Numbered from the stretch's first letter, positions 1 through 64,000 are shown. The stretch is 64,000 bases of DNA from Geothrix sp. 21YS21S-4 (GCF_030845995.1 NZ_CP132719.1:868001-932000), one strand, 5' to 3'. Program-made: numbers and translations. Notes: generated by a model not told the origin, from the sequence alone.

Positions 1-625
1 CTGCGGTGCGCTCGGCCAGGAACCGGCCTTCCTGCGAGTAGCCGAAGGTGCTGGAGGTCACGCCCCCGTCCACCCGTCCCGCCGAGACCGCGCCCAACAC
101 GTCATCGAAGGTGTAGAACTCGATGAGCGCGCAGGGCAGGTTGAACCGGGCGCACAGGTCCCGGAAGTGGTCGCCGTTCACGTCGCCGCGGACCACGCCG
201 ATCCGCCGGTCCCGGACGTCCAGGATGGTGCGGATCTCCGCGCCCGGCCGGGCGTAGAGGATGGACCAGACCGTGTAGGACGCGGCCTTGCCATAGTCGA
301 GGCCGGCGTCCCCCTCGGGCGAGCGGGCCACGCCGGGAAGGAGGTCCACCTCTCCGGCGCGCGCGCGCTCCAGGCCCTCCTGCCAGGTGCCGGGAACGAA
401 GACCAGGCCCCATCCCTTCCGCCGGGCCACGTCGCGGAGCATGTCCACGTAGAAGCCCTGGGCCTCGCCGCGCGGGCTCAGGAAGATCGCCGGCATGTGG
501 GGGAACACCGCCACCCGCACCGTCCGCTGGGGCGCGGCCCAGAGGTAGGCGGCCGACAGAACCACGACCAGTGTGGCCGCAGAACGGAGCATGAGAAAAA
601 AAGGGGAAGACCGGAATCGGAACAT
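1..625 (-). CDS. Solute-binding protein family 3 domain protein, C-terminus outside window
   Basis: About 208 N-terminal residues are visible and the frame runs off the left edge. A hydrophobic N-terminal segment ending near YLWA looks like a signal peptide or single membrane anchor. It is followed by a periplasmic family-3 solute-binding fold: RTVRVAVFPHMPAIFLS, then a GFYVDMLRDVARRKG stretch and a GEVDLLPGVARSPEG stretch, the usual order in amino-acid binding proteins and in sensor domains of membrane kinases or diguanylate cyclases. The first in-frame ATG is at 625; a second at 592 would shorten the protein by 11 residues. Because the 3' part is missing I cannot tell a free binding protein from a sensor fused to a signalling domain. 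Confidence 0.7.
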   Translation of the reverse strand, partial: MFRFRSSPFFLMLRSAATLVVVLSAAYLWAAPQRTVRVAVFPHMPAIFLSPRGEAQGFYVDMLRDVARRKGWGLVFVPGTWQEGLERARAGEVDLLPGVARSPEGDAGLDYGKAASYTVWSILYARPGAEIRTILDVRDRRIGVVRGDVNGDHFRDLCARFNLPCALIEFYTFDDVLGAVSAGRVDGGVTSSTFGYSQEGRFLAERTA

Positions 626-675
626 GAACCTGCCTGGGATCCTATCGATCCCTTTACGGTTCATTTGAACTTTGG

Positions 676-1986
676 TCAGCCCAGGGTGGCCCGGCGCTCT
701 CCGTCCTTCCACCGCAGGCGGAGCATCGTCCCTGTTGGCTGCGCTTCCGAGCGGGTCACGGGCTTGCCCTCCGGATCGAGGGCCAGGACGAAGCCCCGCT
801 CCAGGGGACCCGTGGGATCCAGTCCCCGCAGGCGCTCGGCGAGCACCGCCAGGCGGTGGTCGCGCCGCTGGAGACTCCGCAGCGCCGCGGGCCCCAGGCG
901 GCGCTGGGCCTCTCGGACCCGGGGACGATCCGGCTGGCGGGCCGCGACCGCCGCCGCCTCGGCGAGCCGATGGCGGAGGAGCGCCAGGCGCGCGCCCGCG
1001 GCGTCCAAACTCCGACTGGGGCGGACCAGCGCCAGCCGCTGGCCGAGGGTCCCGAGGCGGGTCGCGGCCTCGCGCAGGGGATCCGTCCGCTGGAGGCCGT
1101 GATCGACCAGGAGGTTGAGGGTGGTTTCCAATCCGCGCAGGCGCCAGGCGGTCCGTGCGGCCAGGGCTTCGGTCCGCCGTCCCAGCTCCGCCGCGAGGGC
1201 GCTCCGGTCGGGCGTCGCCAGTTCCGCCGCCTGGCTGGGGGTCGCCGCGCGGCGATCCGCCGCCAGGTCCACGAGCGTGGTGTCGATCTCATGGCCCACG
1301 CCCGTGATGACGGGGATGCGGCATTCGGCCACGGCCCGCACAAGCTCGGGGTCATTGAAGGCCCACAGATCTTCGAGGCTGCCGCCGCCGCGCACCAGGA
1401 GCAGTGCCTCACAGCCCCAGTGCGGATCCTGCACCTCCTGGAGCGCCAGCAACGTCTCGGGAACGCAGCGGTCGCCCTGGGCCGCGGCGGGCGCGATCAG
1501 GAGGTCGATTCCCGGCGCCCGGCGGGCCGTCACCTCCAGCACGTCCCGGAGGGCCGCGCCGCCCAGGGCGGCGACGATGCCGAGCTTCTTGGGGAACCGG
1601 GGCAGGGGCCGCTTCGGGCGATCGAACAGCCCCTGGGCGCGCAGGTCCGCCTCCAGGGCCCGCAGCCGCGCCTGAAGGTCGCCCACGCCCGCCAGTTCGC
1701 AATGGGTGACGGCCAGCGTGATCGTTCCGCCCCCGACGTAGAGGTTGAGGCTGCCCCGCACCACCACCCGCTGCCCGTCCGCCGGCCGGTGCGACAGGAA
1801 GCGCTGCTGGCTCGCCCACACCGCGCAGGACAGCGCCGCGCCCTCCTCCTTCAGGGTGAAGTACCAGTGCTTCCCCGAGCCCCGGAAATTGGACACCTCC
1901 CCCACCACGCAGATCGCGGAGAAGGGCGGCTCCAGCTTCGATTTCACCTGCTCCAGCAGGCGCTTGACGGAAAGCGGCGCGTCCAT
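676..1986 (-). CDS. xseA: Exodeoxyribonuclease VII large subunit
   Basis: About 436 residues. Exonuclease VII degrades single-stranded DNA to short oligonucleotides and acts with the small subunit XseB, which is not in the window. The N-terminal OB-fold reads PLSVKRLLEQVKSKLEPPF then VVGEVSNFRGSGKHWYFTLK, as in the family, and the catalytic region contains LLLVRGGGSLEDLWAFNDP and PVITGVGHEIDTTL. A long helical C-terminal region with many Arg and Leu follows, as usual. I chose the ATG at 1986 because family members begin close to PLSV; an in-frame GTG at 2025 would add 13 unconserved residues. The segment usually reading TSxxGAAxxD is here VAALGGAALRD, which keeps GAAxxD-like spacing but lacks the Thr-Ser pair. 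Confidence 0.93.
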   Translation of the reverse strand: MDAPLSVKRLLEQVKSKLEPPFSAICVVGEVSNFRGSGKHWYFTLKEEGAALSCAVWASQQRFLSHRPADGQRVVVRGSLNLYVGGGTITLAVTHCELAGVGDLQARLRALEADLRAQGLFDRPKRPLPRFPKKLGIVAALGGAALRDVLEVTARRAPGIDLLIAPAAAQGDRCVPETLLALQEVQDPHWGCEALLLVRGGGSLEDLWAFNDPELVRAVAECRIPVITGVGHEIDTTLVDLAADRRAATPSQAAELATPDRSALAAELGRRTEALAARTAWRLRGLETTLNLLVDHGLQRTDPLREAATRLGTLGQRLALVRPSRSLDAAGARLALLRHRLAEAAAVAARQPDRPRVREAQRRLGPAALRSLQRRDHRLAVLAERLRGLDPTGPLERGFVLALDPEGKPVTRSEAQPTGTMLRLRWKDGERRATLG

Positions 1987-2142
1987 CCCGGCATCATCGC
2001 ACGGGGGAAAGGCGGGGTTCCCCACGGATGAATCCTGATGAGCGCGGAGGAGCCGGACTTTTTATCGCGCTTATCTGCGTTCATCCGTGGCCTATCCCTT
2101 TTGCATCGTCATACAATGCTTCAGCTCTTTCCCACGAGGTGA

Positions 2143-5100
2143 ATGATGCGCGGACGACCGCTCCTTCTCTCCCGCCTGGCCCTGTGCCTGGCGCTGCCCG
2201 CGGCTTTGTCGGCCCAGACGAAGCTGCTGCGCTTCCCCGACATCCACGGGGACAAGGTGGCATTCACCTACGGCGGCGACCTCTGGACCGCTCCGGCCTC
2301 CGGCGGGACGGCGGCGCGGCTGACGGCCCATCCGGGGCTGGAACTGTTCGCGAAGTTCAGCCCCGACGGGAAGTGGATCGCCTTCACGGGGCAGTACGAC
2401 GGCGACGAGCAGGTCTACGTGATTCCCAGCGGGGGCGGCGTTCCGCGCCAGCTCACCTTCGATCCCGCCGCCGGCCCGCTGCCGCCGCGGGGCGGCTACG
2501 ACCACCAGGTGGTGGGCTGGACCCCGGATGGCGCCAGCGTGCTGTTCCGCGCGGCCACCGACGCGGACGGCGTCCTCACCCGCACGGCGCTCTACACCGT
2601 GAGCCTCAAGGGCGGCCTGCCCCAGAAGCTGCCCATGCCGACCGCCGGGCCCGGCTCCTTCTCGCCGGACGGCAAGCGCATCGCCTACGCGCCCATGTTC
2701 CGCGACTTCCGCCACTGGAAGCGCTACGAGGGCGGCTGGGCGCAGGACCTCTACGTGTTCGATCTGGCCACGAAGCAGCAGAAGAAGCTTGCCGCCACCA
2801 AGCGCACGGAGCGCGATCCCATGTGGATCGGCGACAAGGTGTACTTCGCCTCGGACCGCGACGGCACGCTGAACCTCTACGCCGCGGATCCGGCCACGGA
2901 CGCGGTGAAGCAGCTCACCTTCCAGAAGACCTGGGACGTGCGGTGGCCCTCCAGCGACCACCAGTCGCGGATCGTATATGAACTGAACGGCGAACTGCGG
3001 GTGATGAACGTCCAGGACGGCAGCGACCGCGGCATCGCCATCGCGGTGCCCACGGACGGCGGCGCCTCGCGGCCCGCCCGCATCAACGTGGAGCGCAACA
3101 TCGAGGAGTTCGCCCTGTCGCCCAAGGGCGAGCGGGCGCTGTTCGTGGCCCGCGGCGACCTGTTCACGGTGCCCGTGGAGAAGGGCCCCGTCCGCAACCT
3201 CACGGACAGCTCCGGCGCCCACGACCGCCAGGCGCGCTGGTCGCCGGACGGCAAGCGGATCGCCTTCATCTCCGACATGAGCGGCGAGGATCAGGTCTAC
3301 CTCCTGGACCAGGACGGGAAGGGCAAGCCCGAGGCCCTGACCTCCGGCCTGGCCGTGCAGCTCAACGCGCCCGCCTGGAGCCCCGACGGCAAGCACTTGG
3401 CCTTCACCGACAAGGACGGCGTGGTGTACGTCCTGGGCGTGGCCGACCGCAAGCTCGTCAAGGCCGGGAAGGATCCCCTGGCGCGGGTCTACGACCTGTC
3501 CTGGTCGCCGGACAGCCAGACCCTGGCATTCTCGCTGTCGAACCTGAACGGCACCCGCAGCCTCCACGCCTGGACCCTGGGAGACCAGCAGCTCCGCCGC
3601 CTGACGGGCGACCTGTTCCAGGTGAGCGACCCCGCGTGGGATCCCGACGGCAAGTACCTCTACGCCCTCAGCCGCCGCGACTACGCGCCCCAGATCAGCA
3701 ATCTGGAGTTCGACTACGCCGGCAACCGCAACATGGACGTGATCGCCTACGCCCTGCGGAAGGACGTGCCCCACCCCTTCCCGCCGGAGAGCGACGAGGT
3801 GGGCGCAGCGCCGGAGAAGAAGGAGGACGGCGACAAGAAGGCCGACAAGCCCGAGGCGCCGAAAGCTCCCGCGACCGTGCGCATCGACTGGGACGGATTC
3901 GAGCAGCGCGGCACCCGCGTTCCGCTGCCCGCCGACAACCTGGGCGGGCTGGAGGCGTCCAAGGGCTTCCTGCTCTACAGCAAGGGCCAGCCCTTCGTGT
4001 ACGGCGAGACCAGCGGTCGTCGCGCCGGGAACAGCCTGTGGATCTTCGACCTGAAGAAGCGCCAGGAGAGCGAGCTGCTGCCGGAGATGCAGGGCTGGGT
4101 CCTCAGCCAGGACGGGAACAAGGTCCTGGCCCGCGTGGGACAGGGGCCGGCGGCTTCGTTCCAGCTGATCGACGCCAAGCCCAAGGCCACCGAGAAGAAG
4201 ACCGTCTCCACGAAGGACCTCTACGTGGACCGCATTCCCGCGGAGGAGTGGCGCGAGGTCTACGACGAGACCTGGCGGCGCTTCTGCGACTTCTTCTACG
4301 TGAAGAACATGCACGGCTACGACTGGAAGGCCCTGCGCGAGCAGTACCGTCCGTGGCTCCAGCACGTCACGCACCGCTCGGACCTGACCTACGTCCTGAC
4401 GGAGCTGATCTCCGAGCTGAACATCGGCCACACCTACACCGAGGGCGGCGACTACGTCCTGCCGGAGCGCGCCAAGGTGGGCCTGCCCGGCGCGCGCATC
4501 GAACTGGATGCCGCCGCGGGCCGCTACCGCCTCGCCCACATCTACCGCGGGCACAACGAGGAGCCCAAGTACCGCAGCCCGCTGACGGAAGTGGGCGTGG
4601 ACGCGCGGGAGGGCGACTACCTCCTCGCCATCGACGGCGTGGAGCTGAAGGCCGACGACAGTCCGTACCGGCTGCTGCGGAACAAGACCTTCACCGTGAC
4701 CCTCACGCTCAATGCCAAGCCCAGCTTCGACGGGGCGCGGCAGGTCACCTACCGGCCCATCGACAGCGACGCGAACCTCCGCTATCTGGACTTCGTGCTG
4801 CGCTCGAAGGAGTCGGTGGATCGTCTCAGCGGCGGGAAGGTGGGCTACCTCCACATCCCCGACATGGGCGGCCCCGGACTGTACGAGTTCATCAAGTGGT
4901 ACTACCCGCAGATCCGCAAGGAAGGGCTGGTGGTGGACGTCCGCGCCAACGGCGGCGGGAACATCAGCCAGATGATTTTGGAGCGCCTCGGCAAGAAGCT
5001 GCTGGGCACGCGGTTCGGCTATGCGGGCGAGCATCCCAGCACCTATCCCGGCACCGTCTTCCACGGCCCGATGGTGGCGCTCACCAGCGAGACGAGCGCC

Positions 5101-5439
5101 AGCGACGGCGACATCTTCCCCTATCACTTCCGCTTCGCGGGCCTCGGTCCCCTCATCGGAAAGCGGACCTGGGGCGGCGTCGTGGGCGGCGGAAACTCGC
5201 CCCTCGTCGACGGCGGCAGCGTGTTCGTGCCGCAGTCCGGAACCAACGCGCCCACGGGCGAGTGGATCATCGAAGGCGAAGGCGTGACGCCGGATATCGA
5301 CGTGGAGAACGATCCCGCTTCGATGCTCGCGGGCCGCGACCTGCAGTTGGAGCGCGGCGTGCAGGAGGTGCTGAAGCGGATGGCCGAGAAGCCGATGGCG
5401 CTTCCCAAGCGGCCCGCGGATCCCGTGAAAACCAAATAG
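2143..5439 (+). CDS. Tricorn protease homologue, S41 family, exported
   Basis: 1,098 residues. Tricorn proteases are large serine proteases that trim peptides. Residues 1-25 form a signal peptide (RRP-poor, Leu/Ala rich, ending LSAQ), so this version probably works in the periplasm. Residues 30 to about 540 hold repeated SPDGK-type WD40-like propeller blades (SPDGKWIAF, SPDGKRIAF, SPDGKHLAF). A Lys/Asp-rich linker near residues 550-575 leads to the C1, PDZ and S41 core. His of NIGHTYT (about residue 761) and the nucleophile Ser in ETSASDGD (about residue 984) are present, as is the late Glu region TGEWIIEGEG. The start follows a cgaggtga sequence. A strong terminator lies 60 bases downstream, so it appears monocistronic. 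Confidence 0.93.
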   Translation: MMRGRPLLLSRLALCLALPAALSAQTKLLRFPDIHGDKVAFTYGGDLWTAPASGGTAARLTAHPGLELFAKFSPDGKWIAFTGQYDGDEQVYVIPSGGGVPRQLTFDPAAGPLPPRGGYDHQVVGWTPDGASVLFRAATDADGVLTRTALYTVSLKGGLPQKLPMPTAGPGSFSPDGKRIAYAPMFRDFRHWKRYEGGWAQDLYVFDLATKQQKKLAATKRTERDPMWIGDKVYFASDRDGTLNLYAADPATDAVKQLTFQKTWDVRWPSSDHQSRIVYELNGELRVMNVQDGSDRGIAIAVPTDGGASRPARINVERNIEEFALSPKGERALFVARGDLFTVPVEKGPVRNLTDSSGAHDRQARWSPDGKRIAFISDMSGEDQVYLLDQDGKGKPEALTSGLAVQLNAPAWSPDGKHLAFTDKDGVVYVLGVADRKLVKAGKDPLARVYDLSWSPDSQTLAFSLSNLNGTRSLHAWTLGDQQLRRLTGDLFQVSDPAWDPDGKYLYALSRRDYAPQISNLEFDYAGNRNMDVIAYALRKDVPHPFPPESDEVGAAPEKKEDGDKKADKPEAPKAPATVRIDWDGFEQRGTRVPLPADNLGGLEASKGFLLYSKGQPFVYGETSGRRAGNSLWIFDLKKRQESELLPEMQGWVLSQDGNKVLARVGQGPAASFQLIDAKPKATEKKTVSTKDLYVDRIPAEEWREVYDETWRRFCDFFYVKNMHGYDWKALREQYRPWLQHVTHRSDLTYVLTELISELNIGHTYTEGGDYVLPERAKVGLPGARIELDAAAGRYRLAHIYRGHNEEPKYRSPLTEVGVDAREGDYLLAIDGVELKADDSPYRLLRNKTFTVTLTLNAKPSFDGARQVTYRPIDSDANLRYLDFVLRSKESVDRLSGGKVGYLHIPDMGGPGLYEFIKWYYPQIRKEGLVVDVRANGGGNISQMILERLGKKLLGTRFGYAGEHPSTYPGTVFHGPMVALTSETSASDGDIFPYHFRFAGLGPLIGKRTWGGVVGGGNSPLVDGGSVFVPQSGTNAPTGEWIIEGEGVTPDIDVENDPASMLAGRDLQLERGVQEVLKRMAEKPMALPKRPADPVKTK

Positions 5440-5445
5440 GTCTAA

Positions 5446-5456
5446 TGGTCAGACCG
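5446..5456. promoter_or_regulatory. Putative GntR/FadR-type operator, copy 1
   Basis: TGGTCAGACCG contains the perfect inverted repeat GGTC-A-GACC. It matches the FadR-subfamily consensus TNGTNNNACNA at all but the last base. The same core occurs before the glcD-like gene and before the aminotransferase. It lies just after the tricorn stop codon and upstream of the terminator that precedes the permease gene, an unusual position if it controls the permease. Confidence 0.5.
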
Positions 5457-5499
5457 CGCAAAAAGCGCACGGAAAAATCCTCACGGAAAGTTGTGGTGA

Positions 5500-5537
5500 C
5501 AGGGCCGGAGCCGAGGTGGTTCCGGCCCTCGTTTTTT
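5500..5537 (+). terminator. Rho-independent terminator after the tricorn gene
   Basis: AGGGCCGGA at 5501-5509 pairs perfectly with TCCGGCCCT at 5521-5529. The hairpin is followed by a run of six T at 5532-5537. Confidence 0.9.
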
Positions 5538-5551
5538 GATGCGGTTTGCGC

Positions 5552-5580
5552 TTGGTGAGGCCCTTTTCCGCGGCTACTGT
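5552..5580 (+). promoter_or_regulatory. Tentative sigma-70-like promoter for the permease
   Basis: TTGGTG and TACTGT are separated by 17 bases and lie between the terminator and the permease start, so transcription could begin downstream of the hairpin. The hexamers are weak matches and this is only a candidate. Confidence 0.3.
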
Positions 5581-5606
5581 TTGGGCAGTTGATCCGGAGG
5601 TAGACA

Positions 5607-7232
5607 ATGTTGTTAGGCGCTCTCGCGGCCATGCTGCCGCTCATCGTCCTGCTCATCGGCATTCCGCTGATGATGAAACCCGCCGCGAAGGTGGCGCCCG
5701 TGGCCTGGCTGGTGACGGTGCTCGCGGCCATCTTCGTGTTCCACTTCCCGGCCAAGACGACGTTGCTGGCCGCGGTCCAGGGCGGTCTTACCGGCCTCTT
5801 CCCGATCATGTACATCCCCTTCGGCGCGCTGGTGGTCTACAACACGCTGAAAGTCACCGGCTGGATGGACAAGATGCAGAGCGCCATGGCGAGCCTCACC
5901 GTGGACCGCCGCGCGCAGGCGCTGCTGATCGCCTTCGGCTTCGGCGCCTTCCTGGAAGGCATCTGCGGCTTCGGCGCGCCCGTCGCCATTCCCGCCAGCA
6001 TCCTCATCGGACTGGGCTACAACCCGATGATGGCGGCGCTCGTGTGCCTCGTGGCCAACACCGGCCCCGTGCCCTTCGGCTCCCTCGCCATTCCCACCGT
6101 GACGCTTGCGAAGACCACGGGCCTCGACCTGATGAAGCTCTCCCAGATGACCGGCCGCTTCATGGCGCCGCTCGCGCTGATCATGGCCTTCGTCACCGTC
6201 TACGCCATGTCCAAGTCCAAGGGCATGAAGGGCGCGGTGGGCGCGATCCTGGTGTCGGGCCTCAGCTTCTCCATCACCCAGTACCTCGTGTCCAACTACA
6301 TCGGCCCCGACCTCACCTCCGTCCTGGCGGCGCTCGTGTGCCTCGTGGCCACCGCCGTCTACCTCAACTTCCAGAAGGGCGCGAAGCCCTGGCTGTTCGA
6401 GGACGAAGCGCCCGTCACCGGCGCCACCGCCGAATTCCATCCCAAGGAGCTGTTCCTCTCCTGGCTGCCCTACCTGCTTCTGGCGGTGCTCGTGATCGCC
6501 GTGAACCTGCCCAAGACCAAGCCCCTGTTCAGCGGCGCCGCGGCGGGCTGGAACTGGATGCTGATCAAGGCCCAGCTCTACAACCCCGGCAAGCTCTACA
6601 CCTTCACCTGGATCCAGAGCCCCGGCACCATCATGCTCATCGCCGGCCTCATCGCGTTCCCGTTCATGGGCATCAAATACTCCGTGATGGGCGAGCAGTT
6701 CGGCAAGACCTTCAAGCAGATGATCCCGTCCTTCATCGCGGTGGCCTGCATTCTGTCCATCGCCGAGGTGATGAACCTGGCCCTGCCCATCATCGATCCC
6801 AAGACCAAGCTGGCCGTGGTGGGCGACCTCGCGACGAAGCAGATCTCCATGGTCGCGACCATGGCGAACGGGCTCGTGGCGCTGGTGAGCAAGCACGTCT
6901 ATCCGTTCCTCAGCCCGCTGTTCGGCACGCTGGGCGTGTTCCTCACAGGTAGCAACACCTCCGCTAACGCCCTGTTCGGCAACCTCCAGAAGCTCACCGC
7001 CCAGGGCATGGGCCTGTCGGACATCCTGATGGCCTCCGCCGGCAGCGCGGGCGCCTCCGCGGGCAAGATGATCTCGCCCCAGAGCATCATCATCGCCGCC
7101 ACCGCCGTGGGCCTCGCCGGGAAGGAAGGCCTGATCATGCGCCAGACGATCAAGTACACGATCCCCTACGTGATCATCCTGGGCCTCATGGTCTTCGGCT
7201 TTGCGTTCTTGTTCCCGGGACTCGTGCCCTGA
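5607..7232 (+). CDS. L-lactate/glycolate permease (LctP/GlcA family)
   Basis: 541 residues, the usual length for LctP-family proton-coupled lactate/glycolate importers of the inner membrane. Many hydrophobic helices are visible from the first residue. Family signatures include the stretch around FLEGICGFGAPVAIPA (about residues 115-130) and the C-terminal GSNTSANALFGNLQ and GASAGKMISPQSIIIA. Start ATG is preceded by ggagg at a good distance. The family transports both L/D-lactate and glycolate (LldP and GlcA in Escherichia coli). The neighbouring glycerate kinase, malate synthase and GlcD/GlcF-type genes make glycolate at least as likely as lactate, but the substrate cannot be read from sequence alone. 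Confidence 0.93.
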   Translation: MLLGALAAMLPLIVLLIGIPLMMKPAAKVAPVAWLVTVLAAIFVFHFPAKTTLLAAVQGGLTGLFPIMYIPFGALVVYNTLKVTGWMDKMQSAMASLTVDRRAQALLIAFGFGAFLEGICGFGAPVAIPASILIGLGYNPMMAALVCLVANTGPVPFGSLAIPTVTLAKTTGLDLMKLSQMTGRFMAPLALIMAFVTVYAMSKSKGMKGAVGAILVSGLSFSITQYLVSNYIGPDLTSVLAALVCLVATAVYLNFQKGAKPWLFEDEAPVTGATAEFHPKELFLSWLPYLLLAVLVIAVNLPKTKPLFSGAAAGWNWMLIKAQLYNPGKLYTFTWIQSPGTIMLIAGLIAFPFMGIKYSVMGEQFGKTFKQMIPSFIAVACILSIAEVMNLALPIIDPKTKLAVVGDLATKQISMVATMANGLVALVSKHVYPFLSPLFGTLGVFLTGSNTSANALFGNLQKLTAQGMGLSDILMASAGSAGASAGKMISPQSIIIAATAVGLAGKEGLIMRQTIKYTIPYVIILGLMVFGFAFLFPGLVP

Positions 7233-7244
7233 GTTTCAAAGAGG

Positions 7245-7316
7245 ATCACCACCAAGGCACCAAGACACCAAGAAAAGAGAAAGCAGTTCTTGGCGTCTTC
7301 GTGTCTTGGTGGTGAA
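7245..7316. repeat. Dispersed hairpin repeat, CACCAAG family, copy 1
   Basis: The left arm reads atcaccaccaaggcaccaag and the right arm ends cttcgtgtcttggtggtga, giving a long imperfect inverted repeat about 70 bases across. It fills most of the gap between the permease and the glycerate kinase. Related copies lie near 16413, 39746, 50170 and 62643. Confidence 0.85.
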
Positions 7317-7344
7317 GTTTTTTTGAGTGAATGAGGTTCGATCT

Positions 7345-8490
7345 ATGCGCATTCTCGTGGCTCCTGATTCCTACAAGGGGAGCGTGTCGGCGCTCGGCGT
7401 GGCCGAGGCCATGGAGCGGGGCATCCATGCGGTGTTTCCGGCGGCGGAGGTGATCAAGGTTCCCATCGCCGACGGCGGCGAAGGAACGGTGGAAGCGCTG
7501 GTGGCGGCCACCAGCGGGCGGCTGCTGCACACGGAGGTTCGCGGCCCCCTCGGCGAGCCCGTCCGCGCCCACTGGGGCGTCTCCGGCGATGGAAGCACCG
7601 CGTTCCTGGAGATGGCCTCGGCCTCGGGTCTTCCGCTGGTTCCCCGAGAGCGGCGCGATCCGCGCGTCACCACCACCTTCGGAACCGGCGAGCTGATGAA
7701 GGCCGCCCTGGACGCGGGCCTGCGGAAGCTGGTGATCGGGATCGGCGGCAGCGCCACCAACGACGGCGGCACGGGCATGGCCCGGGCGCTGGGCGCGCGA
7801 TTCCTCGATGCCGAGGGCCGCGACCTGCCCGAGGGCGGCGCCGCGCTCGCTCGCGTGGCCCGCGTCGATTTGTCGGGTCTGGATCCGCGGCTGGCGGAGA
7901 CGTCGATCCTCGTCGCCTGCGACGTGGACAATCCCCTGTGCGGCCCCCGCGGCGCGTCCGCCGTCTACGGACCCCAGAAGGGCGCCACGCCGGAGATGGT
8001 CCAGGAACTGGACGCGGCCCTGGGCGTCTTCGCGGACGTGGCCACGACGGCGACGGGGCGCGACATCGCGCTCCAGCCAGGAGCTGGCGCCGCTGGCGGC
8101 CTGGGCGCGGGGCTGCTGTTCTTTACGCCCGCCAGCCTGCGGCCGGGGGTCTCCATCGTGCTCGAAACCACGGGCTTCGAGACGCTGACGGAAGGCGCCG
8201 ACCTCGTCATCACGGGCGAGGGCCGCACCGATTTCCAGACGGCCATGGGCAAGGCGCCAGTGGGCGTGGCGGCGGTGGCCAAGCGCCACGGCGTGCCCGT
8301 GATCTGCATCGCGGGCGGCCTGGGCGACGGCGCGGACGACGTGCTGGGCCACGGGATCGACGCCCTGGCCACCACCGTTCCCCAGCCCATGACGCTGGAG
8401 GCCTGCATGGGCCAGGGCGCCGAACTGGTGGAGGCCGCGGCCGCGCGGGCCTGCCGGCTGGTGAAAGTCGGCATGTCGCTGCGCGGCTGA
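7345..8490 (+). CDS. Glycerate kinase (GlxK/GarK family)
   Basis: 381 residues, typical for the family that phosphorylates D-glycerate to 2-phosphoglycerate using ATP in the cytoplasm. The N-terminus MRILVAPDSYKGSVSA and the segment PIADGGEGTVEAL are family signatures, as are GIGGSATNDGGTGMARALG and the C-terminal VITGEGRTDFQTAMGK and GVPVICIAGG. I start at the ATG at 7345, where the conserved motif begins; an in-frame ATG at 7327 would add six residues and lies inside the end of the hairpin spacer. It follows the permease and precedes the malate synthase on the same strand. It would feed glyoxylate-derived glycerate into lower glycolysis, although no tartronate semialdehyde enzymes are visible here. 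Confidence 0.92.
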   Translation: MRILVAPDSYKGSVSALGVAEAMERGIHAVFPAAEVIKVPIADGGEGTVEALVAATSGRLLHTEVRGPLGEPVRAHWGVSGDGSTAFLEMASASGLPLVPRERRDPRVTTTFGTGELMKAALDAGLRKLVIGIGGSATNDGGTGMARALGARFLDAEGRDLPEGGAALARVARVDLSGLDPRLAETSILVACDVDNPLCGPRGASAVYGPQKGATPEMVQELDAALGVFADVATTATGRDIALQPGAGAAGGLGAGLLFFTPASLRPGVSIVLETTGFETLTEGADLVITGEGRTDFQTAMGKAPVGVAAVAKRHGVPVICIAGGLGDGADDVLGHGIDALATTVPQPMTLEACMGQGAELVEAAAARACRLVKVGMSLRG

Positions 8491-8572
8491 CCCCGCGTCA
8501 ATCTGTCGCCCTTCCTCGATTTCATCGACACTGGAGGCGCCTGGGCACCGGGCGCCGGATATGGAGACTGCG

Positions 8573-10447
8573 ATGACCACGACCCTCGAATTCCGCGCCG
8601 GCGTCCTGGCGGACTACGCCGATGTCTACACGCCGGAAGTCCTCCGCGCTTTGGAGGCGCTGGCGCCCCTGGACGACCGCCGGCGCGGGCGCATGGCCGC
8701 TCGGCTCGCCCGCCGGAAGGCCCGCGCCCAGGCCGGCGAGCGCATCGGCTTCCTGGATCCCGCCGCGCTGATTCCCGGTACCCAGATCACCGTGGCGGAC
8801 GCCCGCGCCGGGAAATTCGACGGGGCGGTCATTCCCGCGGACCTCCAGCGCCAGTGGATCCAGGGCACCGGCCCCGCCACCAAGCCGCGCTCCGACGCGC
8901 GCTCGGGCATCCGCAACGCGGCCTACGCCCTGCTGTCCGGCGCCGACGGATGGATGTTCGACGGCGAGGACGCCCTGGGCCAGGTGGACACCATGTCCCT
9001 GGACAACCACCGCAACCTCAAGCTGGCCCTGGCCCGCGATCCGCTCTTTCTGGAAGTGGCGGAGGAGGTCTCCCGCGAGATGAACCAGTGGGCCCAGGGC
9101 TTCTTCGGGCGGCCCATCGTCGCGGACTGGCGGAAGCAGCTGGACTTCACCACGGTGATCTACCGCGCCCGCGGGCTCCACCTGGAGGATCGCCACATCC
9201 GCCGCAACGGCCATGGCTTCTCCGCCTCCATCGCGGACCTGGTCCTCTACGTGGTGAACAACCACGAGCGGCTGCGCGCGGCGGGCCGCAGCATCGTGCT
9301 CTACCTCCCCAAGACGCAGACGGCCGAGGACGCCGCGGTGTGGAACGCGATGCTCCTGGCGCTGGAGGCCCACCTCGGCCTGGAGCCCGGCACCATCAAG
9401 GTCTACGTCCTGGTGGAGCAGCTGGAGCAGTGCTACCAGCTGATGGAGATCCGCGCCGCCCTGGCGCCGCACTTCGTGGGCTTCAACACCGGCCGCTGGG
9501 ACTACATCAACAGCGTGTCCGACGCCCTGGCGTGGGACCGGGAGTTCGTGAATCCCGACATCAGCGCCATCACGATGACCTACGGCTACATGCGCACCTA
9601 CGAGGACCGCGTCCGCCGGGCCATGAACACGCCCGACCGCAACGGCCGCTTCGCCCTGTGGCAGGGGGGGATGGAGCCCAACATCCCCGTGGGCTCCGAG
9701 GCGGGCGTCGCCGCCAGCATGAAGCGGGCGGTGGCCGGCGCCGAGCGCGAGCAGCGGGAGGGCGCCTCCGGGAAGTGGGTGGCCCACTGGAAGATGGTCC
9801 ACATCGTGCGGCCCGTGTGGGAGCGCGTCGGCGAGGCCAACCAGATGGGCCGTGCGTTCCCCGCGCTGGGCTACGGTCCCGAGGACGCCGCGGCCCTCAC
9901 GCGGCTCGAACCCGCGCCGCGCACCGTGGCCGGCGCCCGCGACCTGCTGTCCGTGGCCCTCCAGTACGGGAACGCCTTCCTGCGCGGCTTCCAGGCCGCC
10001 GCCCTGAAGCCCGCCGATTTCTTCGGGAACGACGACGTGCTCTACCTGATGGAAGACATGGCCACGGGCGAGATCCGGCTGTCCATTCTGTGGGAGTGGC
10101 TGCACAAGGGCGCCGCCTTCACCGAGGCCGACGCAGGCACCGGCGTCGCCGCGGGAGACCGCCTGACGCCCGCGCTCTTCGCCCGCCTGCTGGAGGAGGA
10201 ATACGCCAAGCTGCGCGCCGCGGGCAACCGCGACGTCCACGACGACTCCAAGGACACCACCCTGCCCATCGCCCGGGCCATCGTGAAGACCTACGTCCAG
10301 AGCGGCGTGAAGGCGCCGTGGTACGTGGACCTGCTGAACCTCAACCTCGGCGTGGAGGGCCTGGCCGAGGCGGAAGCGCGCATCGCCCGCTTCCTCGCGA
10401 CCTTCGAAAAGGAAGGCACGCGCATCACCGAGAACCTCGACTTCTGA
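8573..10447 (+). CDS. Malate synthase-like protein (long form)
   Basis: About 624 residues. Malate synthase condenses glyoxylate with acetyl-CoA. Recognisable parts include TGPATKPRSDARSGIRN, the catalytic-core stretch GWMFDGEDALGQVDTMSLDN, YLPKTQTAEDAAVW, and VEQLEQCYQLMEIRAAL followed by HFVGFNTGRWDYINS. WQGGMEPNIP corresponds to the GGM..IP segment of malate synthase A. The protein is roughly 90 residues longer than typical AceB, the extra length lying mostly in the C-terminal half. Start at 8573 has ggag six bases upstream; the ATG at 8561 does not. It sits 80 bases behind the glycerate kinase. No isocitrate lyase is in the window, so glyoxylate could come from the downstream glycolate-oxidase-like pair. 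Confidence 0.85.
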   Translation: MTTTLEFRAGVLADYADVYTPEVLRALEALAPLDDRRRGRMAARLARRKARAQAGERIGFLDPAALIPGTQITVADARAGKFDGAVIPADLQRQWIQGTGPATKPRSDARSGIRNAAYALLSGADGWMFDGEDALGQVDTMSLDNHRNLKLALARDPLFLEVAEEVSREMNQWAQGFFGRPIVADWRKQLDFTTVIYRARGLHLEDRHIRRNGHGFSASIADLVLYVVNNHERLRAAGRSIVLYLPKTQTAEDAAVWNAMLLALEAHLGLEPGTIKVYVLVEQLEQCYQLMEIRAALAPHFVGFNTGRWDYINSVSDALAWDREFVNPDISAITMTYGYMRTYEDRVRRAMNTPDRNGRFALWQGGMEPNIPVGSEAGVAASMKRAVAGAEREQREGASGKWVAHWKMVHIVRPVWERVGEANQMGRAFPALGYGPEDAAALTRLEPAPRTVAGARDLLSVALQYGNAFLRGFQAAALKPADFFGNDDVLYLMEDMATGEIRLSILWEWLHKGAAFTEADAGTGVAAGDRLTPALFARLLEEEYAKLRAAGNRDVHDDSKDTTLPIARAIVKTYVQSGVKAPWYVDLLNLNLGVEGLAEAEARIARFLATFEKEGTRITENLDF

Positions 10448-10471
10448 CGAAGGCTCTTCGCGGCGATGTAT

Positions 10472-10495
10472 GAAGGCCCTCCTCGCGGGGGCCTT
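10472..10495 (+). terminator. Hairpin after the malate synthase gene
   Basis: GAAGGCCC pairs with GGGCCTTC around a short loop. No clear T run follows, so termination is plausible rather than certain. Confidence 0.5.
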
Positions 10496-10527
10496 CCTGC
10501 GTAAGGGGAGGTCGACGGGGGCTGATA

Positions 10528-10546
10528 TGGTCAGACCACCAGACCA
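10528..10546. promoter_or_regulatory. Putative GntR/FadR-type operator, copy 2 (best match)
   Basis: TGGTCAGACCA is a perfect 11-base inverted repeat and fits the FadR-subfamily consensus TNGTNNNACNA at every fixed position. A second half-site, AGACCA, follows directly. It lies about 220 bases upstream of the glcD-like start. A TACAAT at 10586-10591 may be a -10 box, but no convincing -35 precedes it. The rest of the 311-base gap holds no ORF I can support. Confidence 0.55.
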
Positions 10547-10758
10547 AAATGTGACCACCATCATCGATCCCCAGGCGCCTGTCCCTACAATCAGACATGG
10601 CTTCGCCCCGAGCGGGCCGGGCGGTCATTTCCCGGACTCCCGCCGACTTCTCATGCCATCGGTCCGGCCCGCGGGAAACGGCATTCCGCAGGCCGATTCG
10701 CAGCGCGGCCGGCTTACCCATGCATTGCATTCCGTCACGCCAACCACAGGAGGAGCAG

Positions 10759-12159
10759 ATGCTCGACAAAGGGGTTGTGGAAAAACTTCACGCCATCGTT
10801 GGCAAGGACAACGTGCTCACCCGCAAGGTGGAGCTGGTCGCCTACAGCTACGACGCCACCGCCGACATGCCCCGGCAGATGCCCGACGTGGTGGTGATGC
10901 CCACCACCAGCGACATGGTCCAGGAAGTCGTCAAGCTGGCGAAGGCCCATGACCTCGCCATCTATCCCCGTGGCGCGGGCTCGAACCTCAGCGGCGGCAC
11001 CATTCCGTTCAAGAAGGGGATCGTCCTCTCCTTCCAGCGGATGAACCAGATCCTGGAGATCGACACGGCCAACCTCACCGCCACGGTGCAGCCCGGCGTC
11101 GTCATCGCGGCGCTGAACGCCGCCATCGCCCAGCACGGCCTCATCTATCCGCCCGATCCCGGCACCGTCGCCACGGCCACCATGGGCGGCTCCAGCGCCG
11201 AGAACTCCGGCGGGCTGCGCGGCCTGAAGTACGGCGTGACCAAGAACTACATCATGGGCATGGAAGTGGTCCTGGCCAGCGGCGACAAGGTGCGCTTCGG
11301 CGGCAAGACCGTGAAGAACGTCACCGCCTACGACTTCTCGAACCTGTTCATCGGCTCCGAGGGCACCCTCGGGATCACCACCGAGCTGACCTGCAAGCTG
11401 ATCCCCGCGCCCAAGTTCCGCCGCACCATGATGGGGATCTTCAGCACGCTGGAGGACGCGGGCAACGCCGTCGCCGGGATCATCGCGGCGCACGTCATTC
11501 CCGCCACGCTCGAGATCATGGACAACAAGACCATCCGCACCGTCGAGGCCTTCGCCAACATCGGCCTGCCGGTGGACGCCAAGGCCCTGCTGCTGTGCGA
11601 AGTGGACGGCATGTCCCAGGACCTCGTGGACTCCGAGGCCCAGGCGGTGGTCGAGGTGCTCAAGCGGAACAACTGCGAGTACAAGGCGGCGAACACCGAC
11701 GCCGAGCGCGACCAGCTGTGGCTGGCCCGCCGCAACGCCCTGCCGGCGCTCGCGTCGCTGGACAACACCTGCATCGTCGAGGACGCCACCGTGCCCCGCA
11801 GCCGCATCACCGAGATGCTGGTGGCCTGCGAGCAGATCGCCGAGCGCCACGGCGTCACCATCGGCACCTTCGGCCACGCCGGCGACGGCAACCTCCACCC
11901 GACGATCCTCTACAACATGTACGACGAGGACCTCACCGCCCGCGTCCACCTCGCCATCGACGAGATCTTCGCCACGGCGCTGGCCCTCGGCGGAACCCTG
12001 TCCGGCGAGCACGGCATCGGCATGGCGAAGATGAAGTACCTCCGCAACGAGCTGGGCCAGAGCGGGCTCGACCTGATGCGCACCATCAAGGAGGCGCTGG
12101 ATCCTGACTACCGCCTGAACCCCGGGAAGATGGTGCCCCTGCCCGAGGTCGTGGCATGA
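10759..12159 (+). CDS. FAD-linked 2-hydroxyacid oxidase subunit, GlcD family
   Basis: 466 residues. The FAD-binding type-4 (PCMH-like) domain covers roughly residues 35-215, with YPRGAGSNLSGGTIPFKKG and PGTVATATMGGSSAENSGG. The FAD-oxidase C-terminal domain ends TLSGEHGIGMAKMKYL, with GTFGHAGDGNLHPT earlier. Such proteins oxidise glycolate or D-lactate and pass electrons to an Fe-S partner. The ATG at 10759 has aggaggag immediately upstream; the longer open frame back to 10597 lacks family similarity. Its stop overlaps the start of the Fe-S subunit gene by four bases, so the two are translationally coupled. There is no GlcE-type subunit, which also fits two-subunit D-lactate dehydrogenases. 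Confidence 0.93.
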   Translation: MLDKGVVEKLHAIVGKDNVLTRKVELVAYSYDATADMPRQMPDVVVMPTTSDMVQEVVKLAKAHDLAIYPRGAGSNLSGGTIPFKKGIVLSFQRMNQILEIDTANLTATVQPGVVIAALNAAIAQHGLIYPPDPGTVATATMGGSSAENSGGLRGLKYGVTKNYIMGMEVVLASGDKVRFGGKTVKNVTAYDFSNLFIGSEGTLGITTELTCKLIPAPKFRRTMMGIFSTLEDAGNAVAGIIAAHVIPATLEIMDNKTIRTVEAFANIGLPVDAKALLLCEVDGMSQDLVDSEAQAVVEVLKRNNCEYKAANTDAERDQLWLARRNALPALASLDNTCIVEDATVPRSRITEMLVACEQIAERHGVTIGTFGHAGDGNLHPTILYNMYDEDLTARVHLAIDEIFATALALGGTLSGEHGIGMAKMKYLRNELGQSGLDLMRTIKEALDPDYRLNPGKMVPLPEVVA

Positions 12160-13502
12160 GCGCGGACACCGCCCTTTCCGCCGCCTGTACGGCGCCCACG
12201 TACCACGACGACCTGCGCCTGGTGCGGGACGAGATCGACAAGTGCATGAAGTGCGGCAACTGCATGGCCGTGTGTCCCGTCTACTCCGTGGACAAGGACG
12301 AGATGGCCGTGACCCGCTCCAAGATCGCCGTGGCCGACGCCGTCCTGAAGGGCGACCTGTCCCTGGACGATCCCGAAGTCTCGGACATGGTCTTCAACTG
12401 CCTGGTCTGCAAGTCCTGCATGAGCAACTGCCCGACCAAGGTGGGCTACGACCGCATCGCCCTCGGCTTCCGCGCTGCCCTCGTGCGGAAGAACGGCCTG
12501 CCGTGGCTGAAGAAGCTGATCTTCTCCGCCCTCAAGAACCCCAAGGCCTTCGGCGCCGCCATGAAGGTGGGCGCGTCGCTGTCCGGCATCGCCTTCAAGG
12601 GCGACCGCAAACTGAAGGCCATCTCGCCCCGCTCGCCCTTCGCCCTGGTGGGCGGCAGCGTCGGGTTCGACGCCGAGCGCAAGCTGCCCGAGCTGACCGT
12701 CAAGCCGCTCCAGGAGCGCGTCCCCGACGTGGTGCGCCCCGCGGAGGTCAAGGTGAAGGCGGCCTTCTTCACCGGCGATTCGCTCAACCACTTTTATCCC
12801 GACACCGGCCAGGACCTGATTGACGTCCTGGTGGAGAACGGCGTGGAGGTCCACATCCCCAAGGCCCAGGCCTGCTGCGGGATTCCGGTGCTGGTCCACG
12901 GCGATGCCGAGACCGCGCGCCGCATGGCCCGCCACAACCTCGACACCTTCGAGGCCACCGGCTGCGACTACCTGGTGACGGGCTGCGGCTCCTGCGGCGG
13001 CGCCTGGCAGCACGACTACGTGGACCTGCTGGCCGGCGATCCCGTCTACAAGGTCAAGGCGGAGCACTGGGCCAAGCGCACCTACGACGTGTCCACCTTC
13101 CTCACCAAGGTGCTGTCGTTCCGCCAGCCCAAGGGCACGGTGGAGACGGTCGTCACCTTCCACGATTCCTGCCACCTGAAGAAGGGCATGAAGGTCTTCG
13201 CCGAGCCTCGCGCCATCCTGAAGAGCATTCCCGGCGTGCAGCTCAAGGAGATGTCGGCGCCCGACACCTGCTGCGGCAGCGGCGGCTCCTACGTCCTCTC
13301 CCACTACGAGACGGCGGCCACCATCGGGAAGAACAAGGCCGCGGACATCGACCGCACCGGCGCCGACATGGTCTCTACGGGCTGCCCCGCCTGCATGATG
13401 CAGCTCCTGGAGAACGTCAACCGCCACGGCCAGAAGCAGACGGTGAGCCACTACATCTCCCTGCTGGCCGAGTCCTACCGCCGCGAGAAGGCCGCCTCCT
13501 AG
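12156..13502 (+). CDS. Fe-S subunit of glycolate/D-lactate oxidase, GlcF-like
   Basis: 448 residues. Two 4Fe-4S motifs are visible near the N-terminus: CMKCGNCMAVCPVY (about residues 29-42) and CLVCKSCMSNCPTK (about 79-92). Two CCG (heterodisulfide-reductase-like) domains follow, around ACCGIPVLVHGD with GCGSCGGAW, and DSCHLKKGM with CCGSGGSYVLSHYE. This architecture is that of GlcF/LutA-type electron-transfer subunits. The first base of its ATG lies inside the last codons of the GlcD-like gene (ATGA overlap). The product presumably moves electrons from the flavin to quinone. A strong terminator follows 20 bases after the stop. Confidence 0.93.
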   Translation: MSADTALSAACTAPTYHDDLRLVRDEIDKCMKCGNCMAVCPVYSVDKDEMAVTRSKIAVADAVLKGDLSLDDPEVSDMVFNCLVCKSCMSNCPTKVGYDRIALGFRAALVRKNGLPWLKKLIFSALKNPKAFGAAMKVGASLSGIAFKGDRKLKAISPRSPFALVGGSVGFDAERKLPELTVKPLQERVPDVVRPAEVKVKAAFFTGDSLNHFYPDTGQDLIDVLVENGVEVHIPKAQACCGIPVLVHGDAETARRMARHNLDTFEATGCDYLVTGCGSCGGAWQHDYVDLLAGDPVYKVKAEHWAKRTYDVSTFLTKVLSFRQPKGTVETVVTFHDSCHLKKGMKVFAEPRAILKSIPGVQLKEMSAPDTCCGSGGSYVLSHYETAATIGKNKAADIDRTGADMVSTGCPACMMQLLENVNRHGQKQTVSHYISLLAESYRREKAAS

Positions 13503-13521
13503 GCGTCCGGATCGGCGCAGA

Positions 13522-13556
13522 CAGGAAGGCCCCGGTCGTCGACCGGGGCCTTCCTG
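13522..13556. terminator. Bidirectional terminator between convergent genes
   Basis: A perfect 16-bp stem (CAGGAAGGCCCCGGTC with its complement) closes on a three-base loop and is followed by TGCTTT. It separates the plus-strand Fe-S gene from the minus-strand M20 fusion and could serve both. Confidence 0.85.
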
Positions 13557-13568
13557 CTTTCCGTCCGC

Positions 13569-16379
13569 TCAGCCCTTGGCCAGTTCCGCCGCGAAGCCGT
13601 CCAGGGCGCGGTAGTAGGGCTCGATGCTGGGGATGTAGTGGCGCTCGCCCGCGGCGTGGGGGCCGATGCCCGTCTGGCCCCACACCACGCCCTGGCCCCC
13701 GGGCGCGAATCGCGCGGAGGTGCCCGCGCCCTTGCGGCCCAGGCGCGCCTCGCCGCCCGCGCTGCCGATCCCGGCGAGCAGCGCTTGGAGGTGGGGATTT
13801 TGGGGATCGCAGGCGACGCCCGGCTCCCACGCGGAGGGCTGGAATTCCAGCCCCTGTTCCGCGGCCAGGGCCTCGATGTCCGCCCGCAGGCCCGACACGT
13901 CGTCCTGGGGGATGGGGCGGATCTCCACGCCAAGGGCGCCCAGGTCGGGCGTGATATTGAAGATGCCGGGCGTCCCCACCTGGATGTAGGCGAAGCGGGC
14001 CAGGGACTGCCAGCCGTCGGGCGAGGCCAGCGTCAGGCGTCGGGCGAACAGGCCCCGCAGCGCCTCCCGGGCGGCCAGGAGGCGCTCCGTGAGATCCGCG
14101 CCGCCTCCCAGGCCGCTGTGGGCGCGGGCGCCCCGGGCTAGCAGCTCGAAGCGGAGCACGCCGCGGTTCTCGGTGCAGACCTCGCCCCACAGTTCCGTGC
14201 CCTTCTCGCCGGTGCGCTCGCCCGCCACGAAGAGCGCCGGAGCGTAGCCCGTCTCCCGCTTCAGGATCTCCAGGACGTGCGGCGTGCCCATGGGCTCCAA
14301 CTCGCCGTTCTCCTCGTTCCCCACCAGCAGCAGGTTCACGGGCGGATAGGGCGTGCCCTTCTTGAGGACGTCCTTCATCCACACGAGGTAGGTGGCCACC
14401 ACGGTCTTCATGTCCGCCGCGCCGCGCCCCCACAGGTAGTCGCCCTCCACCTTCGGCTCGAACTGGCTGTCGTCCGGCTCCGGCGCCACCACGTCGAAGT
14501 GGCCGCTGAGCATGGCCGGGGCCGTTTCGCCCCCGGGGAAATGGGCGAGCACCGCGGGAAAAGGGCCGTCGTGGAAGACGCGGACAGGGACGCCGTGGTT
14601 GCGGAGGTAGTCGCAGATGAAGGTGTGGGCCCGGTGGATCTCGGGTAGCCGCTCCTGGGGGCACGCGGTGACGCTGGGGATGCGCACCAGGCGCTGGGCC
14701 AGGGCGACGATCTCGGCGGCCTTGTCGGGGTAGTCCGCGTCCACCACGGTCTCGGGCCGGGGACTGAAGCGCACCGGCGCCGCGGGATCCAGCTCGACCT
14801 CGTCCCGGGCCCGCTCGACGAAGTCCTGGAGCTTGCCTTCCTCGCCGCGCAAATCGGCGAGGTGGGCGGTGACGGTCTCCACCTCGTCGCGCACCTGGGC
14901 CTTGCGGGCCTCGCCCAGCTCCACGAGCAGCTCGGGAGGCACCACGTCCGAGCTGCCCAGCTTCGCCTGGAGGCGCTGGCGGATCCTCTCGGCGGTGCTG
15001 GGCGCGCCCGCGACCTGCTCCCGCAGCGGCTGGAGGTCGTCCCAGTAGCCCAGTGCCTCCGCCAGCGGCCGGAGCTGCTGGAGCGTCCAGTCCAGGAAGG
15101 CGCGCAGCGCCACGGGCTTCGCGGTGAGCGGGTCCTCGATGACGGCGCGCAGCCCCTCGCGGGCGGCGAGGTTCTCGTTGCGGCGGGCGCGGGCGATGTC
15201 CTCGGCGTCGTAGCGGAACCCCCGCGCGAATTCAGGATCGCCGTAGAAGCGCAGCAGCAGCAGGTGCTTGAGGGTGAGGTTCGCCACGTCCAGCGCCAGT
15301 TCGTGGCCCGGGTCGTCGGTGCGCACCTCCACGCGGGCCATGGGCAGGTCGATGCGGGCGAACAGGTTCTGCCGCTCGATCTGGGCGGCCATGTCCTCCA
15401 CGTTCCGCGTCTCGCCCGCGGCGAACAGGCCCCGCGCGTAGATGTCGTGGAGCTGATCGCTGGTCACCTGGATCAGCCGCTCCACGGGCTCCGCCTGGGA
15501 GCGGGCGCGGACGGGGATCCAGTTGTTGTTCCCGAAGCGGACGCCGCTGCGGACCAGGTCGTAGGACAGGCGCAGGTAGTCGGGATGGCTGCGGTTCAGG
15601 TCCGCCACGTCCAGGGCCGGCGGGTTGGGGAAGGTGAGGTTCCGCACGGATTCGTAGGGCGTGAGCCGCACCACGGGCCGACCGTTCTCCTCCGAGGCCT
15701 GGAGGGGCGTGCTCGCGCTGGTGGCGATGAACAGGGCCGCGAAGGCCCGCATCAGCCGCGTGCCCGTGATGTAGACGCCGTTCTTGTAGTCGTCCAGGTG
15801 GCGGTCCCCGCGCTGGGCGTCGGGCAGGTGCATGAAGTCCCAGGCCAGCATGGGCTCGGGCAGGCTGAGGTTGGAGTGGGTGCCGGCGGTCGCGAGTTCC
15901 GTCCCGTACATCTCGACGCAGCGCTGGAGGTAGCGGCGCTTGGCCAGGTGCCAGGACTCCGGCACGCAGTCCGGGCCGATTTCGGGCAGGACGAGGAGGT
16001 TGCCGTGCCAGTAGTGGAGCGGCTCGCCGAAGGCCCGGCCGGCCTTCGCCAGGGCGTTGATCAGCGCCGCCTCCAGCAGCCGCCCCTCGTAGACCGCGCC
16101 CTTGGGCGTGTGGTACGGCCGCGTCACCCACTCGATCATCCAGTGGAAGACTTCGAGCTGGTGGTACTCCTCGGTCCACGGCGCCAGCACCTGCGAGCGC
16201 AGGTAGTCCACGAAGGACATCCGATCCGGCCCCGTTCCCACCGTCAGCAGGGGCCGGAACTGCGGATCCACCAGGTTCCACTCCAGCTCCAGCCCGCACA
16301 GCCCGCCCCCCGGCCGCGTCTCCAGCGCCGTCTGCCGCGCCAGCTGGAACTTCTCGACGAAAGCGTTCAGGTCGAACAC
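13569..16379 (-). CDS. Fusion: glutamate-cysteine-ligase-like domain plus M20 metallohydrolase
   Basis: 936 residues from a GTG with GGAG five bases upstream. Residues 1 to about 480 resemble the GCS2-type carboxylate-amine ligase fold: GGLCGLELEWN near residue 30 recalls the G-E-x-E metal motif, GTHSNLSLPEP lies mid-domain, and ARVEVRTDDPGHELAL recalls the late RxExR segment. A charged helical linker spans about 485-545. Residues about 550-936 form an M20 peptidase (ArgE/DapE/CPG2 type) with SGHFDVVAPE, LWGRGAADMK and VGNEENGE supplying the His, Asp and Glu metal and catalytic positions. A ligase-like and an amide-hydrolase-like domain in one chain is unusual. The ligase assignment rests on motifs only; the M20 part is secure. 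Upstream are a PLP aminotransferase and a PLP decarboxylase on the same strand. Confidence 0.75.
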   Translation of the reverse strand: MFDLNAFVEKFQLARQTALETRPGGGLCGLELEWNLVDPQFRPLLTVGTGPDRMSFVDYLRSQVLAPWTEEYHQLEVFHWMIEWVTRPYHTPKGAVYEGRLLEAALINALAKAGRAFGEPLHYWHGNLLVLPEIGPDCVPESWHLAKRRYLQRCVEMYGTELATAGTHSNLSLPEPMLAWDFMHLPDAQRGDRHLDDYKNGVYITGTRLMRAFAALFIATSASTPLQASEENGRPVVRLTPYESVRNLTFPNPPALDVADLNRSHPDYLRLSYDLVRSGVRFGNNNWIPVRARSQAEPVERLIQVTSDQLHDIYARGLFAAGETRNVEDMAAQIERQNLFARIDLPMARVEVRTDDPGHELALDVANLTLKHLLLLRFYGDPEFARGFRYDAEDIARARRNENLAAREGLRAVIEDPLTAKPVALRAFLDWTLQQLRPLAEALGYWDDLQPLREQVAGAPSTAERIRQRLQAKLGSSDVVPPELLVELGEARKAQVRDEVETVTAHLADLRGEEGKLQDFVERARDEVELDPAAPVRFSPRPETVVDADYPDKAAEIVALAQRLVRIPSVTACPQERLPEIHRAHTFICDYLRNHGVPVRVFHDGPFPAVLAHFPGGETAPAMLSGHFDVVAPEPDDSQFEPKVEGDYLWGRGAADMKTVVATYLVWMKDVLKKGTPYPPVNLLLVGNEENGELEPMGTPHVLEILKRETGYAPALFVAGERTGEKGTELWGEVCTENRGVLRFELLARGARAHSGLGGGADLTERLLAAREALRGLFARRLTLASPDGWQSLARFAYIQVGTPGIFNITPDLGALGVEIRPIPQDDVSGLRADIEALAAEQGLEFQPSAWEPGVACDPQNPHLQALLAGIGSAGGEARLGRKGAGTSARFAPGGQGVVWGQTGIGPHAAGERHYIPSIEPYYRALDGFAAELAKG

Positions 16380-16412
16380 GGATACTCCGGACTCATCGGG
16401 AAAGAAACTGCG

Positions 16413-16478
16413 AACCACCAAGTCACCAAGAACTGCGAAAGAAATTCGATTTGTCTTTCTTGGTGCCTTGGTGGTGAT
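16413..16478. repeat. Dispersed hairpin repeat, CACCAAG family, copy 2
   Basis: Arms accaccaagtcaccaag and cttggtgccttggtggt are inverted around about 30 bases. It occupies the gap between the aminotransferase stop and the fusion-gene start. Confidence 0.85.
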
Positions 16479-16483
16479 CCTTT

Positions 16484-17797
16484 TCAGTTCTGAAGGGTCT
16501 TCAGGGCTTCCATCAGCCGCTCCGCGGCGCCCTGGGTGCGCTCCACGGGCGTGGCGTAGGAGAAGCGGATCCACTCGGCGCCGTAGGGGCTGAAGAAGGC
16601 GCCGGGGACGACGGCCACGCCGTGGTTCTCGGCGAGGTGCTGGCCCAGGGGCTCGGAATCGGCCCAGCCCTGGGCGGCCACGGCGTCCGCCACGCGGATG
16701 AAGGCGTAGTAGCCCTGGCCGATGATGTGGGTCAGGCCCTGGTCCTTCAGGAAGCCGCGGAGCCAGGCGCGGCTGGCGCGGGTGGGATCGGCGATGGGCG
16801 CGGAGGCCTTCCGGAAGCCCATCTCGTAGGCGGCCATGGCCACGGCCAGGCTGAAGAAGGAAGGGATCACGGTGTGCGAGGCCTGGGCGACGATCACCTT
16901 CACCACGGCTTCGTCCGCCAGCAGGTGGCAGTTGCGGACATTGGATCCGCCGAGGCTCTTGGTGATCCCGTCGAGGATCATCAGGCGCTTGCGCAGCTCC
17001 GGCTCGAAGGCGCGCAGCAGGACGTTGACGTCGTAGGGCTCGCCGTCGCCCACGGCGTGGTACATCCAGTCGAACAGGACGAAGGCCACGCCCGCTTCCA
17101 GCGCCGCGCGGGCCAGGGCGATCTGGCGATCCAGGGTGAGGGTCTGGCCCGTGGGGTTGTCGGGGCTGGTGATGACCAGGCCCGCGACCTTGCGGCCGGA
17201 TTTCGCGGCCTCGGCCACGCAGGCCCGGATCCCCTCTTCGGAGTAGGCCCAGCCTTCCTCGGCCCGGCCCGGCGCCCACATCACGTTGGCGCCGATGCCG
17301 TAGGGGCCCCAGTTGTAGCTGATCCACGGCACGCGGCTCACCACCACCACGTCGCCCTGGCGGCCGTGGCCCAGGGCCAGCATGGCCTGGTAGGCCTTCA
17401 CCAGCCCGTCGCGCCCGCCCTGGGTGCCGATGACGTTGGCCGGCCCCCAGCCGGTGGCCGCGTCGAGCTTCCAGTACTGCTCCGCCACGGCCCTTCGGTA
17501 GGCATCGGTGCCGAAGGGCATGTCGTAGGCCGTGCCGTGCTGCTTCTGGAGCGCGAAGGCCCGGTCCAGCAGCGCCTCGGGCACGCCGGGCAGCGACGCG
17601 CCGCCATCGCCCTGGCTGGCGTCGAAGACGGGCACGCCGGGCTGCTTCTCCTGGAACACCTTCAGCGACTTGTTGATGAGGAACATCCGCGACGGCGGGA
17701 TGGGCGCCAACCGGCCCAGGTGGTCGCCCACGGGGACGAGGTTCCCTTCGGATACAGCGAAGGCAGGCGTCTCGGGAGAGAGCAGCGGCGTCGACAC
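16484..17797 (-). CDS. PLP-dependent class I/II aminotransferase
   Basis: 437 residues, fold-type I aminotransferase. Visible signatures are ITSPDNPTGQTLTLD with the conserved Asn-Pro, VLFDWMYHAVGDG supplying the Asp/Tyr pair, and DGITKSLGGSNVRNCH, where the Lys is the expected PLP Schiff-base residue. The C-terminus ends IRFSYATPVERTQGAAERL, with the Arg that usually binds the substrate carboxylate. I chose the GTG at 17797, which has GGAGG just upstream; an open frame continues to a GTG at 17908 but would cover the operator and leader hairpin. The preferred amino donor is unknown. A GGTCAGACC operator and a terminator-like hairpin lie in the leader, hinting at shared control with the carbon-acid module. 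Confidence 0.9.
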   Translation of the reverse strand: MSTPLLSPETPAFAVSEGNLVPVGDHLGRLAPIPPSRMFLINKSLKVFQEKQPGVPVFDASQGDGGASLPGVPEALLDRAFALQKQHGTAYDMPFGTDAYRRAVAEQYWKLDAATGWGPANVIGTQGGRDGLVKAYQAMLALGHGRQGDVVVVSRVPWISYNWGPYGIGANVMWAPGRAEEGWAYSEEGIRACVAEAAKSGRKVAGLVITSPDNPTGQTLTLDRQIALARAALEAGVAFVLFDWMYHAVGDGEPYDVNVLLRAFEPELRKRLMILDGITKSLGGSNVRNCHLLADEAVVKVIVAQASHTVIPSFFSLAVAMAAYEMGFRKASAPIADPTRASRAWLRGFLKDQGLTHIIGQGYYAFIRVADAVAAQGWADSEPLGQHLAENHGVAVVPGAFFSPYGAEWIRFSYATPVERTQGAAERLMEALKTLQN

Positions 17798-17838
17798 GGA
17801 GCCTCCAGGGCGGGCGGGGGACCGATATATGAAAAGGT

Positions 17839-17866
17839 CGTCCCCGCGGAAGCGCGAGGGACGACG
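17839..17866 (-). terminator. Terminator-like hairpin in the aminotransferase leader
   Basis: On the minus strand GTCGTCCC pairs with GGGACGAC and is followed by CTTTTCATAT. It could end the decarboxylase transcript or attenuate transcripts that start at the operator just upstream. Confidence 0.55.
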
Positions 17867-17886
17867 GGCGTTTCGCCAGGATAGCA

Positions 17887-17904
17887 GGTCAGACCACCCG
17901 ACCG
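17887..17904. promoter_or_regulatory. Putative GntR/FadR-type operator, copy 3
   Basis: GGTCAGACCACCCGACC shares 15 of 17 bases with copy 2, including the second GACC half-site. On the minus strand the core is TGGTCTGACC. A possible -10 box (TATCCT on the minus strand) lies directly downstream, so the site could overlap the aminotransferase promoter. Confidence 0.5.
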
Positions 17905-17972
17905 ACACCTCGAATCTCCCGAATGCAACGGGAAAGTCCGGGATTTTGACGGTTCGTCGGAGAAGGGCGGGT

Positions 17973-19388
17973 TCACTCCGCCTGGGCTGCCTCCACGAGG
18001 GCCCGCCACAGCGCCTCGACGTGGCGCCGCTCCGTGGGCTCCGCGCCGATGCTGACGCGGAGCATCTGCGTTCCCTTGAGGACCGACGGCGTGAGGTAGG
18101 CGCGGCCGCTCTCGTTCACGCGGCGGGCGATGTCGAGGTTGTGGGCGGCGTGCGCGGCGGCGTCCAGGCCGGGCTTCAGGTGGCGAAGGCAGACGGTCTG
18201 GAGGGGCACCGGCGCCAGGCGCTCCCAGTCCGGCGCGGCGTCCACCTGCGCCTTCAGCCACTGGGCGTTGTCCAGGTCGCGGCGGAGGCGGGCCTGGAGG
18301 CCCTCCACGCCCACGTCCATCAGGTAGAACCACAGCTTCAGCGCGCGGAAGCGGCGACCCAGCTGGATGTGCCAGTCCCGGAAATTGGTCACCTGGCCGT
18401 CCTGCGCGGTGCGCAGGTAGCTGGGATTGGTGCTCATGACCCGGATCAGGTGCTGGGGGTCGCGCACGTAGTAGGCGCTGAGGTCGAAGCCCACGCCCAT
18501 CCACTTGTGGGGGTTGAACACCACGCTGTCGGCCCGCTCCACGCCGTCCCACATCCAGCGGCACTCGGGCAGGACCATGGCCGTCCCGGCGAGGGCGGCG
18601 TCCACGTGCAGCCACATTCCGTGGGCCTCCGCCAAGTCCGCGAGGGCGGCCACGGAATCCACCGCGGTCGTTCCCGTGGTCCCCACGCAGGCCACCAGCG
18701 CGCAGGGGCGCAGGCCGATTTCGAGGTCCTTCTCGATGGCCGCGCGCAGGAGGTCCACGCGGATGGCGTGGTCGTCGTCCGTGGGGATCAGCCGGAGGAA
18801 GCTGCGGCCGAAGCCCGCGAGGAGGGCCGCCTTCTCGATGGAGCTGTGGCCCTGGTCCGTGGCGTAGACCACCAGCGGCGCCTCGCCGCTCTGGAGGCCC
18901 TCGCCGTTCTGGGCGTACTCGGAGGCCCGCTCCCGCGCGCAGAGAAGGGCGGTGAAGGTGGCGGTGCTGGCGGTGTCGTGGATGACGCCGGTGAACGCCG
19001 GGCTGAGGCCCACCATCTGCCGGAGCCAATCCATGACCACTTCCTCGACTTCGGTGGCGGCGGGGCTGGTCTGCCAGCTCATTCCCTGCGCGCCCAGCCC
19101 CGAGGCGGCCAGATCGCCGAGAATCGACGCGTAGCTGGTGTTGCTGGGGAAATAGGCGAAGAATGACGGGTGATTCCAGTGGGTGATGCCGGGCAGCACG
19201 TCGCGCTCGAGCGCCGTGAGGGCCTGGGCCACGCGGCCCCCGTGGAGGGGCGGATGATCCGGGAACGCAGCTCGGATCTCGCCGGGTTGCGCGGGGCTCA
19301 TGACGGGCAGGCGCTCCAGGCCTTCGCGGTAGTCCGCGATCCAGTCCACGAGCTGATATCCGAGGCGGCGGAATTCTTGGGCGTCCAT
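17973..19388 (-). CDS. PLP-dependent decarboxylase, aromatic-amino-acid/group II type
   Basis: 471 residues, the usual size of group II pyridoxal decarboxylases (tyrosine, DOPA or tryptophan decarboxylase family). The N-terminus EFRRLGYQLVDWIADYREG and ITHWNHPSFFAYFPSNTSYA are typical. ACVGTTGTTAVDSV and LHVDAALAGTAMV supply the PLP-contacting Asp region, and NPHKWMGVGFDLSAYYV carries the Schiff-base Lys. The enzyme would turn an L-amino acid into an amine plus CO2 in the cytoplasm. The ATG at 19388 is directly preceded by a ggaggg stretch, unusually close for a ribosome-binding site. The exact substrate cannot be assigned. It is divergent from the toxin-antitoxin pair and leads the minus-strand cluster with the aminotransferase and the ligase/M20 fusion. 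Confidence 0.9.
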   Translation of the reverse strand: MDAQEFRRLGYQLVDWIADYREGLERLPVMSPAQPGEIRAAFPDHPPLHGGRVAQALTALERDVLPGITHWNHPSFFAYFPSNTSYASILGDLAASGLGAQGMSWQTSPAATEVEEVVMDWLRQMVGLSPAFTGVIHDTASTATFTALLCARERASEYAQNGEGLQSGEAPLVVYATDQGHSSIEKAALLAGFGRSFLRLIPTDDDHAIRVDLLRAAIEKDLEIGLRPCALVACVGTTGTTAVDSVAALADLAEAHGMWLHVDAALAGTAMVLPECRWMWDGVERADSVVFNPHKWMGVGFDLSAYYVRDPQHLIRVMSTNPSYLRTAQDGQVTNFRDWHIQLGRRFRALKLWFYLMDVGVEGLQARLRRDLDNAQWLKAQVDAAPDWERLAPVPLQTVCLRHLKPGLDAAAHAAHNLDIARRVNESGRAYLTPSVLKGTQMLRVSIGAEPTERRHVEALWRALVEAAQAE

Positions 19389-19492
19389 CCCTCCATGGTG
19401 GCCGGAAGCGGAGCGCCGCGCGATCAGCGCCGCGCAAGGCAGGGTTGCTTCCGGCGCGGGGATGCCTAGAATGATGGCAAAGGATGCAATCA

Positions 19493-19759
19493 ATGTTCAC
19501 CACCACCCTTCGCCTCGACGACGACCTGGGCCGCTTCCTCCGCGAGGCGGCGGACGCCCAGGACATGAGCGTCAACGGCTGGGTGGCGGACCTGCTGCGG
19601 CGGGAGCAGGCCGCGGCGGCCCGGCGCAGGTTGGCCGCGGATTGGGCCGCCTATGGCAAGGATGAGGCGGCCCAGGACGTGGACTACGCCTTCTCCGCAC
19701 AGGCGGACGTGGCCGCCGAGCCTCCCCACCGGACCTACCGCGCCCGGAAATCGAAATGA
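19493..19759 (+). CDS. Ribbon-helix-helix-like antitoxin of a MazEF-type pair
   Basis: 88 residues from the ATG at 19493, which has aaagga seven bases upstream; an ATG at 19484 would add three residues. The N-terminus FTTTLRLDDDLGRFLREAA followed by MSVNGWVADLLRREQ resembles ribbon-helix-helix DNA-binding antitoxins. The C-terminal half is charged and low in order-forming residues, as expected for a toxin-neutralising tail. Its stop overlaps the toxin ATG by four bases, and antitoxin before toxin is the usual order. Such antitoxins normally repress their own promoter, which here would lie in the 104 bases shared with the divergent decarboxylase gene. Confidence 0.75.
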   Translation: MFTTTLRLDDDLGRFLREAADAQDMSVNGWVADLLRREQAAAARRRLAADWAAYGKDEAAQDVDYAFSAQADVAAEPPHRTYRARKSK

Positions 19760-20118
19760 TCCGGGAGGATCTGCCCCGGTGCTCCCGCGGCGAGATCTGG
19801 CTGCTGGATTGGAACCCGCGGCGGGGCTCGGAGCAGGGCGGTTTCCGGCCCGGCCTCATCGTCCAGTCGGATCTCGGCAATCACGCGCCGGGAGCGCGCA
19901 CCACCATCGTGGTCCCTCTGACCACCCAGGCCCGGCCCTACGTCTTCTACGTTCCCCTCCCCAAGGGAAAGGACACCGGCCTGCCCGCGGATTCCTGGGC
20001 CAACGCCACGCAGCTCTTCACGGTGGACAAGAGCCGACTGGCGAAGCGCCTGGGCCGGGCCTCCGCTGAACAGCTGGAGAGCCTGGCCCAGGCGCTGGCG
20101 GGGGTCCTGGAAATCTAG
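19756..20118 (+). CDS. MazF/PemK-type mRNA interferase toxin
   Basis: 120 residues. RCSRGEIWLLDWNPRRGSEQ with GFRPGLIVQSD matches the MazF/PemK core (G-E-I-W, then G-S-E-Q-x-G-x-R-P), and TTIVVPLTTQ is the usual following strand. This family cleaves mRNA at short sequences in growing cells unless bound by the antitoxin. The gene begins inside the last codon of the antitoxin. Its stop codon overlaps the stop codon of the convergent carbonic anhydrase gene, leaving no spacer between the two. Confidence 0.88.
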   Translation: MIREDLPRCSRGEIWLLDWNPRRGSEQGGFRPGLIVQSDLGNHAPGARTTIVVPLTTQARPYVFYVPLPKGKDTGLPADSWANATQLFTVDKSRLAKRLGRASAEQLESLAQALAGVLEI

Positions 20119-20882
20119 TGGTGCTGGGCGACGGTGGCCGCCTTCACTTCGACTTCCTTGAAGAACTGGACCTTGCCGGAGGCCAGGTTGTAGACGGCGG
20201 GGACCACGCGGATCTTGCCGGCCGCGGCCAGGTCATGCAGCAGGACGGAGCGGTCCAGGATGGAGTGGGCCTGGCGCTTGGCGTTGGCTTCCTCCAGGCG
20301 GGCGGTGTGGCCCTTGGCGTCCTCGTTGGGATCCTGGGGCGTGCTCTCCAGCAGGCCCGCCATGCCGGCCTGGAGGGACCACAGGTTGCCCGGCAGGGGC
20401 TGGCCGTTGGCCTCGCGGACGGCCTTCACGGCGCCGCAGCTGGTGTGACCCATGACGACGATCAGCTTGGAGCCCAGGTGGGCGGCGGCGTATTCGGCGG
20501 AAGCGATGCCCTGCAGGTCGGGGGCGTTGCCCGCTTCGCGGATGGTGAACAGGCGGCCCATCTCCTGATCGAACACCAGGCTGTCGGGCACGCGGCTGTC
20601 CGAGCAGGTGATGATGGTGGCGAAGGGGGACTGGCCCTTGGCCAGGGTCGTCCGCAGCGCCGCGTCGTTGCCCGTGTCCACGGTGCGCACGCGCTTGCCG
20701 GCGACGAAGCGGCCATTGCCGTCCGTCAGTTCGGCCAGGGCGGCTTCCGGCGTCGCGGGGATGCCCGAGACGGAGGCGGCCGCGGGCGCCGCGGCCTTGG
20801 TGGTCGGATGGGCGGCGTGGCTCTGGGCTCCGAGGGAGAGCGGAGCGAGAAGGGCGAGCGTTGTGAAAAGGCGGAGGTTCAT
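20115..20882 (-). CDS. Exported beta-class carbonic anhydrase
   Basis: 255 residues. A signal peptide (NLRLFTTLALLAPLSLGAQS) directs the protein out of the cytoplasm. The beta-carbonic-anhydrase zinc site is present: TCSDSRVPDSLVFDQ supplies the first Cys and the Asp, and VVMGHTSCGAVKA the His and second Cys. TIREAGNAPD is the conserved strand between them. The enzyme interconverts CO2 and bicarbonate; a periplasmic location would suit pH balance or CO2 capture at the cell surface. The start has an AGGAG-type sequence upstream on the minus strand. It is convergent with the toxin gene, their stop codons overlapping. Confidence 0.93.
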   Translation of the reverse strand: MNLRLFTTLALLAPLSLGAQSHAAHPTTKAAAPAAASVSGIPATPEAALAELTDGNGRFVAGKRVRTVDTGNDAALRTTLAKGQSPFATIITCSDSRVPDSLVFDQEMGRLFTIREAGNAPDLQGIASAEYAAAHLGSKLIVVMGHTSCGAVKAVREANGQPLPGNLWSLQAGMAGLLESTPQDPNEDAKGHTARLEEANAKRQAHSILDRSVLLHDLAAAGKIRVVPAVYNLASGKVQFFKEVEVKAATVAQHH

Positions 20883-21017
20883 GATGGCTCCTGTGGTGTT
20901 TTTCCTGGATCGTCCCCCTTAAAGGAAGTCTTAAATTCGTGCGATCCCCAGAAAACACGGCCCATTAAACGCGATCAGGCGCTTAATGAGCCGGCGGAAG
21001 AAGCGCTGCGGCGAGGG

Positions 21018-21080
21018 GAGTTATTCGTAGCGCAGGGCCTCGATGGGATCCTGTTTCGCGGCCTTCAGGGCGGGCCGCGG
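21018..21080 (-). pseudogene. Fragment of a MacB-like permease C-terminus
   Basis: On the minus strand this encodes ALKAAKQDPIEALRYE and a stop, the same C-terminus as the intact permease that ends at 21208. The nucleotide match covers about 45 bases with a few differences. Upstream of it (21081-21200) the similarity stops and there is G+C-rich sequence with short repeats that I cannot identify. I read it as a leftover of a third permease copy or a small tandem duplication. The remainder of the 325-base gap between the carbonic anhydrase and the permease shows nothing else I can support. Confidence 0.6.
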
Positions 21081-21207
21081 GTCCCCCTCCGCGAGGCGAA
21101 GCCGAGTGGGAGGACGCGCCGGCGGCGCGTCCGTTCGCGGGGGAGCAGGCGCCGTGCGCCGAGCCAAAGGCGAGCGCCCAGGCGCTGGCCCACGGGCGAT
21201 GGGAAGC

Positions 21208-22494
<1,287 letters not shown>

Positions 22495-22496
22495 GG

Positions 22497-23723
22497 TCAC
22501 TCCGCCCGGATCGCGTCGATGACGACGAGGTTGGAGGCGCGGTAGGCGGGGAGGAAGCCCGCCAGGAGGCCCACGAGGGTGCTGAGGAGGATGCCCGTCA
22601 GCACGATTCCGGGCGTGATCTGGGCGGGGAAGTCCGCCAGGGCCCGGATGGTGAAGGCCCCCGCGGAGCCCACCAGGACGCCGATCACGCCGCCGCCTGC
22701 GGAGAGCAGCGCGGCCTCCAGCAGGAACTGGCGGCGGATGTCCTTCTTCTTGGCGCCCAGGGCCATGCGGACGCCGATCTCCTGGGTGCGCTCCACCACG
22801 CTCACCAGCATGATGTTCATGATCACGATCCCGCCCACGCCGAGGCTGACGCTGGAGATCAGCATCAGCAGGAGGAAGGCGGCGCTGCTGATGGCCTTCC
22901 ACAGCTGCTGGAGGCTCTCCTGGGTGAGGATCCCGAAGGGATCGGGGCTCTTGAAGCTGGTGTGGCGCATGGCGCGGAACATGGCCCGCACCTCGTCCAT
23001 GGAGGCGTCCAACCCTTCGACGCCGCCCCGGGCCTTGATGTGCAGCTCCAGGGTCTCGTTGGCGGCCATGAAGTTCTTCCGGTAGACCTGGAGCGGGATG
23101 TAGATCCGGCCGTCCTGGTTGAACCCGATGCTGCGGCCCTGCTTGGGCATCACGCCGATGATCCGGAAGGGCAGGCCCCGGATGAGCAGGATCCGGCCCA
23201 CGGGGTCCAGGTGGGGGAACAACTCTTCGCGGGTATTGGCCCCGATCACCGCCACGGCCTGGGAGGCCTGGTTCTCGTTGTCGCTGAAGTAGCGGCCCGA
23301 TTCCATCTCCAGGTTGAACAGCGTCCCGAAGTTGGCCGTGGCGCCGATGACCACCACGTCCGGCAGGCGCTTGTCGCCGTAGTTCACGGGCATGGCGTTG
23401 CCCGAGGCGGCGGACACCTGGCTGGCTTCCTTCAGCAGCCCGCTGGACAGGCGCTCGTACTCCGTCCAGGTGATGGGCGGGCGCTTGACGGCGTCCAGGA
23501 ACTCCTTGCGGCTGCGGATGATCCCGAACTTCTGGACGATGAACACGTCCGGCGCCAGGACGATGATCTTCTCCTTCACGTAGGTGTTCAGGCCGGAGAT
23601 CACGCCCACCACCGCCACGATGGTGCTCACGCCGATGATGACGCCCAGCAGCGTCAGGAAGCTGCGGAGGGTGTGCGCGCGGATCGCCCGCACGGCGGAG
23701 CGGAGGAGTTCGGTGTAGTTCAT
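22497..23723 (-). CDS. MacB-like ABC transporter permease (first of two)
   Basis: 408 residues with the same layout as its neighbour: helix at about 18-45 (LRSFLTLLGVIIGVSTIVAVVGV), MacB-type periplasmic domain, and FtsX domain with GGIVIMNIMLVSVVERTQEIG. The two permeases differ through much of the periplasmic domain, so they probably form a heterodimer instead of being recent duplicates. The start lies seven bases after the adaptor stop. The partner ATPase is not in the window. Confidence 0.9.
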   Translation of the reverse strand: MNYTELLRSAVRAIRAHTLRSFLTLLGVIIGVSTIVAVVGVISGLNTYVKEKIIVLAPDVFIVQKFGIIRSRKEFLDAVKRPPITWTEYERLSSGLLKEASQVSAASGNAMPVNYGDKRLPDVVVIGATANFGTLFNLEMESGRYFSDNENQASQAVAVIGANTREELFPHLDPVGRILLIRGLPFRIIGVMPKQGRSIGFNQDGRIYIPLQVYRKNFMAANETLELHIKARGGVEGLDASMDEVRAMFRAMRHTSFKSPDPFGILTQESLQQLWKAISSAAFLLLMLISSVSLGVGGIVIMNIMLVSVVERTQEIGVRMALGAKKKDIRRQFLLEAALLSAGGGVIGVLVGSAGAFTIRALADFPAQITPGIVLTGILLSTLVGLLAGFLPAYRASNLVVIDAIRAE

Positions 23724-23730
23724 GGACGGC

Positions 23731-24951
23731 TCAGCCCTTGGGCTCTTCCTTCTTCTTGGCCTTCTCCACGCGGACGTCCTCGCCGCCCTTCAGGTCCCGG
23801 AGCGCGCGGTTGGGGCCGGTGATGAGGGTCTCGCCGCCCTTGAGGCCCGAGAGCACTTCCACGGACAGGTCGCCCATGAGGCCGGTCTTCACCGGGACGA
23901 ACTTGGCCTTTCCGCCCTCCTGGAGGAACACGCCTTCCTCTTCGCGGGGCGCGCCGGGCTGGCGGGTTTCGCCGGGCTTGAGCTTGATCTCCCGCATCAC
24001 CAGCGCCTGGAAGGGAATGGCCAGCACCTGGTCGCGGTTGCCGGTAAAGATGTCCGCCTGGGCGGACAGGCCGGGCTTGATGGTGAAGGGCGGATTCTTG
24101 ATCCAGACCTTGACCTTGAACTTGGTGGCCTCGTTGGCGGTGGTCTTGAGGATGGGGCTGCCGCCCACTTCGGTGACCTGGCCCTGGAAGACCTCGTTGG
24201 GATAGGCGTCGATCCGCACTTGGGCCTCCTGGCCCAGCTTCACGCTGGGGATGGAGGCTTCGTCCACTTCCATCTCGGCCTCCACCTTGCTCATGTCCGA
24301 GACGGTGAGCAGAACGGTGCCGGCCTGGTTCTGGATGCCGGGGACGGCGGTTTCCCCTATCTCGATCCGGCGGGCGGTGACCACGCCGTCCATGGGGGCG
24401 GAGATGGTGGAGTAGCCCAGGCCCACGTTGGACTGGCTGACGTTGGCCCGGGCCTGCTCCGCGCGGCGGCGGGCGGTTTCCTCGGCGGCCTGGGCCGTGT
24501 CGAAGGTGGTCTTGGCGCGCTCGAAGTCGGCGGTGGCGATGATGCCGGCGGAGCGGTTGGCCTTGGCGCGCTCGAAATCGGCGCGGGCCTGGACGAGGTT
24601 GGCCGTCGCGGAAGCCAGGTCGGACCGGGTGGCGTGGAGGTTGGCCTGCATGGCATCGGCATTGGCCTGCGCGCTGCGGGGATCGATCTCCATCAGGAAC
24701 TGGCCCTTGGTGACCCGGTCGCCTTCCTTCACGGCGAGGCGCGTCACCTGGCCCATCACGTTGGCCGAGATGTCGGCCTTGGTCACCGCCTGGATCCGGC
24801 CGTTGGCGCTCACCTTGGACTGGATGTTCTCCTTGGCCACCGTGGATATCTGGACGGCGGTCCCCTTGTCCTTCGTCCCTGCCACGATGAGGCCCGCGAC
24901 GAGGACGACCACCAGGCCGCCAGCGATGATCCACACCTTTTTCCGCTTCAT
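23731..24951 (-). CDS. MacA/HlyD-type periplasmic adaptor protein
   Basis: 406 residues. An N-terminal anchor (KVWIIAGGLVVVLVAGLIVAG, about residues 5-25) is followed by barrel-sandwich, alpha-helical hairpin (about 95-175, rich in Ala, Gln and Arg) and beta-barrel parts. The stretch GLGYSTISAPMDGVVTARRI is the typical second lipoyl half. The C-terminal tail is Lys/Glu-rich. It would link the two MacB-like permeases to an outer-membrane channel. It is the first gene of the minus-strand operon and is divergent from the TonB receptor. No outer-membrane factor accompanies it here. Confidence 0.9.
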   Translation of the reverse strand: MKRKKVWIIAGGLVVVLVAGLIVAGTKDKGTAVQISTVAKENIQSKVSANGRIQAVTKADISANVMGQVTRLAVKEGDRVTKGQFLMEIDPRSAQANADAMQANLHATRSDLASATANLVQARADFERAKANRSAGIIATADFERAKTTFDTAQAAEETARRRAEQARANVSQSNVGLGYSTISAPMDGVVTARRIEIGETAVPGIQNQAGTVLLTVSDMSKVEAEMEVDEASIPSVKLGQEAQVRIDAYPNEVFQGQVTEVGGSPILKTTANEATKFKVKVWIKNPPFTIKPGLSAQADIFTGNRDQVLAIPFQALVMREIKLKPGETRQPGAPREEEGVFLQEGGKAKFVPVKTGLMGDLSVEVLSGLKGGETLITGPNRALRDLKGGEDVRVEKAKKKEEPKG

Positions 24952-25050
24952 CTCGAAAGCCTCCCCGCGCGCTGAACGTATTCATGATCTTCGCGCAGGC
25001 CCTTCAAGGGTTTAGTAAAAGGTTGAGGGTCTAAATGAAAAAAAATTCTA

Positions 25051-25085
25051 TTGACGGGATCGCATTTTTTTGGAAATGATTTCCA
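25051..25085 (+). promoter_or_regulatory. Promoter with overlapping palindrome before the TonB receptor
   Basis: TTGACG (25051-25056) and AATGAT (25075-25080) are 18 bases apart, a fair sigma-70-like pair. The palindrome TGGAAATGATTTCCA (25071-25085, 7-base arms around one base) covers the -10 element, the classic position for a repressor. The binding protein is unknown; an iron or haem regulator would fit the downstream genes. Confidence 0.5.
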
Positions 25086-25100
25086 TCTGGAGGCTTTTCC

Positions 25101-27488
25101 ATGGTGCCTAGCGGTTCCCGTCCCCTTGTCCTGGCCCTGCTCGCGGCGGGTTCCGCCTTCGCCGCGGCCACCAGCGGCCAGATGTCCGGCCGCGTATCGG
25201 ATGACCGGGGACGGCCCGTGGCCGGCGCGACGCTGGTGCTGTCCAACCCCGTGTCGGGCTACCGCCAGCAGGCGAAGACCGACGCCCAGGGTACCTTCAC
25301 CTTCCGGAACGTGCCCTTCAACGCCTACCACCTCGACACCCGCGCGCCGGGGCTGGTCGCCACCCACCAGGACGTGGACGTCCACAGCCAGTTGCCCCTC
25401 CAAGTGGCGGTGGGCCTCAAGCCCGAGGGCGCCGTCGTGGTGGTGGAGGAGAACCTCCGCCTGGTGGAGGACCATCCCTCCACTCACCTCTCCATCGACA
25501 AGACCACCATCGAGCGCGCGCCGGCGCCGGTCCAGAGCCGCGCCATGGAGAGCATCTTGCTCACCACTCCGGGCTTCATCGCCGACGAGAACGGCCGCTT
25601 CCACTTCCGCGGGAGCCACGGCCAGATGACCTACGTGGTGGACGGAATCCCGGTATCCGACCAGGTCCACGCCACCTTCAGCAACAGCATGGATCCCTCC
25701 CAGGTCGAGAGCATGGAGGTGATCACCGGCGGAATCTCCGCGGAGTACGGCGGCAAGCCCGTGGTGGTGGTGAACCTCACCACGAAATCGGGGCTGGGCA
25801 CCCCCGGCGGCTTTGAGGGCGAGGCCACCTTCGGCGCCTCGCGGTTCCGCACCTCCGAGGCCGGATTCTCCGCGCGCGGCGGGAAGGACGCCTTCGGGTG
25901 GTTCGTGAGCGGCGCCGCCAGCGAGAGCGACCGCTTCCTGGATCCCGTCAATTTCGAGAACCTGCACAACCACGGGAAGACCGGCCGGGCCTTCTCGCGC
26001 TTCGACTGGATCCTCGGCAGCCAGGACACGCTGCGCTTCTCGCTGTCCGGGGGCCGCACGGACCGGGAGGTGGCGAATCTGGTCTCCCAGCAGGCCCAGG
26101 GCCAGGATCAGCGCGCTACGACGTCGGATTTCAACGCGAGCCTGGCCTGGGCGCACCTGTTCAGCGCCGCGCAGAGCCTGGACGCCTCCGTGTTCTACCG
26201 GGCCTCCCGGGCGGAGCTGAAGCCCAGCGAGGACCTGGCCGACGGCTTTTCCGCCGCGCCGCGGCCGGATTCCCCCTACTGGGCGAAGCAGGACCGCACC
26301 CTCGACAACCTGGGCGTCCAGGTGGCCTTCACCCAGCGGTGGGGCAAGGAGAACCTGCTGAAGGCGGGCGTCCAGCACATCGCCTTCCCCATCCACGAGG
26401 ACTTCCGCTTCGCGGTCACGGACGACGCCGCCGTGGCCGATCCGTCCGACCCGCTCTATCCCTACACGCCCGCCGGCGGCGGCCGGATCTTCCGGTTCGA
26501 CGCCCGGATCCGGCCGACGCTCACCTCGGCGTTCATCCAGAACGACATCCACCTCGGTTCCTTCTTCCTCGCCCTGGGCCTGCGCCACGACGCCTACAAG
26601 GTGGAGGACCTGTCGGACAACCTGTTCCAGCCCCGCGTGGGCCTGAGCTACCACTTCGAGACGGGGACCGTCCTCCGCGCCAGCTACGACCGCCTGCTGG
26701 TTCTCCGCGAGAACGAGAACCTGGCGCTGTCGCTGTCGCAGGAGGCCTGGGATCTCGGCCCCAACGCCGGCACGCCGCGGCAGCCCCTGCGCCCGGAGCG
26801 CCAGCACTCCTACAGCTACGGCGTGGAGCAGCAGCTGGGGCGCGCGGGCCGGGTGATGGTGGAGTACTGGGAGAAGCGCAGCCGCAACGCGGGCGACAAC
26901 GCGCAGTTCCTCAACACGGGGGTGCTGTTTCCTGTGGGCGCCGACCGGGGCCTGTTCCGCGGCATGAACGTCCGCCTCGACCTGGTGCCCGTGAACGGCT
27001 GGTCCGCCTACCTCAGCCTGGGCCGCACCCGGGCCATCTTCCAGGCGCCCCTGGTGGGCGGGCTCCAGCTGGAGGCGCCGGAAGCGGCCCCCGGCGAGCG
27101 GTTCCTCATCGACCACGACCAGAAGCTCAGCGCCCAGGCGGGCGTGACCTACGAGCACCAGGGATTCACGGCCCAGGTCATCGGCCGCTACGATTCGGGC
27201 CTCGTGGCGGGCGATCCCACCGAAGTGGCCGGGAATCCGGACTACGACTTCGGGTCGCGCTACGTGCGGCTGGATTCCGAAGGGACCTGGCGCATTCAGC
27301 CGCGCACCACCTGGAACCTCAGCGTGGGCCAGGAGTGGACGCTGGCGGACCACCACCGGCTGGCGGTGGGCCTGGACCTGCTGAACGCCACCGACGAGAA
27401 GGGCCTGTACAACTTCCTCAGCACCTTCGGCGGCACCCACGTCATCCCGCCCCGCACCCTGGCCGCCCGCGTGAAGTGGAAGTTCTAG
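25101..27488 (+). CDS. TonB-dependent outer-membrane receptor, probably for haem or an iron chelate
   Basis: 795 residues with a signal peptide ending near AFAAATS. Residues about 28-110 form a carboxypeptidase-regulatory-like beta-sandwich (GRVSDDRGRPVAGATLVLSN). The plug domain follows (FHFRGSHGQMTYVVDGIPV, then VESMEVITGGISAEYGG). The rest is a beta-barrel ending in VKWKF with a terminal Phe, as required for outer-membrane assembly. The start has ggagg seven bases upstream. The substrate is inferred from the next genes, a HmuS-like haem protein and ferritin; the barrel itself does not reveal it. No TonB/ExbBD genes are in the window. Confidence 0.88.
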   Translation: MVPSGSRPLVLALLAAGSAFAAATSGQMSGRVSDDRGRPVAGATLVLSNPVSGYRQQAKTDAQGTFTFRNVPFNAYHLDTRAPGLVATHQDVDVHSQLPLQVAVGLKPEGAVVVVEENLRLVEDHPSTHLSIDKTTIERAPAPVQSRAMESILLTTPGFIADENGRFHFRGSHGQMTYVVDGIPVSDQVHATFSNSMDPSQVESMEVITGGISAEYGGKPVVVVNLTTKSGLGTPGGFEGEATFGASRFRTSEAGFSARGGKDAFGWFVSGAASESDRFLDPVNFENLHNHGKTGRAFSRFDWILGSQDTLRFSLSGGRTDREVANLVSQQAQGQDQRATTSDFNASLAWAHLFSAAQSLDASVFYRASRAELKPSEDLADGFSAAPRPDSPYWAKQDRTLDNLGVQVAFTQRWGKENLLKAGVQHIAFPIHEDFRFAVTDDAAVADPSDPLYPYTPAGGGRIFRFDARIRPTLTSAFIQNDIHLGSFFLALGLRHDAYKVEDLSDNLFQPRVGLSYHFETGTVLRASYDRLLVLRENENLALSLSQEAWDLGPNAGTPRQPLRPERQHSYSYGVEQQLGRAGRVMVEYWEKRSRNAGDNAQFLNTGVLFPVGADRGLFRGMNVRLDLVPVNGWSAYLSLGRTRAIFQAPLVGGLQLEAPEAAPGERFLIDHDQKLSAQAGVTYEHQGFTAQVIGRYDSGLVAGDPTEVAGNPDYDFGSRYVRLDSEGTWRIQPRTTWNLSVGQEWTLADHHRLAVGLDLLNATDEKGLYNFLSTFGGTHVIPPRTLAARVKWKF

Positions 27489-27493
27489 CAGGT

Positions 27494-27524
27494 GTGATTA
27501 AAATCATACTGAGACTTAATCTCA
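27494..27524 (+). promoter_or_regulatory. Two adjacent palindromes before the haem operon
   Basis: GTGATTAAAATCAT (27494-27507) fits the GTGATTNNAATCAC pattern found again at 49135. TGAGACTTAATCTCA (27510-27524) has five-base arms and resembles TGAGA-type Fur or metal-regulator sites; a related TGAGACCGAGTCTTA lies at 49075. The first element also resembles CRP/FNR half-sites (TGTGA/TGAT). The binding proteins are inference. Confidence 0.5.
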
Positions 27525-27599
27525 ATATGTGTAATCTGGTTCCGGTGGGGTCCGCCGGGCCCATCCCGGACTCGGCGTCACCTTCCGCAGGAGGTTCCG

Positions 27600-27761
27600 A
27601 TGATCCGCGTCCGGGGTTCCGTGGAAGCTCTCAAGGCGCTCCTCGCGCCGGGCGATGAGCCCCGGGCGGAGCGGAGGCCGGCGTCGCCGGCGGACCGGAA
27701 GGAGGCCCCTCGCGCGGCGGCGGGGCCCGCGGCGGCCGGGGAGGTGCGGAATGCTGAGTGA
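27600..27761 (+). CDS. Small protein overlapping the HmuS-like gene
   Basis: 53 residues. ATG is preceded by ggagg at five bases, a strong ribosome-binding site. The N-terminus IRVRGSVEALKALLAPGDE could form a short helix; the rest is rich in Ala, Pro, Arg and Glu and looks disordered. The last 11 bases overlap the start of the HmuS-like gene, which has no comparable ribosome-binding site, so translation of the two is likely coupled. Position recalls HemP/HmuP small proteins beside haem-uptake genes, but the characteristic HemP C-terminus is absent and I do not claim homology. Confidence 0.6.
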   Translation: MIRVRGSVEALKALLAPGDEPRAERRPASPADRKEAPRAAAGPAAAGEVRNAE

Positions 27762-28767
27762 AGGGAACTGGATCGGATCGTTCACGGCCGGGGAAGCCCG
27801 GAGCAGGGAAGGCGGACCTTCGGATCTGGAGGCGCTCCACGCCCGCGAGGACATCCGGCTGATGCCCCTCCAGCGGAACGCCCGGGGCCTCCTGCTGGAC
27901 CTTCCTTCGCTGGGGCGCGTGGACTACACCACCCGCAACGCCTGCGTCACCTGCACCCGCCGGGAAGCGGTCAAGGTCGTCCTGCCCGGTGACGAGGGCG
28001 CCACCCTGTTCGGCGACGCCAGCGGCCTGCGGTGGCTGGATGCCTCCTGGCGGCACACGGTGGCGGTGCTCAGCCGCACCATGGACTTCACCGACACGCC
28101 GCCCTGCCTTCTGCTGTTCGGGGAAGGCGGCGACCTCGCCCACCAGGTGACGCTGCCGGATCCCGCCGCCTGGGAGGCGTTCATCACCCTGGTCCGCCGT
28201 CACCACGGCTGCTGGAACTGCCTGCGGCACCGCCCCGCCGCCGCGGGCCCCGTGGTCCCGAAATCCCTCGACTGCCCCGTGTGGATGCTGCGCGAGGCGT
28301 GGAGCCAGGCGGAATCCGACCGCGACCTGGAGGTCCGGCTGGATGGCCTCGGCATCGACCGCCTTCTCGCGCTGCGGGCCATGGAGGGCCTCTACACCCA
28401 CCTCGTCCCCCGGCACGACCTGGCGGGCTTCCTCCAGGGATTGGCGGACGCGGGTCTGCCGGTTCACGCCCAGGTGGGCAACCGCCACTGCACCCAGGTT
28501 CTCGAATCTCCCGTGGAGGAGCTGGTCCTGGGCTCCCAGGGCTGGACCTTCCGGATGGGCGACGCCGCCCTGGAGCTGGATCCCTCCCGCCTCGACGGGA
28601 TCTGGTCCGTGACCCAGCCCACCCCTTCCGGCGAGCGCCACCGGCTGGAGTGCTACGACGCGGCCGGGGAGCGGGTCCTGGCCTTCGCCAGTCCCCAGGC
28701 GCCGGATGCCCTGGCGCGGCTGGGCTGGCAGCGGCTGCTGGGCCGGTTGGATGGGCTCTCCTTCTGA
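27751..28767 (+). CDS. HemS/HmuS-like haem-handling protein
   Basis: 338 residues, the usual length for the two-repeat HemS/HmuS/ChuS family of cytoplasmic haem-binding or haem-degrading proteins. The first repeat contains LPSLGRVDYTTRNACVTCTR, comparable to the family LGxVxxxTRN segment, and the second repeat begins around residue 190. Sequence divergence is considerable, so the exact activity (haem storage, transfer or ring opening) is open. Position behind a TonB receptor and in front of ferritin supports a role in iron release from haem. No haem ABC transporter is present here. Confidence 0.7.
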   Translation: MLSEGNWIGSFTAGEARSREGGPSDLEALHAREDIRLMPLQRNARGLLLDLPSLGRVDYTTRNACVTCTRREAVKVVLPGDEGATLFGDASGLRWLDASWRHTVAVLSRTMDFTDTPPCLLLFGEGGDLAHQVTLPDPAAWEAFITLVRRHHGCWNCLRHRPAAAGPVVPKSLDCPVWMLREAWSQAESDRDLEVRLDGLGIDRLLALRAMEGLYTHLVPRHDLAGFLQGLADAGLPVHAQVGNRHCTQVLESPVEELVLGSQGWTFRMGDAALELDPSRLDGIWSVTQPTPSGERHRLECYDAAGERVLAFASPQAPDALARLGWQRLLGRLDGLSF

Positions 28768-28817
28768 GCCCTCGCGCTAGACTCTTCTTCATCCCATAGC
28801 GGAGAAGGAGGTCATTC

Positions 28818-29312
28818 GTGATCAGCAAGACCATGCAGGACGCGCTGAACGCTCAGATCAACCTGGAGCAGTATTCCGCCCAGCTGTATCTGGCCATGGG
28901 CGCCCATTGCGCCGGCAAGAGCTTCAAGGGCTTCGCCCACTGGCTGGCGGTGCAGGCCTCCGAGGAGACCGCCCACGCCGCCAAGCTGATCACCTTCCTC
29001 CTGGACCGCGGCGGCAAGCTGGAGCTGCAGGCCATCGCCGCGCCCCCCAAGGATTTCGGCGGCGTGATCCAGGTCTTCGAGCAGACCCTGGGCCACGAGA
29101 AGACCATCACCGCGAGCATCAACGCCTTGTTCGAGCTGGCCCGGGCCGAGAAGGACCACGCCAGCGAGATCGCCCTCCAGTGGTACGTCACCGAGCAGGT
29201 GGAGGAAGAGGCGGGCGTGGGCGAGATCGTGGATCACCTGCACGCCGTCGGCGATCAGGGTGGGGCCATCTGGTACCTGGACTCCAAGATGGGCAAGCGC
29301 GGGAAGAGGTAA
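28818..29312 (+). CDS. Ferritin
   Basis: 164 residues, non-haem ferritin of the bacterial FtnA type. MQDALNAQINLEQYSAQLYL, SEETAHAAKLITFLLDRGG and the later EKDHASEIALQWYVTEQVEEE provide the Glu/His ferroxidase ligands of the four-helix bundle. The start is GTG with aaggaggt five bases upstream. The C-terminus has a Lys/Arg tail (SKMGKRGKR). The protein oxidises and stores iron in the cytoplasm and is well placed to take iron freed from haem. A convergent terminator follows. Confidence 0.95.
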   Translation: MISKTMQDALNAQINLEQYSAQLYLAMGAHCAGKSFKGFAHWLAVQASEETAHAAKLITFLLDRGGKLELQAIAAPPKDFGGVIQVFEQTLGHEKTITASINALFELARAEKDHASEIALQWYVTEQVEEEAGVGEIVDHLHAVGDQGGAIWYLDSKMGKRGKR

Positions 29313-29330
29313 GCCGCCGCCAGCTTCCGG

Positions 29331-29352
29331 AGGGGCCGCTGCTGCGGCCCCT
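29331..29352. terminator. Terminator between ferritin and the beta-barrel gene
   Basis: AGGGGCCGC and GCGGCCCCT pair around TGCT and are followed by TCGCTTT. It lies between convergent genes and can act on both strands. Confidence 0.75.
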
Positions 29353-29358
29353 TCGCTT

Positions 29359-30198
29359 TCAGGGCGTCCGCGCGGCCTTCCCGAAGGGGTGCTCGAAGCT
29401 GAGGTAGAGGAGCAGGGCCGTCTCCCCGCGGGTGGGGCCCACGCCGAAGGGCACCGCCACCCCGGGCACGACCTGGAGGCCGCCGGGAAAGTCGTAGGCC
29501 CAGCGGATGCCGGGGCTGAGGTAGGCCGCGCCCTGGCCCTGCACGGATCCGGGGCCCATCACGCGCTGGGTGCGGGTGTAGAGATACTCCAGCATCAGGT
29601 TGAACCGGGGGGCCGCCAGCCAGACGAAGCTCTGGCCCAGCTCCCAGTCCCGCGTCGTCGCCCGGGCCGCGGCGGTGCCCGCGCGCGGGGTGAGGGTGCC
29701 GCCGGCGTTGAAATGGCCGACCAGGCTTGGACCGAGGGTGAAGCTCACCGGCAGGCTCACCTGATACCCGGCCGCGCCCTTGCCGTAGCCGTCCTCGGCG
29801 TCGCCCGTGGGCAGCAGGAGGGAGAACCGGGGCGCCACGGCCAGCGCGGCGTCCCCGTCGCCCACCAGCTGGTAGCGGTAGTTCAGGGCGACGTCCCCGA
29901 AGCCCTGCCTCCGGCCCGGCGCCGCGCCGATCCGCTGCCAGGGCAGGGTGTAGCTGAGCTGGTGGGCGATCCCGCCGACCGGCCATTCCTGGGTGAAGAC
30001 CGCGGTCCAGTCCCCCGTCCGCCGGTCGCGGGTGAAGGTGTTGATGTGCTGCACCACGCCCGGGTCCTGGTTGTAGGCCTCTTCCACCAGGAAGGAGTTG
30101 TCCTGGATGGGACCGGGCGGCCGGTCCTGCGCGGCCAGGGAGGCGGCGAGGAGGAGGGCCGGCCAGCCGGCGCGGAGGGGGGAGAGCGTCGCGGACAT
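29359..30198 (-). CDS. Outer-membrane beta-barrel transporter-like protein
   Basis: 279 residues with a signal peptide (WPALLLAASLAAQ). The mature part alternates hydrophobic and polar residues in short strands separated by Gly/Asp turns, as in the MetA-pathway-like outer-membrane proteins: FTQEWPVGGIAHQLSYTLPW, GFGDVALNYRYQLVG, FSLLLPTGDAEDGYGKG. It ends in PFGKAARTP, not in an aromatic residue. What it transports is unknown. It is divergent from the first S46 peptidase gene with about 95 bases between starts. Confidence 0.65.
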   Translation of the reverse strand: MSATLSPLRAGWPALLLAASLAAQDRPPGPIQDNSFLVEEAYNQDPGVVQHINTFTRDRRTGDWTAVFTQEWPVGGIAHQLSYTLPWQRIGAAPGRRQGFGDVALNYRYQLVGDGDAALAVAPRFSLLLPTGDAEDGYGKGAAGYQVSLPVSFTLGPSLVGHFNAGGTLTPRAGTAAARATTRDWELGQSFVWLAAPRFNLMLEYLYTRTQRVMGPGSVQGQGAAYLSPGIRWAYDFPGGLQVVPGVAVPFGVGPTRGETALLLYLSFEHPFGKAARTP

Positions 30199-30293
30199 GG
30201 CGCCGATGATGGGTCTCGCGCCGGGGTGAAAGCGATACTTCGTGATACGATGGTCATTTACCGCCGCCAGCCGTTCGTTCGAAGGAGAATCCC

Positions 30294-32375
30294 ATGCAGC
30301 CCCGCGCCCTGACCCTGTCCGTGCTCGCCCTGGCCCTGGCCGGATCCGCCCTCCGGGCGGAAGAAGGCATGTGGACTTTCGACAACCTGCCGACCAAGAA
30401 GATCTCCGAGAAGTACGGCTGGGCGCCGGACCAGGCCTGGCTCGACCACGTCCGCCTCTCCGCCCTGCGGTTCCCCGGCGGATCGGGCTCCTTCGTCAGC
30501 AAGGACGGGCTGGTGCTCACCAACCATCACGTCGGCCGCGGCTGGATCCAGCGCGTCAGCAGCAAGGAGGCCGACTACGTGAAGAACGGCTTCGCCGCCG
30601 CCACCCGCGAGCAGGAGATCAAGGTTCCCGGGCTGGAGCTGATGACGCTCATGGCCATGGAGAACGTCACCGCCCGGGTGGCCAAGGCCGTGAAGCCCGG
30701 CACGCCCGAGAAGGCCGCCCTGAAGGCCCGGGACGCCGAGATCGAGAAGATCAAGCAGGAGATGCAGGAGAAGAGCGGGCTCACCTGCGAGCACGTCACC
30801 CTCTACCAGGGCGGCGAGCACTGGATCTACAGCTACAAGAAGCACACCGACGTGCGCCTGGTGTTCGCGCCCGAGCAGCAGATCGCCTTCTTCGGCGGCG
30901 ATCCCGACAACTTCACCTACCCCCGCCACAACCTGGACTTCTCCATCTTCCGCGTCTACGAGAACGGCAAGCCCTACGCGCCCTCGCAGTTCCTGAAGTG
31001 GACGGACACCGGCCTCAAGGCGGGCGACCTCACCTTCGTCACCGGCCATCCCGGCCGCACCAGCCGCCAGGACACGCTGGCCCAGATGATCTACTCCCGC
31101 GACTTCGCCATTCCCATGCGCCTGAAGTCCATGGAGCGCCGCAAGGCCGCGATGGTGGCCTACGGCAAGACCTCGCCCGAGGCCGCCCGCCAGGTCAACA
31201 CCCAGATCTTCGGGATCGAGAACAGCATCAAGGCCACCACCGGCTACTGGTCCGGGCTGAAGAACAAGGAGGCCATGGCCCGCATCGAGGCCGCCGAGAA
31301 GGACCTGCGCGCCCGCGTCGCCAAGGATCCCAACCTCGCCGCCGAGACCGGCCAGAGCTGGACCAAGATCGATCAGGCCACCCAGGTGGCGAAGGGGCTG
31401 ACCAAGGAATCCCTCAACGTCGGCACGGCCAATTCCGTGCTGCTCGGCCACGCCCTCACCCTCGTGCGGATCGCCGACGAGGAAGGCCTCCCCAGCGAGA
31501 AGCGCCTGGCCGAGTACAGCGACGCCAACCTGAAGGCGGCCAAGGCCCGCGTCGGAATTCCCGCGCCCTTCTACAAGGAGCAGGAGATCTTCCTGTTCAC
31601 GCAGGGACTGGAAGATGCCGTCAAGGAACTGGGGTCTCAGCACCCCTTCGTAAAGGCGATGCTGGGCGGGAAGTCCCCCGCGGAAGCGGCGAAGGCCGCG
31701 GTCGAGGGTTCCAAGCTGGCGGATCCCGAAGTCCGCAAGGCGCTGCTGGCCGGCGGGAAGAAGGCCGTCGCCGAGTCCCAGGATCCGATGATCGTGCTCG
31801 CCCGCAAGCTCGATCCCCTGAGCCGCTCCCTCCGCAAGAAGCAGGAGGAGCAGGTCCAGAGCGTGATTACCGAGCACGGCACCCGCATCGCCAAGGCCCG
31901 CTTCGCCGTCTACGGCAAGAACACCTATCCCGACGCCACCTTCACCCTGCGCCTCTCCTACGGCGCCGTGGCGGAGTACAAGGGCAACGGGACGCTGATC
32001 CAGCCCTTCACGACCTTCGGCGGCCTCTTCGACCGCTACGACGGGTGGGGCGGCAACGCGGCCCACGCCCACGAGAACGCCTGGACGCTGCCCCAGCGCT
32101 GGGTGGACAAGCGGGCGGAGTTGAACCCCTCGCTGCCGTTCAACTTCGTCCACAAGGTGGACATCATCGGCGGCAACTCCGGCTCCCCCGTCATCGACAC
32201 CAAGGGCGAGCTGGTGGGCCTGATCTTCGACGGCAACATCGAGAGCCTGCCGGGCAACTACTTCTACGACGAGGCCGTGAACCGCGGCGTCTCCGTGGAT
32301 GCCCGCGCCATCGTCCACGCCCTGGACAAGGTCTACGGCGCCGCGTCGCTCGTCGCCGAGCTGACGGGCAAGTAG
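30294..32375 (+). CDS. S46 family dipeptidyl-peptidase, paralogue 1
   Basis: 693 residues with a signal peptide (about 1-22), typical of S46 DPP7/DPP11-like enzymes that remove dipeptides from oligopeptides in the periplasm. The catalytic His is in LVLTNHHV (about 79), the Asp lies in the LDFSIFRVYENGKPY region, and the nucleophile Ser in GGNSGSPV (about 629). Eighteen residues after that Ser, the position that distinguishes DPP7 (Gly) from DPP11 (Arg), is Gly in FDGN. A preference for hydrophobic residues is therefore predicted. The start has aaggaga upstream. It is the first of four tandem copies and the most divergent in its leader sequence. Confidence 0.93.
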   Translation: MQPRALTLSVLALALAGSALRAEEGMWTFDNLPTKKISEKYGWAPDQAWLDHVRLSALRFPGGSGSFVSKDGLVLTNHHVGRGWIQRVSSKEADYVKNGFAAATREQEIKVPGLELMTLMAMENVTARVAKAVKPGTPEKAALKARDAEIEKIKQEMQEKSGLTCEHVTLYQGGEHWIYSYKKHTDVRLVFAPEQQIAFFGGDPDNFTYPRHNLDFSIFRVYENGKPYAPSQFLKWTDTGLKAGDLTFVTGHPGRTSRQDTLAQMIYSRDFAIPMRLKSMERRKAAMVAYGKTSPEAARQVNTQIFGIENSIKATTGYWSGLKNKEAMARIEAAEKDLRARVAKDPNLAAETGQSWTKIDQATQVAKGLTKESLNVGTANSVLLGHALTLVRIADEEGLPSEKRLAEYSDANLKAAKARVGIPAPFYKEQEIFLFTQGLEDAVKELGSQHPFVKAMLGGKSPAEAAKAAVEGSKLADPEVRKALLAGGKKAVAESQDPMIVLARKLDPLSRSLRKKQEEQVQSVITEHGTRIAKARFAVYGKNTYPDATFTLRLSYGAVAEYKGNGTLIQPFTTFGGLFDRYDGWGGNAAHAHENAWTLPQRWVDKRAELNPSLPFNFVHKVDIIGGNSGSPVIDTKGELVGLIFDGNIESLPGNYFYDEAVNRGVSVDARAIVHALDKVYGAASLVAELTGK

Positions 32376-32399
32376 GACTCCGCTAGGGGGAAAGGTCTC

Positions 32400-32466
32400 T
32401 CACCGCAGAGGGCGCAGATAAAAGCAGAGCCTGGGTTTTCATCTGCAAAATCTGCGTCATCTGCGG
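32400..32466. repeat. CGCAGAT-family hairpin before S46 paralogue 2
   Basis: accgcagagggcgcagataaaa and atctgcgtcatctgcggt are inverted arms around about 25 bases. The right arm ends roughly 30 bases before the next ATG. Confidence 0.85.
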
Positions 32467-32497
32467 TTCCTCTTCCTGAATTTCTTCCGGAGTTCCC

Positions 32498-34576
32498 ATG
32501 CGCCTGACCGCCGTCGCCCCGTCCCTCGCATTGCTGCTTGCCCTCCCCGCGTTGCGCGCGGACGAGGGGATGTGGACCTTCGACAACCTGCCCCTCGCGC
32601 AGCTCAAGGCCGCCCACGGCTTCGAGCCCACGCGGGAATGGCTCGACCACCTGCGCCTCGCCAGTCTGCGCTTCCCCGGCGGGTCGGGCTCCTTCGTCAG
32701 CGCCGACGGGCTGGTCCTCACGAACCACCACGTCGTGCGCGGGCTGGTTCAGCGGCTGTCGACGCGGGAGCGGGACCTGCTGAAGGACGGGTTCGTCGCC
32801 GCGGACCGCGGCGCGGAGCTGAAGGTCCCCGGGCTCGAACTGATGCAGCTCGTCCAGGCCGTGGACATCACCGCCCGCGTGGCCCAGGCCCCCGGCCGCA
32901 CGGAGGCCGAGGTGCTACGGGCCCGGGAGCTGGAGAGCCAGAAGGCCCGGGAGGAACTTCGCGTCCGCACCGGGCTCACCGTGGAGATCGTCTCCCTCTA
33001 CCAGGGCGGCCAGACCTGGCTCTACGGCTACCGGAAGTTCACCGACGTGCGCCTCGTCGTGGCGCCGGAACTGGCGGTGGCGCGGTTCGGCGGGGACTAC
33101 GACAACTTCACCTATCCGCGCCACCACTTGGATTTCGCGCTGCTGCGGGTCTACGAGCAGGGTCGGCCCTACCGCCCCGAGCACCACCTGGCCTGGACCC
33201 GCGGCGGGCTGAAGGCGGGAGATTCCACCTTCGTATCCGGCCATCCGGGCTCCACCAGCCGCCTGTGGACCCTCTCCCAGATGCGCCACGCGCGGGACGC
33301 CGGCACTCCGCGCCAGATCAAGACCATGGAGCGCCGCCGCGCCGCCCTGGAGGCCTTCGCCGCCCGCGGGTTCGAAGCCCGCGCCCTGGTGGGCGGCCAG
33401 ATCTACAGCCTGGACAACGGCCTCAAGGCCACCCGGGGCTACCTCGCCGGCCTGAAGGACGCGGAAGGGATGGCCCAAGTGGAAGCCGCCGAGCGCCGGC
33501 TGGTGGCCGCGGTGGCGGCCGATCCGCGGCTGAAGGCCGAGGCGGGCGGGAGCTGGGAGCGGATCGAGGGCGCCCTCCGCGAATCGGAAGCCCTGGCCCC
33601 CGAAACCCAGGTGGTCCACGCCCGGAGTTCCGAGCTGTTGGCCACGGCGCTCAACCTCGTGCGGATTCCCGCGGAGGTCGCCAAGCCCGAGAAGGACCGC
33701 CTGCCGGAGTTTTCCGACGGCGGCCTGCAGGCCCTCCGCGAGCGCCTGATCAAGCCCCGTCCCGTCCCTTTCGACGCCGCCCTGGAGGTCCACCTCCTGA
33801 CTGACGGGCTGAAGGAGGCGCAGGAGGTGCTGGGCGCCGACCACCCCTTCGTGAAGGCGATGCTGGGCGGCGCGACGCCGGAGGCCGCGGCGCGGAAGGC
33901 GGTGGAAGGCAGCCGCCTTCAGGATCCCGACGAAGTGCGGCGGCTGCTCGACGGGGGCGCCCCGGCCCTGGCCGCCAGCGGCGACGCGATGATCGCCCTG
34001 GCGCGGATCCTGGATCCCTTCCAGCGGGACCTCCGCACCCGCACCGAGGCGCGGGTAGAAGGGCCCCTCCGCGATCACGCCGCGCGGATCGCCCGCGCCC
34101 GCTTCGCCCTCTACGGCACGTCCACCTATCCGGACGCCACCTTCACGCTCCGCTTCTCCGCGGGCGCCGTCGCCGCCTATCCCGCGAACGGAACCCTGAT
34201 CCAGCCCTTCACCACCTTCCACGGCCTGATGGATCGCTTCGAGGGTTGGGGCGGAACGGCCTCCGGCCTCGATCGGGACACCTGGCGCCTGCCCGCCCGC
34301 TGGCTGGCCCGCCGGGACACCCTCACCCTGACCACGCCCTACAACTTCGTCTCCACCAACGACATCATCGGCGGCAACTCCGGCAGCCCCGTGGTGGACA
34401 AGCGCGGCGAGCTGGTGGGCCTGGCCTTCGACGGCAACCTGGAGAGCCTCCCGGCCCGCTACTACTACGACGGCCGAGCCAACCGCACCGTCAGCGTGGA
34501 TGCCCGCGCCATCCTCGAAGTCCTCGCCAAGATCTACGAGGCCCCGCGCCTCGTGGCCGAGCTGACGGGGAAATGA
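32498..34576 (+). CDS. S46 family dipeptidyl-peptidase, paralogue 2
   Basis: 692 residues. The signal peptide RLTAVAPSLALLLALPALRA is followed by DEGMWTFDNLPLAQLK, the conserved S46 mature N-terminus. LVLTNHHV carries the catalytic His, LDFALLRVYEQGRPY the Asp region and GGNSGSPVVDKRG the Ser. The +18 position is Gly (FDGN), as in DPP7. The middle helical domain differs from paralogue 1 at many positions, so this is an old duplication. The start is preceded by cggag. Confidence 0.93.
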   Translation: MRLTAVAPSLALLLALPALRADEGMWTFDNLPLAQLKAAHGFEPTREWLDHLRLASLRFPGGSGSFVSADGLVLTNHHVVRGLVQRLSTRERDLLKDGFVAADRGAELKVPGLELMQLVQAVDITARVAQAPGRTEAEVLRARELESQKAREELRVRTGLTVEIVSLYQGGQTWLYGYRKFTDVRLVVAPELAVARFGGDYDNFTYPRHHLDFALLRVYEQGRPYRPEHHLAWTRGGLKAGDSTFVSGHPGSTSRLWTLSQMRHARDAGTPRQIKTMERRRAALEAFAARGFEARALVGGQIYSLDNGLKATRGYLAGLKDAEGMAQVEAAERRLVAAVAADPRLKAEAGGSWERIEGALRESEALAPETQVVHARSSELLATALNLVRIPAEVAKPEKDRLPEFSDGGLQALRERLIKPRPVPFDAALEVHLLTDGLKEAQEVLGADHPFVKAMLGGATPEAAARKAVEGSRLQDPDEVRRLLDGGAPALAASGDAMIALARILDPFQRDLRTRTEARVEGPLRDHAARIARARFALYGTSTYPDATFTLRFSAGAVAAYPANGTLIQPFTTFHGLMDRFEGWGGTASGLDRDTWRLPARWLARRDTLTLTTPYNFVSTNDIIGGNSGSPVVDKRGELVGLAFDGNLESLPARYYYDGRANRTVSVDARAILEVLAKIYEAPRLVAELTGK

Positions 34577-34584
34577 ACTTTCAA

Positions 34585-34652
34585 CCGCAGATGACGCAGA
34601 TAAAAGCGGATCCTCGGATTTTCATCTGCGAAATCTGCGTCCTCTGCGGTTC
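34585..34652. repeat. CGCAGAT-family hairpin before S46 paralogue 3
   Basis: aaccgcagatgacgcagata and tctgcgtcctctgcggtt are inverted arms. The sequence from the hairpin to the ATG is nearly the same as in the other two S46 spacers. Confidence 0.85.
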
Positions 34653-34681
34653 CCCTTTCTGAATTTGCTTTCGGAGTTTCC

Positions 34682-36748
34682 ATGCGCCTCACCGCTCTCG
34701 CCATGTCCCTTGCCTCGGTCCTCGCCCTTCCCGCGCTGCGGGCGGACGAGGGGATGTGGACCTTCGACAACGTCCCCGCTCCCAAGATCAAGGCCAAGTA
34801 CGGGTGGGCGCCGGGCCAGGCGTGGCTGGACCACGTGCGCCTGTCGGCGGTGCGCTTTCCCGGCGGGTCGGGCTCCTTCGTCAGCAAGGACGGGCTGGTG
34901 CTCACCAACCACCACGTGGGCCACCACTGGACCCAGCTCGTCTCCGACGCCCAGCACGACTACGTGAAGAACGGCTTCGTCGCTGCGGGACGGGACCAGG
35001 AGATCAAGGTTCCGGGCCTCGCGCTGCTCACGCTCGTGGAGGTGGAGAACGTCACCGCGCAGGTGGAGAAGGCCGTGCCCAGCGGCGCGGATGACCAGGC
35101 CGCCGCCAAGGCCAAGTCGGACGCGCTCGCCGCCCTCGCGAAGGAGCAGACCGCGCGGACGGGCCTGGACTGCCAGCCGGTCATCCTCTACCAGGGCGGC
35201 CAGTCCTGGATCTACCGCTACAAGAAGCACACCGACGTGCGCCTGGTGATGTCCCCGGAATACGGCGTGGCCGCCTTCGGCAAGGACTGGGACAACTTCA
35301 GCTGGCCGCGCCACGACCTGGATTTCAGCCTCTTCCGCGTCTACGAGAACGGCAAGCCCTACGCGCCGCCCCACCACCTCGCCTGGGGGAAAGGTGCGGG
35401 CTACGGCGACCTGGTGTTCACCGTGGGCCACCCCGGCCGCACCTCGCGGCTGGAGACCCTGGCCCAGATGGAGGCCAAGCGCGACGTGACGAATCCTCTC
35501 GCTTTGCGCGGGCTGGACCGCGGCCGTACCGCCCTCCACGCCTACGCCGCCCAGGGCGAGGAACAGGCCCGCACGGTCTCCGACCAACTCATGAGCCTGG
35601 AGAACGCCTACAAGGTGGTTGCGGGCGAGACCGATGGGCTGAAGGACGTCGCGGCCATGGCCAAGGTGGCGGCGGCGGAGAAGGAGCTGCGGGCCAAGGT
35701 CGCGGCGGATCCCAAGCTGCAGGCCCTGGCCGGGGACAGCTGGAGCCGCATCGCGGAGGCCGTCGCCCAGCAGGGCGCCTTCGCCAAGGAGGCGTCCGTG
35801 GCGGCCGCGCTCCGCACCAGCGTCCTGGGCATCGCCCTGCCGCTGCACCGCTACGCCTCCGAGCGGGCGAAGCCCGCCGACCAGCGGTCGCCCGAGTACC
35901 GCGATGAAAAGGCGCTGGAGGCCCTCAAGGCGACGCTGAAGCGCCAACCCGCGGAGGAAGTGGCCGCTGGGACCCTGGTGCTCCAGATCGCCCTGGCCGG
36001 CGCCCTGGACGAGCTGGGCCCGGATCATCCCCTGACCCGCCAGCTGCTCGACGGGAAGACGCCCAAGGCCGCCGCGAAGGCCCTGTCCGCTGGGTCGCGT
36101 CTCGCCGATCCCGCCGTCCGGACGGCCCTGGCCGACGGCGATCCCCGCGCGATCCTCGAAAGCGGGGACCCCGCGCTGGTGGTGGCCCGGGGCCTGTCCG
36201 CGCGGCTGGAGGAGGTCCAGCGGAAGCAGCGGGCGCTCCAGGCCGTCGTCTCCGAGCACCTGGCGCGGATCGCCAAGGCCCGGTTCGCGGTCTACGGCAC
36301 CTCGGCCTATCCGGACGCCACCTTCACCCTGCGGCTGTCCTACGGCGCCATCGAGACCTACCCGAGCGCGGGCACCCTGGCCCAGCCCTTCACGACCTTC
36401 GCGGGGATGTACGATCGCGCCGCCGCCTGGGGGCCGAAGGCCGAGGGCGGTTCCTGGGAGGTGCCGCAGCGCTGGTTGGCCCGCCGCGCTGCGCTCGACT
36501 TGTTCACGCCCTACAACTTCATCTCCACGAACGACATCATCGGCGGCAACTCCGGCAGTCCCGTGGTGGACAAGCGCGGCGAGCTGGTGGGCCTGGCCTT
36601 CGACGGCAACATCGAGAGCAACGCCGGCCGCTACTACTTCGACGCCCGCGTGAACCGCTGCCTGTCCGTGGACGTCCGCGCCATCGTCGAAGCCCTCGAC
36701 AAGGTCTACGACGCCAAGCACCTCGTCGCCGAGCTGACGGGGAAGTGA
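34682..36748 (+). CDS. S46 family dipeptidyl-peptidase, paralogue 3
   Basis: 688 residues with signal peptide RLTALAMSLASVLALPALRA. Catalytic His in LVLTNHHVGHHW, Asp region LDFSLFRVYENGKPY and Ser in GGNSGSPVVDKRG. The +18 residue is Gly (FDGN). It differs from the others by GKDWDNFSWPRHDLDF where they have G-D-P/Y-D-N-F/Y-T-Y-P-R-H, next to the catalytic Asp. The C-terminal 90 residues are very close to paralogue 2, suggesting recent duplication or gene conversion there. Confidence 0.93.
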   Translation: MRLTALAMSLASVLALPALRADEGMWTFDNVPAPKIKAKYGWAPGQAWLDHVRLSAVRFPGGSGSFVSKDGLVLTNHHVGHHWTQLVSDAQHDYVKNGFVAAGRDQEIKVPGLALLTLVEVENVTAQVEKAVPSGADDQAAAKAKSDALAALAKEQTARTGLDCQPVILYQGGQSWIYRYKKHTDVRLVMSPEYGVAAFGKDWDNFSWPRHDLDFSLFRVYENGKPYAPPHHLAWGKGAGYGDLVFTVGHPGRTSRLETLAQMEAKRDVTNPLALRGLDRGRTALHAYAAQGEEQARTVSDQLMSLENAYKVVAGETDGLKDVAAMAKVAAAEKELRAKVAADPKLQALAGDSWSRIAEAVAQQGAFAKEASVAAALRTSVLGIALPLHRYASERAKPADQRSPEYRDEKALEALKATLKRQPAEEVAAGTLVLQIALAGALDELGPDHPLTRQLLDGKTPKAAAKALSAGSRLADPAVRTALADGDPRAILESGDPALVVARGLSARLEEVQRKQRALQAVVSEHLARIAKARFAVYGTSAYPDATFTLRLSYGAIETYPSAGTLAQPFTTFAGMYDRAAAWGPKAEGGSWEVPQRWLARRAALDLFTPYNFISTNDIIGGNSGSPVVDKRGELVGLAFDGNIESNAGRYYFDARVNRCLSVDVRAIVEALDKVYDAKHLVAELTGK

Positions 36749-36755
36749 ACCTTCA

Positions 36756-36832
36756 ACCGCAGATGACGCAGAGGGCGCAGATAAGGACAGGTCCTCGATT
36801 TTCTATCTGCGAAATCTGCGTCATCTGCGGTT
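36756..36832. repeat. CGCAGAT-family hairpin before S46 paralogue 4
   Basis: accgcagatgacgcagaggg and atctgcgtcatctgcggt arms are inverted around a central region slightly longer than in the other two copies. Confidence 0.85.
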
Positions 36833-36862
36833 TCCCTTCCTGAATTTGTTTTCGGAGTTCCC

Positions 36863-38950
36863 ATGCGCCTCACCGCCCTTGCCCTGCTCCTGGCCCTGCC
36901 CGCGCTGCGCGCGGACGAGGGGATGTGGACCTTCGACAACATCCCCGTGCAGAAGATCAAGGCGAAGTACGGCGTGGCGCTGGAGCCTTCCTGGCTGAAG
37001 AACCTCCAGCTCGCCACGGTGCGCTTCCCCAATGGGACGGGGGCGTTCGTCAGCCGCGATGGGCTGGTGGTTACCAACCACCACGTGGGCCGTGACGCCA
37101 TCGCCCAGATGTCCACCGCGGCGGCGGACCTGGTGCGGGACGGCTTCACCGCCGCCACCCGCGCTCAGGAGATCAAGGTGCCCGGCCTCGAGCTGATGAT
37201 GCTGGTCTCCATGGAAGACGTGACGGCGAAGGTGAATGGCGCCGTGAAGCCCGGCGCCACGGACCAGGAGGCCCTGACGGCCCGGCGCAACGCCCTGGCG
37301 GACCTGCGGAAGGCCGACGAGGCGAAGACCGGCCTCACCTGCGAGCCCGTGACCCTCTACCAGGGCGGCGAATACTGGCTGTACCGCTATCGGAAGTTCA
37401 CGGACGTGCGCCTGGCCGCGGCTCCCGAGCTGCAGGTGGCGGCCTTCGGCGGCGACCCCGACAACTACACCTACCCGCGCCACAACCTGGACTTCGCGCT
37501 GTTCCGCGTCTATGAAGACGGCAAGCCCTACCGCCCCGACGCCATCCTGCCCTTCAGCGCCAAGGGCGCGTCCATGGGTGAGTTGACCTTCATCTCGGGC
37601 CATCCCGGCACCACCTACCGCCAGCAGACCCACGCCCAGATGGCCTACGCTCGGGAGACCGGCATCCCCTTCCAGCTGCGCGCCATCGAGCGCCAGAAGC
37701 AGGCGCTCCTCGCGCTGTCCGCCACGTCTCCCGAGGCCAGGCGCCTGGCCGCCGAGGCCATCTACAGCCTGGAGAACGGCCACAAGCGCCTGAGCGGCCA
37801 GCTGCTGGGCCTCTCCAAGCCCGAGAACCTGGCGAAGGTGGCCGAAGCCGAAGCCGCGCTGAAGGCGGCCGTGGCCAAGGACCCCGCGCTGCAGGCCCGC
37901 GTGGGCGGGAGCTGGGACCGTGTGGCCCAGGCCGTGGCGCGCCAGAAGGCGCTGCTCGCGGAGGCCACCTACCTCGATACCGGCCGCGCCACGCTGGTCG
38001 GGCGCGTGGCCGCGCTGCGCCACGCCATCGCCCTGGTGCGCCTCGCCGACGAGACCGCCAAGCCCTCCGCCGAGCGCCTGAGCGAATTCAGCGAGGGCAA
38101 CCTCAAGGCCACCCGGGCCCAGCTGCTCTCCCCCCGGCCCGTGCACAAGGCCATCGACCAGGCCCTCCTGGCCGCGGGCCTCGAAGAGGCGCGGCAGGCG
38201 CTGGGCGATGGCCATCCCTTCGTGAAAGCCGTGCTGGGCGGACGGACGCCCGAGGCCGTGGCCAAGGCCGCCGTAGAGGGCACGAAGCTGGATGACGCGG
38301 CGGTGCGCCGGCAGCTCGCCGAGGGCGGAAAGGCGGTGCTGGACGCCTCCGCGGATCCCATGATCCGGCTGGCGAAGGCGATCGACCCCTTCAGCCGCGC
38401 CATCCGCAAGCAGATGGAAGCCGAGGTCACCGGCGTGTTCAACGAGCAGGGCGGGCGCATCGCCGAGGCGCGGTTCAAGGTCTTCGGCAAGGCCCTCTAT
38501 CCCGACGCCACTTTCACCCTGCGCCTGGGCTACGGTCCCGTCGCCACCTACGCCAACGGGACGGGCACCCTGGCCCAGCCGTTCACCACCTACATGGGGA
38601 TGTTCGACCGCCACCTGGGCTGGGGCGGCAACGCGGCCGCGGCCGAAGGCGGCGTGTGGACGCTGCCCCAGCGCTGGCTGGACCGCCAGGTGAAGCTGGA
38701 CCTCGCCACGCCCTTCAACTTCATCTACGCCTGCGACACCGTGGGCGGCAACAGTGGCAGCCCCGTGGTGAACGTCAAGGGCGAGTTCGTGGGCATCAAC
38801 TTCGACAGCGTCTACGAAGGGCAGGGCGGGTACTACGTCTACGACGCCGACACCAAGCGCGCCGTCGCCACCGACGTCCGGGCCATCCTCGAAGCCCTCC
38901 GCAAGATCATGGACGCCGGGCACCTGGCGGACGAGGCGCTGGGCAAGTAG
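36863..38950 (+). CDS. S46 family dipeptidyl-peptidase, paralogue 4 (variant specificity residue)
   Basis: 695 residues with a short signal peptide (RLTALALLLALPALRA). Catalytic His in LVVTNHHVGRD, Asp region LDFALFRVYEDGKPY and Ser in GGNSGSPVVNVKGE are intact. Eighteen residues after the Ser the sequence is FDSVYEG instead of FDGN, placing Ser where DPP7 has Gly and DPP11 has Arg. The active-site floor FNFIYACDTVGGNSG also differs from the others (FNFVHKVDIIGG). A changed substrate preference is likely but not proven. A strong G+C hairpin (38973-38999) follows the gene. Confidence 0.93.
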   Translation: MRLTALALLLALPALRADEGMWTFDNIPVQKIKAKYGVALEPSWLKNLQLATVRFPNGTGAFVSRDGLVVTNHHVGRDAIAQMSTAAADLVRDGFTAATRAQEIKVPGLELMMLVSMEDVTAKVNGAVKPGATDQEALTARRNALADLRKADEAKTGLTCEPVTLYQGGEYWLYRYRKFTDVRLAAAPELQVAAFGGDPDNYTYPRHNLDFALFRVYEDGKPYRPDAILPFSAKGASMGELTFISGHPGTTYRQQTHAQMAYARETGIPFQLRAIERQKQALLALSATSPEARRLAAEAIYSLENGHKRLSGQLLGLSKPENLAKVAEAEAALKAAVAKDPALQARVGGSWDRVAQAVARQKALLAEATYLDTGRATLVGRVAALRHAIALVRLADETAKPSAERLSEFSEGNLKATRAQLLSPRPVHKAIDQALLAAGLEEARQALGDGHPFVKAVLGGRTPEAVAKAAVEGTKLDDAAVRRQLAEGGKAVLDASADPMIRLAKAIDPFSRAIRKQMEAEVTGVFNEQGGRIAEARFKVFGKALYPDATFTLRLGYGPVATYANGTGTLAQPFTTYMGMFDRHLGWGGNAAAAEGGVWTLPQRWLDRQVKLDLATPFNFIYACDTVGGNSGSPVVNVKGEFVGINFDSVYEGQGGYYVYDADTKRAVATDVRAILEALRKIMDAGHLADEALGK

Positions 38951-38972
38951 ACGCGGACCGGGCAGGACCTTT

Positions 38973-38999
38973 CCCGGCGCGGACCCCCTCCGCGCCGGG
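38973..38999 (+). terminator. Strong hairpin after the S46 array
   Basis: CCCGGCGCGG pairs with CCGCGCCGGG around a 7-base loop. There is no T run, so its role as a terminator is uncertain. Confidence 0.5.
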
Positions 39000-39065
39000 G
39001 AGGCCCCTACCGCGGGAGCCCCGATGGGGCGAGGATGGCGGTGGAAGGACGGAGGAGGTGCCGCC

Positions 39066-39731
39066 ATGCCCGTGCCGATGACGCTCGACCAGATCCGCTC
39101 CTTCGCCCTGGCGGAGATCAAGGCCCTGACCCTCGTCCATCCCGAGATCCGGCCGCTCCTCTACCGCGAGGGCGAGTGGCTGTTCCAGGAATCGGACGCC
39201 TCCAACAAGGTGTTCATCGTCCTTCGCGGCACCTACGCGGTGGAGAAGGAAGCCTCGGGCCTGGTGCTCGACGAGGTCACCTGCGACGCGGGACATTTCG
39301 CCATCGTGGGCGAGATGGCCTACCTGGGCGGGCAGAGCCGCACCGCCTCCGTCCGCGCCCGCACCGAATGCCACGTCCTGGTGTTGGTGCCCGCGCACCT
39401 GGAGACAGTTATGGAGCGGTTCCCCATGCTGACGCGCGTCATCTGCCGCCAGTTCGCCCTCCGCTTGAAGGCGGCGAACGAGACCATCCAGGAACTCCGG
39501 GCCGACCTCGCCTACCACGGCCACGGCGTCGAGCGCCCCGTGGTGCGGGACGCCAAGGCCCACCTGATCGTCCCCGGCAGCTGGAACCAGAAAGTGGGCC
39601 GCAAGGGCACCACCCTCTGCGGCCTGCGGATCCCCAGCAGCGAGTCCCTCCTGAACACCGGCGAACGCGTGGACTACTGCCCCGAATGCGAAGAGGCCCT
39701 GGCCCGAGGCGAGCACTGGGGAAAGGTCTGA
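39066..39731 (+). CDS. Cyclic-nucleotide-binding domain protein without a visible HTH
   Basis: 221 residues from the ATG at 39066, which has ggaggagg upstream; an ATG at 39024 would add 14 residues. Residues about 30-145 form a cNMP-binding fold (REGEWLFQESDASNKVFIVLRG, then FAIVGEMAYLGGQSRTASVRA with the phosphate-binding cassette). The rest lacks a recognisable helix-turn-helix. It instead contains GRKGTTLCGLRIP and DYCPECEEAL, so Cys 192-like, Cys-x2-Cys residues could bind a metal. It may be a sensor acting by protein contact instead of DNA binding. Neighbours give no clue to its partner. Confidence 0.75.
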   Translation: MPVPMTLDQIRSFALAEIKALTLVHPEIRPLLYREGEWLFQESDASNKVFIVLRGTYAVEKEASGLVLDEVTCDAGHFAIVGEMAYLGGQSRTASVRARTECHVLVLVPAHLETVMERFPMLTRVICRQFALRLKAANETIQELRADLAYHGHGVERPVVRDAKAHLIVPGSWNQKVGRKGTTLCGLRIPSSESLLNTGERVDYCPECEEALARGEHWGKV

Positions 39732-39745
39732 CCTTTCCAAAGGAT

Positions 39746-39828
39746 TCACCACCAAGACACCAAGGCCACCAAGAACTGAATCAAATCTCCTTTTGCCTTT
39801 CTTGGTGTCTTCGCGCCTTGGTGGTGAG
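39746..39828. repeat. Dispersed hairpin repeat, CACCAAG family, copy 3
   Basis: tcaccaccaagacaccaagg and tcgcgccttggtggtga are inverted arms, separated by an AT-rich centre. It lies between the cNMP-binding protein and the aldo/keto reductase. Confidence 0.85.
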
Positions 39829-39913
39829 TTTTTTTCTCTGAATTTCAAATGCCCGGAAAAACCGAGGCCTCCTTTCGGAGCGATACTGGGGTCATCTATC
39901 CTCGGAGGCCGCC

Positions 39914-40987
39914 ATGGCCGGCACCACCCGACGCGACCTGTTCAAGCTGGGCGCCGCCGCAGGCGCGGGCCTCGTCGCCGCCCGCCTGGGCGCCGTGGAA
40001 GAGGCCCTTGCCCCGTCCCTTTCCCCCGCGCCGGCGGGTGGCGCTCCCTTCAACCCGGCCACCGCCGCGACCATGCCCACCCGCAACCTGGGCCGCACAG
40101 GCCACAAGGTGGGCCTTTTCAGCCTGGGCGGCCAGGCGGCCATCGAGAAGCCGGACAACGAGGCGGCCGCCGTCCGGATCATCGAGCGGGCCCTGGACCT
40201 GGGCGTGAACTACCTGGACACCTCCGCCCGCTACGGGGGCGACGCGCGGTGGAGCGAGCAGTACTTCGGGAAGGTGATGAAGCGCCGCCGCCGGGAGGCC
40301 TTCCTCGCCACCAAGACCCACGACCGCACGGCCGACGGCTCCCTCCGCCTGCTGGAGACCTCCCTGAAGCTGCTCCAGACGGACCACGTCGACCTGTGGC
40401 AGCTCCACGCCATGAGCACCCTGGACGACGTGGAGAAGGTCTGCGCCAAGGGCGGCGCCCTGGAGGCCTTCCAGAAAGCCCGTGACCAGAAGCTGGTGCG
40501 CTTCCTGGGCCTCAGCGGCCACACCGACCCCGACGTCCTGGCCGAAGCCATCCGCCGCTTCCCCTTCGACTGCGTCCTGATGGCCCTCAACGCCGCCGAT
40601 GCCTGGCACCTGCCCTTCCAGAAGACCCTCCTCCCCCTCGCCGTGGAAAAGGAGATGGGCATCATCGCCATGAAGATCCCCGCCCGCGGCCGCATCCTTG
40701 CCGGCGTCCAGCCTCCGCCCCCCGACCAGCAGCGCGGCCCCGCCAAACACGACCGCCCCGGCACCCTCACCATGCCCGAGGCCCTGCGCTACACCCTCAC
40801 CCACCCCGTCAGCACCGCCATCATCGGTGTGGACAACCTCGCCCAGCTGGAAGAGAACGTGAGAATCGCTAGAGATTTCTTGCCCCTGAACGCCGCCGAG
40901 ATGGAGGCCCTGGAGCAGAAGGTGAAACCGGTCTATGGGCAGGCGTCGTGGTACAAGCGGGATGCGCCGGCGAATCCGGGGAAATGA
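39914..40987 (+). CDS. Tat-exported aldo/keto reductase
   Basis: 357 residues. TTRRDLFKLGAAAGAGLVAA is a twin-arginine signal, so the folded, cofactor-loaded protein would be exported. The aldo/keto reductase barrel follows: RNLGRTGHKVGLFSLGG, NYLDTSARYGGDARWSE (Asp and Tyr), LATKTHDRTAD (Lys) and LWQLHAMST (His), i.e. the full catalytic tetrad. The C-terminus ends before the usual Fe-S extension of some homologues. Reaction substrate and electron donor outside the cytoplasm are unknown. Start has aggc-type sequence and lies after a hairpin repeat. Confidence 0.88.
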   Translation: MAGTTRRDLFKLGAAAGAGLVAARLGAVEEALAPSLSPAPAGGAPFNPATAATMPTRNLGRTGHKVGLFSLGGQAAIEKPDNEAAAVRIIERALDLGVNYLDTSARYGGDARWSEQYFGKVMKRRRREAFLATKTHDRTADGSLRLLETSLKLLQTDHVDLWQLHAMSTLDDVEKVCAKGGALEAFQKARDQKLVRFLGLSGHTDPDVLAEAIRRFPFDCVLMALNAADAWHLPFQKTLLPLAVEKEMGIIAMKIPARGRILAGVQPPPPDQQRGPAKHDRPGTLTMPEALRYTLTHPVSTAIIGVDNLAQLEENVRIARDFLPLNAAEMEALEQKVKPVYGQASWYKRDAPANPGK

Positions 40988-40995
40988 GCTTGTTA

Positions 40996-41027
40996 GCCAC
41001 AAATGAGCACTGATAAACGGAGATAAA
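40996..41027. repeat. Left arm of a dispersed inverted repeat, split by the cassette array
   Basis: gccacaaatgagcactgata and its continuation match the GCCACGGATGAACACGGATGAA family seen intact at 54637. The complementary arm is not nearby but at 44904-44932, on the far side of the cassette array. Confidence 0.65.
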
Positions 41028-41122
41028 GCCCCGAGACTACAGGGTGCCGCTTTCAAGAGCGGCCTTTAGATACTGGAAGGGCGCTAAAATCGTCCAACAG
41101 CAACATCCGATGGAGGATAGAA

Positions 41123-41446
41123 ATGAAAATTTTAATCCCCTTCATTCTGATTGGGCTTTTTGCCTGTACGGATCATCGGCGCAGTCCGGAGTCGGCTCAG
41201 GTCTACGACGCCCTTCAAATCTCGCCTTTGCAGCCGACCATCAAGACCGCTACGACTCAGCAATTCCAAGTCATCGGATTTGCTCCGCTACCAGTTGGAG
41301 ACTACAACTGGACCAGCGACCACGGCAGCATCACCCCGCAAGGGGTCTATACCGCACCGCCATCCCCAGGCTCAGACAGAGTCATCGCTACTTCCAAGAC
41401 CCGGAGCAGTGACGTGTATGTTGCCGTCATCACCGTTGCTCCTTGA
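41123..41446 (+). CDS. Cassette 1: small lipoprotein with an Ig-like domain
   Basis: 107 residues. The N-terminus KILIPFILIGLFAC has a lipobox (L-F-A-C), so the mature protein is probably membrane-anchored by a lipid. The rest (ISPLQPTIKTATTQQFQV, then WTSDHGSITPQGVYTAP) resembles bacterial Ig-like (Big2-type) repeats. Function unknown. It has lower G+C than the chromosomal genes and is followed 24 bases later by the first attC, as expected for an integron gene cassette. Confidence 0.75.
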   Translation: MKILIPFILIGLFACTDHRRSPESAQVYDALQISPLQPTIKTATTQQFQVIGFAPLPVGDYNWTSDHGSITPQGVYTAPPSPGSDRVIATSKTRSSDVYVAVITVAP

Positions 41447-41470
41447 TGGCTTCGCACGAACGCCGTCGAT

Positions 41471-41594
41471 GCCTAACCTCTCGCTCAACTCGGATCCCGC
41501 CTGCATTGTCTTCCCCTCACTCTCAATGTCTCGCTACCTCGGCTCCGCTCATCGCCTCGGCGCAGGCGGGGCCGGTTCGCTTCATTCGTTAGGC
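41471..41594 (+). other. attC recombination site 1
   Basis: 124 bases. GCCTAAC (41471-41477) and GTTAGGC (41588-41594) are perfect inverted core sites. Inside them, cccgcctgc pairs with gcaggcggg, and the 3' side reads ggttcgcttcattcGTTAGGC, the same as in the other two sites. This is the standard attC plan of R''-L''-loop-L'-R'. Confidence 0.88.
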
Positions 41595-41635
41595 CGCATC
41601 ATTATCGTCGCAACTTCCAGGTCAAGGAGATTGGC

Positions 41636-42040
41636 ATGATCAACCAGATTTTCCTTACCCTCCCTGTCGCTGATCTCCAGAGGTCGGTCACCTTCTTCAA
41701 GGCGCTCGGATTTACTCACAATCCGCAATTCAGCGATGACACGGCTGCGTGCATCGTCATCAGCGATGCGATTTCTGTCATGTTGGGAACTCACGCCAAG
41801 TTCCGTGAGTTCACGCCTAAAGCCGTCTGCGATACCAGTCAGGCCGTCGAGGTTTTGATATCTCTCAGTTGTGAGAGCCGCGAAGAGGTTGATGAATTGG
41901 TCGCCAAAGCCCTTGCTGCTGGTGGTTCAACCTACGACAAACCCGAGGATTTTGGGTTCATGTACACCCACAGCTTCGTCGACCTAGATGGCCACGGTTG
42001 GGGGGTGCTCCACATGGTTTCCCAGCCTGAATCACAGTGA
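41636..42040 (+). CDS. Cassette 2: VOC-superfamily (glyoxalase/bleomycin-resistance-like) protein
   Basis: 134 residues. INQIFLTLPVADLQRSVTFFKALGF is the first beta-alpha-beta module of the vicinal-oxygen-chelate fold, and YTHSFVDLDGHGWGVLHM the last. Family members include glyoxalases, dioxygenases and antibiotic-binding proteins; small VOC proteins are frequent integron-cassette products. Metal ligands are not complete enough to assign an enzyme. The gene begins 41 bases after the attC-1 core and ends 30 bases before the left half of attC-2. Confidence 0.85.
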   Translation: MINQIFLTLPVADLQRSVTFFKALGFTHNPQFSDDTAACIVISDAISVMLGTHAKFREFTPKAVCDTSQAVEVLISLSCESREEVDELVAKALAAGGSTYDKPEDFGFMYTHSFVDLDGHGWGVLHMVSQPESQ

Positions 42041-42070
42041 TTTGCATCAACCAAGCCTGGATGTCTTGCG

Positions 42071-42110
42071 GTCTGACTTCTCGCTCAACTTAGACCCAGC
42101 CGCGAGCGGC
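42071..42110 (+). other. attC site 2, left half
   Basis: GTCTGAC core followed by ttctcgctcaac, closely matching attC-1, then cccagccgcgagcggc. The matching right half lies at 43548-43585, beyond the IS element. Confidence 0.8.
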
Positions 42111-42187
42111 GGAGTCCTTCTTCCCCTGGCAATCCAGTCGTCTCTTCTTGTAGTGCTCCCCTGATTGTTGGACAAGTTTGAGGGTTA

Positions 42188-43087
42188 TCAGGCAGCGGGT
42201 TGGGGGTTGAGGAACGCCTCTCGGGGCGTCCGGTAGGCCAAGGCCTGGTGGGGCCTCTGGGTGTTGAAGTGGTCGATGTATCGGGCGATGACGGCGCGGG
42301 CTTCGCGGATGTCCTGGAACCGGTGGAGCCAGGCGCACTCTTCCTTGAACGAACGGATGAACCGCTCGCACAAGCCGTTCTGCTCGGGGGTATAGGGCGT
42401 GATGTATTCCTGCTTCAGGCCGTAGTCCTTGACCAGAGCCCGGTAGGCCCGGGAGCCGAACACGAGGCCATTGTCATGGCGGAGGGCGAGGCCCGGCGGT
42501 GCGCCGTGGGTCCATCCGAACCGGTGGATCAGGGCTTCTTCCAGAGCGCGTTCCGCATTCTGGGCCCTGGCCGTTCGATCCAGGCTCCAGCCCAGGACTT
42601 CGCGGGTGCAGCAGTCCAGGACGGGCACGAACGCGCACCAACCATCAACCCCGCATTCCACCAGGGCGATGTCCGTGGACCAGCGCTGGTTGGGGAACGG
42701 GGCAATGGATTTCGACCCCGGCACCCTTGGGCGCTTCCCCACGGCCCGCTGGCGGCAGCTCCAGCCCTTGATCCGCATGAGGCGGTGGATCTTCTTGCGA
42801 TTGGTGGACTGACCCAGGCGATACCTCAACCAGGCCCATACCCGCCGGATGCCGAAGGTCGGGTGGGCCTGGATGATCTCGTGGACGGTCCTGGCCAGGG
42901 CCTCGTCCACCGGGCGATGCAGCTTCTCCACCTTGGGCTGGTGGTAGACCGTGGAGCGCGGCACACCGAGCACCCGGCAGAGGCGAGTCATCGGGATCTC
43001 CATCCCCGCCTCCAGCACATCGCACCGCACCGCATTCACGAGATCCCTTCCGGCAAGTCCTTGCCGAGAATGCGATGCGCTTTTTTT
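42188..43087 (-). CDS. IS3-family transposase OrfB (by frameshift from OrfA)
   Basis: Integrase-core (rve) transposase of about 300 residues. HTH_21-like part HPTFGIRRVWAWLRYRLG is followed by the DDE core: WSTDIALVECGVDGW (first Asp), LRHDNGLVFGSRAY (second Asp) and EQNGLCERFIRSFKEEC (Glu). The C-terminus is HFNTQRPHQALAYRTPREAF. It has no good start of its own. The frame joins orfA at an A7-G slippery run (plus strand 43081-43087), the standard -1 programmed frameshift of IS3 elements, producing the OrfAB transposase. Confidence 0.9.
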   Translation of the reverse strand, partial: KKSASHSRQGLAGRDLVNAVRCDVLEAGMEIPMTRLCRVLGVPRSTVYHQPKVEKLHRPVDEALARTVHEIIQAHPTFGIRRVWAWLRYRLGQSTNRKKIHRLMRIKGWSCRQRAVGKRPRVPGSKSIAPFPNQRWSTDIALVECGVDGWCAFVPVLDCCTREVLGWSLDRTARAQNAERALEEALIHRFGWTHGAPPGLALRHDNGLVFGSRAYRALVKDYGLKQEYITPYTPEQNGLCERFIRSFKEECAWLHRFQDIREARAVIARYIDHFNTQRPHQALAYRTPREAFLNPQPAA

Positions 43088-43371
43088 AGGATGTCCACCT
43101 CCAGCGCCAGCTCGCCGACCTTGGCTTGCAGGCGCTGCTTCTCGGCCTCCCACTGGGCCTCGCGGTCCCGTGGGTGGGTGCGCAGGGCCTCCGTGCCCTG
43201 GCTGAGGAAGTCGTCCTTCCACTGCTCCAACTCGGCCACGGTCAGCCCGTGCTGGCGGGCGGCATCGGCGGCCGTGATCTTTCCCTTGATCAGGTCCAGA
43301 ACGACGGCGGCCTTCCTTTTGGCCGTCCATCGCTGGATATTCCCTTCGGGGAGGGGTTGGGTTTGGGACAT
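43036..43371 (-). CDS. IS3-family OrfA, helix-turn-helix protein
   Basis: 111 residues. WTAKRKAAVVLDLIKGKITAADAARQ and VAELEQWKDDFL form the helix-turn-helix that binds the IS ends. A leucine-zipper-like helix follows (LQAKVGELALEVDILKKAHRIL). The A7 slippery run lies in the ILKKA codons. OrfA alone usually regulates transposition. Confidence 0.9.
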   Translation of the reverse strand: MSQTQPLPEGNIQRWTAKRKAAVVLDLIKGKITAADAARQHGLTVAELEQWKDDFLSQGTEALRTHPRDREAQWEAEKQRLQAKVGELALEVDILKKAHRILGKDLPEGIS

Positions 43372-43547
43372 AGGGGTTCTCCTGGTGAAGGACCTGAGCC
43401 CTCCGGAGCCGCCGCGCCAGGGTGCTTCGCTTCGGTCGGCCTACGGCCTCCCATCGCTTCGCACCCTGGCGGCTGGATATCATCCTTCTCGGCTCCTTAT
43501 TGCCTGTCCAACCTCAGAGGGGGACGGAATATTCTCCGCTAATCGTC

Positions 43548-43585
43548 TTCGCTGCGGCTGGTCCGGTTAGCTTCATTCGTTAGGC
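43548..43585 (+). other. attC site 2, right half
   Basis: tcgctgcggctggtccgg complements the left half (ccagccgc-agcg), followed by gttagcttcattc and the core GTTAGGC (43579-43585). Core pairing with GTCTGAC needs two G-T wobbles. Confidence 0.8.
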
Positions 43586-43591
43586 CTTGCC

Positions 43592-44176
43592 ATGTTACTC
43601 ACGACCACGCTTGAACCTAAAACTCGGAAGGCTTGGCGCAACTGGCTTGAACAGTATCACGCTAAAGAAAAGGAGATTTGGCTGGTTTTCACAAAAGCCC
43701 ATGTGGGTCAGCCAGCTTTTTCTTATAAAGATGCCTTGTCGGAGGCCCTTTGTTTCGGCTGGATCGACGGGGTACGCCAGCGAATCGACGACGAGAAGTA
43801 TGCCCAACGTTTTTCCCCACGAACGAAGTCCTCTAAATGGTCCGCGGTCAATCTCTCGCTGGCCAAAGAACTGCAAGTGGCGGGGCTTCTCGCACCGTCC
43901 GGCGTTGCTTCACTCAGCCACGCGGAGTGCTCCCAGGCTGATTCCAGCAATCCCTCTGAACCTTTCCCCCCTGTCTGGTTTATGACCGCCATTCAGGCCG
44001 ACCCCGTTGCATGGACCCATTTCCAGAACTTGCCTCTCTCCCATCAGCGGCGGTATGTCGGCTGGATCTCAGCGGCCAAGCGCGACGATACGCGAGGAAA
44101 GCGGATTTCCGAAGCCATCAGCCTCCTCAGAGAAAACAAGCGCCTCGGGTTGGGCCCAGGGGAAGTGCGGAAATGA
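43592..44176 (+). CDS. Cassette 3: YdeI/OmpD-associated-like protein
   Basis: 194 residues. The N-terminal part (WLVFTKAHVGQPAFSYKDA, EALCFGWIDGVRQRIDDE, FSPRTKSSKWSAVN) matches the YdeI-type family described in connection with peptide resistance and OmpD. The family is found often in mobile gene cassettes. The molecular function is not established. Its ATG is seven bases behind the attC-2 core, and attC-3 begins 17 bases after its stop, typical cassette spacing. Confidence 0.85.
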   Translation: MLLTTTLEPKTRKAWRNWLEQYHAKEKEIWLVFTKAHVGQPAFSYKDALSEALCFGWIDGVRQRIDDEKYAQRFSPRTKSSKWSAVNLSLAKELQVAGLLAPSGVASLSHAECSQADSSNPSEPFPPVWFMTAIQADPVAWTHFQNLPLSHQRRYVGWISAAKRDDTRGKRISEAISLLRENKRLGLGPGEVRK

Positions 44177-44193
44177 TTCTCCGGCTCCCGACG

Positions 44194-44303
44194 GACCTGA
44201 CCCGGTGCTCGACTTGGGCCCTATCGCTACGCGCCAGTGTCCTCCAACCATTCAGCGCCTGTGTCCCCGCGATAATGGGCCGGTTAGCTTCATTCGTCAG
44301 GTC
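44194..44303 (+). other. attC recombination site 3
   Basis: 110 bases between GACCTGAC (44194-44201) and its perfect complement GTCAGGTC (44296-44303). The inner arms tgggccctatcgc and gcgataatgggcc are inverted. The 3' flank ggttagcttcattc equals that of attC-2. Confidence 0.88.
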
Positions 44304-44411
44304 TTGATAAGTAGCGGTAGATCCTGTTCATTCATCATCGGGCTGGAACCTGAGGTGCTTCCGTTCGTTGGAAATCCGGAAACAAGATTTACCCAATCAT
44401 CTGAGGTTGCT

Positions 44412-44762
44412 ATGTCGACACGCCCCATCTCACAATTGCTGTTCACCACCGTCTATCCGCTCTACGTGCAAAAGGCAGAGCGCAAAAACCGCACAAAGGA
44501 AGAGGTGGACGCGATTATCTGCTGGTTGACGGGCTACACCCGTGATGACCTGGTTCGCTATGCGAACGTCAACATCAATTTCCAGGCCTTTTTCGACCAG
44601 GCGCCGGCGATCCATCCCAAGAGTTCGGAGATCAAGGGCGTCGTGTGTGGCGTTAGAGTGGAGGAGATCCAGGATCCCATTACCCAAAAAATAAGGTGGC
44701 TTGACAAGTTGATCGATGAACTTGCCAAGGGAAAATCCATGGATAAGATTTTGCGCTCATGA
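44412..44762 (+). CDS. Cassette 4: DUF2200 family protein
   Basis: 116 residues. Starts with ISQLLFTTVYPLYVQKAERK and contains KEEVDAIICWLTGY, KGVVCGVRVEEI and DPITQKIRWLDKLIDELAKG, the conserved segments of DUF2200. Function unknown; the charged, helical composition suggests a small cytoplasmic protein. It follows attC-3 by about 108 bases. No fourth attC is recognisable after it, so the array may end in a decayed site or the last cassette may be incomplete. Confidence 0.85.
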   Translation: MSTRPISQLLFTTVYPLYVQKAERKNRTKEEVDAIICWLTGYTRDDLVRYANVNINFQAFFDQAPAIHPKSSEIKGVVCGVRVEEIQDPITQKIRWLDKLIDELAKGKSMDKILRS

Positions 44763-44903
44763 CCTGCGGCGGGATGGATCGCCTTCCTTCATCGGACGTT
44801 GTCGGAGCTTTGCAGCGGCTTCCCAGGTTCAGATCCTAGTCATTCCTGAATGCCAAGGCATCCGTCGGCCGATTCTCGCGCATGGGGAGAATTCGAGCTC
44901 CTG

Positions 44904-44932
44904 ATCGGTGTTTATCCGTATTCATCGGCGGC
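44904..44932. repeat. Right arm of the dispersed inverted repeat flanking the cassette array
   Basis: atcggtgtttatccgtattc and the following bases are the inverted partner of the arm at 40996-41027 (about 20 of 29 positions agree). The 140 bases between the last cassette stop and this arm show no feature I can support. Confidence 0.65.
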
Positions 44933-44960
44933 TTATTCTTGCTTTTCAATTTATAAACAA

Positions 44961-44994
44961 TTCGAGGAAGGCTTGGAGGGCCTTCCCCGAATCC
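44961..44994 (-). terminator. Terminator hairpin after the di-haem oxidoreductase gene
   Basis: attcgaggaaggc pairs with gccttccccgaat around a short loop, giving a stem of about 12 bp. The minus-strand downstream side is A/T-rich. It closes the minus-strand iron operon. Confidence 0.65.
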
Positions 44995-45030
44995 TACGCA
45001 TGTCCCAGTAGACTGATTTTCGGTTGTTGT

Positions 45031-46479
45031 TTAGATCGCTTCCAAGAACTTGATCAGCGCTGCCCGCTGGCTCTTGGTCATGTTTCGGAAGGCTTCGCGG
45101 GAGGCGGTGCCTTCTCCGAAGTGCCAGAGGATGGCTTCTTCGAAGTTCCTTGCGCGGAGGTCGTGGAACATGTCGGTGTGGTTGGCGGCGATCTTCATCA
45201 GGCCACGGCCCCAGAGGGGGGTGGTCCGGAACAGGCGGGTGCGGCCTTTGTTCTCCTCGCCCATGTCGTGCATCAGGAGGTCGGTGTAGGGCCAGATCTT
45301 CTGGTTGGAGTAGCCGGGCATGGCGGCGTAGGTGCCGGTGGTCCAGGAGGGCTTGTGGCACTCGTTGCACTTGGCGCTGAAGAACAGGTTCTTCCCTTCC
45401 TTGACGGTGGCGTCGTCCAGGTTCCGGGCGGCGGGCACGGCCAGGCCGCGGTGCCAGATCATGAAGTCCTTCACGTCGCTCTGGGTGATCTCTTCCGGCT
45501 GGTCGGCCAGGAGGTCCGCGGCGCCCGCCGCGTCGACGATGCCCAGCTCCAGCATCTTGTTCACCCACTCGGGCGTGAGGTAGTTCTTGGGCTTGTCCTT
45601 CCGGGTGAGGTTGAAAATGCTGTAGAGGGCGTTGATGCCGGGGCCGTTTTCCAGGGTGGCACGGGCGCAGTTGAACGTGAACTTGCCGAGGTGCGGCTTG
45701 CCGTCGAAGGGCTCGGTGATCCACGGTCCGTGCTGGCCCTTGATGGAGCCCGGCGCGGCCTGCTGCCGGTCGTATTCGGCCATGATCGTCTCGTCGGCGA
45801 TGGCGTCCAGCAACGCGGTGCCCGGGATTCCAATGGTCGCTTCCAGGCTGACCCGGTAGTTGTTGGGCAGCGGCAGGATGCAGTTGACCAGGGAGGCGGT
45901 CGGGGAGATCAGGGTCCCCTGGTACGGGAGGCCTTCGTTGTAGGGCGTGCCGTCGGGGTACTTGTTGTTGTAGGCGTCGACGAAGAGGTTCCAGGCGACG
46001 TCCACGCGCTCCACCGGCGGGATGAAGGGCGCGACGGCGTGGGTCTGCAGCATGTTGGTGAAGCCGGTGCAGATGCTTCCATCGGGGTTGTGGACGAACA
46101 CGAGGTAGCCGTTGCCGCTCTCCACGTTGAGGTCGGTCTGGCGCCGGCCGCGCCCATAGCCGGGGTGGCAGCTCACGCAGCTCTTCCGGATGTAGACGGG
46201 TCCGAGGCCCGAGAAGGGCGTGCCGTTGCCGATGACGTAGGGCGTGTCGAAGAACGCTTCGCCGCGGCGGAAGGCCGCCAGGTCGGTGACGGCGGGGGAG
46301 GGCTGCTGATAGCAGCTGGCGGTGGTGTTGAAGACGGTCCCCATGAGCCCGCCCGCGTAGTATTCCTCGGACAGGGCGGCGGGGGGCGCGGCGGGCTTCG
46401 CGTCGTCGGACGAATTGCAGGAGACCAGGAGGAGCGGGCCCAGGCACAGCGGAAGCAGAAGGCGCTGATCAAGTTTCAT
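45031..46479 (-). CDS. Di-haem oxidoreductase (DUF1111/thiol-oxidoreductase type), lipoprotein
   Basis: 482 residues. The N-terminus LCLGPLLLVSCNSS has a lipobox, so the protein is probably lipid-anchored. Two c-type haem motifs are visible: CVSCHPGYG (about residue 105) and CNECHKPSW (about 360). The segment RTTPLWGRGL with HDMGEENKGRTR matches the DUF1111 family, distantly related to di-haem cytochrome c peroxidases. The family is often encoded beside imelysin-like proteins, as here, and has been linked to iron acquisition; the reaction is unproven. It is the third gene of the operon. Confidence 0.88.
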   Translation of the reverse strand: MKLDQRLLLPLCLGPLLLVSCNSSDDAKPAAPPAALSEEYYAGGLMGTVFNTTASCYQQPSPAVTDLAAFRRGEAFFDTPYVIGNGTPFSGLGPVYIRKSCVSCHPGYGRGRRQTDLNVESGNGYLVFVHNPDGSICTGFTNMLQTHAVAPFIPPVERVDVAWNLFVDAYNNKYPDGTPYNEGLPYQGTLISPTASLVNCILPLPNNYRVSLEATIGIPGTALLDAIADETIMAEYDRQQAAPGSIKGQHGPWITEPFDGKPHLGKFTFNCARATLENGPGINALYSIFNLTRKDKPKNYLTPEWVNKMLELGIVDAAGAADLLADQPEEITQSDVKDFMIWHRGLAVPAARNLDDATVKEGKNLFFSAKCNECHKPSWTTGTYAAMPGYSNQKIWPYTDLLMHDMGEENKGRTRLFRTTPLWGRGLMKIAANHTDMFHDLRARNFEEAILWHFGEGTASREAFRNMTKSQRAALIKFLEAI

Positions 46480-46543
46480 AGCAGAATCCCATCGAGGAAA
46501 AGGGAGGGCGGGCCCAGGTTCGGCTCCGCCCTCCTGGATCGCG

Positions 46544-47680
46544 TTAGATGAGTGCCCGGACCTTGATCAGGGAGGTCCGCAGGTCGTTGCAGGCCGCGAT
46601 GGCGGCCACCACCTTGGGATCGGTCGCGCTGAGGCGATCCTCGAAGCGGCCCATGGCGCCGATGGCGGTGATGGCGGCGGAGATGCGGGTGCGGATTTCG
46701 GCATCCAGCCCCGAGTTCTTCGCGGCCACGAACACGGTCAGCCCCTTGTTGCGGGTGCTTGCGTCCACGCCGCCGAGGTAGGTGTTTTCGACGCTGCGGA
46801 TGTTGTTCTGGAAGTCGAGGGTGGAGTTCCAGCTGTACCAGGATTCCACGTCGAGGATGTTGCCGGTCGCGGCCGGGCCGGCGATCTTCGCGTTGCCCAC
46901 TTCCTCGGAGATGTCGATGCAGCCCTGTAGGACGGTTCCCAGGGCGGCCGCGGGGGAGGAGAACCGGCTGACCGCGCTTCCCTGTCCGGCTTTGATCATC
47001 TCGTCGCTGTAGGGGAGGCTGGGAATGGAGATGCCCGCCTGGGTCAGGAACGCCTGCTTCTGGGCGGAAACCTTCGTGAAGCCGGCCCAGCTGGCTTCGA
47101 GCGTGATGGAGTCGTCCCTCAGCACTTCGGAAACCGCCTTCACGTAGGTGATCTCGGCGGCGGAGGGCAGGCCCGCGTTGGCCGCCGTCCGGGGCGCGCC
47201 GTTGCGGAAGAGGACGTACTCGATGGCGTGGAAGCCCTTGAGCGTCTCGTCGTAGTTGTTCCTCACGTAGGCGGCGTTGAAGCCCGTGATGGACCCGTTG
47301 GCGATCTTGGCCAATTCCTGGTCCAGCTTGTTCTTGTCCAGAGGCCAGGAATCCAGGGCGGGATCGAGGCTGTAGTAGTCCGCGGGGCCGAACAGGAAGG
47401 CCTCGCTCTTCTCCCACTGCTCGCGGGTCGCGGCCCAACGGTCGCAGGCGGTCTGCACGTCGGCCGCGGTGATGCCGGGGCCGAAGGTCTGGCAGGCCGC
47501 CGCCAGGGCCGTGGCCTGGTCCGACATGCTGCGGTAGGTGGGGATCACGGTGGTGTTGGTGAAACCATCCAGTAGGGACACGGTGTCGACGGGGGTCTCC
47601 GCCGTCTTGGAACTGCTGCTGCAGGCCAGGCCGAACACCAACGAGACTGCGGCCAACGGGGCGAAATAGCGTTTGTGCAT
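46544..47680 (-). CDS. Imelysin-like (M75) lipoprotein
   Basis: 378 residues. The ATG at 47680 has aaggag upstream; the ATG at 47695 lies in that ribosome-binding sequence. Lipobox at LVFGLACSSSS. The imelysin GxHxxE motif is present as LKGFHAIEYVLF (about residue 125). Helical bundle with Asp/Glu-rich segments such as WEKSEAFLFGPADYYSLDP. Imelysin-like proteins are iron-regulated and implicated in iron uptake; peptidase activity is doubtful. It lies between the porin and the di-haem oxidoreductase genes with short spacers, so one operon is likely. Confidence 0.88.
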   Translation of the reverse strand: MHKRYFAPLAAVSLVFGLACSSSSKTAETPVDTVSLLDGFTNTTVIPTYRSMSDQATALAAACQTFGPGITAADVQTACDRWAATREQWEKSEAFLFGPADYYSLDPALDSWPLDKNKLDQELAKIANGSITGFNAAYVRNNYDETLKGFHAIEYVLFRNGAPRTAANAGLPSAAEITYVKAVSEVLRDDSITLEASWAGFTKVSAQKQAFLTQAGISIPSLPYSDEMIKAGQGSAVSRFSSPAAALGTVLQGCIDISEEVGNAKIAGPAATGNILDVESWYSWNSTLDFQNNIRSVENTYLGGVDASTRNKGLTVFVAAKNSGLDAEIRTRISAAITAIGAMGRFEDRLSATDPKVVAAIAACNDLRTSLIKVRALI

Positions 47681-47709
47681 GATGAACTCCTTCAATGGGT
47701 GAAAAAGGG

Positions 47710-48993
47710 TTAGAACATTCCTGCGAACATCACTCCAAGCGAAATGGTGTTTTCGGATTTATAGGGTTCTTTGAAAATGCGCTTTGAATATTCGCCCTTC
47801 AAAACGATCTTGTCGGTGGCGAAATAGTTGAAGCCGGCGGTGGCGACCTTCCTGGAATAGCGGGAATCCGCGAGGATCCCGGGTTCCGTTTTCTGCATGG
47901 AGTTGTAGTACTCGTACCGCACGAAGGGGTAGAGCTGGGAAGGGCCGCGCCCGTAGAACACGTCGTAGCCGGCTTCGATTCCGTAGGTCGTGGCGCCCGA
48001 CGCCACGTTGTCCCGGGGCGAGGCCGACAGCCCCGGCAGGGATTTGTTGATGGCCGAGATCTCCTTGGAATCCCCCAGGCTTCCGAAGACGGAATTCACC
48101 CGCACGATCAGGCCGTGCTTGTTGTACTGCGCGTCGAAGGCGCCGATGGTGACGTTGCCGTCCAGCCCCTTGTACCGGTCGTACTTCAGGCTGTTCGCGG
48201 CGCTCTGGCCGGCATACCCGCTGAGCGCAAGGGAGAGGCCGTCCAGGGGGCGGTGCTCCACGCGGAAAGCGGCCGCCCAGCTGGAGGCGATGTTGTATTC
48301 GTAGGGCGACCCGCTGCCGCCCTTGATCCACTGGGACGACCCGAAGCCTTCCGCGCGGAGGCCGTTGACCAGGAGGATCTGATATTTGAAATGCTTCGTC
48401 TTGCCCCAGAACTCGATGCCGTTCTCGTGCCAGGTGAGGGGCAGGATCCGGTTCTCGCCTTCCGGCCGCAGCACGGTGAAGTACTGGTTCGGCAGATGGT
48501 TCGAATTCGTGCGGCCCACGGGGACGACCAGATGGCCGAAGCGGACATGGGCCCGGTCGGAAAAGGTCTTCTCCAGCCAGAACTGCTCCAGCACCACCTC
48601 GCCGCCGCGCTCGATCTCGTGTTCGAATTCGCCCGCCTCCTCGTTCTCCATTTCCAGCGCGGAGCCGGAGCCGCCGTGCTCGAATTCCACTTCGGTGGAG
48701 AACTTCCAGCTGTTCCCGAAGTCGTAGGAGGCGAACAGCACGAAATGCGGGATATCGGTGATCCCGCGGTTCTCCTTGCCAAACTTTTCCGGGTAGTTGT
48801 AGCGGTTCACGTCCGCCGAATAATCGAAGTGCTGGTACACCAGCTCGCCATATCCGCCCAGGATCAGCTTCTTGGCCGGACCTTGCGGTTCGTCCGCAAA
48901 AAGGTGGGGAGCGCACAGGAATACGGGCGCGAGCAGCGATAAACGGGCAAAGCGAGTTCTGGGGCCCTCATAAGGGCCTCTCGGCTTTTTCAT
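47710..48993 (-). CDS. Outer-membrane porin
   Basis: 427 residues with a long basic N-region and signal peptide (LLAPVFLCAPHLFA). The mature protein begins KKLILGGYGELVYQHFDYSA and alternates strand residues with Gly/Asp/Asn turns throughout, ending SLGVMFAGMF with a C-terminal Phe. This matches phosphate-selective-porin-like or general outer-membrane channels. A stretch rich in Glu (ENEEAGEFEHEIERGGE, about residues 115-131) may be an extracellular cation-binding loop, which would suit iron. It is first in the operon, with palindromes upstream. Confidence 0.8.
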   Translation of the reverse strand: MKKPRGPYEGPRTRFARLSLLAPVFLCAPHLFADEPQGPAKKLILGGYGELVYQHFDYSADVNRYNYPEKFGKENRGITDIPHFVLFASYDFGNSWKFSTEVEFEHGGSGSALEMENEEAGEFEHEIERGGEVVLEQFWLEKTFSDRAHVRFGHLVVPVGRTNSNHLPNQYFTVLRPEGENRILPLTWHENGIEFWGKTKHFKYQILLVNGLRAEGFGSSQWIKGGSGSPYEYNIASSWAAAFRVEHRPLDGLSLALSGYAGQSAANSLKYDRYKGLDGNVTIGAFDAQYNKHGLIVRVNSVFGSLGDSKEISAINKSLPGLSASPRDNVASGATTYGIEAGYDVFYGRGPSQLYPFVRYEYYNSMQKTEPGILADSRYSRKVATAGFNYFATDKIVLKGEYSKRIFKEPYKSENTISLGVMFAGMF

Positions 48994-49074
48994 GTTCAGG
49001 TTCCTTCCCAGGCCTTGGATCAGGCGGAATCGTCGTGCGATTGCGGAGGATTTAGGAGGCTGGTCAATAGAGAA

Positions 49075-49148
49075 TGAGACCGAGTCTTAATATCCTCTTG
49101 CCGTGTTGGGCATACAAGACCGAGGGGTTGGGATGTGATTTCAATCAC
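49075..49148 (-). promoter_or_regulatory. Palindrome pair before the porin/imelysin operon
   Basis: TGAGACCGAGTCTTA (49075-49089) and GTGATTTCAATCAC (49135-49148, perfect 6-base arms) lie 82 and 142 bases upstream of the porin start. Both have counterparts before the haem operon, in the same order relative to the gene. The rest of this 283-base gap holds nothing else I can support. Confidence 0.5.
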
Positions 49149-49276
49149 CTGATGAATTAAATCTATGGCCCGGCCTTCCCGCCGAGGCGGGCATATCCCG
49201 GCGGCCGAACGCGGAAAAGCTCCGGCCCCGCCTCGCGAAAGGGCCGGCTTCCCCGCGTCCGGAAGGCGCGCCGAAT

Positions 49277-50098
49277 TTAGCTCCGGGGCTCGCCCGGGGA
49301 AGGGCGCTCCAGCCCCATATAGACTTCCGGCCTCCGGTCCCTCAGCGCCGGGAATCGTTCGCGCCAGGCCCTGAGGGCGGAAAGGTCGATGTCGCCCACC
49401 ACCAGGCCTTCGGCGGCGTCGCCCTTCGCGACGGCTTCGCCGAAGGCGTCGTGGATGGCGGAGGCACCGGGATAGTCGAGGCCGAGGGCATCGCGTCCCA
49501 CGCGGTTGGCGCCGCACACGGCCATCTGGTTTTCGATGGCCCGGGCGGCGAGGAGGGTGGACCAGGCGGAGATCCGCCGCGCAGGCCAGTTGGCGGGGAT
49601 GAAGACGATCTCGGCGCCTTGGGCGGCCAACGCGCGGAAGGGCTCGGGGAAGCGCAGGTCGTAGCAGATCTGGAGGCCGCAGGGGACGCCGTCGAGCTCG
49701 AACACGGGGCAGTCGCCGCCGCCGGTGTAGTGCTGATGCTCCTCGCCGTAGGAGAAGGGGTGGATCTTGCGATAGGCCGCCACCAGGGCGCCGTCGGGTC
49801 CGGTGACGAAGGCGGCGTTGCGCGGGTGGGGCGCGTGGGCCTCCACCGCGGAGCCCACGAGGTAGAGCCCGAATTCGCGCGACAGCGCGGCTACGGCGTC
49901 CGTGGTGGGGCCGGGAATGGATTCGGCGAAGGGCTCCGGCGCCATGGTGAAGCCCAGCGTGAACAGCTCCGGAAACACCGCCACCCGCGCCCCCGCCCGC
50001 GCCGCCGCCTCCGCGAAGCCCCGCGCCCGGGTCAGGTTCGCCGCCGGGTTCTGCCAGACCGTAGCCTGCTGGACGAGCGCGACGCGGAGCATGGTCAT
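49277..50098 (-). CDS. Carbon-nitrogen hydrolase (nitrilase superfamily amidase)
   Basis: 273 residues. The Glu-Lys-Cys triad is visible: Glu in VAVFPELFTLGF, Lys in AAYRKIHPFSYGEE and Cys in LQICYDLRFPEPFRAL. Length and motifs match small-amide hydrolases such as omega-amidase (YafV-like), which remove the amide of alpha-keto acid amides. The substrate is not certain. Two ATG codons (50098, 50092) are possible starts. The upstream gap to the FAD oxidoreductase holds a hairpin repeat. Confidence 0.9.
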   Translation of the reverse strand: MTMLRVALVQQATVWQNPAANLTRARGFAEAAARAGARVAVFPELFTLGFTMAPEPFAESIPGPTTDAVAALSREFGLYLVGSAVEAHAPHPRNAAFVTGPDGALVAAYRKIHPFSYGEEHQHYTGGGDCPVFELDGVPCGLQICYDLRFPEPFRALAAQGAEIVFIPANWPARRISAWSTLLAARAIENQMAVCGANRVGRDALGLDYPGASAIHDAFGEAVAKGDAAEGLVVGDIDLSALRAWRERFPALRDRRPEVYMGLERPSPGEPRS

Positions 50099-50123
50099 GG
50101 AGAGATCCTAGAGGACAAAGCAA

Positions 50124-50271
50124 CCGCGAAAGACGCGAAAAGGCGCGAAAGGGAAAAAGAAGAAAAGGATCACCGCCAAGGCGCCAAGAACGCCAAGAAA
50201 TGGCACCGTTGGGGTTCTCGGCAGCCATCCTTTTCTTTTTTTCGCGCCCTTTTTGCGTCTTTCGCGGTTAC
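50124..50271. repeat. Nested hairpin repeat (CGCGAAAGACG arms with CACCAAG-like core)
   Basis: aaccgcgaaagacgcgaaaa and tttgcgtctttcgcggtta form outer arms. Between them, caccgccaaggcgccaagaa resembles the CACCAAG family. One repeat type appears to sit inside another. Confidence 0.75.
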
Positions 50272-50272
50272 T

Positions 50273-51340
50273 TCAGCTTTTGAACCGGGCGGGGTCCAGC
50301 GGTCCCGCGGTGGTCTTCCGCAGGTAGCAGTCGGCGGCGAGCTGGCCGACGGCGAGGCCGCTGGTCATGCCGTGGCCGCCGAGGCCGGCGGACCAGAAGA
50401 GGCGGGGGTTCCAGGGGTCCCAGCCGATGGCGAAGCGGCGGTCGGGGACGAAGGTCCGCAGGCCGGTCCAGTAGCGGGTGACGGGGCGGTCCGCGAGTTC
50501 CGGCGCCAGTTCCCGCAGGCTGGCGTAGAGGCCTTCGAGCACGGTGGGATCCGTATCCGGCTGGCGTCCGCGCGGGGGCAGGGGCGCGGCGGCCTCCTCG
50601 CAGGGGCACATCAGGACGCCGCCGCTTTCGGGGCGCAGGTAGAAGGGGCGGTCCACCCACCAAGCCCAGGGATCCTGCTGGGCGTGGGCGGCGGCGCTCC
50701 ACACCAGGGAGCGGCGGAGGGGCGTGAAGGCGAGCTGCGATTCGGCCTGGGCGCCCAGTTCTCCGGCCCAGGCGCCCGCGGCGATGGCGACGGTCTTCGC
50801 GCGAAGGGGGCCGCGGTCGGTGTCCAGGTCGAAGCCGTCTTCCGTCGGCCGCAGGGCGGTGACCGCGCAGCCGAAGCGCAGATCCGCGCCGCCGGCCCGG
50901 GCGCCCTCGGCGCAGGTCCGCAGGAGCCCCGCGATGTCGATGACGCCATCCGCGGGGATCGCCAAGTGCTCCGCGGCCTTCAGGCCGGGCAGGGGGATGC
51001 CCGCGCCGCGGTGGACCTCCACGCCATGGCGGGCGGCCTCGGCCTCGAAGGCGTCGAGGGGGCCGGCTTCCGCGCTCACCAGCAATCCGCCGCCCTCGGT
51101 CATCAGGCCCGCTTCCGCGAGGCGGCGGCGCCCTTCCACCGTGAGGGCCGTGTGCTCGTCCCGGCCGGTGAGGGACCGCGCCACGGCGGCATTGTGCCCG
51201 CTGGCGTAGGTGCCGGGCTGATCCTCCCGCTCCAGGAGGACGATGCCGCGCTGGCCCGCCCGGGCCAGGTGGAAGGCGAGGCTCAGGCCGGCGATCCCGC
51301 CGCCGATGATCACCACGTCCGCCGATTCCGCCGCGCCCAT
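50273..51340 (-). CDS. FAD-dependent amine/amino-acid oxidoreductase (DAO family)
   Basis: 355 residues. The N-terminal Rossmann motif ADVVIIGGGIAGLSLAFHLA binds FAD. SGHNAAVARSL and, near the C-terminus, LFWSAGLGGHGMTSGLAVG match the glycine/D-amino-acid/sarcosine oxidase family. TGLRTFVPDRRFAIGWDP is the usual substrate-side stretch. The substrate cannot be named from sequence. It may be co-transcribed with the downstream amidase, though a 175-base hairpin-containing gap separates them. Confidence 0.85.
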   Translation of the reverse strand: MGAAESADVVIIGGGIAGLSLAFHLARAGQRGIVLLEREDQPGTYASGHNAAVARSLTGRDEHTALTVEGRRRLAEAGLMTEGGGLLVSAEAGPLDAFEAEAARHGVEVHRGAGIPLPGLKAAEHLAIPADGVIDIAGLLRTCAEGARAGGADLRFGCAVTALRPTEDGFDLDTDRGPLRAKTVAIAAGAWAGELGAQAESQLAFTPLRRSLVWSAAAHAQQDPWAWWVDRPFYLRPESGGVLMCPCEEAAAPLPPRGRQPDTDPTVLEGLYASLRELAPELADRPVTRYWTGLRTFVPDRRFAIGWDPWNPRLFWSAGLGGHGMTSGLAVGQLAADCYLRKTTAGPLDPARFKS

Positions 51341-51462
51341 GCGTTCATCCTAGCGCCCCGGGCCTCTCCCCACGGGACGCCGCGGACCCTGTGACATCGA
51401 TCAAGGATTCCGTGTTTCCACACGGGTGGCAGGCCTATCATGGGGACTTCGGAGGTTCCTCC

Positions 51463-51861
51463 GTGCGGTCGATCCTGCGCGCCATCCTGGCCGTCGCGCT
51501 GCTCCTGGGCGGCGGGGCGGGGGACTGGGCGCCGGCGGCTTCCCGGGCGGCGCAGGCTCACGATTGCTGCTGCGGAGCGATGCCGCCCGCCGGAGCCGAG
51601 GACGCCTGTCCCTGCCCGCGGCCCGAGAATTCCCGCACGCCGCTCCGGGGCGCCTCTTCCGAGCGGTCCACGGTGGCCGTCCAGGCCGCCCTTTCGCAGA
51701 CGGAACAGGCCGAGCGCCGCGCCGAACCCCGGCCCGAGCCCGCCGGCTGGGACCGTGCCGCCGTGCCGATGGCCGGATCCGCCCTCCTGCCCACGGAGGG
51801 TCGGGGGCGCGACCCCGATCTGGGGCGGCATCTGGCCGCGTTGAGCACCTTCCGGATCTGA
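51463..51861 (+). CDS. Small exported Cys-rich protein, head of the metal-efflux operon
   Basis: 132 residues from a GTG at 51463, which has ggagg upstream; an ATG at 51391 would add 24 residues before the signal peptide. SILRAILAVALLLGGGAG is the hydrophobic core of a signal. The mature part begins with HDCCCGAMPPAGAEDACPCP, five Cys residues within 19 positions, then becomes low in order. I recognise no family. The Cys cluster next to a copper/silver efflux system suggests metal binding, as a chaperone or sensor, but this is inference from position and composition. Confidence 0.65.
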   Translation: MRSILRAILAVALLLGGGAGDWAPAASRAAQAHDCCCGAMPPAGAEDACPCPRPENSRTPLRGASSERSTVAVQAALSQTEQAERRAEPRPEPAGWDRAAVPMAGSALLPTEGRGRDPDLGRHLAALSTFRI

Positions 51862-51928
51862 CCGGAACCGAGCGAAGCCATGCCTGCCCGCGGGGCGGGC
51901 CGTTCCCTCGTTTCCTCTCGGAGATCCC

Positions 51929-53311
51929 ATGCGCGCCGCGTTGCGCCTGGTCCCGGCCCTGGTGCTCGCCGCGCCGGCCGGGGCGCAGGTCCCCCTTCCC
52001 GAATCCCCCTCTCCCGATCCCGTCCTCGAGGGCCTGCTGGCCGAGGCTCTGGGAGCCCATCCCGACCTCCAGAAGGCGGAAGCCGCGGTGCGGATGGAGC
52101 AGGAGCGCGTCCCCCAGGCGGGCGTTCTGCCCGATCCGTCGCTGTCCCTGGGCCTCCAGAACGACGGGTTCAAGGAACTGATGATCGGCAAGATGGAGAC
52201 CAGCTATTACAGCGTGGCCTTCACCCAGCCCTTCCCCTGGCCCGGCAAGCGGGGCCTGCGGAAAGAGGCCGCCGCCCTCGGGGTGGACCTGTCCGAGGCC
52301 TCCCGCCGCCGCGTGCAGCTCGGGCTGGAGGCGGACGTGCGCCGGGGCTACGCGGCGCTGCTGCTGGTGCGGGACCAGAAGCGGCTGCTGGACCAGCAGG
52401 CGGTGTTCCTGGAACAGGCCGAGCAACTGGCCCGCACCCGCTACGAGGTGGGGCAGGGAACCCAGGGCGACCTCCTCCGCGCGCAGTTGGAGCGCACCCG
52501 CCTTCAGCAATCCGCCTGGGCGCTGGAGGCGGAGGAGCGCACCGCCCTGGCGGTCCTGAACCGGCTGCGGCAGCATGAGCCCGCCGATCCCATCGCCACC
52601 GCTTCCCTTCTCGCCGACCTGCCGGAACCCGCGCTCCTGGCCCCTGCGGACGTGGAGACCCTCAGCCCCGAACTGGCGGGCGCCCGTGCCGGCGTGCGCC
52701 AGACGGAAAAGCTGCTGGACCTGGCGAAGCTGGACCGGCGGCCGGACTTTGCCGTCACCGCCGGGATCATGCCCCGGGGCAGCCTGGAGCCCATGTGGCA
52801 GGTGGGGGTGAGCATCTCGCTGCCCATCTACGGCCGCCACAAGCAGCAGCGGGCGGTGGCCGAGCACGAGCACCACCGCCAGGGGCAGGGCGCCGAGGTG
52901 GAATCCGTCCGCACCCTCCTCCGCCAGCGCACCGAGGAGCGCGCCATCCAGATCCAGCTCCTGCGCCGCACCCGGGACCTCTACCGCCAGGGCCTGCTGG
53001 TGCAGAGCGAGGCCGCTTTCAAGGCGGCGCTGGCCCAGTACGAGGGCGGACGCGGCGCCTTCCTGGGGGCCCTGGAGGCCCTGAACGGCTGGGTGGGCGA
53101 CCAGGGCGCCTATCTCCAGGCCCTGGCCCAACTCCAGGCCCAGCACATCGCCCTGCGGGAAGCCGCCCTCGGCCCCACCGCGCCCGTCACCGGCGGCGCC
53201 CTCGCCTCGGCCAGCCTGACCGGCGCCGCCGCCATGCCGTCCGCTTCCCGATCCGCCTCCGCCAAGGCCGGCCAAGCCTCCGAGGCCGGCCCCGCTTCCA
53301 TGAAGATGTAG
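51929..53311 (+). CDS. TolC-type outer-membrane efflux channel (CusC-like)
   Basis: 460 residues with a signal peptide (LVPALVLAAPAGAQ). Two outer-membrane-efflux repeats of long helices and strands are visible: AEAAVRMEQERVPQAGVLPDPSL with SYYSVAFTQPFPWPGKRGLR, and the second repeat with GVSISLPIYGRHKQQRAVAE. It would form the trimeric exit duct for the RND pump encoded downstream. The C-terminal tail is unusually rich in Ala, Ser and Met. It is 10 bases from the adaptor gene. Confidence 0.9.
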   Translation: MRAALRLVPALVLAAPAGAQVPLPESPSPDPVLEGLLAEALGAHPDLQKAEAAVRMEQERVPQAGVLPDPSLSLGLQNDGFKELMIGKMETSYYSVAFTQPFPWPGKRGLRKEAAALGVDLSEASRRRVQLGLEADVRRGYAALLLVRDQKRLLDQQAVFLEQAEQLARTRYEVGQGTQGDLLRAQLERTRLQQSAWALEAEERTALAVLNRLRQHEPADPIATASLLADLPEPALLAPADVETLSPELAGARAGVRQTEKLLDLAKLDRRPDFAVTAGIMPRGSLEPMWQVGVSISLPIYGRHKQQRAVAEHEHHRQGQGAEVESVRTLLRQRTEERAIQIQLLRRTRDLYRQGLLVQSEAAFKAALAQYEGGRGAFLGALEALNGWVGDQGAYLQALAQLQAQHIALREAALGPTAPVTGGALASASLTGAAAMPSASRSASAKAGQASEAGPASMKM

Positions 53312-53321
53312 GAGATCCGCC

Positions 53322-54617
53322 ATGACTTCCGATCACCCCTCGTTCGACGCGCCCGCCCGCTCCGGATCCCCCCTCCGCACCCTGGGCCTCGTGGCCCTGG
53401 GGCTGGCGGCCGGGGTCGGCGGCACGCTCCTCCTGCGGCCCGCTTCCAGCCACGCCCATCTCCCGGAGGCCGCGGCCGCCCCCAAGAAGCAGATGTTCCA
53501 CTGCCCCATGCACCCCCAGATCATCCAGGACCATCCGGGCACCTGCCCCCTCTGCGGCATGGACCTGGTGCCCATCGAGGGGAACGGCGAGGCCGGGCCA
53601 GGACTGGAAGGCCACGCCGCGGTCACCATCGACGCCGAGCGCCAGCAGTTGATCGGCCTGCGGACCGAGACGGCGGCGGAAGGCCAGGTCGGCGGCGAAT
53701 TGAAGACCCTCGGCCGGGTGGCCGTGGACGAGACCCGGGTCCGCAAGGTGACCGTGAAGGTGGAGGGCTTCGTGGAGAAGCTCTTCGTGGACTTCGTGGG
53801 CAAGCCCGTGGCCAAGGGCCAGCCGCTGTTCAGCTTCTACAGCCCCGAATTCGTCAGCGCCCAGCGGGAGTATCTGCTGGCCCTGAAGACGCAGAAGGCC
53901 CTGTCCGGCGGCACGCTCCAGCAGTCGGGGGGCGACCTGCTGGAGTCCGCCCGGCGGCGGCTGCTCCTGTGGGACGTGCCGCAAGAAGCGCTCGATCGGC
54001 TGGAGCGGACCGGCGAAATCCAGCGGGCCCTTACCCTCCGCAGCCCCATCTCGGGGGTGGTGACCGCGAAGAACGTGGTGGAAGGCGCGCGGCTCACGCC
54101 CGCCGACGTGCCCTTCGAGATCACGGACCTCAGCCGGGTGTGGGTCCTCGCGGACATCTACGAGGCGGAATTGGGGCGCGTGAAGGCGGGGCTCCCCGCG
54201 GAACTGAGCCTTCCGGCCGCCGCCGGCAAGGCGCTGCAGGGCCGCATCGCCTTCCTGGATCCCGTGATGGATCCCAAGACCCGCACGGCCAAGGCCCGTC
54301 TGGAGTTCGCGAATCCGGGCGGCATCCTCAAGCCCGAGATGTTCGGGGACGTGACGATCAAGGGGCAGGCCCGCAAGGGGCTGCTGGTGCCCCTGGACGC
54401 GGTGCTGGACGCGGGCGCCACGAAGGTGGTCTTCGTCGCCCTGGGCGGCGGGAAGTTCGCGCCCCGGGAAGTGACCACGGGCACCACCACGGGCGAGAAG
54501 GTGGAGATCCGCTCCGGCCTGGCCGCCGGCGACCAGGTGGTCGTCCGGGCCAACTTCCTGGTGGATTCCGAATCGCGCCTCAAAGCCGCCCTGGCGCAGC
54601 TGACGCACAAACACTGA
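53322..54617 (+). CDS. CusB-type adaptor with heavy-metal-binding domain
   Basis: 431 residues. An N-terminal anchor (TLGLVALGLAAGVGGTLLL) is followed by FHCPMHPQIIQDHPGTCPLC with GMDLVPIEG, the small heavy-metal-binding domain (Cys, Met, His) fused to many Cu/Ag adaptors. The adaptor body has the split lipoyl and hairpin parts (LFVDFVGKPVAKGQPLFSFY, then AQREYLLALKTQKAL) and ends with Lys-His. It links pump and outer-membrane channel and may hand metal to the pump. A hairpin repeat lies between it and the pump gene. Confidence 0.93.
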   Translation: MTSDHPSFDAPARSGSPLRTLGLVALGLAAGVGGTLLLRPASSHAHLPEAAAAPKKQMFHCPMHPQIIQDHPGTCPLCGMDLVPIEGNGEAGPGLEGHAAVTIDAERQQLIGLRTETAAEGQVGGELKTLGRVAVDETRVRKVTVKVEGFVEKLFVDFVGKPVAKGQPLFSFYSPEFVSAQREYLLALKTQKALSGGTLQQSGGDLLESARRRLLLWDVPQEALDRLERTGEIQRALTLRSPISGVVTAKNVVEGARLTPADVPFEITDLSRVWVLADIYEAELGRVKAGLPAELSLPAAAGKALQGRIAFLDPVMDPKTRTAKARLEFANPGGILKPEMFGDVTIKGQARKGLLVPLDAVLDAGATKVVFVALGGGKFAPREVTTGTTTGEKVEIRSGLAAGDQVVVRANFLVDSESRLKAALAQLTHKH

Positions 54618-54636
54618 TTTGGATCGCCACGGATGA

Positions 54637-54725
54637 ACACGGATGAACGCAGATCCGCGCACGAGATGGATGACATGAACCTTACCGACCTGCTTTTCCA
54701 TCTGTGTCCATCCGTGTTCATCCGT
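54637..54725. repeat. CACGGATGAACACGG-family hairpin between adaptor and pump genes
   Basis: gccacggatgaacacggatg and catccgtgttcatccgtggc arms are inverted around about 50 bases. This intact copy shows what the split arms at 40996 and 44904 would look like together. Confidence 0.85.
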
Positions 54726-54756
54726 GGCCCCCGACTCTCTTTCGATGGGACATCCC

Positions 54757-57700
54757 ATGACTAGCCACACCGCCTATGATCCCGAGCACCCGACCTTCCT
54801 CCAGCGGATCATCCGCTTTTCGGCGGAAAACCGCTGGCTGGTGATGGCCGCGTCGGTGGTCCTCCTGGCCATGTCCTTCTGGACCATGCGCCACATCCCC
54901 ATGGACGCCCTGCCGGATCTCAGCGACACGCAGGTGATCGTCTACAGCAAGTGGGACCGGAGCCCGGACCTCGTCGAGGACCAGGTCACCTACCCCATCG
55001 TCACCAGCCTCCTGGGCGCGCCCAAGGTGAAGGCGGTGCGCGGCCTGTCCGACTTCGGGTTCTCGTACGTCTACGTGATCTTCGAGGACGGGACGGACAT
55101 CTACTGGGCCCGCAGCCGTGTGATGGAGTACCTCTCCAAGATCACCTCGAACCTCCCGCCGGGCGTCCAGACCTCCATCGGCCCCGACGCCACGTCGGTG
55201 GGCTGGATCTACCAGTACGCCCTGGTGGACCGCAGCGGGAAGCACAGCACGGATGAGCTGCGCTCCCTCCAGGATTGGTTCCTGCGCTACGCGGTGCAGA
55301 GCACGCCCGGCGTGTCGGAAGTGGCCACCGTGGGCGGCCAGGCCAAGCAGTTCCAGGTGCAGGTGGATCCGCAGAAATTGGCGGCCTACCGCATTCCCCT
55401 GGACGCGGTGATCGGCGCCGTGAAGGGCGCCAATTCCGAAGCCGGCGGGCGCCTGGTGGAATACAGCGGGCGGGAGTACATGGTCCGGGGCCGGGGCTAC
55501 GTCCGTACCACGCAGGATCTGGCGCAGGCGGTCCTCAAGGCTGAGAACGGAACCCCCGTCCGGCTGGGCGAAGTGGCCACCGTCACGCTGGGGCCCGAGA
55601 TGCGGCGCGGGCTCGCGGACCTGGATGGGCAGGGCGATGTGGTGGGCGGGATCGTGGTCATGCGCCAGGGTGAGAACGCCCTCAACGTGATCGAGCGGGT
55701 GAAGGCCAAGCTCGCCGAACTGAAGCCGGGCCTGCCCGAGGGCGTGGAGGTGGTGCCCGTCTACGACCGCTCCGAGCTGATCGAGAACGCCATCCGCACC
55801 GTGAAGCACAAGCTGATCGAGGAAATGATCGTGGTCTCGATCATCATCCTGATCTTCCTGTGGCACGTTCCGTCCGCCCTGGTGCCCATCATCACGATCC
55901 CCGTGAGCGTGGCGCTGGCCTTCATCCCCATGTACGGCATCGGGCAGAACGCCAACCTGATGAGCCTCGCGGGGATCGCCATCTCCATTGGCGTACTGGT
56001 GGACGGGGCCATCGTGGAGGTGGAGAACGCCTACAAGAAGATCCAGCAGTGGATGGACGCCGGCCGGCCGGGCAGTTTCTACGAAGTGCGGCTCGCCGCA
56101 TTGATGGAGGTGGGACCCAGCGTCTTCTTCTCCCTGCTGGTGGTGGCGGTGAGCTTCATGCCCATCTTCACCCTCCTCGACCAGGAAGGCCGGCTGTTCA
56201 AGCCCCTGGCCTACTCCAAGAATCTGGCCATGGCCATCGCCGCGATTCTGGCCCTGACCCTGGATCCGGCCATGCGGATGCTGTTCGCGCGGGTTGAGCC
56301 CTTCCAGTTCAAGCCAAGGTGGCTGGCCTGGACGTTCACCCAGGTGGCGGTCGGCAATTACTACGCCGAGGAGCAGCACCCCATCAGCGTGTTCCTCCAC
56401 CGGATCTACGAGGGGCCCTGCCGCTTCGTGGTGAAGCACGCCAAGGCGACGCTCATCGTGGCCGTGCTGCTGGTGCTCGGGACCATCCCCGCCTTCGTGA
56501 GCCTGGGCAGCGAGTTCATGCCGCCCCTGAACGAGGGGACGCTGCTGTACATGCCGTCGACCCTGCCGGGCCTCAGCCAGACCGAGGCCCAGGGCATCCT
56601 CCAGGTGCAGGATCGCCTGATCCGCACGGTCCCCGAAGTCGCCCGCGTGTTCGGCAAGGCGGGCCGCGCCGACACCGCCACGGACCCGGCGCCGTTCTCG
56701 ATGATGGAGACGGTGATCGTGCTCAAGCCCGAGGACCAGTGGCGCGCGAAGCCCCGCTGGTACAGCTCCTGGGCGCCGGATTTCGTGAAGTCCGCCCTCC
56801 GGCCCTTCTGGCGGGACCGCGTCACCCAGGAGGAGATCGTGGCCGATCTGGACCGCGCCGTGCGGCTGCCGGCCATTCCCAACGCGTGGACCATGCCCAT
56901 CAAGGCGCGGCTGGACATGCTGAGCACCGGCATCCGCACGCCGGTGGGCCTCAAGATCAATGGCGCGGATCTCGCCACCATCGAGCGGGTGGCGGTGGAC
57001 GCCGAGCGCATCCTCCAGGGCGTGGCCGGGACGCGCAGCGCCTTCGCCGAGCGCACGGCCCAGGGCTACTTCCTGGATTTCGTCCTCAAGCGTGAGCAGC
57101 TGGCCCGCTACGGGCTCAGCGTGGAGCAGGCCAACATGCTGGTGATGACCGCCATCGGCGGCGACAACCAGAGCACGGTCTTCGAGGGTCGGGCGCGCTA
57201 CCCCGTGAACGTCCGCTACGCCCGGGATTTCCGCGAGAGCCCCGATGCCCTGAAGCGCGTGCTCATCCCCACGCCGGCGGGCGCGGTGATTCCCATGGAG
57301 GAGATCGCGGACCTGAAGTGGGCCCAGGGTCCGGCCATGATCCGCGATGAGAACGGGCAGATGAACGGCTACGTCCTCGTGGACTTCGACACCGCCAAGA
57401 TCGACGTGGGCAGCTACGTGCAGCACGCCAAAGCCGCGGTGGAGAAGGATCTGAAGCTCCCCGCGGGCTACAGCCTCACCTGGTCCGGCCAGTACGAGAA
57501 CATGCTGCGCGTGAAGGAGCGGCTCAAGGTGATCCTGCCCATCACACTCGTGCTGATCTTCGGGCTGCTCTACGCCAACACCCGCAGCGCCTTCAAGGCG
57601 TCGGTGGTGATGCTGGCCGTGCCGTTCAGCGCCATCGGCGCCTTCTGGCTGCTGTGGGCCCTGGGCTACAACATGAGCATCGCCGTGTGGGTGGGGCTTA

Positions 57701-58080
57701 TCGCCCTCATGGGGCTGGACGCCGAAACCGGCGTGTTCATGCTGCTGTTCCTCGACCTCAGCCACGACGAGGCGAAGCGGGAAGGGCGCCTGCGGACCAC
57801 CGCGGACCTGGTGGAAGCCATCATCCACGGCGCCGTGAAGCGCGTGCGCCCCAAGGCGATGACGGTCTTCGCGGCATTCATGGGGCTGCTGCCCATCATG
57901 TGGAGCACGGGCACCGGCGCCGACGTGATGAAGCGGATCGCCGCGCCCATGGTGGGCGGCCTCGCCACCAGCTTCCTGCTGGAGCTGCTCGTCTATCCCG
58001 CCATCTACTATCTCTGGAAGCGGAAGGACGTCGTGGAGGGTCCCCTCACCCCGGCCTCGCCCGCGCCCGTCCTGCCCTGA
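54757..58080 (+). CDS. CusA/CzcA-family heavy-metal RND efflux pump
   Basis: About 1,107 residues with twelve predicted membrane segments in the RND pattern and two large periplasmic domains. Typical stretches are ISIGVLVDGAIVEVENAYKK in helix 4, GSEFMPPLNEGTLLYMPSTL at the start of the second periplasmic loop, and TDPAPFSMMETVIVLKPEDQW. The Met-rich sites, the adaptor's metal-binding domain and the small YHS-like genes favour monovalent Cu/Ag (CusA type) over Zn/Co/Cd. Proton-driven export from periplasm or cytoplasm to the outside is expected. The start at ATG 54757 is chosen; 54724 (GTG) and 54745 are alternatives in the hairpin repeat region. Confidence 0.92.
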   Translation: MTSHTAYDPEHPTFLQRIIRFSAENRWLVMAASVVLLAMSFWTMRHIPMDALPDLSDTQVIVYSKWDRSPDLVEDQVTYPIVTSLLGAPKVKAVRGLSDFGFSYVYVIFEDGTDIYWARSRVMEYLSKITSNLPPGVQTSIGPDATSVGWIYQYALVDRSGKHSTDELRSLQDWFLRYAVQSTPGVSEVATVGGQAKQFQVQVDPQKLAAYRIPLDAVIGAVKGANSEAGGRLVEYSGREYMVRGRGYVRTTQDLAQAVLKAENGTPVRLGEVATVTLGPEMRRGLADLDGQGDVVGGIVVMRQGENALNVIERVKAKLAELKPGLPEGVEVVPVYDRSELIENAIRTVKHKLIEEMIVVSIIILIFLWHVPSALVPIITIPVSVALAFIPMYGIGQNANLMSLAGIAISIGVLVDGAIVEVENAYKKIQQWMDAGRPGSFYEVRLAALMEVGPSVFFSLLVVAVSFMPIFTLLDQEGRLFKPLAYSKNLAMAIAAILALTLDPAMRMLFARVEPFQFKPRWLAWTFTQVAVGNYYAEEQHPISVFLHRIYEGPCRFVVKHAKATLIVAVLLVLGTIPAFVSLGSEFMPPLNEGTLLYMPSTLPGLSQTEAQGILQVQDRLIRTVPEVARVFGKAGRADTATDPAPFSMMETVIVLKPEDQWRAKPRWYSSWAPDFVKSALRPFWRDRVTQEEIVADLDRAVRLPAIPNAWTMPIKARLDMLSTGIRTPVGLKINGADLATIERVAVDAERILQGVAGTRSAFAERTAQGYFLDFVLKREQLARYGLSVEQANMLVMTAIGGDNQSTVFEGRARYPVNVRYARDFRESPDALKRVLIPTPAGAVIPMEEIADLKWAQGPAMIRDENGQMNGYVLVDFDTAKIDVGSYVQHAKAAVEKDLKLPAGYSLTWSGQYENMLRVKERLKVILPITLVLIFGLLYANTRSAFKASVVMLAVPFSAIGAFWLLWALGYNMSIAVWVGLIALMGLDAETGVFMLLFLDLSHDEAKREGRLRTTADLVEAIIHGAVKRVRPKAMTVFAAFMGLLPIMWSTGTGADVMKRIAAPMVGGLATSFLLELLVYPAIYYLWKRKDVVEGPLTPASPAPVLP

Positions 58081-58088
58081 CGCCCCTC

Positions 58089-58116
58089 TCCCGGGGCAGC
58101 GGCCCCGGGACTTTTT
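58089..58116 (+). terminator. Terminator or attenuator after the pump gene
   Basis: TCCCGGGGC and GCCCCGGGA pair perfectly around four bases and are followed by CTTTTT. It lies directly before the small YHS-like gene, which may therefore receive reduced read-through. Confidence 0.8.
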
Positions 58117-58131
58117 CCCCAAGGAGTTTCC

Positions 58132-58368
58132 ATGTTCTCTGCCCTGCTGACCCTGGCCCTCGTGGCCGCTCCCGGCGCCAAGCCGGCGCCCGCCACCAAC
58201 GCCACCTGTCCCGTCCTGGGCGGGAAGGTGACGGAGACGTCCAAGACCGTGGTCGTCCGCGGCCGCGAGTACCGCTTGTGCTGCGCCGGGTGCGACACCC
58301 AGCTGCTGAAGGATCCCGATAAGTATCTGGATAAGAATGGAATGCCGAAAAATACCAAAAAGAAATGA
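58132..58368 (+). CDS. Small exported YHS-like protein 1
   Basis: 78 residues. The signal FSALLTLALVAAPGAKP is followed by a compact Cys-containing domain: NATCPVLGGKVTETSKTV, then REYRLCCAGCDTQLLKDPDKYL. The pattern of one Cys, then a Cys-rich hairpin and KDPDKYL matches small YHS-type domains used in metal handling. It ends in a Lys-rich tail. A ribosome-binding aaggag precedes the ATG. Probably a periplasmic copper-binding helper of the efflux system; binding is predicted, not shown. Confidence 0.75.
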   Translation: MFSALLTLALVAAPGAKPAPATNATCPVLGGKVTETSKTVVVRGREYRLCCAGCDTQLLKDPDKYLDKNGMPKNTKKK

Positions 58369-58482
58369 GCAAAATATGGCGTCTATAGATCTTTCTGCCT
58401 AAGCGCGGCGGGAGGGCGAGGGGTATGCTGGGCGGGCCCGCAGGTGATCCAGCCTCCGCGGTCTTTTCCAAAGGAGTCACCC

Positions 58483-58743
58483 ATGTTCCATAGCGCCCTC
58501 CTCGCCGTCGCTGTCCTCACGGCCCATCCCCAGACCCAGCCCGCGACCAACACCACGGATCCCGTGTGCAAGATGACCGTGGATGCGCAGACCGGCCAGA
58601 CCGTCACCGTCCGCGGCCGGGAGTACCGCGTGTGCAGCAAGGCCTGCGCGGACGCGCTTCAGAAGGATCCGGACAAGTACCTCGACCGCGACGGCAACCC
58701 CCGCGCATCGCACGACGAAACCAAGCCCCACCAGCACGAGTAA
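58483..58743 (+). CDS. Small exported YHS-like protein 2
   Basis: 86 residues, a paralogue of the gene just upstream. Signal FHSALLAVAVLTAHPQ, then TTDPVCKMTVDAQTGQTVTV and REYRVCSKACADALQKDPDKYL, the classic DPVCKM YHS start. The tail is His-rich (SHDETKPHQHE), which the first copy lacks. The two may bind metal with different ligands. It starts with aaggagt upstream and is followed by a strong terminator that also serves the convergent NUDIX gene. Confidence 0.8.
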   Translation: MFHSALLAVAVLTAHPQTQPATNTTDPVCKMTVDAQTGQTVTVRGREYRVCSKACADALQKDPDKYLDRDGNPRASHDETKPHQHE

Positions 58744-58760
58744 CCAGCGGCCCGGGTCGA

Positions 58761-58794
58761 AAGGGGCGGTCCCGTTAGCGCGGGACCGCCCCTT
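58761..58794. terminator. Bidirectional terminator overlapping the NUDIX stop codon
   Basis: A perfect 14-bp stem (AAGGGGCGGTCCCG with its complement) closes on TTAGCG. The loop contains the stop codon of the minus-strand NUDIX gene. Confidence 0.85.
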
Positions 58795-59410
58795 CCATGC
58801 AGGCCTTCAGAACGTCCAGCCACCCCTTCAGGACAAAGGCCGTGGCGCCCCACAGCGGCGCCTGGGGCAGTTCCAGCCGGGGCACGTCGAGGGTGACCCC
58901 GTGGCGCGTCAGCCGCTCCACCGTCCAAGGGGCGTCCATCAGGGGCGCCAACGGCAGGAGGAGGGCCTGTTCGAGCTCGTGGTCGAGGCAGAACTTCGGG
59001 TGCGGGTCCTCCCAGCGGAAGAACACGGGCGTGAAGCGCACCCGGGCCTTGGCCACGCCGTCCGGGAAGCAGCCCAGCTCCCACAAGCCCTCGGTGACGC
59101 CGATCTCCTCGGCGACCTCGCGCCGCGCGGTGGCCGGCAAGTCCCGGTCCCGCAGCTCCGCCATTCCGCCCGGAAAGGCGAGTTCCCCCGGATGGTGGGG
59201 CGCGCCGAATCCCCGCTGAACGAGCACCAGCTTGCGGGCGCCGGCCGCGTCGCCCCAGAGGATCACCCCCACGGCGGCCCGGCGGGGATCCTCCGGAATG
59301 CGGAGGCTCAGCCGATGGGGATTCGGGCCCAGGTGGGGGCGGCGGAGGCTTTCGGAAATGGCAGGCCACGGAACCGGCGGCGCGTCGTCCGGGGGGCGCC
59401 AGGCGCTCAC
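58775..59410 (-). CDS. NUDIX hydrolase, CoA-pyrophosphatase-like (NudL type)
   Basis: 211 residues from a GTG. HHPGELAFPGG followed by LPATARREVAEEIGVTEG matches the NUDIX box and the extra HxGE-x-FPGG motif typical of coenzyme A diphosphatases. Such enzymes cleave CoA to 3',5'-ADP and phosphopantetheine. Its start codon overlaps the Rel stop by four bases (GTGA), so it is translated with rel. Substrate specificity is inferred from the motif. Confidence 0.85.
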   Translation of the reverse strand: MSAWRPPDDAPPVPWPAISESLRRPHLGPNPHRLSLRIPEDPRRAAVGVILWGDAAGARKLVLVQRGFGAPHHPGELAFPGGMAELRDRDLPATARREVAEEIGVTEGLWELGCFPDGVAKARVRFTPVFFRWEDPHPKFCLDHELEQALLLPLAPLMDAPWTVERLTRHGVTLDVPRLELPQAPLWGATAFVLKGWLDVLKACMEGAVPR

Positions 59411-61632
59411 TTGATCTTCCCGAAGACCGAGCCCCTCACCCGCTCCACGGTGTAGACGCCGCGGATCCGGCGGAGGCCGGCCATCAGCTCCACGAGGTGC
59501 GCCCGGTCCCGGACCCGGAGGGCGATGTGGAACAGGCCCGCGCCCTCTTCCGTGGCCGATCCGTGGAAGCGCTGGACGTTGATGCCCACCCGCTGGATGC
59601 CTTCCGAGATCGCGGCCACCATCCCGGGGCGGTCCTCGGTGGTGAGGGCGATCTCCGTGTCGTAGAGCTCGGTGCCGTGCTTGCCCCAGGCCACGTTCAC
59701 CCGGCGCTCGGGATGGAGGGTGGCGGTGTTCAGCTGGGGACAGTCCGCCCGGTGGATGGCCGTGCCGCGGGCGCGGGTGATGTAGCCCACCACCTCGTCC
59801 CCCCAGATGGGCTTGCAGCAGGCGGCCAGGGCGTAGAGGATCCCGGCGGTGTCGCCGACCACCACGGAATCCATCAGGTTGGAGGTGTTCTCCTTGGGCT
59901 TGGCCCGCTGGGGCTCGGGCACCAGGGGATCCAGCAGCTTGTGGACGGTCACCCGGCCGAAGCCCAGGGCGGCGTAGGCCGCGTCCCAGTTGGCCAGCTT
60001 CAGTTCGGCCAGCCGGACGTCCAGCTTGGCCTGGGATTCGGGATCGTCCAGCCGGATGCCCCGGTTGCGGGCGTCCCGCTCCAGCCGCTCGCGGCCCAGG
60101 GTGACGGCGTGGGCGCGCTCCTCCTCGCGGATGAACGCCTGGATGCGGCTCTTGGCGCCCGCGGACTTGACGAAGCCCAGCCAGTCGCGGCTGGGGCGGT
60201 GGTCGGGGCGGGTGAGGATCTCCACCCGATCGCCGTTCTGGAGGGTGTGCTTGAGGGGCACCATCCGGCCGTTGACCTTGGCGCCCACGCACCGGTGGCC
60301 CACCTGGGTGTGGATGGCGTAGGCGAAATCGACGGGGGTGCTGCCCTCCACCAGGCTGCGGAGGTCGCCCTTGGGCGTGAACACCTGGATGCGGCCGAAG
60401 GTGAGCTCCCCCTTGAGGTTGGCCACCAGGTCGCGGCTGTCCTGGGCGTCCTGATGCAGTTCCACCATCCGGCGGAGGAAGGCCACCTGGTTGATCTCGG
60501 AGCGGTTGGCGATCCGGCCGTCCTTGTAGGTCCAGTGGCTGGCGATGCCGGCCTCGGCGTGGAGGTGCATCTCCTCCGTGCGGATCTGGACCTCGAAGAT
60601 GTCGCCCGAGCTCATCAGCACCGTGGTGTGGATGCTCTGGTAGCCGTTCTCCTTGGGCAGGCTGATGTAGTCCTTGAACTTGCCGGGCACCGGCCGGTAC
60701 AGCCCGTGGACCAGGCCCAGCGCCGTGTAGCAGCTGGCCCGGTCGGGACAGATGATCCGGTAGGCCAGCCAGTCGTGGATGTCCTCGAAGCCCTTGGCCT
60801 GGGCGCCCATCTTCTTCCAGATGCCGTACAGGTGCTTGATCCGGCCGTAGACCTGGGCCGAGATCCCCTGCTGGCGGAGGATGGCCTGGAGCGAGCCGTG
60901 GATCTCCTGGATGGTGGCGTGGAGCTTGATCCGCTTGGCCTCGACAGCCGCGCGCAGCTCCTCGTGGGCGACGGGCTCCAGCTGGCGGAAGGCCAGATCC
61001 TCCAGTTCGAGGCGGACCGCGCCCATGCCCAGGCGGTTGGCCAGCGGGGCGTACAGCTCCAGGGTCTCGCGGGAGATCCGCCGGCGCTTCTCCTCCTCCA
61101 TGACGCCGAGGGTCTTCATGTTGTGCAGCCGGTCCGCCAGCTTCACCAGCAGGACGCGCACGTCCTTGCCCATGGCCACCAGCAGCTTGCGGACGTTCTC
61201 CGCGTTGAGCAGGTGCTTGTCCGTGAAGGCCAGCTTGCTCATCTTGGTGAGGCCGTCGACGATCTCGCCGATCTCCTCCCCGAACTGGGCCTTCAGCTGG
61301 GGAAGGGTCATCAGGGTGTCTTCGACCACGTCGTGGAGCAGGCTGCTGGCCACACTCACGGCGTCCAGCCGCCAGTCCGCCAGGCTCTGGGCCACGGCGA
61401 GGGGATGGAAGAAATAGGGCTCGCCGCTCCGCCGGAGCTGGGTGGCGTGCATGTCCCGGCCGATGGTGTAGGCCCGGCGGAGCAGGGCCACGTCGCCGTT
61501 GGGGTGGTGCCGGAGGAAGGCCGCCTTCACGCGGTCGAACGCCCCATCCAGGGTCAGGCAGGCGTCGCCTTCGCAGGCCAAACCCTCCCCCTCGCGGAAG
61601 ATGGGTTCCGGGGCTTTCCCAGACACGGCCAT
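59407..61632 (-). CDS. Bifunctional (p)ppGpp synthetase/hydrolase, Rel/SpoT
   Basis: 741 residues. The N-terminal HD hydrolase domain is intact (YFFHPLAVAQSLADW, then SSLLHDVVEDT). The synthetase domain contains YGRIKHLYGIWKKMG, FEDIHDWLAYRIIC and ENGYQSIHTTVLM, with EVQIRTEEMHLHAEAGIASHW. A TGS domain (VFTPKGDLRSLVEGSTPVDF) and a C-terminal ACT domain follow. Both activities are therefore likely, making this the main stringent-response enzyme. It is divergent from the methyltransferase gene; the CGCAGAT-type half-repeat lies between them. Confidence 0.95.
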   Translation of the reverse strand: MAVSGKAPEPIFREGEGLACEGDACLTLDGAFDRVKAAFLRHHPNGDVALLRRAYTIGRDMHATQLRRSGEPYFFHPLAVAQSLADWRLDAVSVASSLLHDVVEDTLMTLPQLKAQFGEEIGEIVDGLTKMSKLAFTDKHLLNAENVRKLLVAMGKDVRVLLVKLADRLHNMKTLGVMEEEKRRRISRETLELYAPLANRLGMGAVRLELEDLAFRQLEPVAHEELRAAVEAKRIKLHATIQEIHGSLQAILRQQGISAQVYGRIKHLYGIWKKMGAQAKGFEDIHDWLAYRIICPDRASCYTALGLVHGLYRPVPGKFKDYISLPKENGYQSIHTTVLMSSGDIFEVQIRTEEMHLHAEAGIASHWTYKDGRIANRSEINQVAFLRRMVELHQDAQDSRDLVANLKGELTFGRIQVFTPKGDLRSLVEGSTPVDFAYAIHTQVGHRCVGAKVNGRMVPLKHTLQNGDRVEILTRPDHRPSRDWLGFVKSAGAKSRIQAFIREEERAHAVTLGRERLERDARNRGIRLDDPESQAKLDVRLAELKLANWDAAYAALGFGRVTVHKLLDPLVPEPQRAKPKENTSNLMDSVVVGDTAGILYALAACCKPIWGDEVVGYITRARGTAIHRADCPQLNTATLHPERRVNVAWGKHGTELYDTEIALTTEDRPGMVAAISEGIQRVGINVQRFHGSATEEGAGLFHIALRVRDRAHLVELMAGLRRIRGVYTVERVRGSVFGKIK

Positions 61633-61710
61633 GTCCGAGTGTCGCGCAGAGGCCGGGTCGATGCCAGGCGGAAGTGCGGGAAACAGGAGGGAAGGATTTC
61701 GAGTTGGAAC

Positions 61711-61735
61711 CGCAGATGCCGCAGATGGCGCAGAT
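61711..61735. repeat. Half of a CGCAGAT-family repeat
   Basis: aaccgcagatgccgcagatg resembles the left arm of the S46 spacer hairpins. No right arm is visible nearby. Confidence 0.6.
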
Positions 61736-61754
61736 GCGTGAAAGACTCTTGGAC

Positions 61755-62615
61755 ATGACGCGCCGCGGGACCCCCGACCACGCCCCCAGCTACAAAGGCT
61801 GGGCCCGGCCGGGGCCTGTCCCGCCCGGAGGGATGGAACCGGAAGCCGGCGAGACTCTGGACGGCCTCTGCGGGCATTGGCGGATCTTCCAGCTGGCCAA
61901 GGGGAACCGCTTCAGCGTCGACGACCTGGTGACGGCCTGGTACGCCACCACGTGGTGTCCCCGGGCGGACCGCATCGCCGACCTGGGCTCGGGAATCGGG
62001 AGCGTGGCGCTGCTGTCCGCCTGGCGTTGTCCCGGCGCGGAGGTGCACACCGTCGAGGCCCAGGAGGCGAGCTTCCGGCTGGCGGGCAAAAGCATCCGCT
62101 ACAACGGCCAGGCGCACCGGATCTTCCCCCGGCTGGGCGACCTGCGGGATCCAGCCCTGTTCGAGGATCAAGCGCCCTTCGACCTGGTGACGGGAACGCC
62201 GCCCTACTGGCCGGAGGGCCAGCGGCTGCCCGCCGCCCATCCCCAGTCCGTTCCCGCCCGGTTGGAGGTGCGCGGGAGCATCGCCGACTACGCGGCCGCG
62301 GCCGCGCGGATCCTGGCGCCCGGGGGAATCTTCGCCTGCGTCTTCCCCAACGACCAGCGGGAGCGCGCCCTGGCGGCGCTGGGCGACGCCGGCCTGCTCT
62401 GCCTCCATCGCCGGGAGATCGTGTTCAAGGAGGGCGAGCCCTACGGCCTGGACGTCTTCGCCGCCGGCCGCCGGGGCGACTATCCGGCGGACTTCGAGAT
62501 CCGGGCCGCGTGCCCCGAGGTCGAGGCCCCCATCCTCATCCGCCGCGCGGACGGCAGCGTGGATCCCGGGATCGCGAGGGTGAGGCTCGCGGTGGGATTC
62601 CCGCCGGGGCTGTGA
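61755..62615 (+). CDS. TrmN6-like tRNA adenine N6-methyltransferase
   Basis: About 286 residues. FQLAKGNRFSVDDLVTAWYA precedes the SAM-binding motif RIADLGSGIGSVALLSA, and the catalytic motif is GTPPYWPEG, a variant of NPPY seen in adenine N6-methyltransferases. Layout and length match the family of E. coli TrmN6 (tRNA1Val A37). I chose the ATG at 61755, after the repeat-derived sequence; longer starts at 61734 or 61674 would translate the repeat. The target is inferred from the family. Confidence 0.8.
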   Translation: MTRRGTPDHAPSYKGWARPGPVPPGGMEPEAGETLDGLCGHWRIFQLAKGNRFSVDDLVTAWYATTWCPRADRIADLGSGIGSVALLSAWRCPGAEVHTVEAQEASFRLAGKSIRYNGQAHRIFPRLGDLRDPALFEDQAPFDLVTGTPPYWPEGQRLPAAHPQSVPARLEVRGSIADYAAAAARILAPGGIFACVFPNDQRERALAALGDAGLLCLHRREIVFKEGEPYGLDVFAAGRRGDYPADFEIRAACPEVEAPILIRRADGSVDPGIARVRLAVGFPPGL

Positions 62616-62642
62616 GGCGGAGTCGGATCCGAAAAATAAAAG

Positions 62643-62700
62643 ATCACCACCAAGGCACCAAGAAAAGCCGGGATCGATTTCCAGGCCGTTCTTGGGGGTG
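62643..62700. repeat. Dispersed hairpin repeat, CACCAAG family, copy 4
   Basis: atcaccaccaaggcaccaag on the left and ttcttgggggtgag on the right, weaker than the other copies. It lies between convergent genes. Confidence 0.7.
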
Positions 62701-62717
62701 AGACGGGGCTTTGCCCC

Positions 62718-64000
62718 TCAGCCTTTCAGCGCCGCCAGGAGGTCGTCCAGGGAGACGCTGGCGATGGTGGTGACGCGGTCGCTCATGGCGAAAGGGAGGA
62801 TCAACTCCCGGCCGTGGACCAGTCCGCCGCAGCTGTAGACGACGTTGGGCACGTAGCCTTCCCGCGTGGTCCCCTCGGGCTCGATGAGGGGCTCGCGGAG
62901 GCGCCCGATGACCTTGGTGGGATCGTGCAGATCCAGGAGGGCGGCTCCGATGCAGTACTTCCGCAGGGGGCCCACGCCGTGGGTGAGCACCAGCCAGCCG
63001 GCTTCGGTCTCGATGGGCGACCCGCAGTTCCCGATCTTCACGGACTCCCACATTTCGGCCGGGCGCAGGATGACCTGGGAGTCGGACCAGTAATGCGGAT
63101 TGTCCGAGAACATGAGGAAGAGGTTCTCGTCGTCCTGGCGGGACAGCATCGCGTAGGTGCCGTCGATGCGGCGGGGGAAGAGGGCCATGCCCTTGTTCTG
63201 GATGCCCGCGCCGCTCAGGGTCAGCACCCGGAAGTGGAGGAAGTCCTGGGTCTCGATCATCTGCGGGAGGATCGCCTGGCCGTTGTAGGCGGTGTAGGTG
63301 GCGTAGTACATCGACGACCCGTCGTCCTCCACCACCCGGACGAAGCGGGCGTCCTCGATGCCGTTGCTCTCGTTGGTGGAGACCGGGAAGATGATCCGCT
63401 CGCTCATGGCCAGGCTGGCCGGGAAGGTCATCTCGTAGTTCGAGTCCGCCAGCCACTGGATGCCGCGCAGCGCGTTGTTGAGGTCCGCCGTGACGGGCCG
63501 GACCTCCCGGCGGACGCGCAGCATGCTCCGGCTGAGGGCGCTGCGGCTGAAGCTCTCGCCCAGGGGCGCCATCACGGAGGTCGTGTGGCCGTTGTCGAAG
63601 CCCATCTCGTGCAGCTTGACCAGGAATCCAGTCTTCCGGTACGTGGGGTCGGCGTTCAGTTCGGGAAGGGTCACGAAGGGGGAGACGGGATCCAGGCGCA
63701 CCTCCCCCTGGGGATCGATGAGGCCCGTCCGGAACTCGATGGAGGAGATGTGGCCTTCCCCCGTGGCGCGGAGGCTCATGATGAACCGCAGGCCGCCTTC
63801 GGGGACGCCCTCCTGGTCCGGGTGGGGCACCAGCGAGGGGTTGAACAGGGCGGCCGATTCCAGGGAGTACTCCCCGGAAAAGAGCGCGCCGATCAGCAGC
63901 TTCCGTTCCCGGGAGAGGGGACGCTGGGTGAACACGTGGGGCAGCACGCGCTCGTAGTTCCCCATCAGCGCGGCTTCGAGGCCCAGGTGGCCGGGGGAGA
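62718..64000 (-). CDS. Glycoside hydrolase family 130-like protein, N-terminus outside window
   Basis: At least 427 residues; the frame continues past the right edge, so the ATG at 63965 is internal. YSLESAALFNPSLVPHPDQ, RFIMSLRATGEGHISSIEFR, SNESNGIEDARFVRV with YYATYTAYNG, and SCGGLVHGRELILPFAMSD match GH130-type proteins, mannosyl-oligosaccharide phosphorylases or hydrolases with a five-bladed propeller. The Asp of GIEDARF is the likely catalytic acid. Its role (glycan breakdown or recycling of stored mannosides) is unknown without neighbours. Confidence 0.85.
   Translation of the reverse strand, partial: SPGHLGLEAALMGNYERVLPHVFTQRPLSRERKLLIGALFSGEYSLESAALFNPSLVPHPDQEGVPEGGLRFIMSLRATGEGHISSIEFRTGLIDPQGEVRLDPVSPFVTLPELNADPTYRKTGFLVKLHEMGFDNGHTTSVMAPLGESFSRSALSRSMLRVRREVRPVTADLNNALRGIQWLADSNYEMTFPASLAMSERIIFPVSTNESNGIEDARFVRVVEDDGSSMYYATYTAYNGQAILPQMIETQDFLHFRVLTLSGAGIQNKGMALFPRRIDGTYAMLSRQDDENLFLMFSDNPHYWSDSQVILRPAEMWESVKIGNCGSPIETEAGWLVLTHGVGPLRKYCIGAALLDLHDPTKVIGRLREPLIEPEGTTREGYVPNVVYSCGGLVHGRELILPFAMSDRVTTIASVSLDDLLAALKG

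Follow-up and report, generated by a model that had tools for sequence, protein, structure and literature searches.

A palindromic core, GGTCAGACC, recurs in one stretch of the Geothrix sp. 21YS21S-4 genome, raising the question of whether its copies are operators of one regulator and, if so, of which. The stretch that was analysed (here called the window) is 64,000 nucleotides long (C1:868001-932000) and lies within a single-contig genome of 3.08 Mb, whose nearest relatives in the named collection are uncultured Holophagaceae. A first-pass annotation had described three copies linking a permease, an oxidase pair and an aminotransferase, matched them to the operator consensus of the FadR subfamily of GntR proteins, and suggested a shared regulator of lactate/glycolate and amino-acid metabolism while seeing no GntR gene in the window.

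Four copies of the core in the window

All three described copies are present at their reported positions, and a fourth, at 39725, had been missed; these four matches to GGTCAGACC compare with 0.92 expected, and one of 100 shuffles of the window gets to four. The consensus fit is exact for copy 2 only, which matches TNGTNNNACNA; copies 1 and 3 each have one flank mismatch. The copies and the genes around them are as follows.

5439..5456, + strand: copy 1, extended operator GGTC-TAAT-GGTCAGACC-G, read from the sequence as the distal site of the lctP1 promoter
5503..5537, + strand: terminator-like hairpin and T-run of the upstream protease gene, read from the sequence, separating the distal operator from the lctP promoter
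5552..5580, + strand: putative lctP promoter TTGGTG-17-TACTGT, overlapping the proximal-operator remnant
5607..7232, + strand: lctP1, lactate permease family transporter (PF02652, 1.9e-126; TIGR00795 above cut-off)
8561..10447, + strand: malate synthase-like protein, neighbouring copy 2 on its upstream side (PF01274; TIGR01344 below cut-off)
10528..10545, + strand: copy 2, extended operator TGGTCAGACC-ACCA-GACC, read from the sequence, upstream of glcDF
10759..12159, + strand: glcD-type FAD oxidoreductase (PF02913/PF01565; TIGR00387 below cut-off)
12156..13502, + strand: glcF/LdhH-type Fe-S subunit (PF02754; NF045670 the best match, below cut-off)
16484..17797, - strand: class I/II PLP-dependent aminotransferase (PF00155, 1.8e-23; no NCBIfam model close to its cut-off)
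17886..17903, + strand: copy 3, AGGTCAGACC-ACCC-GACC, read from the sequence, about 90 bp upstream of the aminotransferase gene
39725..39733, - strand: fourth GGTCAGACC, within the symmetric repeat GGAAAGGTCTGACCTTTCC, spanning the stop codon of an ORF that ends at 39731

Copy 1 lies directly 3′ of the stop codon of the upstream gene, which encodes a tricorn-type protease. A ribosome-binding site and homology place the start of glcD at 10759 rather than at 10597, as in the ORF list, and copy 2 is therefore 231 bp upstream of that start. Copy 3 overlies a putative minus-strand promoter. The fourth copy is probably not an operator and is probably unrelated to the other three. No operator of its own was found for the malate synthase-like gene, and a glycerate kinase gene is also among the genes of the window, alongside lctP1.

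The only FCD-type GntR gene in the genome

No GntR gene was found in the window, as the first-pass annotation had said, and a search for FadR-subfamily members elsewhere in the genome returned one. PF00392 has six matches in the genome, of which only the product of C1:1586290-1587003, about 700 kb from the window, has an FCD domain; the remaining five are UTRA-like, have the length of MocR proteins or score below cut-off. The FCD-containing product is 238 aa long; its N-terminal GntR winged helix (PF00392, 8.9e-21) and C-terminal FCD domain (PF07729, 2.1e-27), both above gathering score, place it in the FadR (FCD) subfamily. Sites of this subfamily read TKGT/ACMA with 3 nt between GT and AC (PMC4494728), and a predicted site of this TKGT-N3-ACMA type, TGGTC-W-GACCA, lies in the regulator’s own promoter. 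An exact TGGTCAGACCA is found in this divergent gntR/lctP2 promoter, 79 bp before the gntR start and just after TACAAT, and it recurs at the same place in 30 of the 30 genus orthologues of the regulator that were fetched (own copy included). If the HTH numbering corresponds to the Pfam positions, Arg38, Ser50 and Gly69 of the regulator would be the residues tied to the G in TGGT (PMC4494728); we take this only as a lead. The proposal of a FadR-subfamily operator is supported, and the only FCD-type GntR gene found in the genome has the same predicted operator and stands beside lactate genes.

Ranked by HMM score, the regulator is closest to LldR (175 bits), followed by PdhR (152), NanR (134) and GlcC (126), all below cut-off; because the LldR equivalog NF007741 has a cut-off of 311 bits, we call the protein LldR-like and not LldR. 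Its gene is divergent from lctP2 (TIGR00795, 535 bits), which is followed by a gene for a 952-aa FAD/Fe-S dehydrogenase of glcD type, so that it has the linkage to a lactate permease and a putative lactate dehydrogenase expected of LldR. Similar arrangements occur far outside the genus. In two deltaproteobacterial MAGs, a gntR of 52-53% identity belongs to a lactate cluster that contains four TGGT-N3-ACCA sites, three of them TGGTC[A/T]GACCA and one TGGTCTTACCA, and in Desulfosporosinus metallidurans (gntR 45% identical) a site lies 165 bp before lctP. No other independent evidence supports the assignment as strongly as this predicted pairing, seen in more than one phylum.

Conservation of the sites at predicted target promoters

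Pattern searches and fetched stretches were used to cover the genome. The plain 11-mer TGGTCNGACCA has six exact sites, compared with four for a reversed control pattern, a count that by itself proves nothing. Near-consensus sites, with one mismatch, number 62, fewer than the 112 of the control; given this deficit, and because they are in coding sequence and have a C/G centre, most of the other one-mismatch sites were treated as background. Those at 2784980 and 1124262, both within coding sequence, were rejected, as was a site at 1439060 near an aldehyde dehydrogenase gene, which is without the third half-site described below. A genome-wide frequency check of the motif, as the first-pass annotation had proposed, is therefore uninformative for the plain 11-mer, and it is the third half-site and the comparison with relatives that rise above chance. 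Across 12 genomes of the genus, exact TGGTCAGACCA has 46 matches against 9 for the control, and the exact sites recur at the same genes: gntR/lctP2 (12/12 genomes), lctP1, PFOR (pyruvate:ferredoxin oxidoreductase), cutA-glpX, a Dcu transporter and a porin.

Gene by gene, with one mismatch allowed and among genomes that are related and hence not independent, the site is kept in the promoters of 21/28 PFOR orthologues, 20-21/29 of cutA-glpX, 16/21 of lctP1 and 9/29 of acetate kinase (ackA). The glcD orthologues keep a site in 4/4 cases (own genome included). At these genes, as at gntR, the sites hold near-fixed positions relative to start codons or -10 boxes, which is the conservation upstream of orthologues that a functional operator would be expected to have. 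The PFOR and ackA promoters of our genome carry the site; the cutA-glpX site is absent from it. Permuted half-sites (29 controls) gave a mean of 0.2-1.0 matches per gene set. At ackA, where two of the 29 permuted motifs match 8 and 11 of 28 promoters, conservation taken by itself is weaker evidence. In one relative, G009 (99% complete), the regulator has no orthologue and the PFOR, ackA and cutA-glpX promoters are all without a site, a single case only; another, G019, has the regulator yet no PFOR, ackA or glpX sites. The malic enzyme gene (maeB) has a near-consensus site with a third half-site at 1478203 that is kept in 1/27 orthologues; maeB was thus rejected as a conserved target and may be a species-specific one at most, this being the picture of a chance or very young site.

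These targets also bear on the metabolic theme. Roles in glycolate and amino-acid metabolism were not established; because the other conserved targets are lctP2-dehydrogenase, PFOR, ackA and, in relatives, glpX, a lactate/pyruvate/acetate theme fits better.

A third half-site at a fixed distance

In 8 of the 62 near-consensus sites, an additional GACC (or GGTC on the other side) follows at a gap of exactly 4 nt, giving GGTC-N-GACC-N4-GACC; other gaps have about 0.8 such sites on average. The eight are copy 2 at glcD, copy 1 at lctP1, copy 3, the gntR/lctP2, PFOR, ackA and malic enzyme sites, and one intra-coding site. Of the roughly 22 genome sites with a perfect GGTC-N-GACC core and at most one flank mismatch, six have the third box, where about 0.3 would be expected by a rough estimate. 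We write the extended pattern as GGTCNGACC-N4-GACC; in copy 1 the third box is on the opposite side (GGTC-TAAT-GGTCAGACC). The ‘next seven bases’ that copies 2 and 3 had been said to share almost fully are explained by the third half-site, which lies inside them (ACC[A/C]GACC). An additional half-site, 7-12 nt away from the centre, is common in sites of the FadR subfamily (PMC4494728), and the centre of the third box here is about 10 nt from the operator centre.

Which copies are likely operators

At lctP1, about half of the orthologues have a distal site in the corresponding position; in relatives it is usually accompanied by a promoter-proximal one, 96-112 bp further downstream and between the -35 and -10 boxes. 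In the alignment, the proximal site of our genome is degraded to TTGGTGAGGCCC where relatives read TTGGTGGTCAGACC. Copy 1 is thus read as the conserved distal lactate-permease site, whose putative promoter-proximal partner has decayed here. Because copy 1 sits between a stop codon and a terminator, and copy 4 over a stop codon, the palindromes could instead be imagined as stem-loops (parts of terminators) or chance repeats at gene ends rather than operators. We consider this extremely improbable: with only 1 nt at its centre, a palindrome of 9 nt cannot fold into a stable hairpin, and the promoters of unrelated genes keep the site at a near-fixed distance from the start codon or -10 box.

Copy 2 is strongly supported as the predicted operator of glcDF. 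All three close glcD orthologues outside our genome carry a site, TGTGGTCTTACCACA or TGTGGTCTGACCACA, at about -233 to -246, and copy 2 lies at about -65 from the start site deduced from a putative TACAAT -10 box (10586-10591). The same glcD-glcF pair is found in Desulfobulbus inside lctP-gntR-glcD-glcF clusters, with glcD 76-77% identical, and the glcD-type product is likely a lactate dehydrogenase flavoprotein. These clusters, with a gntR of their own, also raise the prospect that another FCD regulator arrived together with glcDF and that copy 2 belongs to it, as a leftover or as a working site. Two relatives (G016 and G004) do carry an additional FCD GntR gene, sharing 27-30% identity with the main one, in the interval from malate synthase to glcD; it may be this paralogue that the glcD site first served. 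However, no second FCD GntR gene was found in our genome, copy 2 is an exact TGGTCAGACCA with the third half-site as at gntR, PFOR and ackA, and one further relative (L044) shows no local gntR yet keeps the operator. A separate regulator is therefore unlikely; with the paralogue absent here, the remaining LldR-like regulator probably took over the glcDF site. Overall, there is good support for predicting that copies 1 and 2 belong to the system of this regulator.

The case of copy 3 is different. Among 27 relatives that have the neighbouring decarboxylase gene, not one carries a site at this position, and in two of them (G033 and G002) the intergenic region can be aligned and the gene pair is retained, as are the hairpin and the promoter-like TATCC, with the operator absent. 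Copy 3 was accordingly rejected as a conserved operator; whether it is a species-specific gain or a chance match is undecided. The absence from relatives, even those with the same gene pair, favours a reading that, among the three, accepts only copies 1 and 2 as true operators of the LldR-like regulator, attributes copy 3 to chance and leaves the aminotransferase outside the regulon, and we give this reading slightly less than an even chance. Against it stands the third half-site at exactly 4 nt, as in the accepted sites, a feature found in 6 of about 22 sites when roughly 0.3 would arise by chance. Because of this half-site and its place over a putative promoter, copy 3 stays a candidate. The shared regulator that had been proposed for all three loci is hence supported by conservation for the permease and the oxidase pair and not for the aminotransferase.

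A model for the regulon

We consider it very probable, from these sequence comparisons, that the sites are operators of the genome’s single FCD-type GntR regulator, the LldR-like protein, and that they join steps of lactate, pyruvate and acetate metabolism. A regulator dimer would bind the palindrome TGGTC-W-GACCA, and an additional subunit is probably recruited or oriented by the third half-site at a distance of 4 nt. Without inducer, the protein would repress its own gene, the divergent lctP2-dehydrogenase genes and ackA; lactate is the most likely inducer and pyruvate a possible second candidate. Repression is predicted at gntR/lctP2, at ackA and at the proximal lctP1 site of relatives because the operator is on or beside the -10 box, promoter positions having been read by eye; at lctP1 in our genome the distal site alone would remain. 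The glcDF and PFOR operators lie upstream of the putative promoter, at about -55 to -65, a placement that leaves room for a positive or dual role (activation, looping). Lactate uptake and oxidation would thereby be controlled jointly with the oxidation of pyruvate and the formation of acetate.

Cultured relatives that reduce iron, Geothrix among them, use lactate as an electron donor. In a broader form of the model, to which we give an even chance, a single LldR-like repressor would be a central-carbon regulator of the Holophagaceae, coupling lactate uptake and oxidation to PFOR, ackA and, in most relatives, the gluconeogenic FBPase through a three-half-site operator, and would have taken over the glcDF operator of a lost GntR paralogue here. 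With site, regulator gene and targets conserved over about 30 genomes, the regulon is directly testable. It also illustrates the gain and loss of targets: the glpX site is missing, glcDF may have been taken over, lctP1 has a single site and the aminotransferase may have been gained.

Comparison with known systems

The regulator and its operator appear to be of an ordinary, known type; the target set seems undescribed for this bacterial group, and a literature search of partial coverage found no Acidobacteria paper with this regulon, nor one that reports a lactate regulator from this group. GlcC, the glycolate regulator, is of the same subfamily, with the same GT-N3-AC spacing, and a glcD-type gene is a predicted target here as well. 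Unlike for GlcC, however, the regulator scores 126 bits against that model and 175 against LldR, the glcDF pair occurs in lactate clusters elsewhere, and no glcE was seen in the glcDF cluster. PdhR, the pyruvate-responsive pdh repressor, likewise shares subfamily and operator type, and its regulon is expanded in Shewanella, expanded PdhR regulons including lldP-dld and fermentation genes (PMC5343134); but the HMM score against PdhR is lower than against LldR, and lactate permease and PFOR, rather than aceEF-lpdA, make up the core of the predicted targets.

The closest resemblance is to LldR of E. coli and Pseudomonas (lldPRD), which has the same GntR and FCD domains, gives the best HMM match, uses a TGGT-N3-ACCA operator and is encoded beside the genes for a lactate permease and an enzyme of lactate dehydrogenase type. 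The paired lctP1 operators of relatives also resemble O1 and O2 of lldPRD, through which a dual role or looping has been reported for E. coli LldR (PMC5412874). In contrast to LldR, the protein described here scores below the equivalog cut-off, comes from an acidobacterium and has a fixed third half-site in its predicted operator, and its predicted targets reach PFOR, acetate kinase, a Dcu transporter and, in relatives, fructose-1,6-bisphosphatase.

A conserved box, TTGTGA[TC] / GGTCAC, adjoins the operator (the short GntR-type palindrome with a GGTC-N-GACC core) in several promoters among those of PFOR (pyruvate:ferredoxin oxidoreductase), gntR/lctP2 (the regulator gene and the divergent second lactate permease), glcD and ackA (acetate kinase); this box may be a half-site of a second, CRP/FNR-like regulator. 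Two close relatives, G062 and G013, carry two CTGGTCAGACCAG-like sites spaced 31 bp apart (L186, L200), and the pair is flanked by TonB-receptor-like and nucleoside phosphorylase-like genes. Within the window, at 39725-39830, a symmetric GGAAAGGTCTGACCTTTCC spans a stop codon; after it comes a long inverted repeat (ACCACCAAGACACCAAGG...CTTGGTGTCTTCGCGCCTTGGTGGT).

Two further groups of genes lie in the window:
19484-20118, a small ORF of 91 aa and, after it, a PemK/MazF-type toxin gene (PF02452), beside a decarboxylase gene
30294-38950, plus strand, four successive ORFs of 688-695 aa each
The former is likely a toxin-antitoxin pair, and the latter are possibly tandem paralogues.

In relatives (L257:298-975 from G016, L258 from G004, L043 and L071), a second FCD GntR gene lies between the malate synthase gene and glcD; this gene is absent from the Geothrix sp. 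21YS21S-4 genome and from L044. The glcDF oxidoreductase pair itself (window 10759-13502; L045-L061) has close orthologues in few members of the genus and is 71-77% identical to Desulfobulbaceae proteins; together, these sequence comparisons suggest that glcDF, a likely lactate dehydrogenase, was horizontally transferred.
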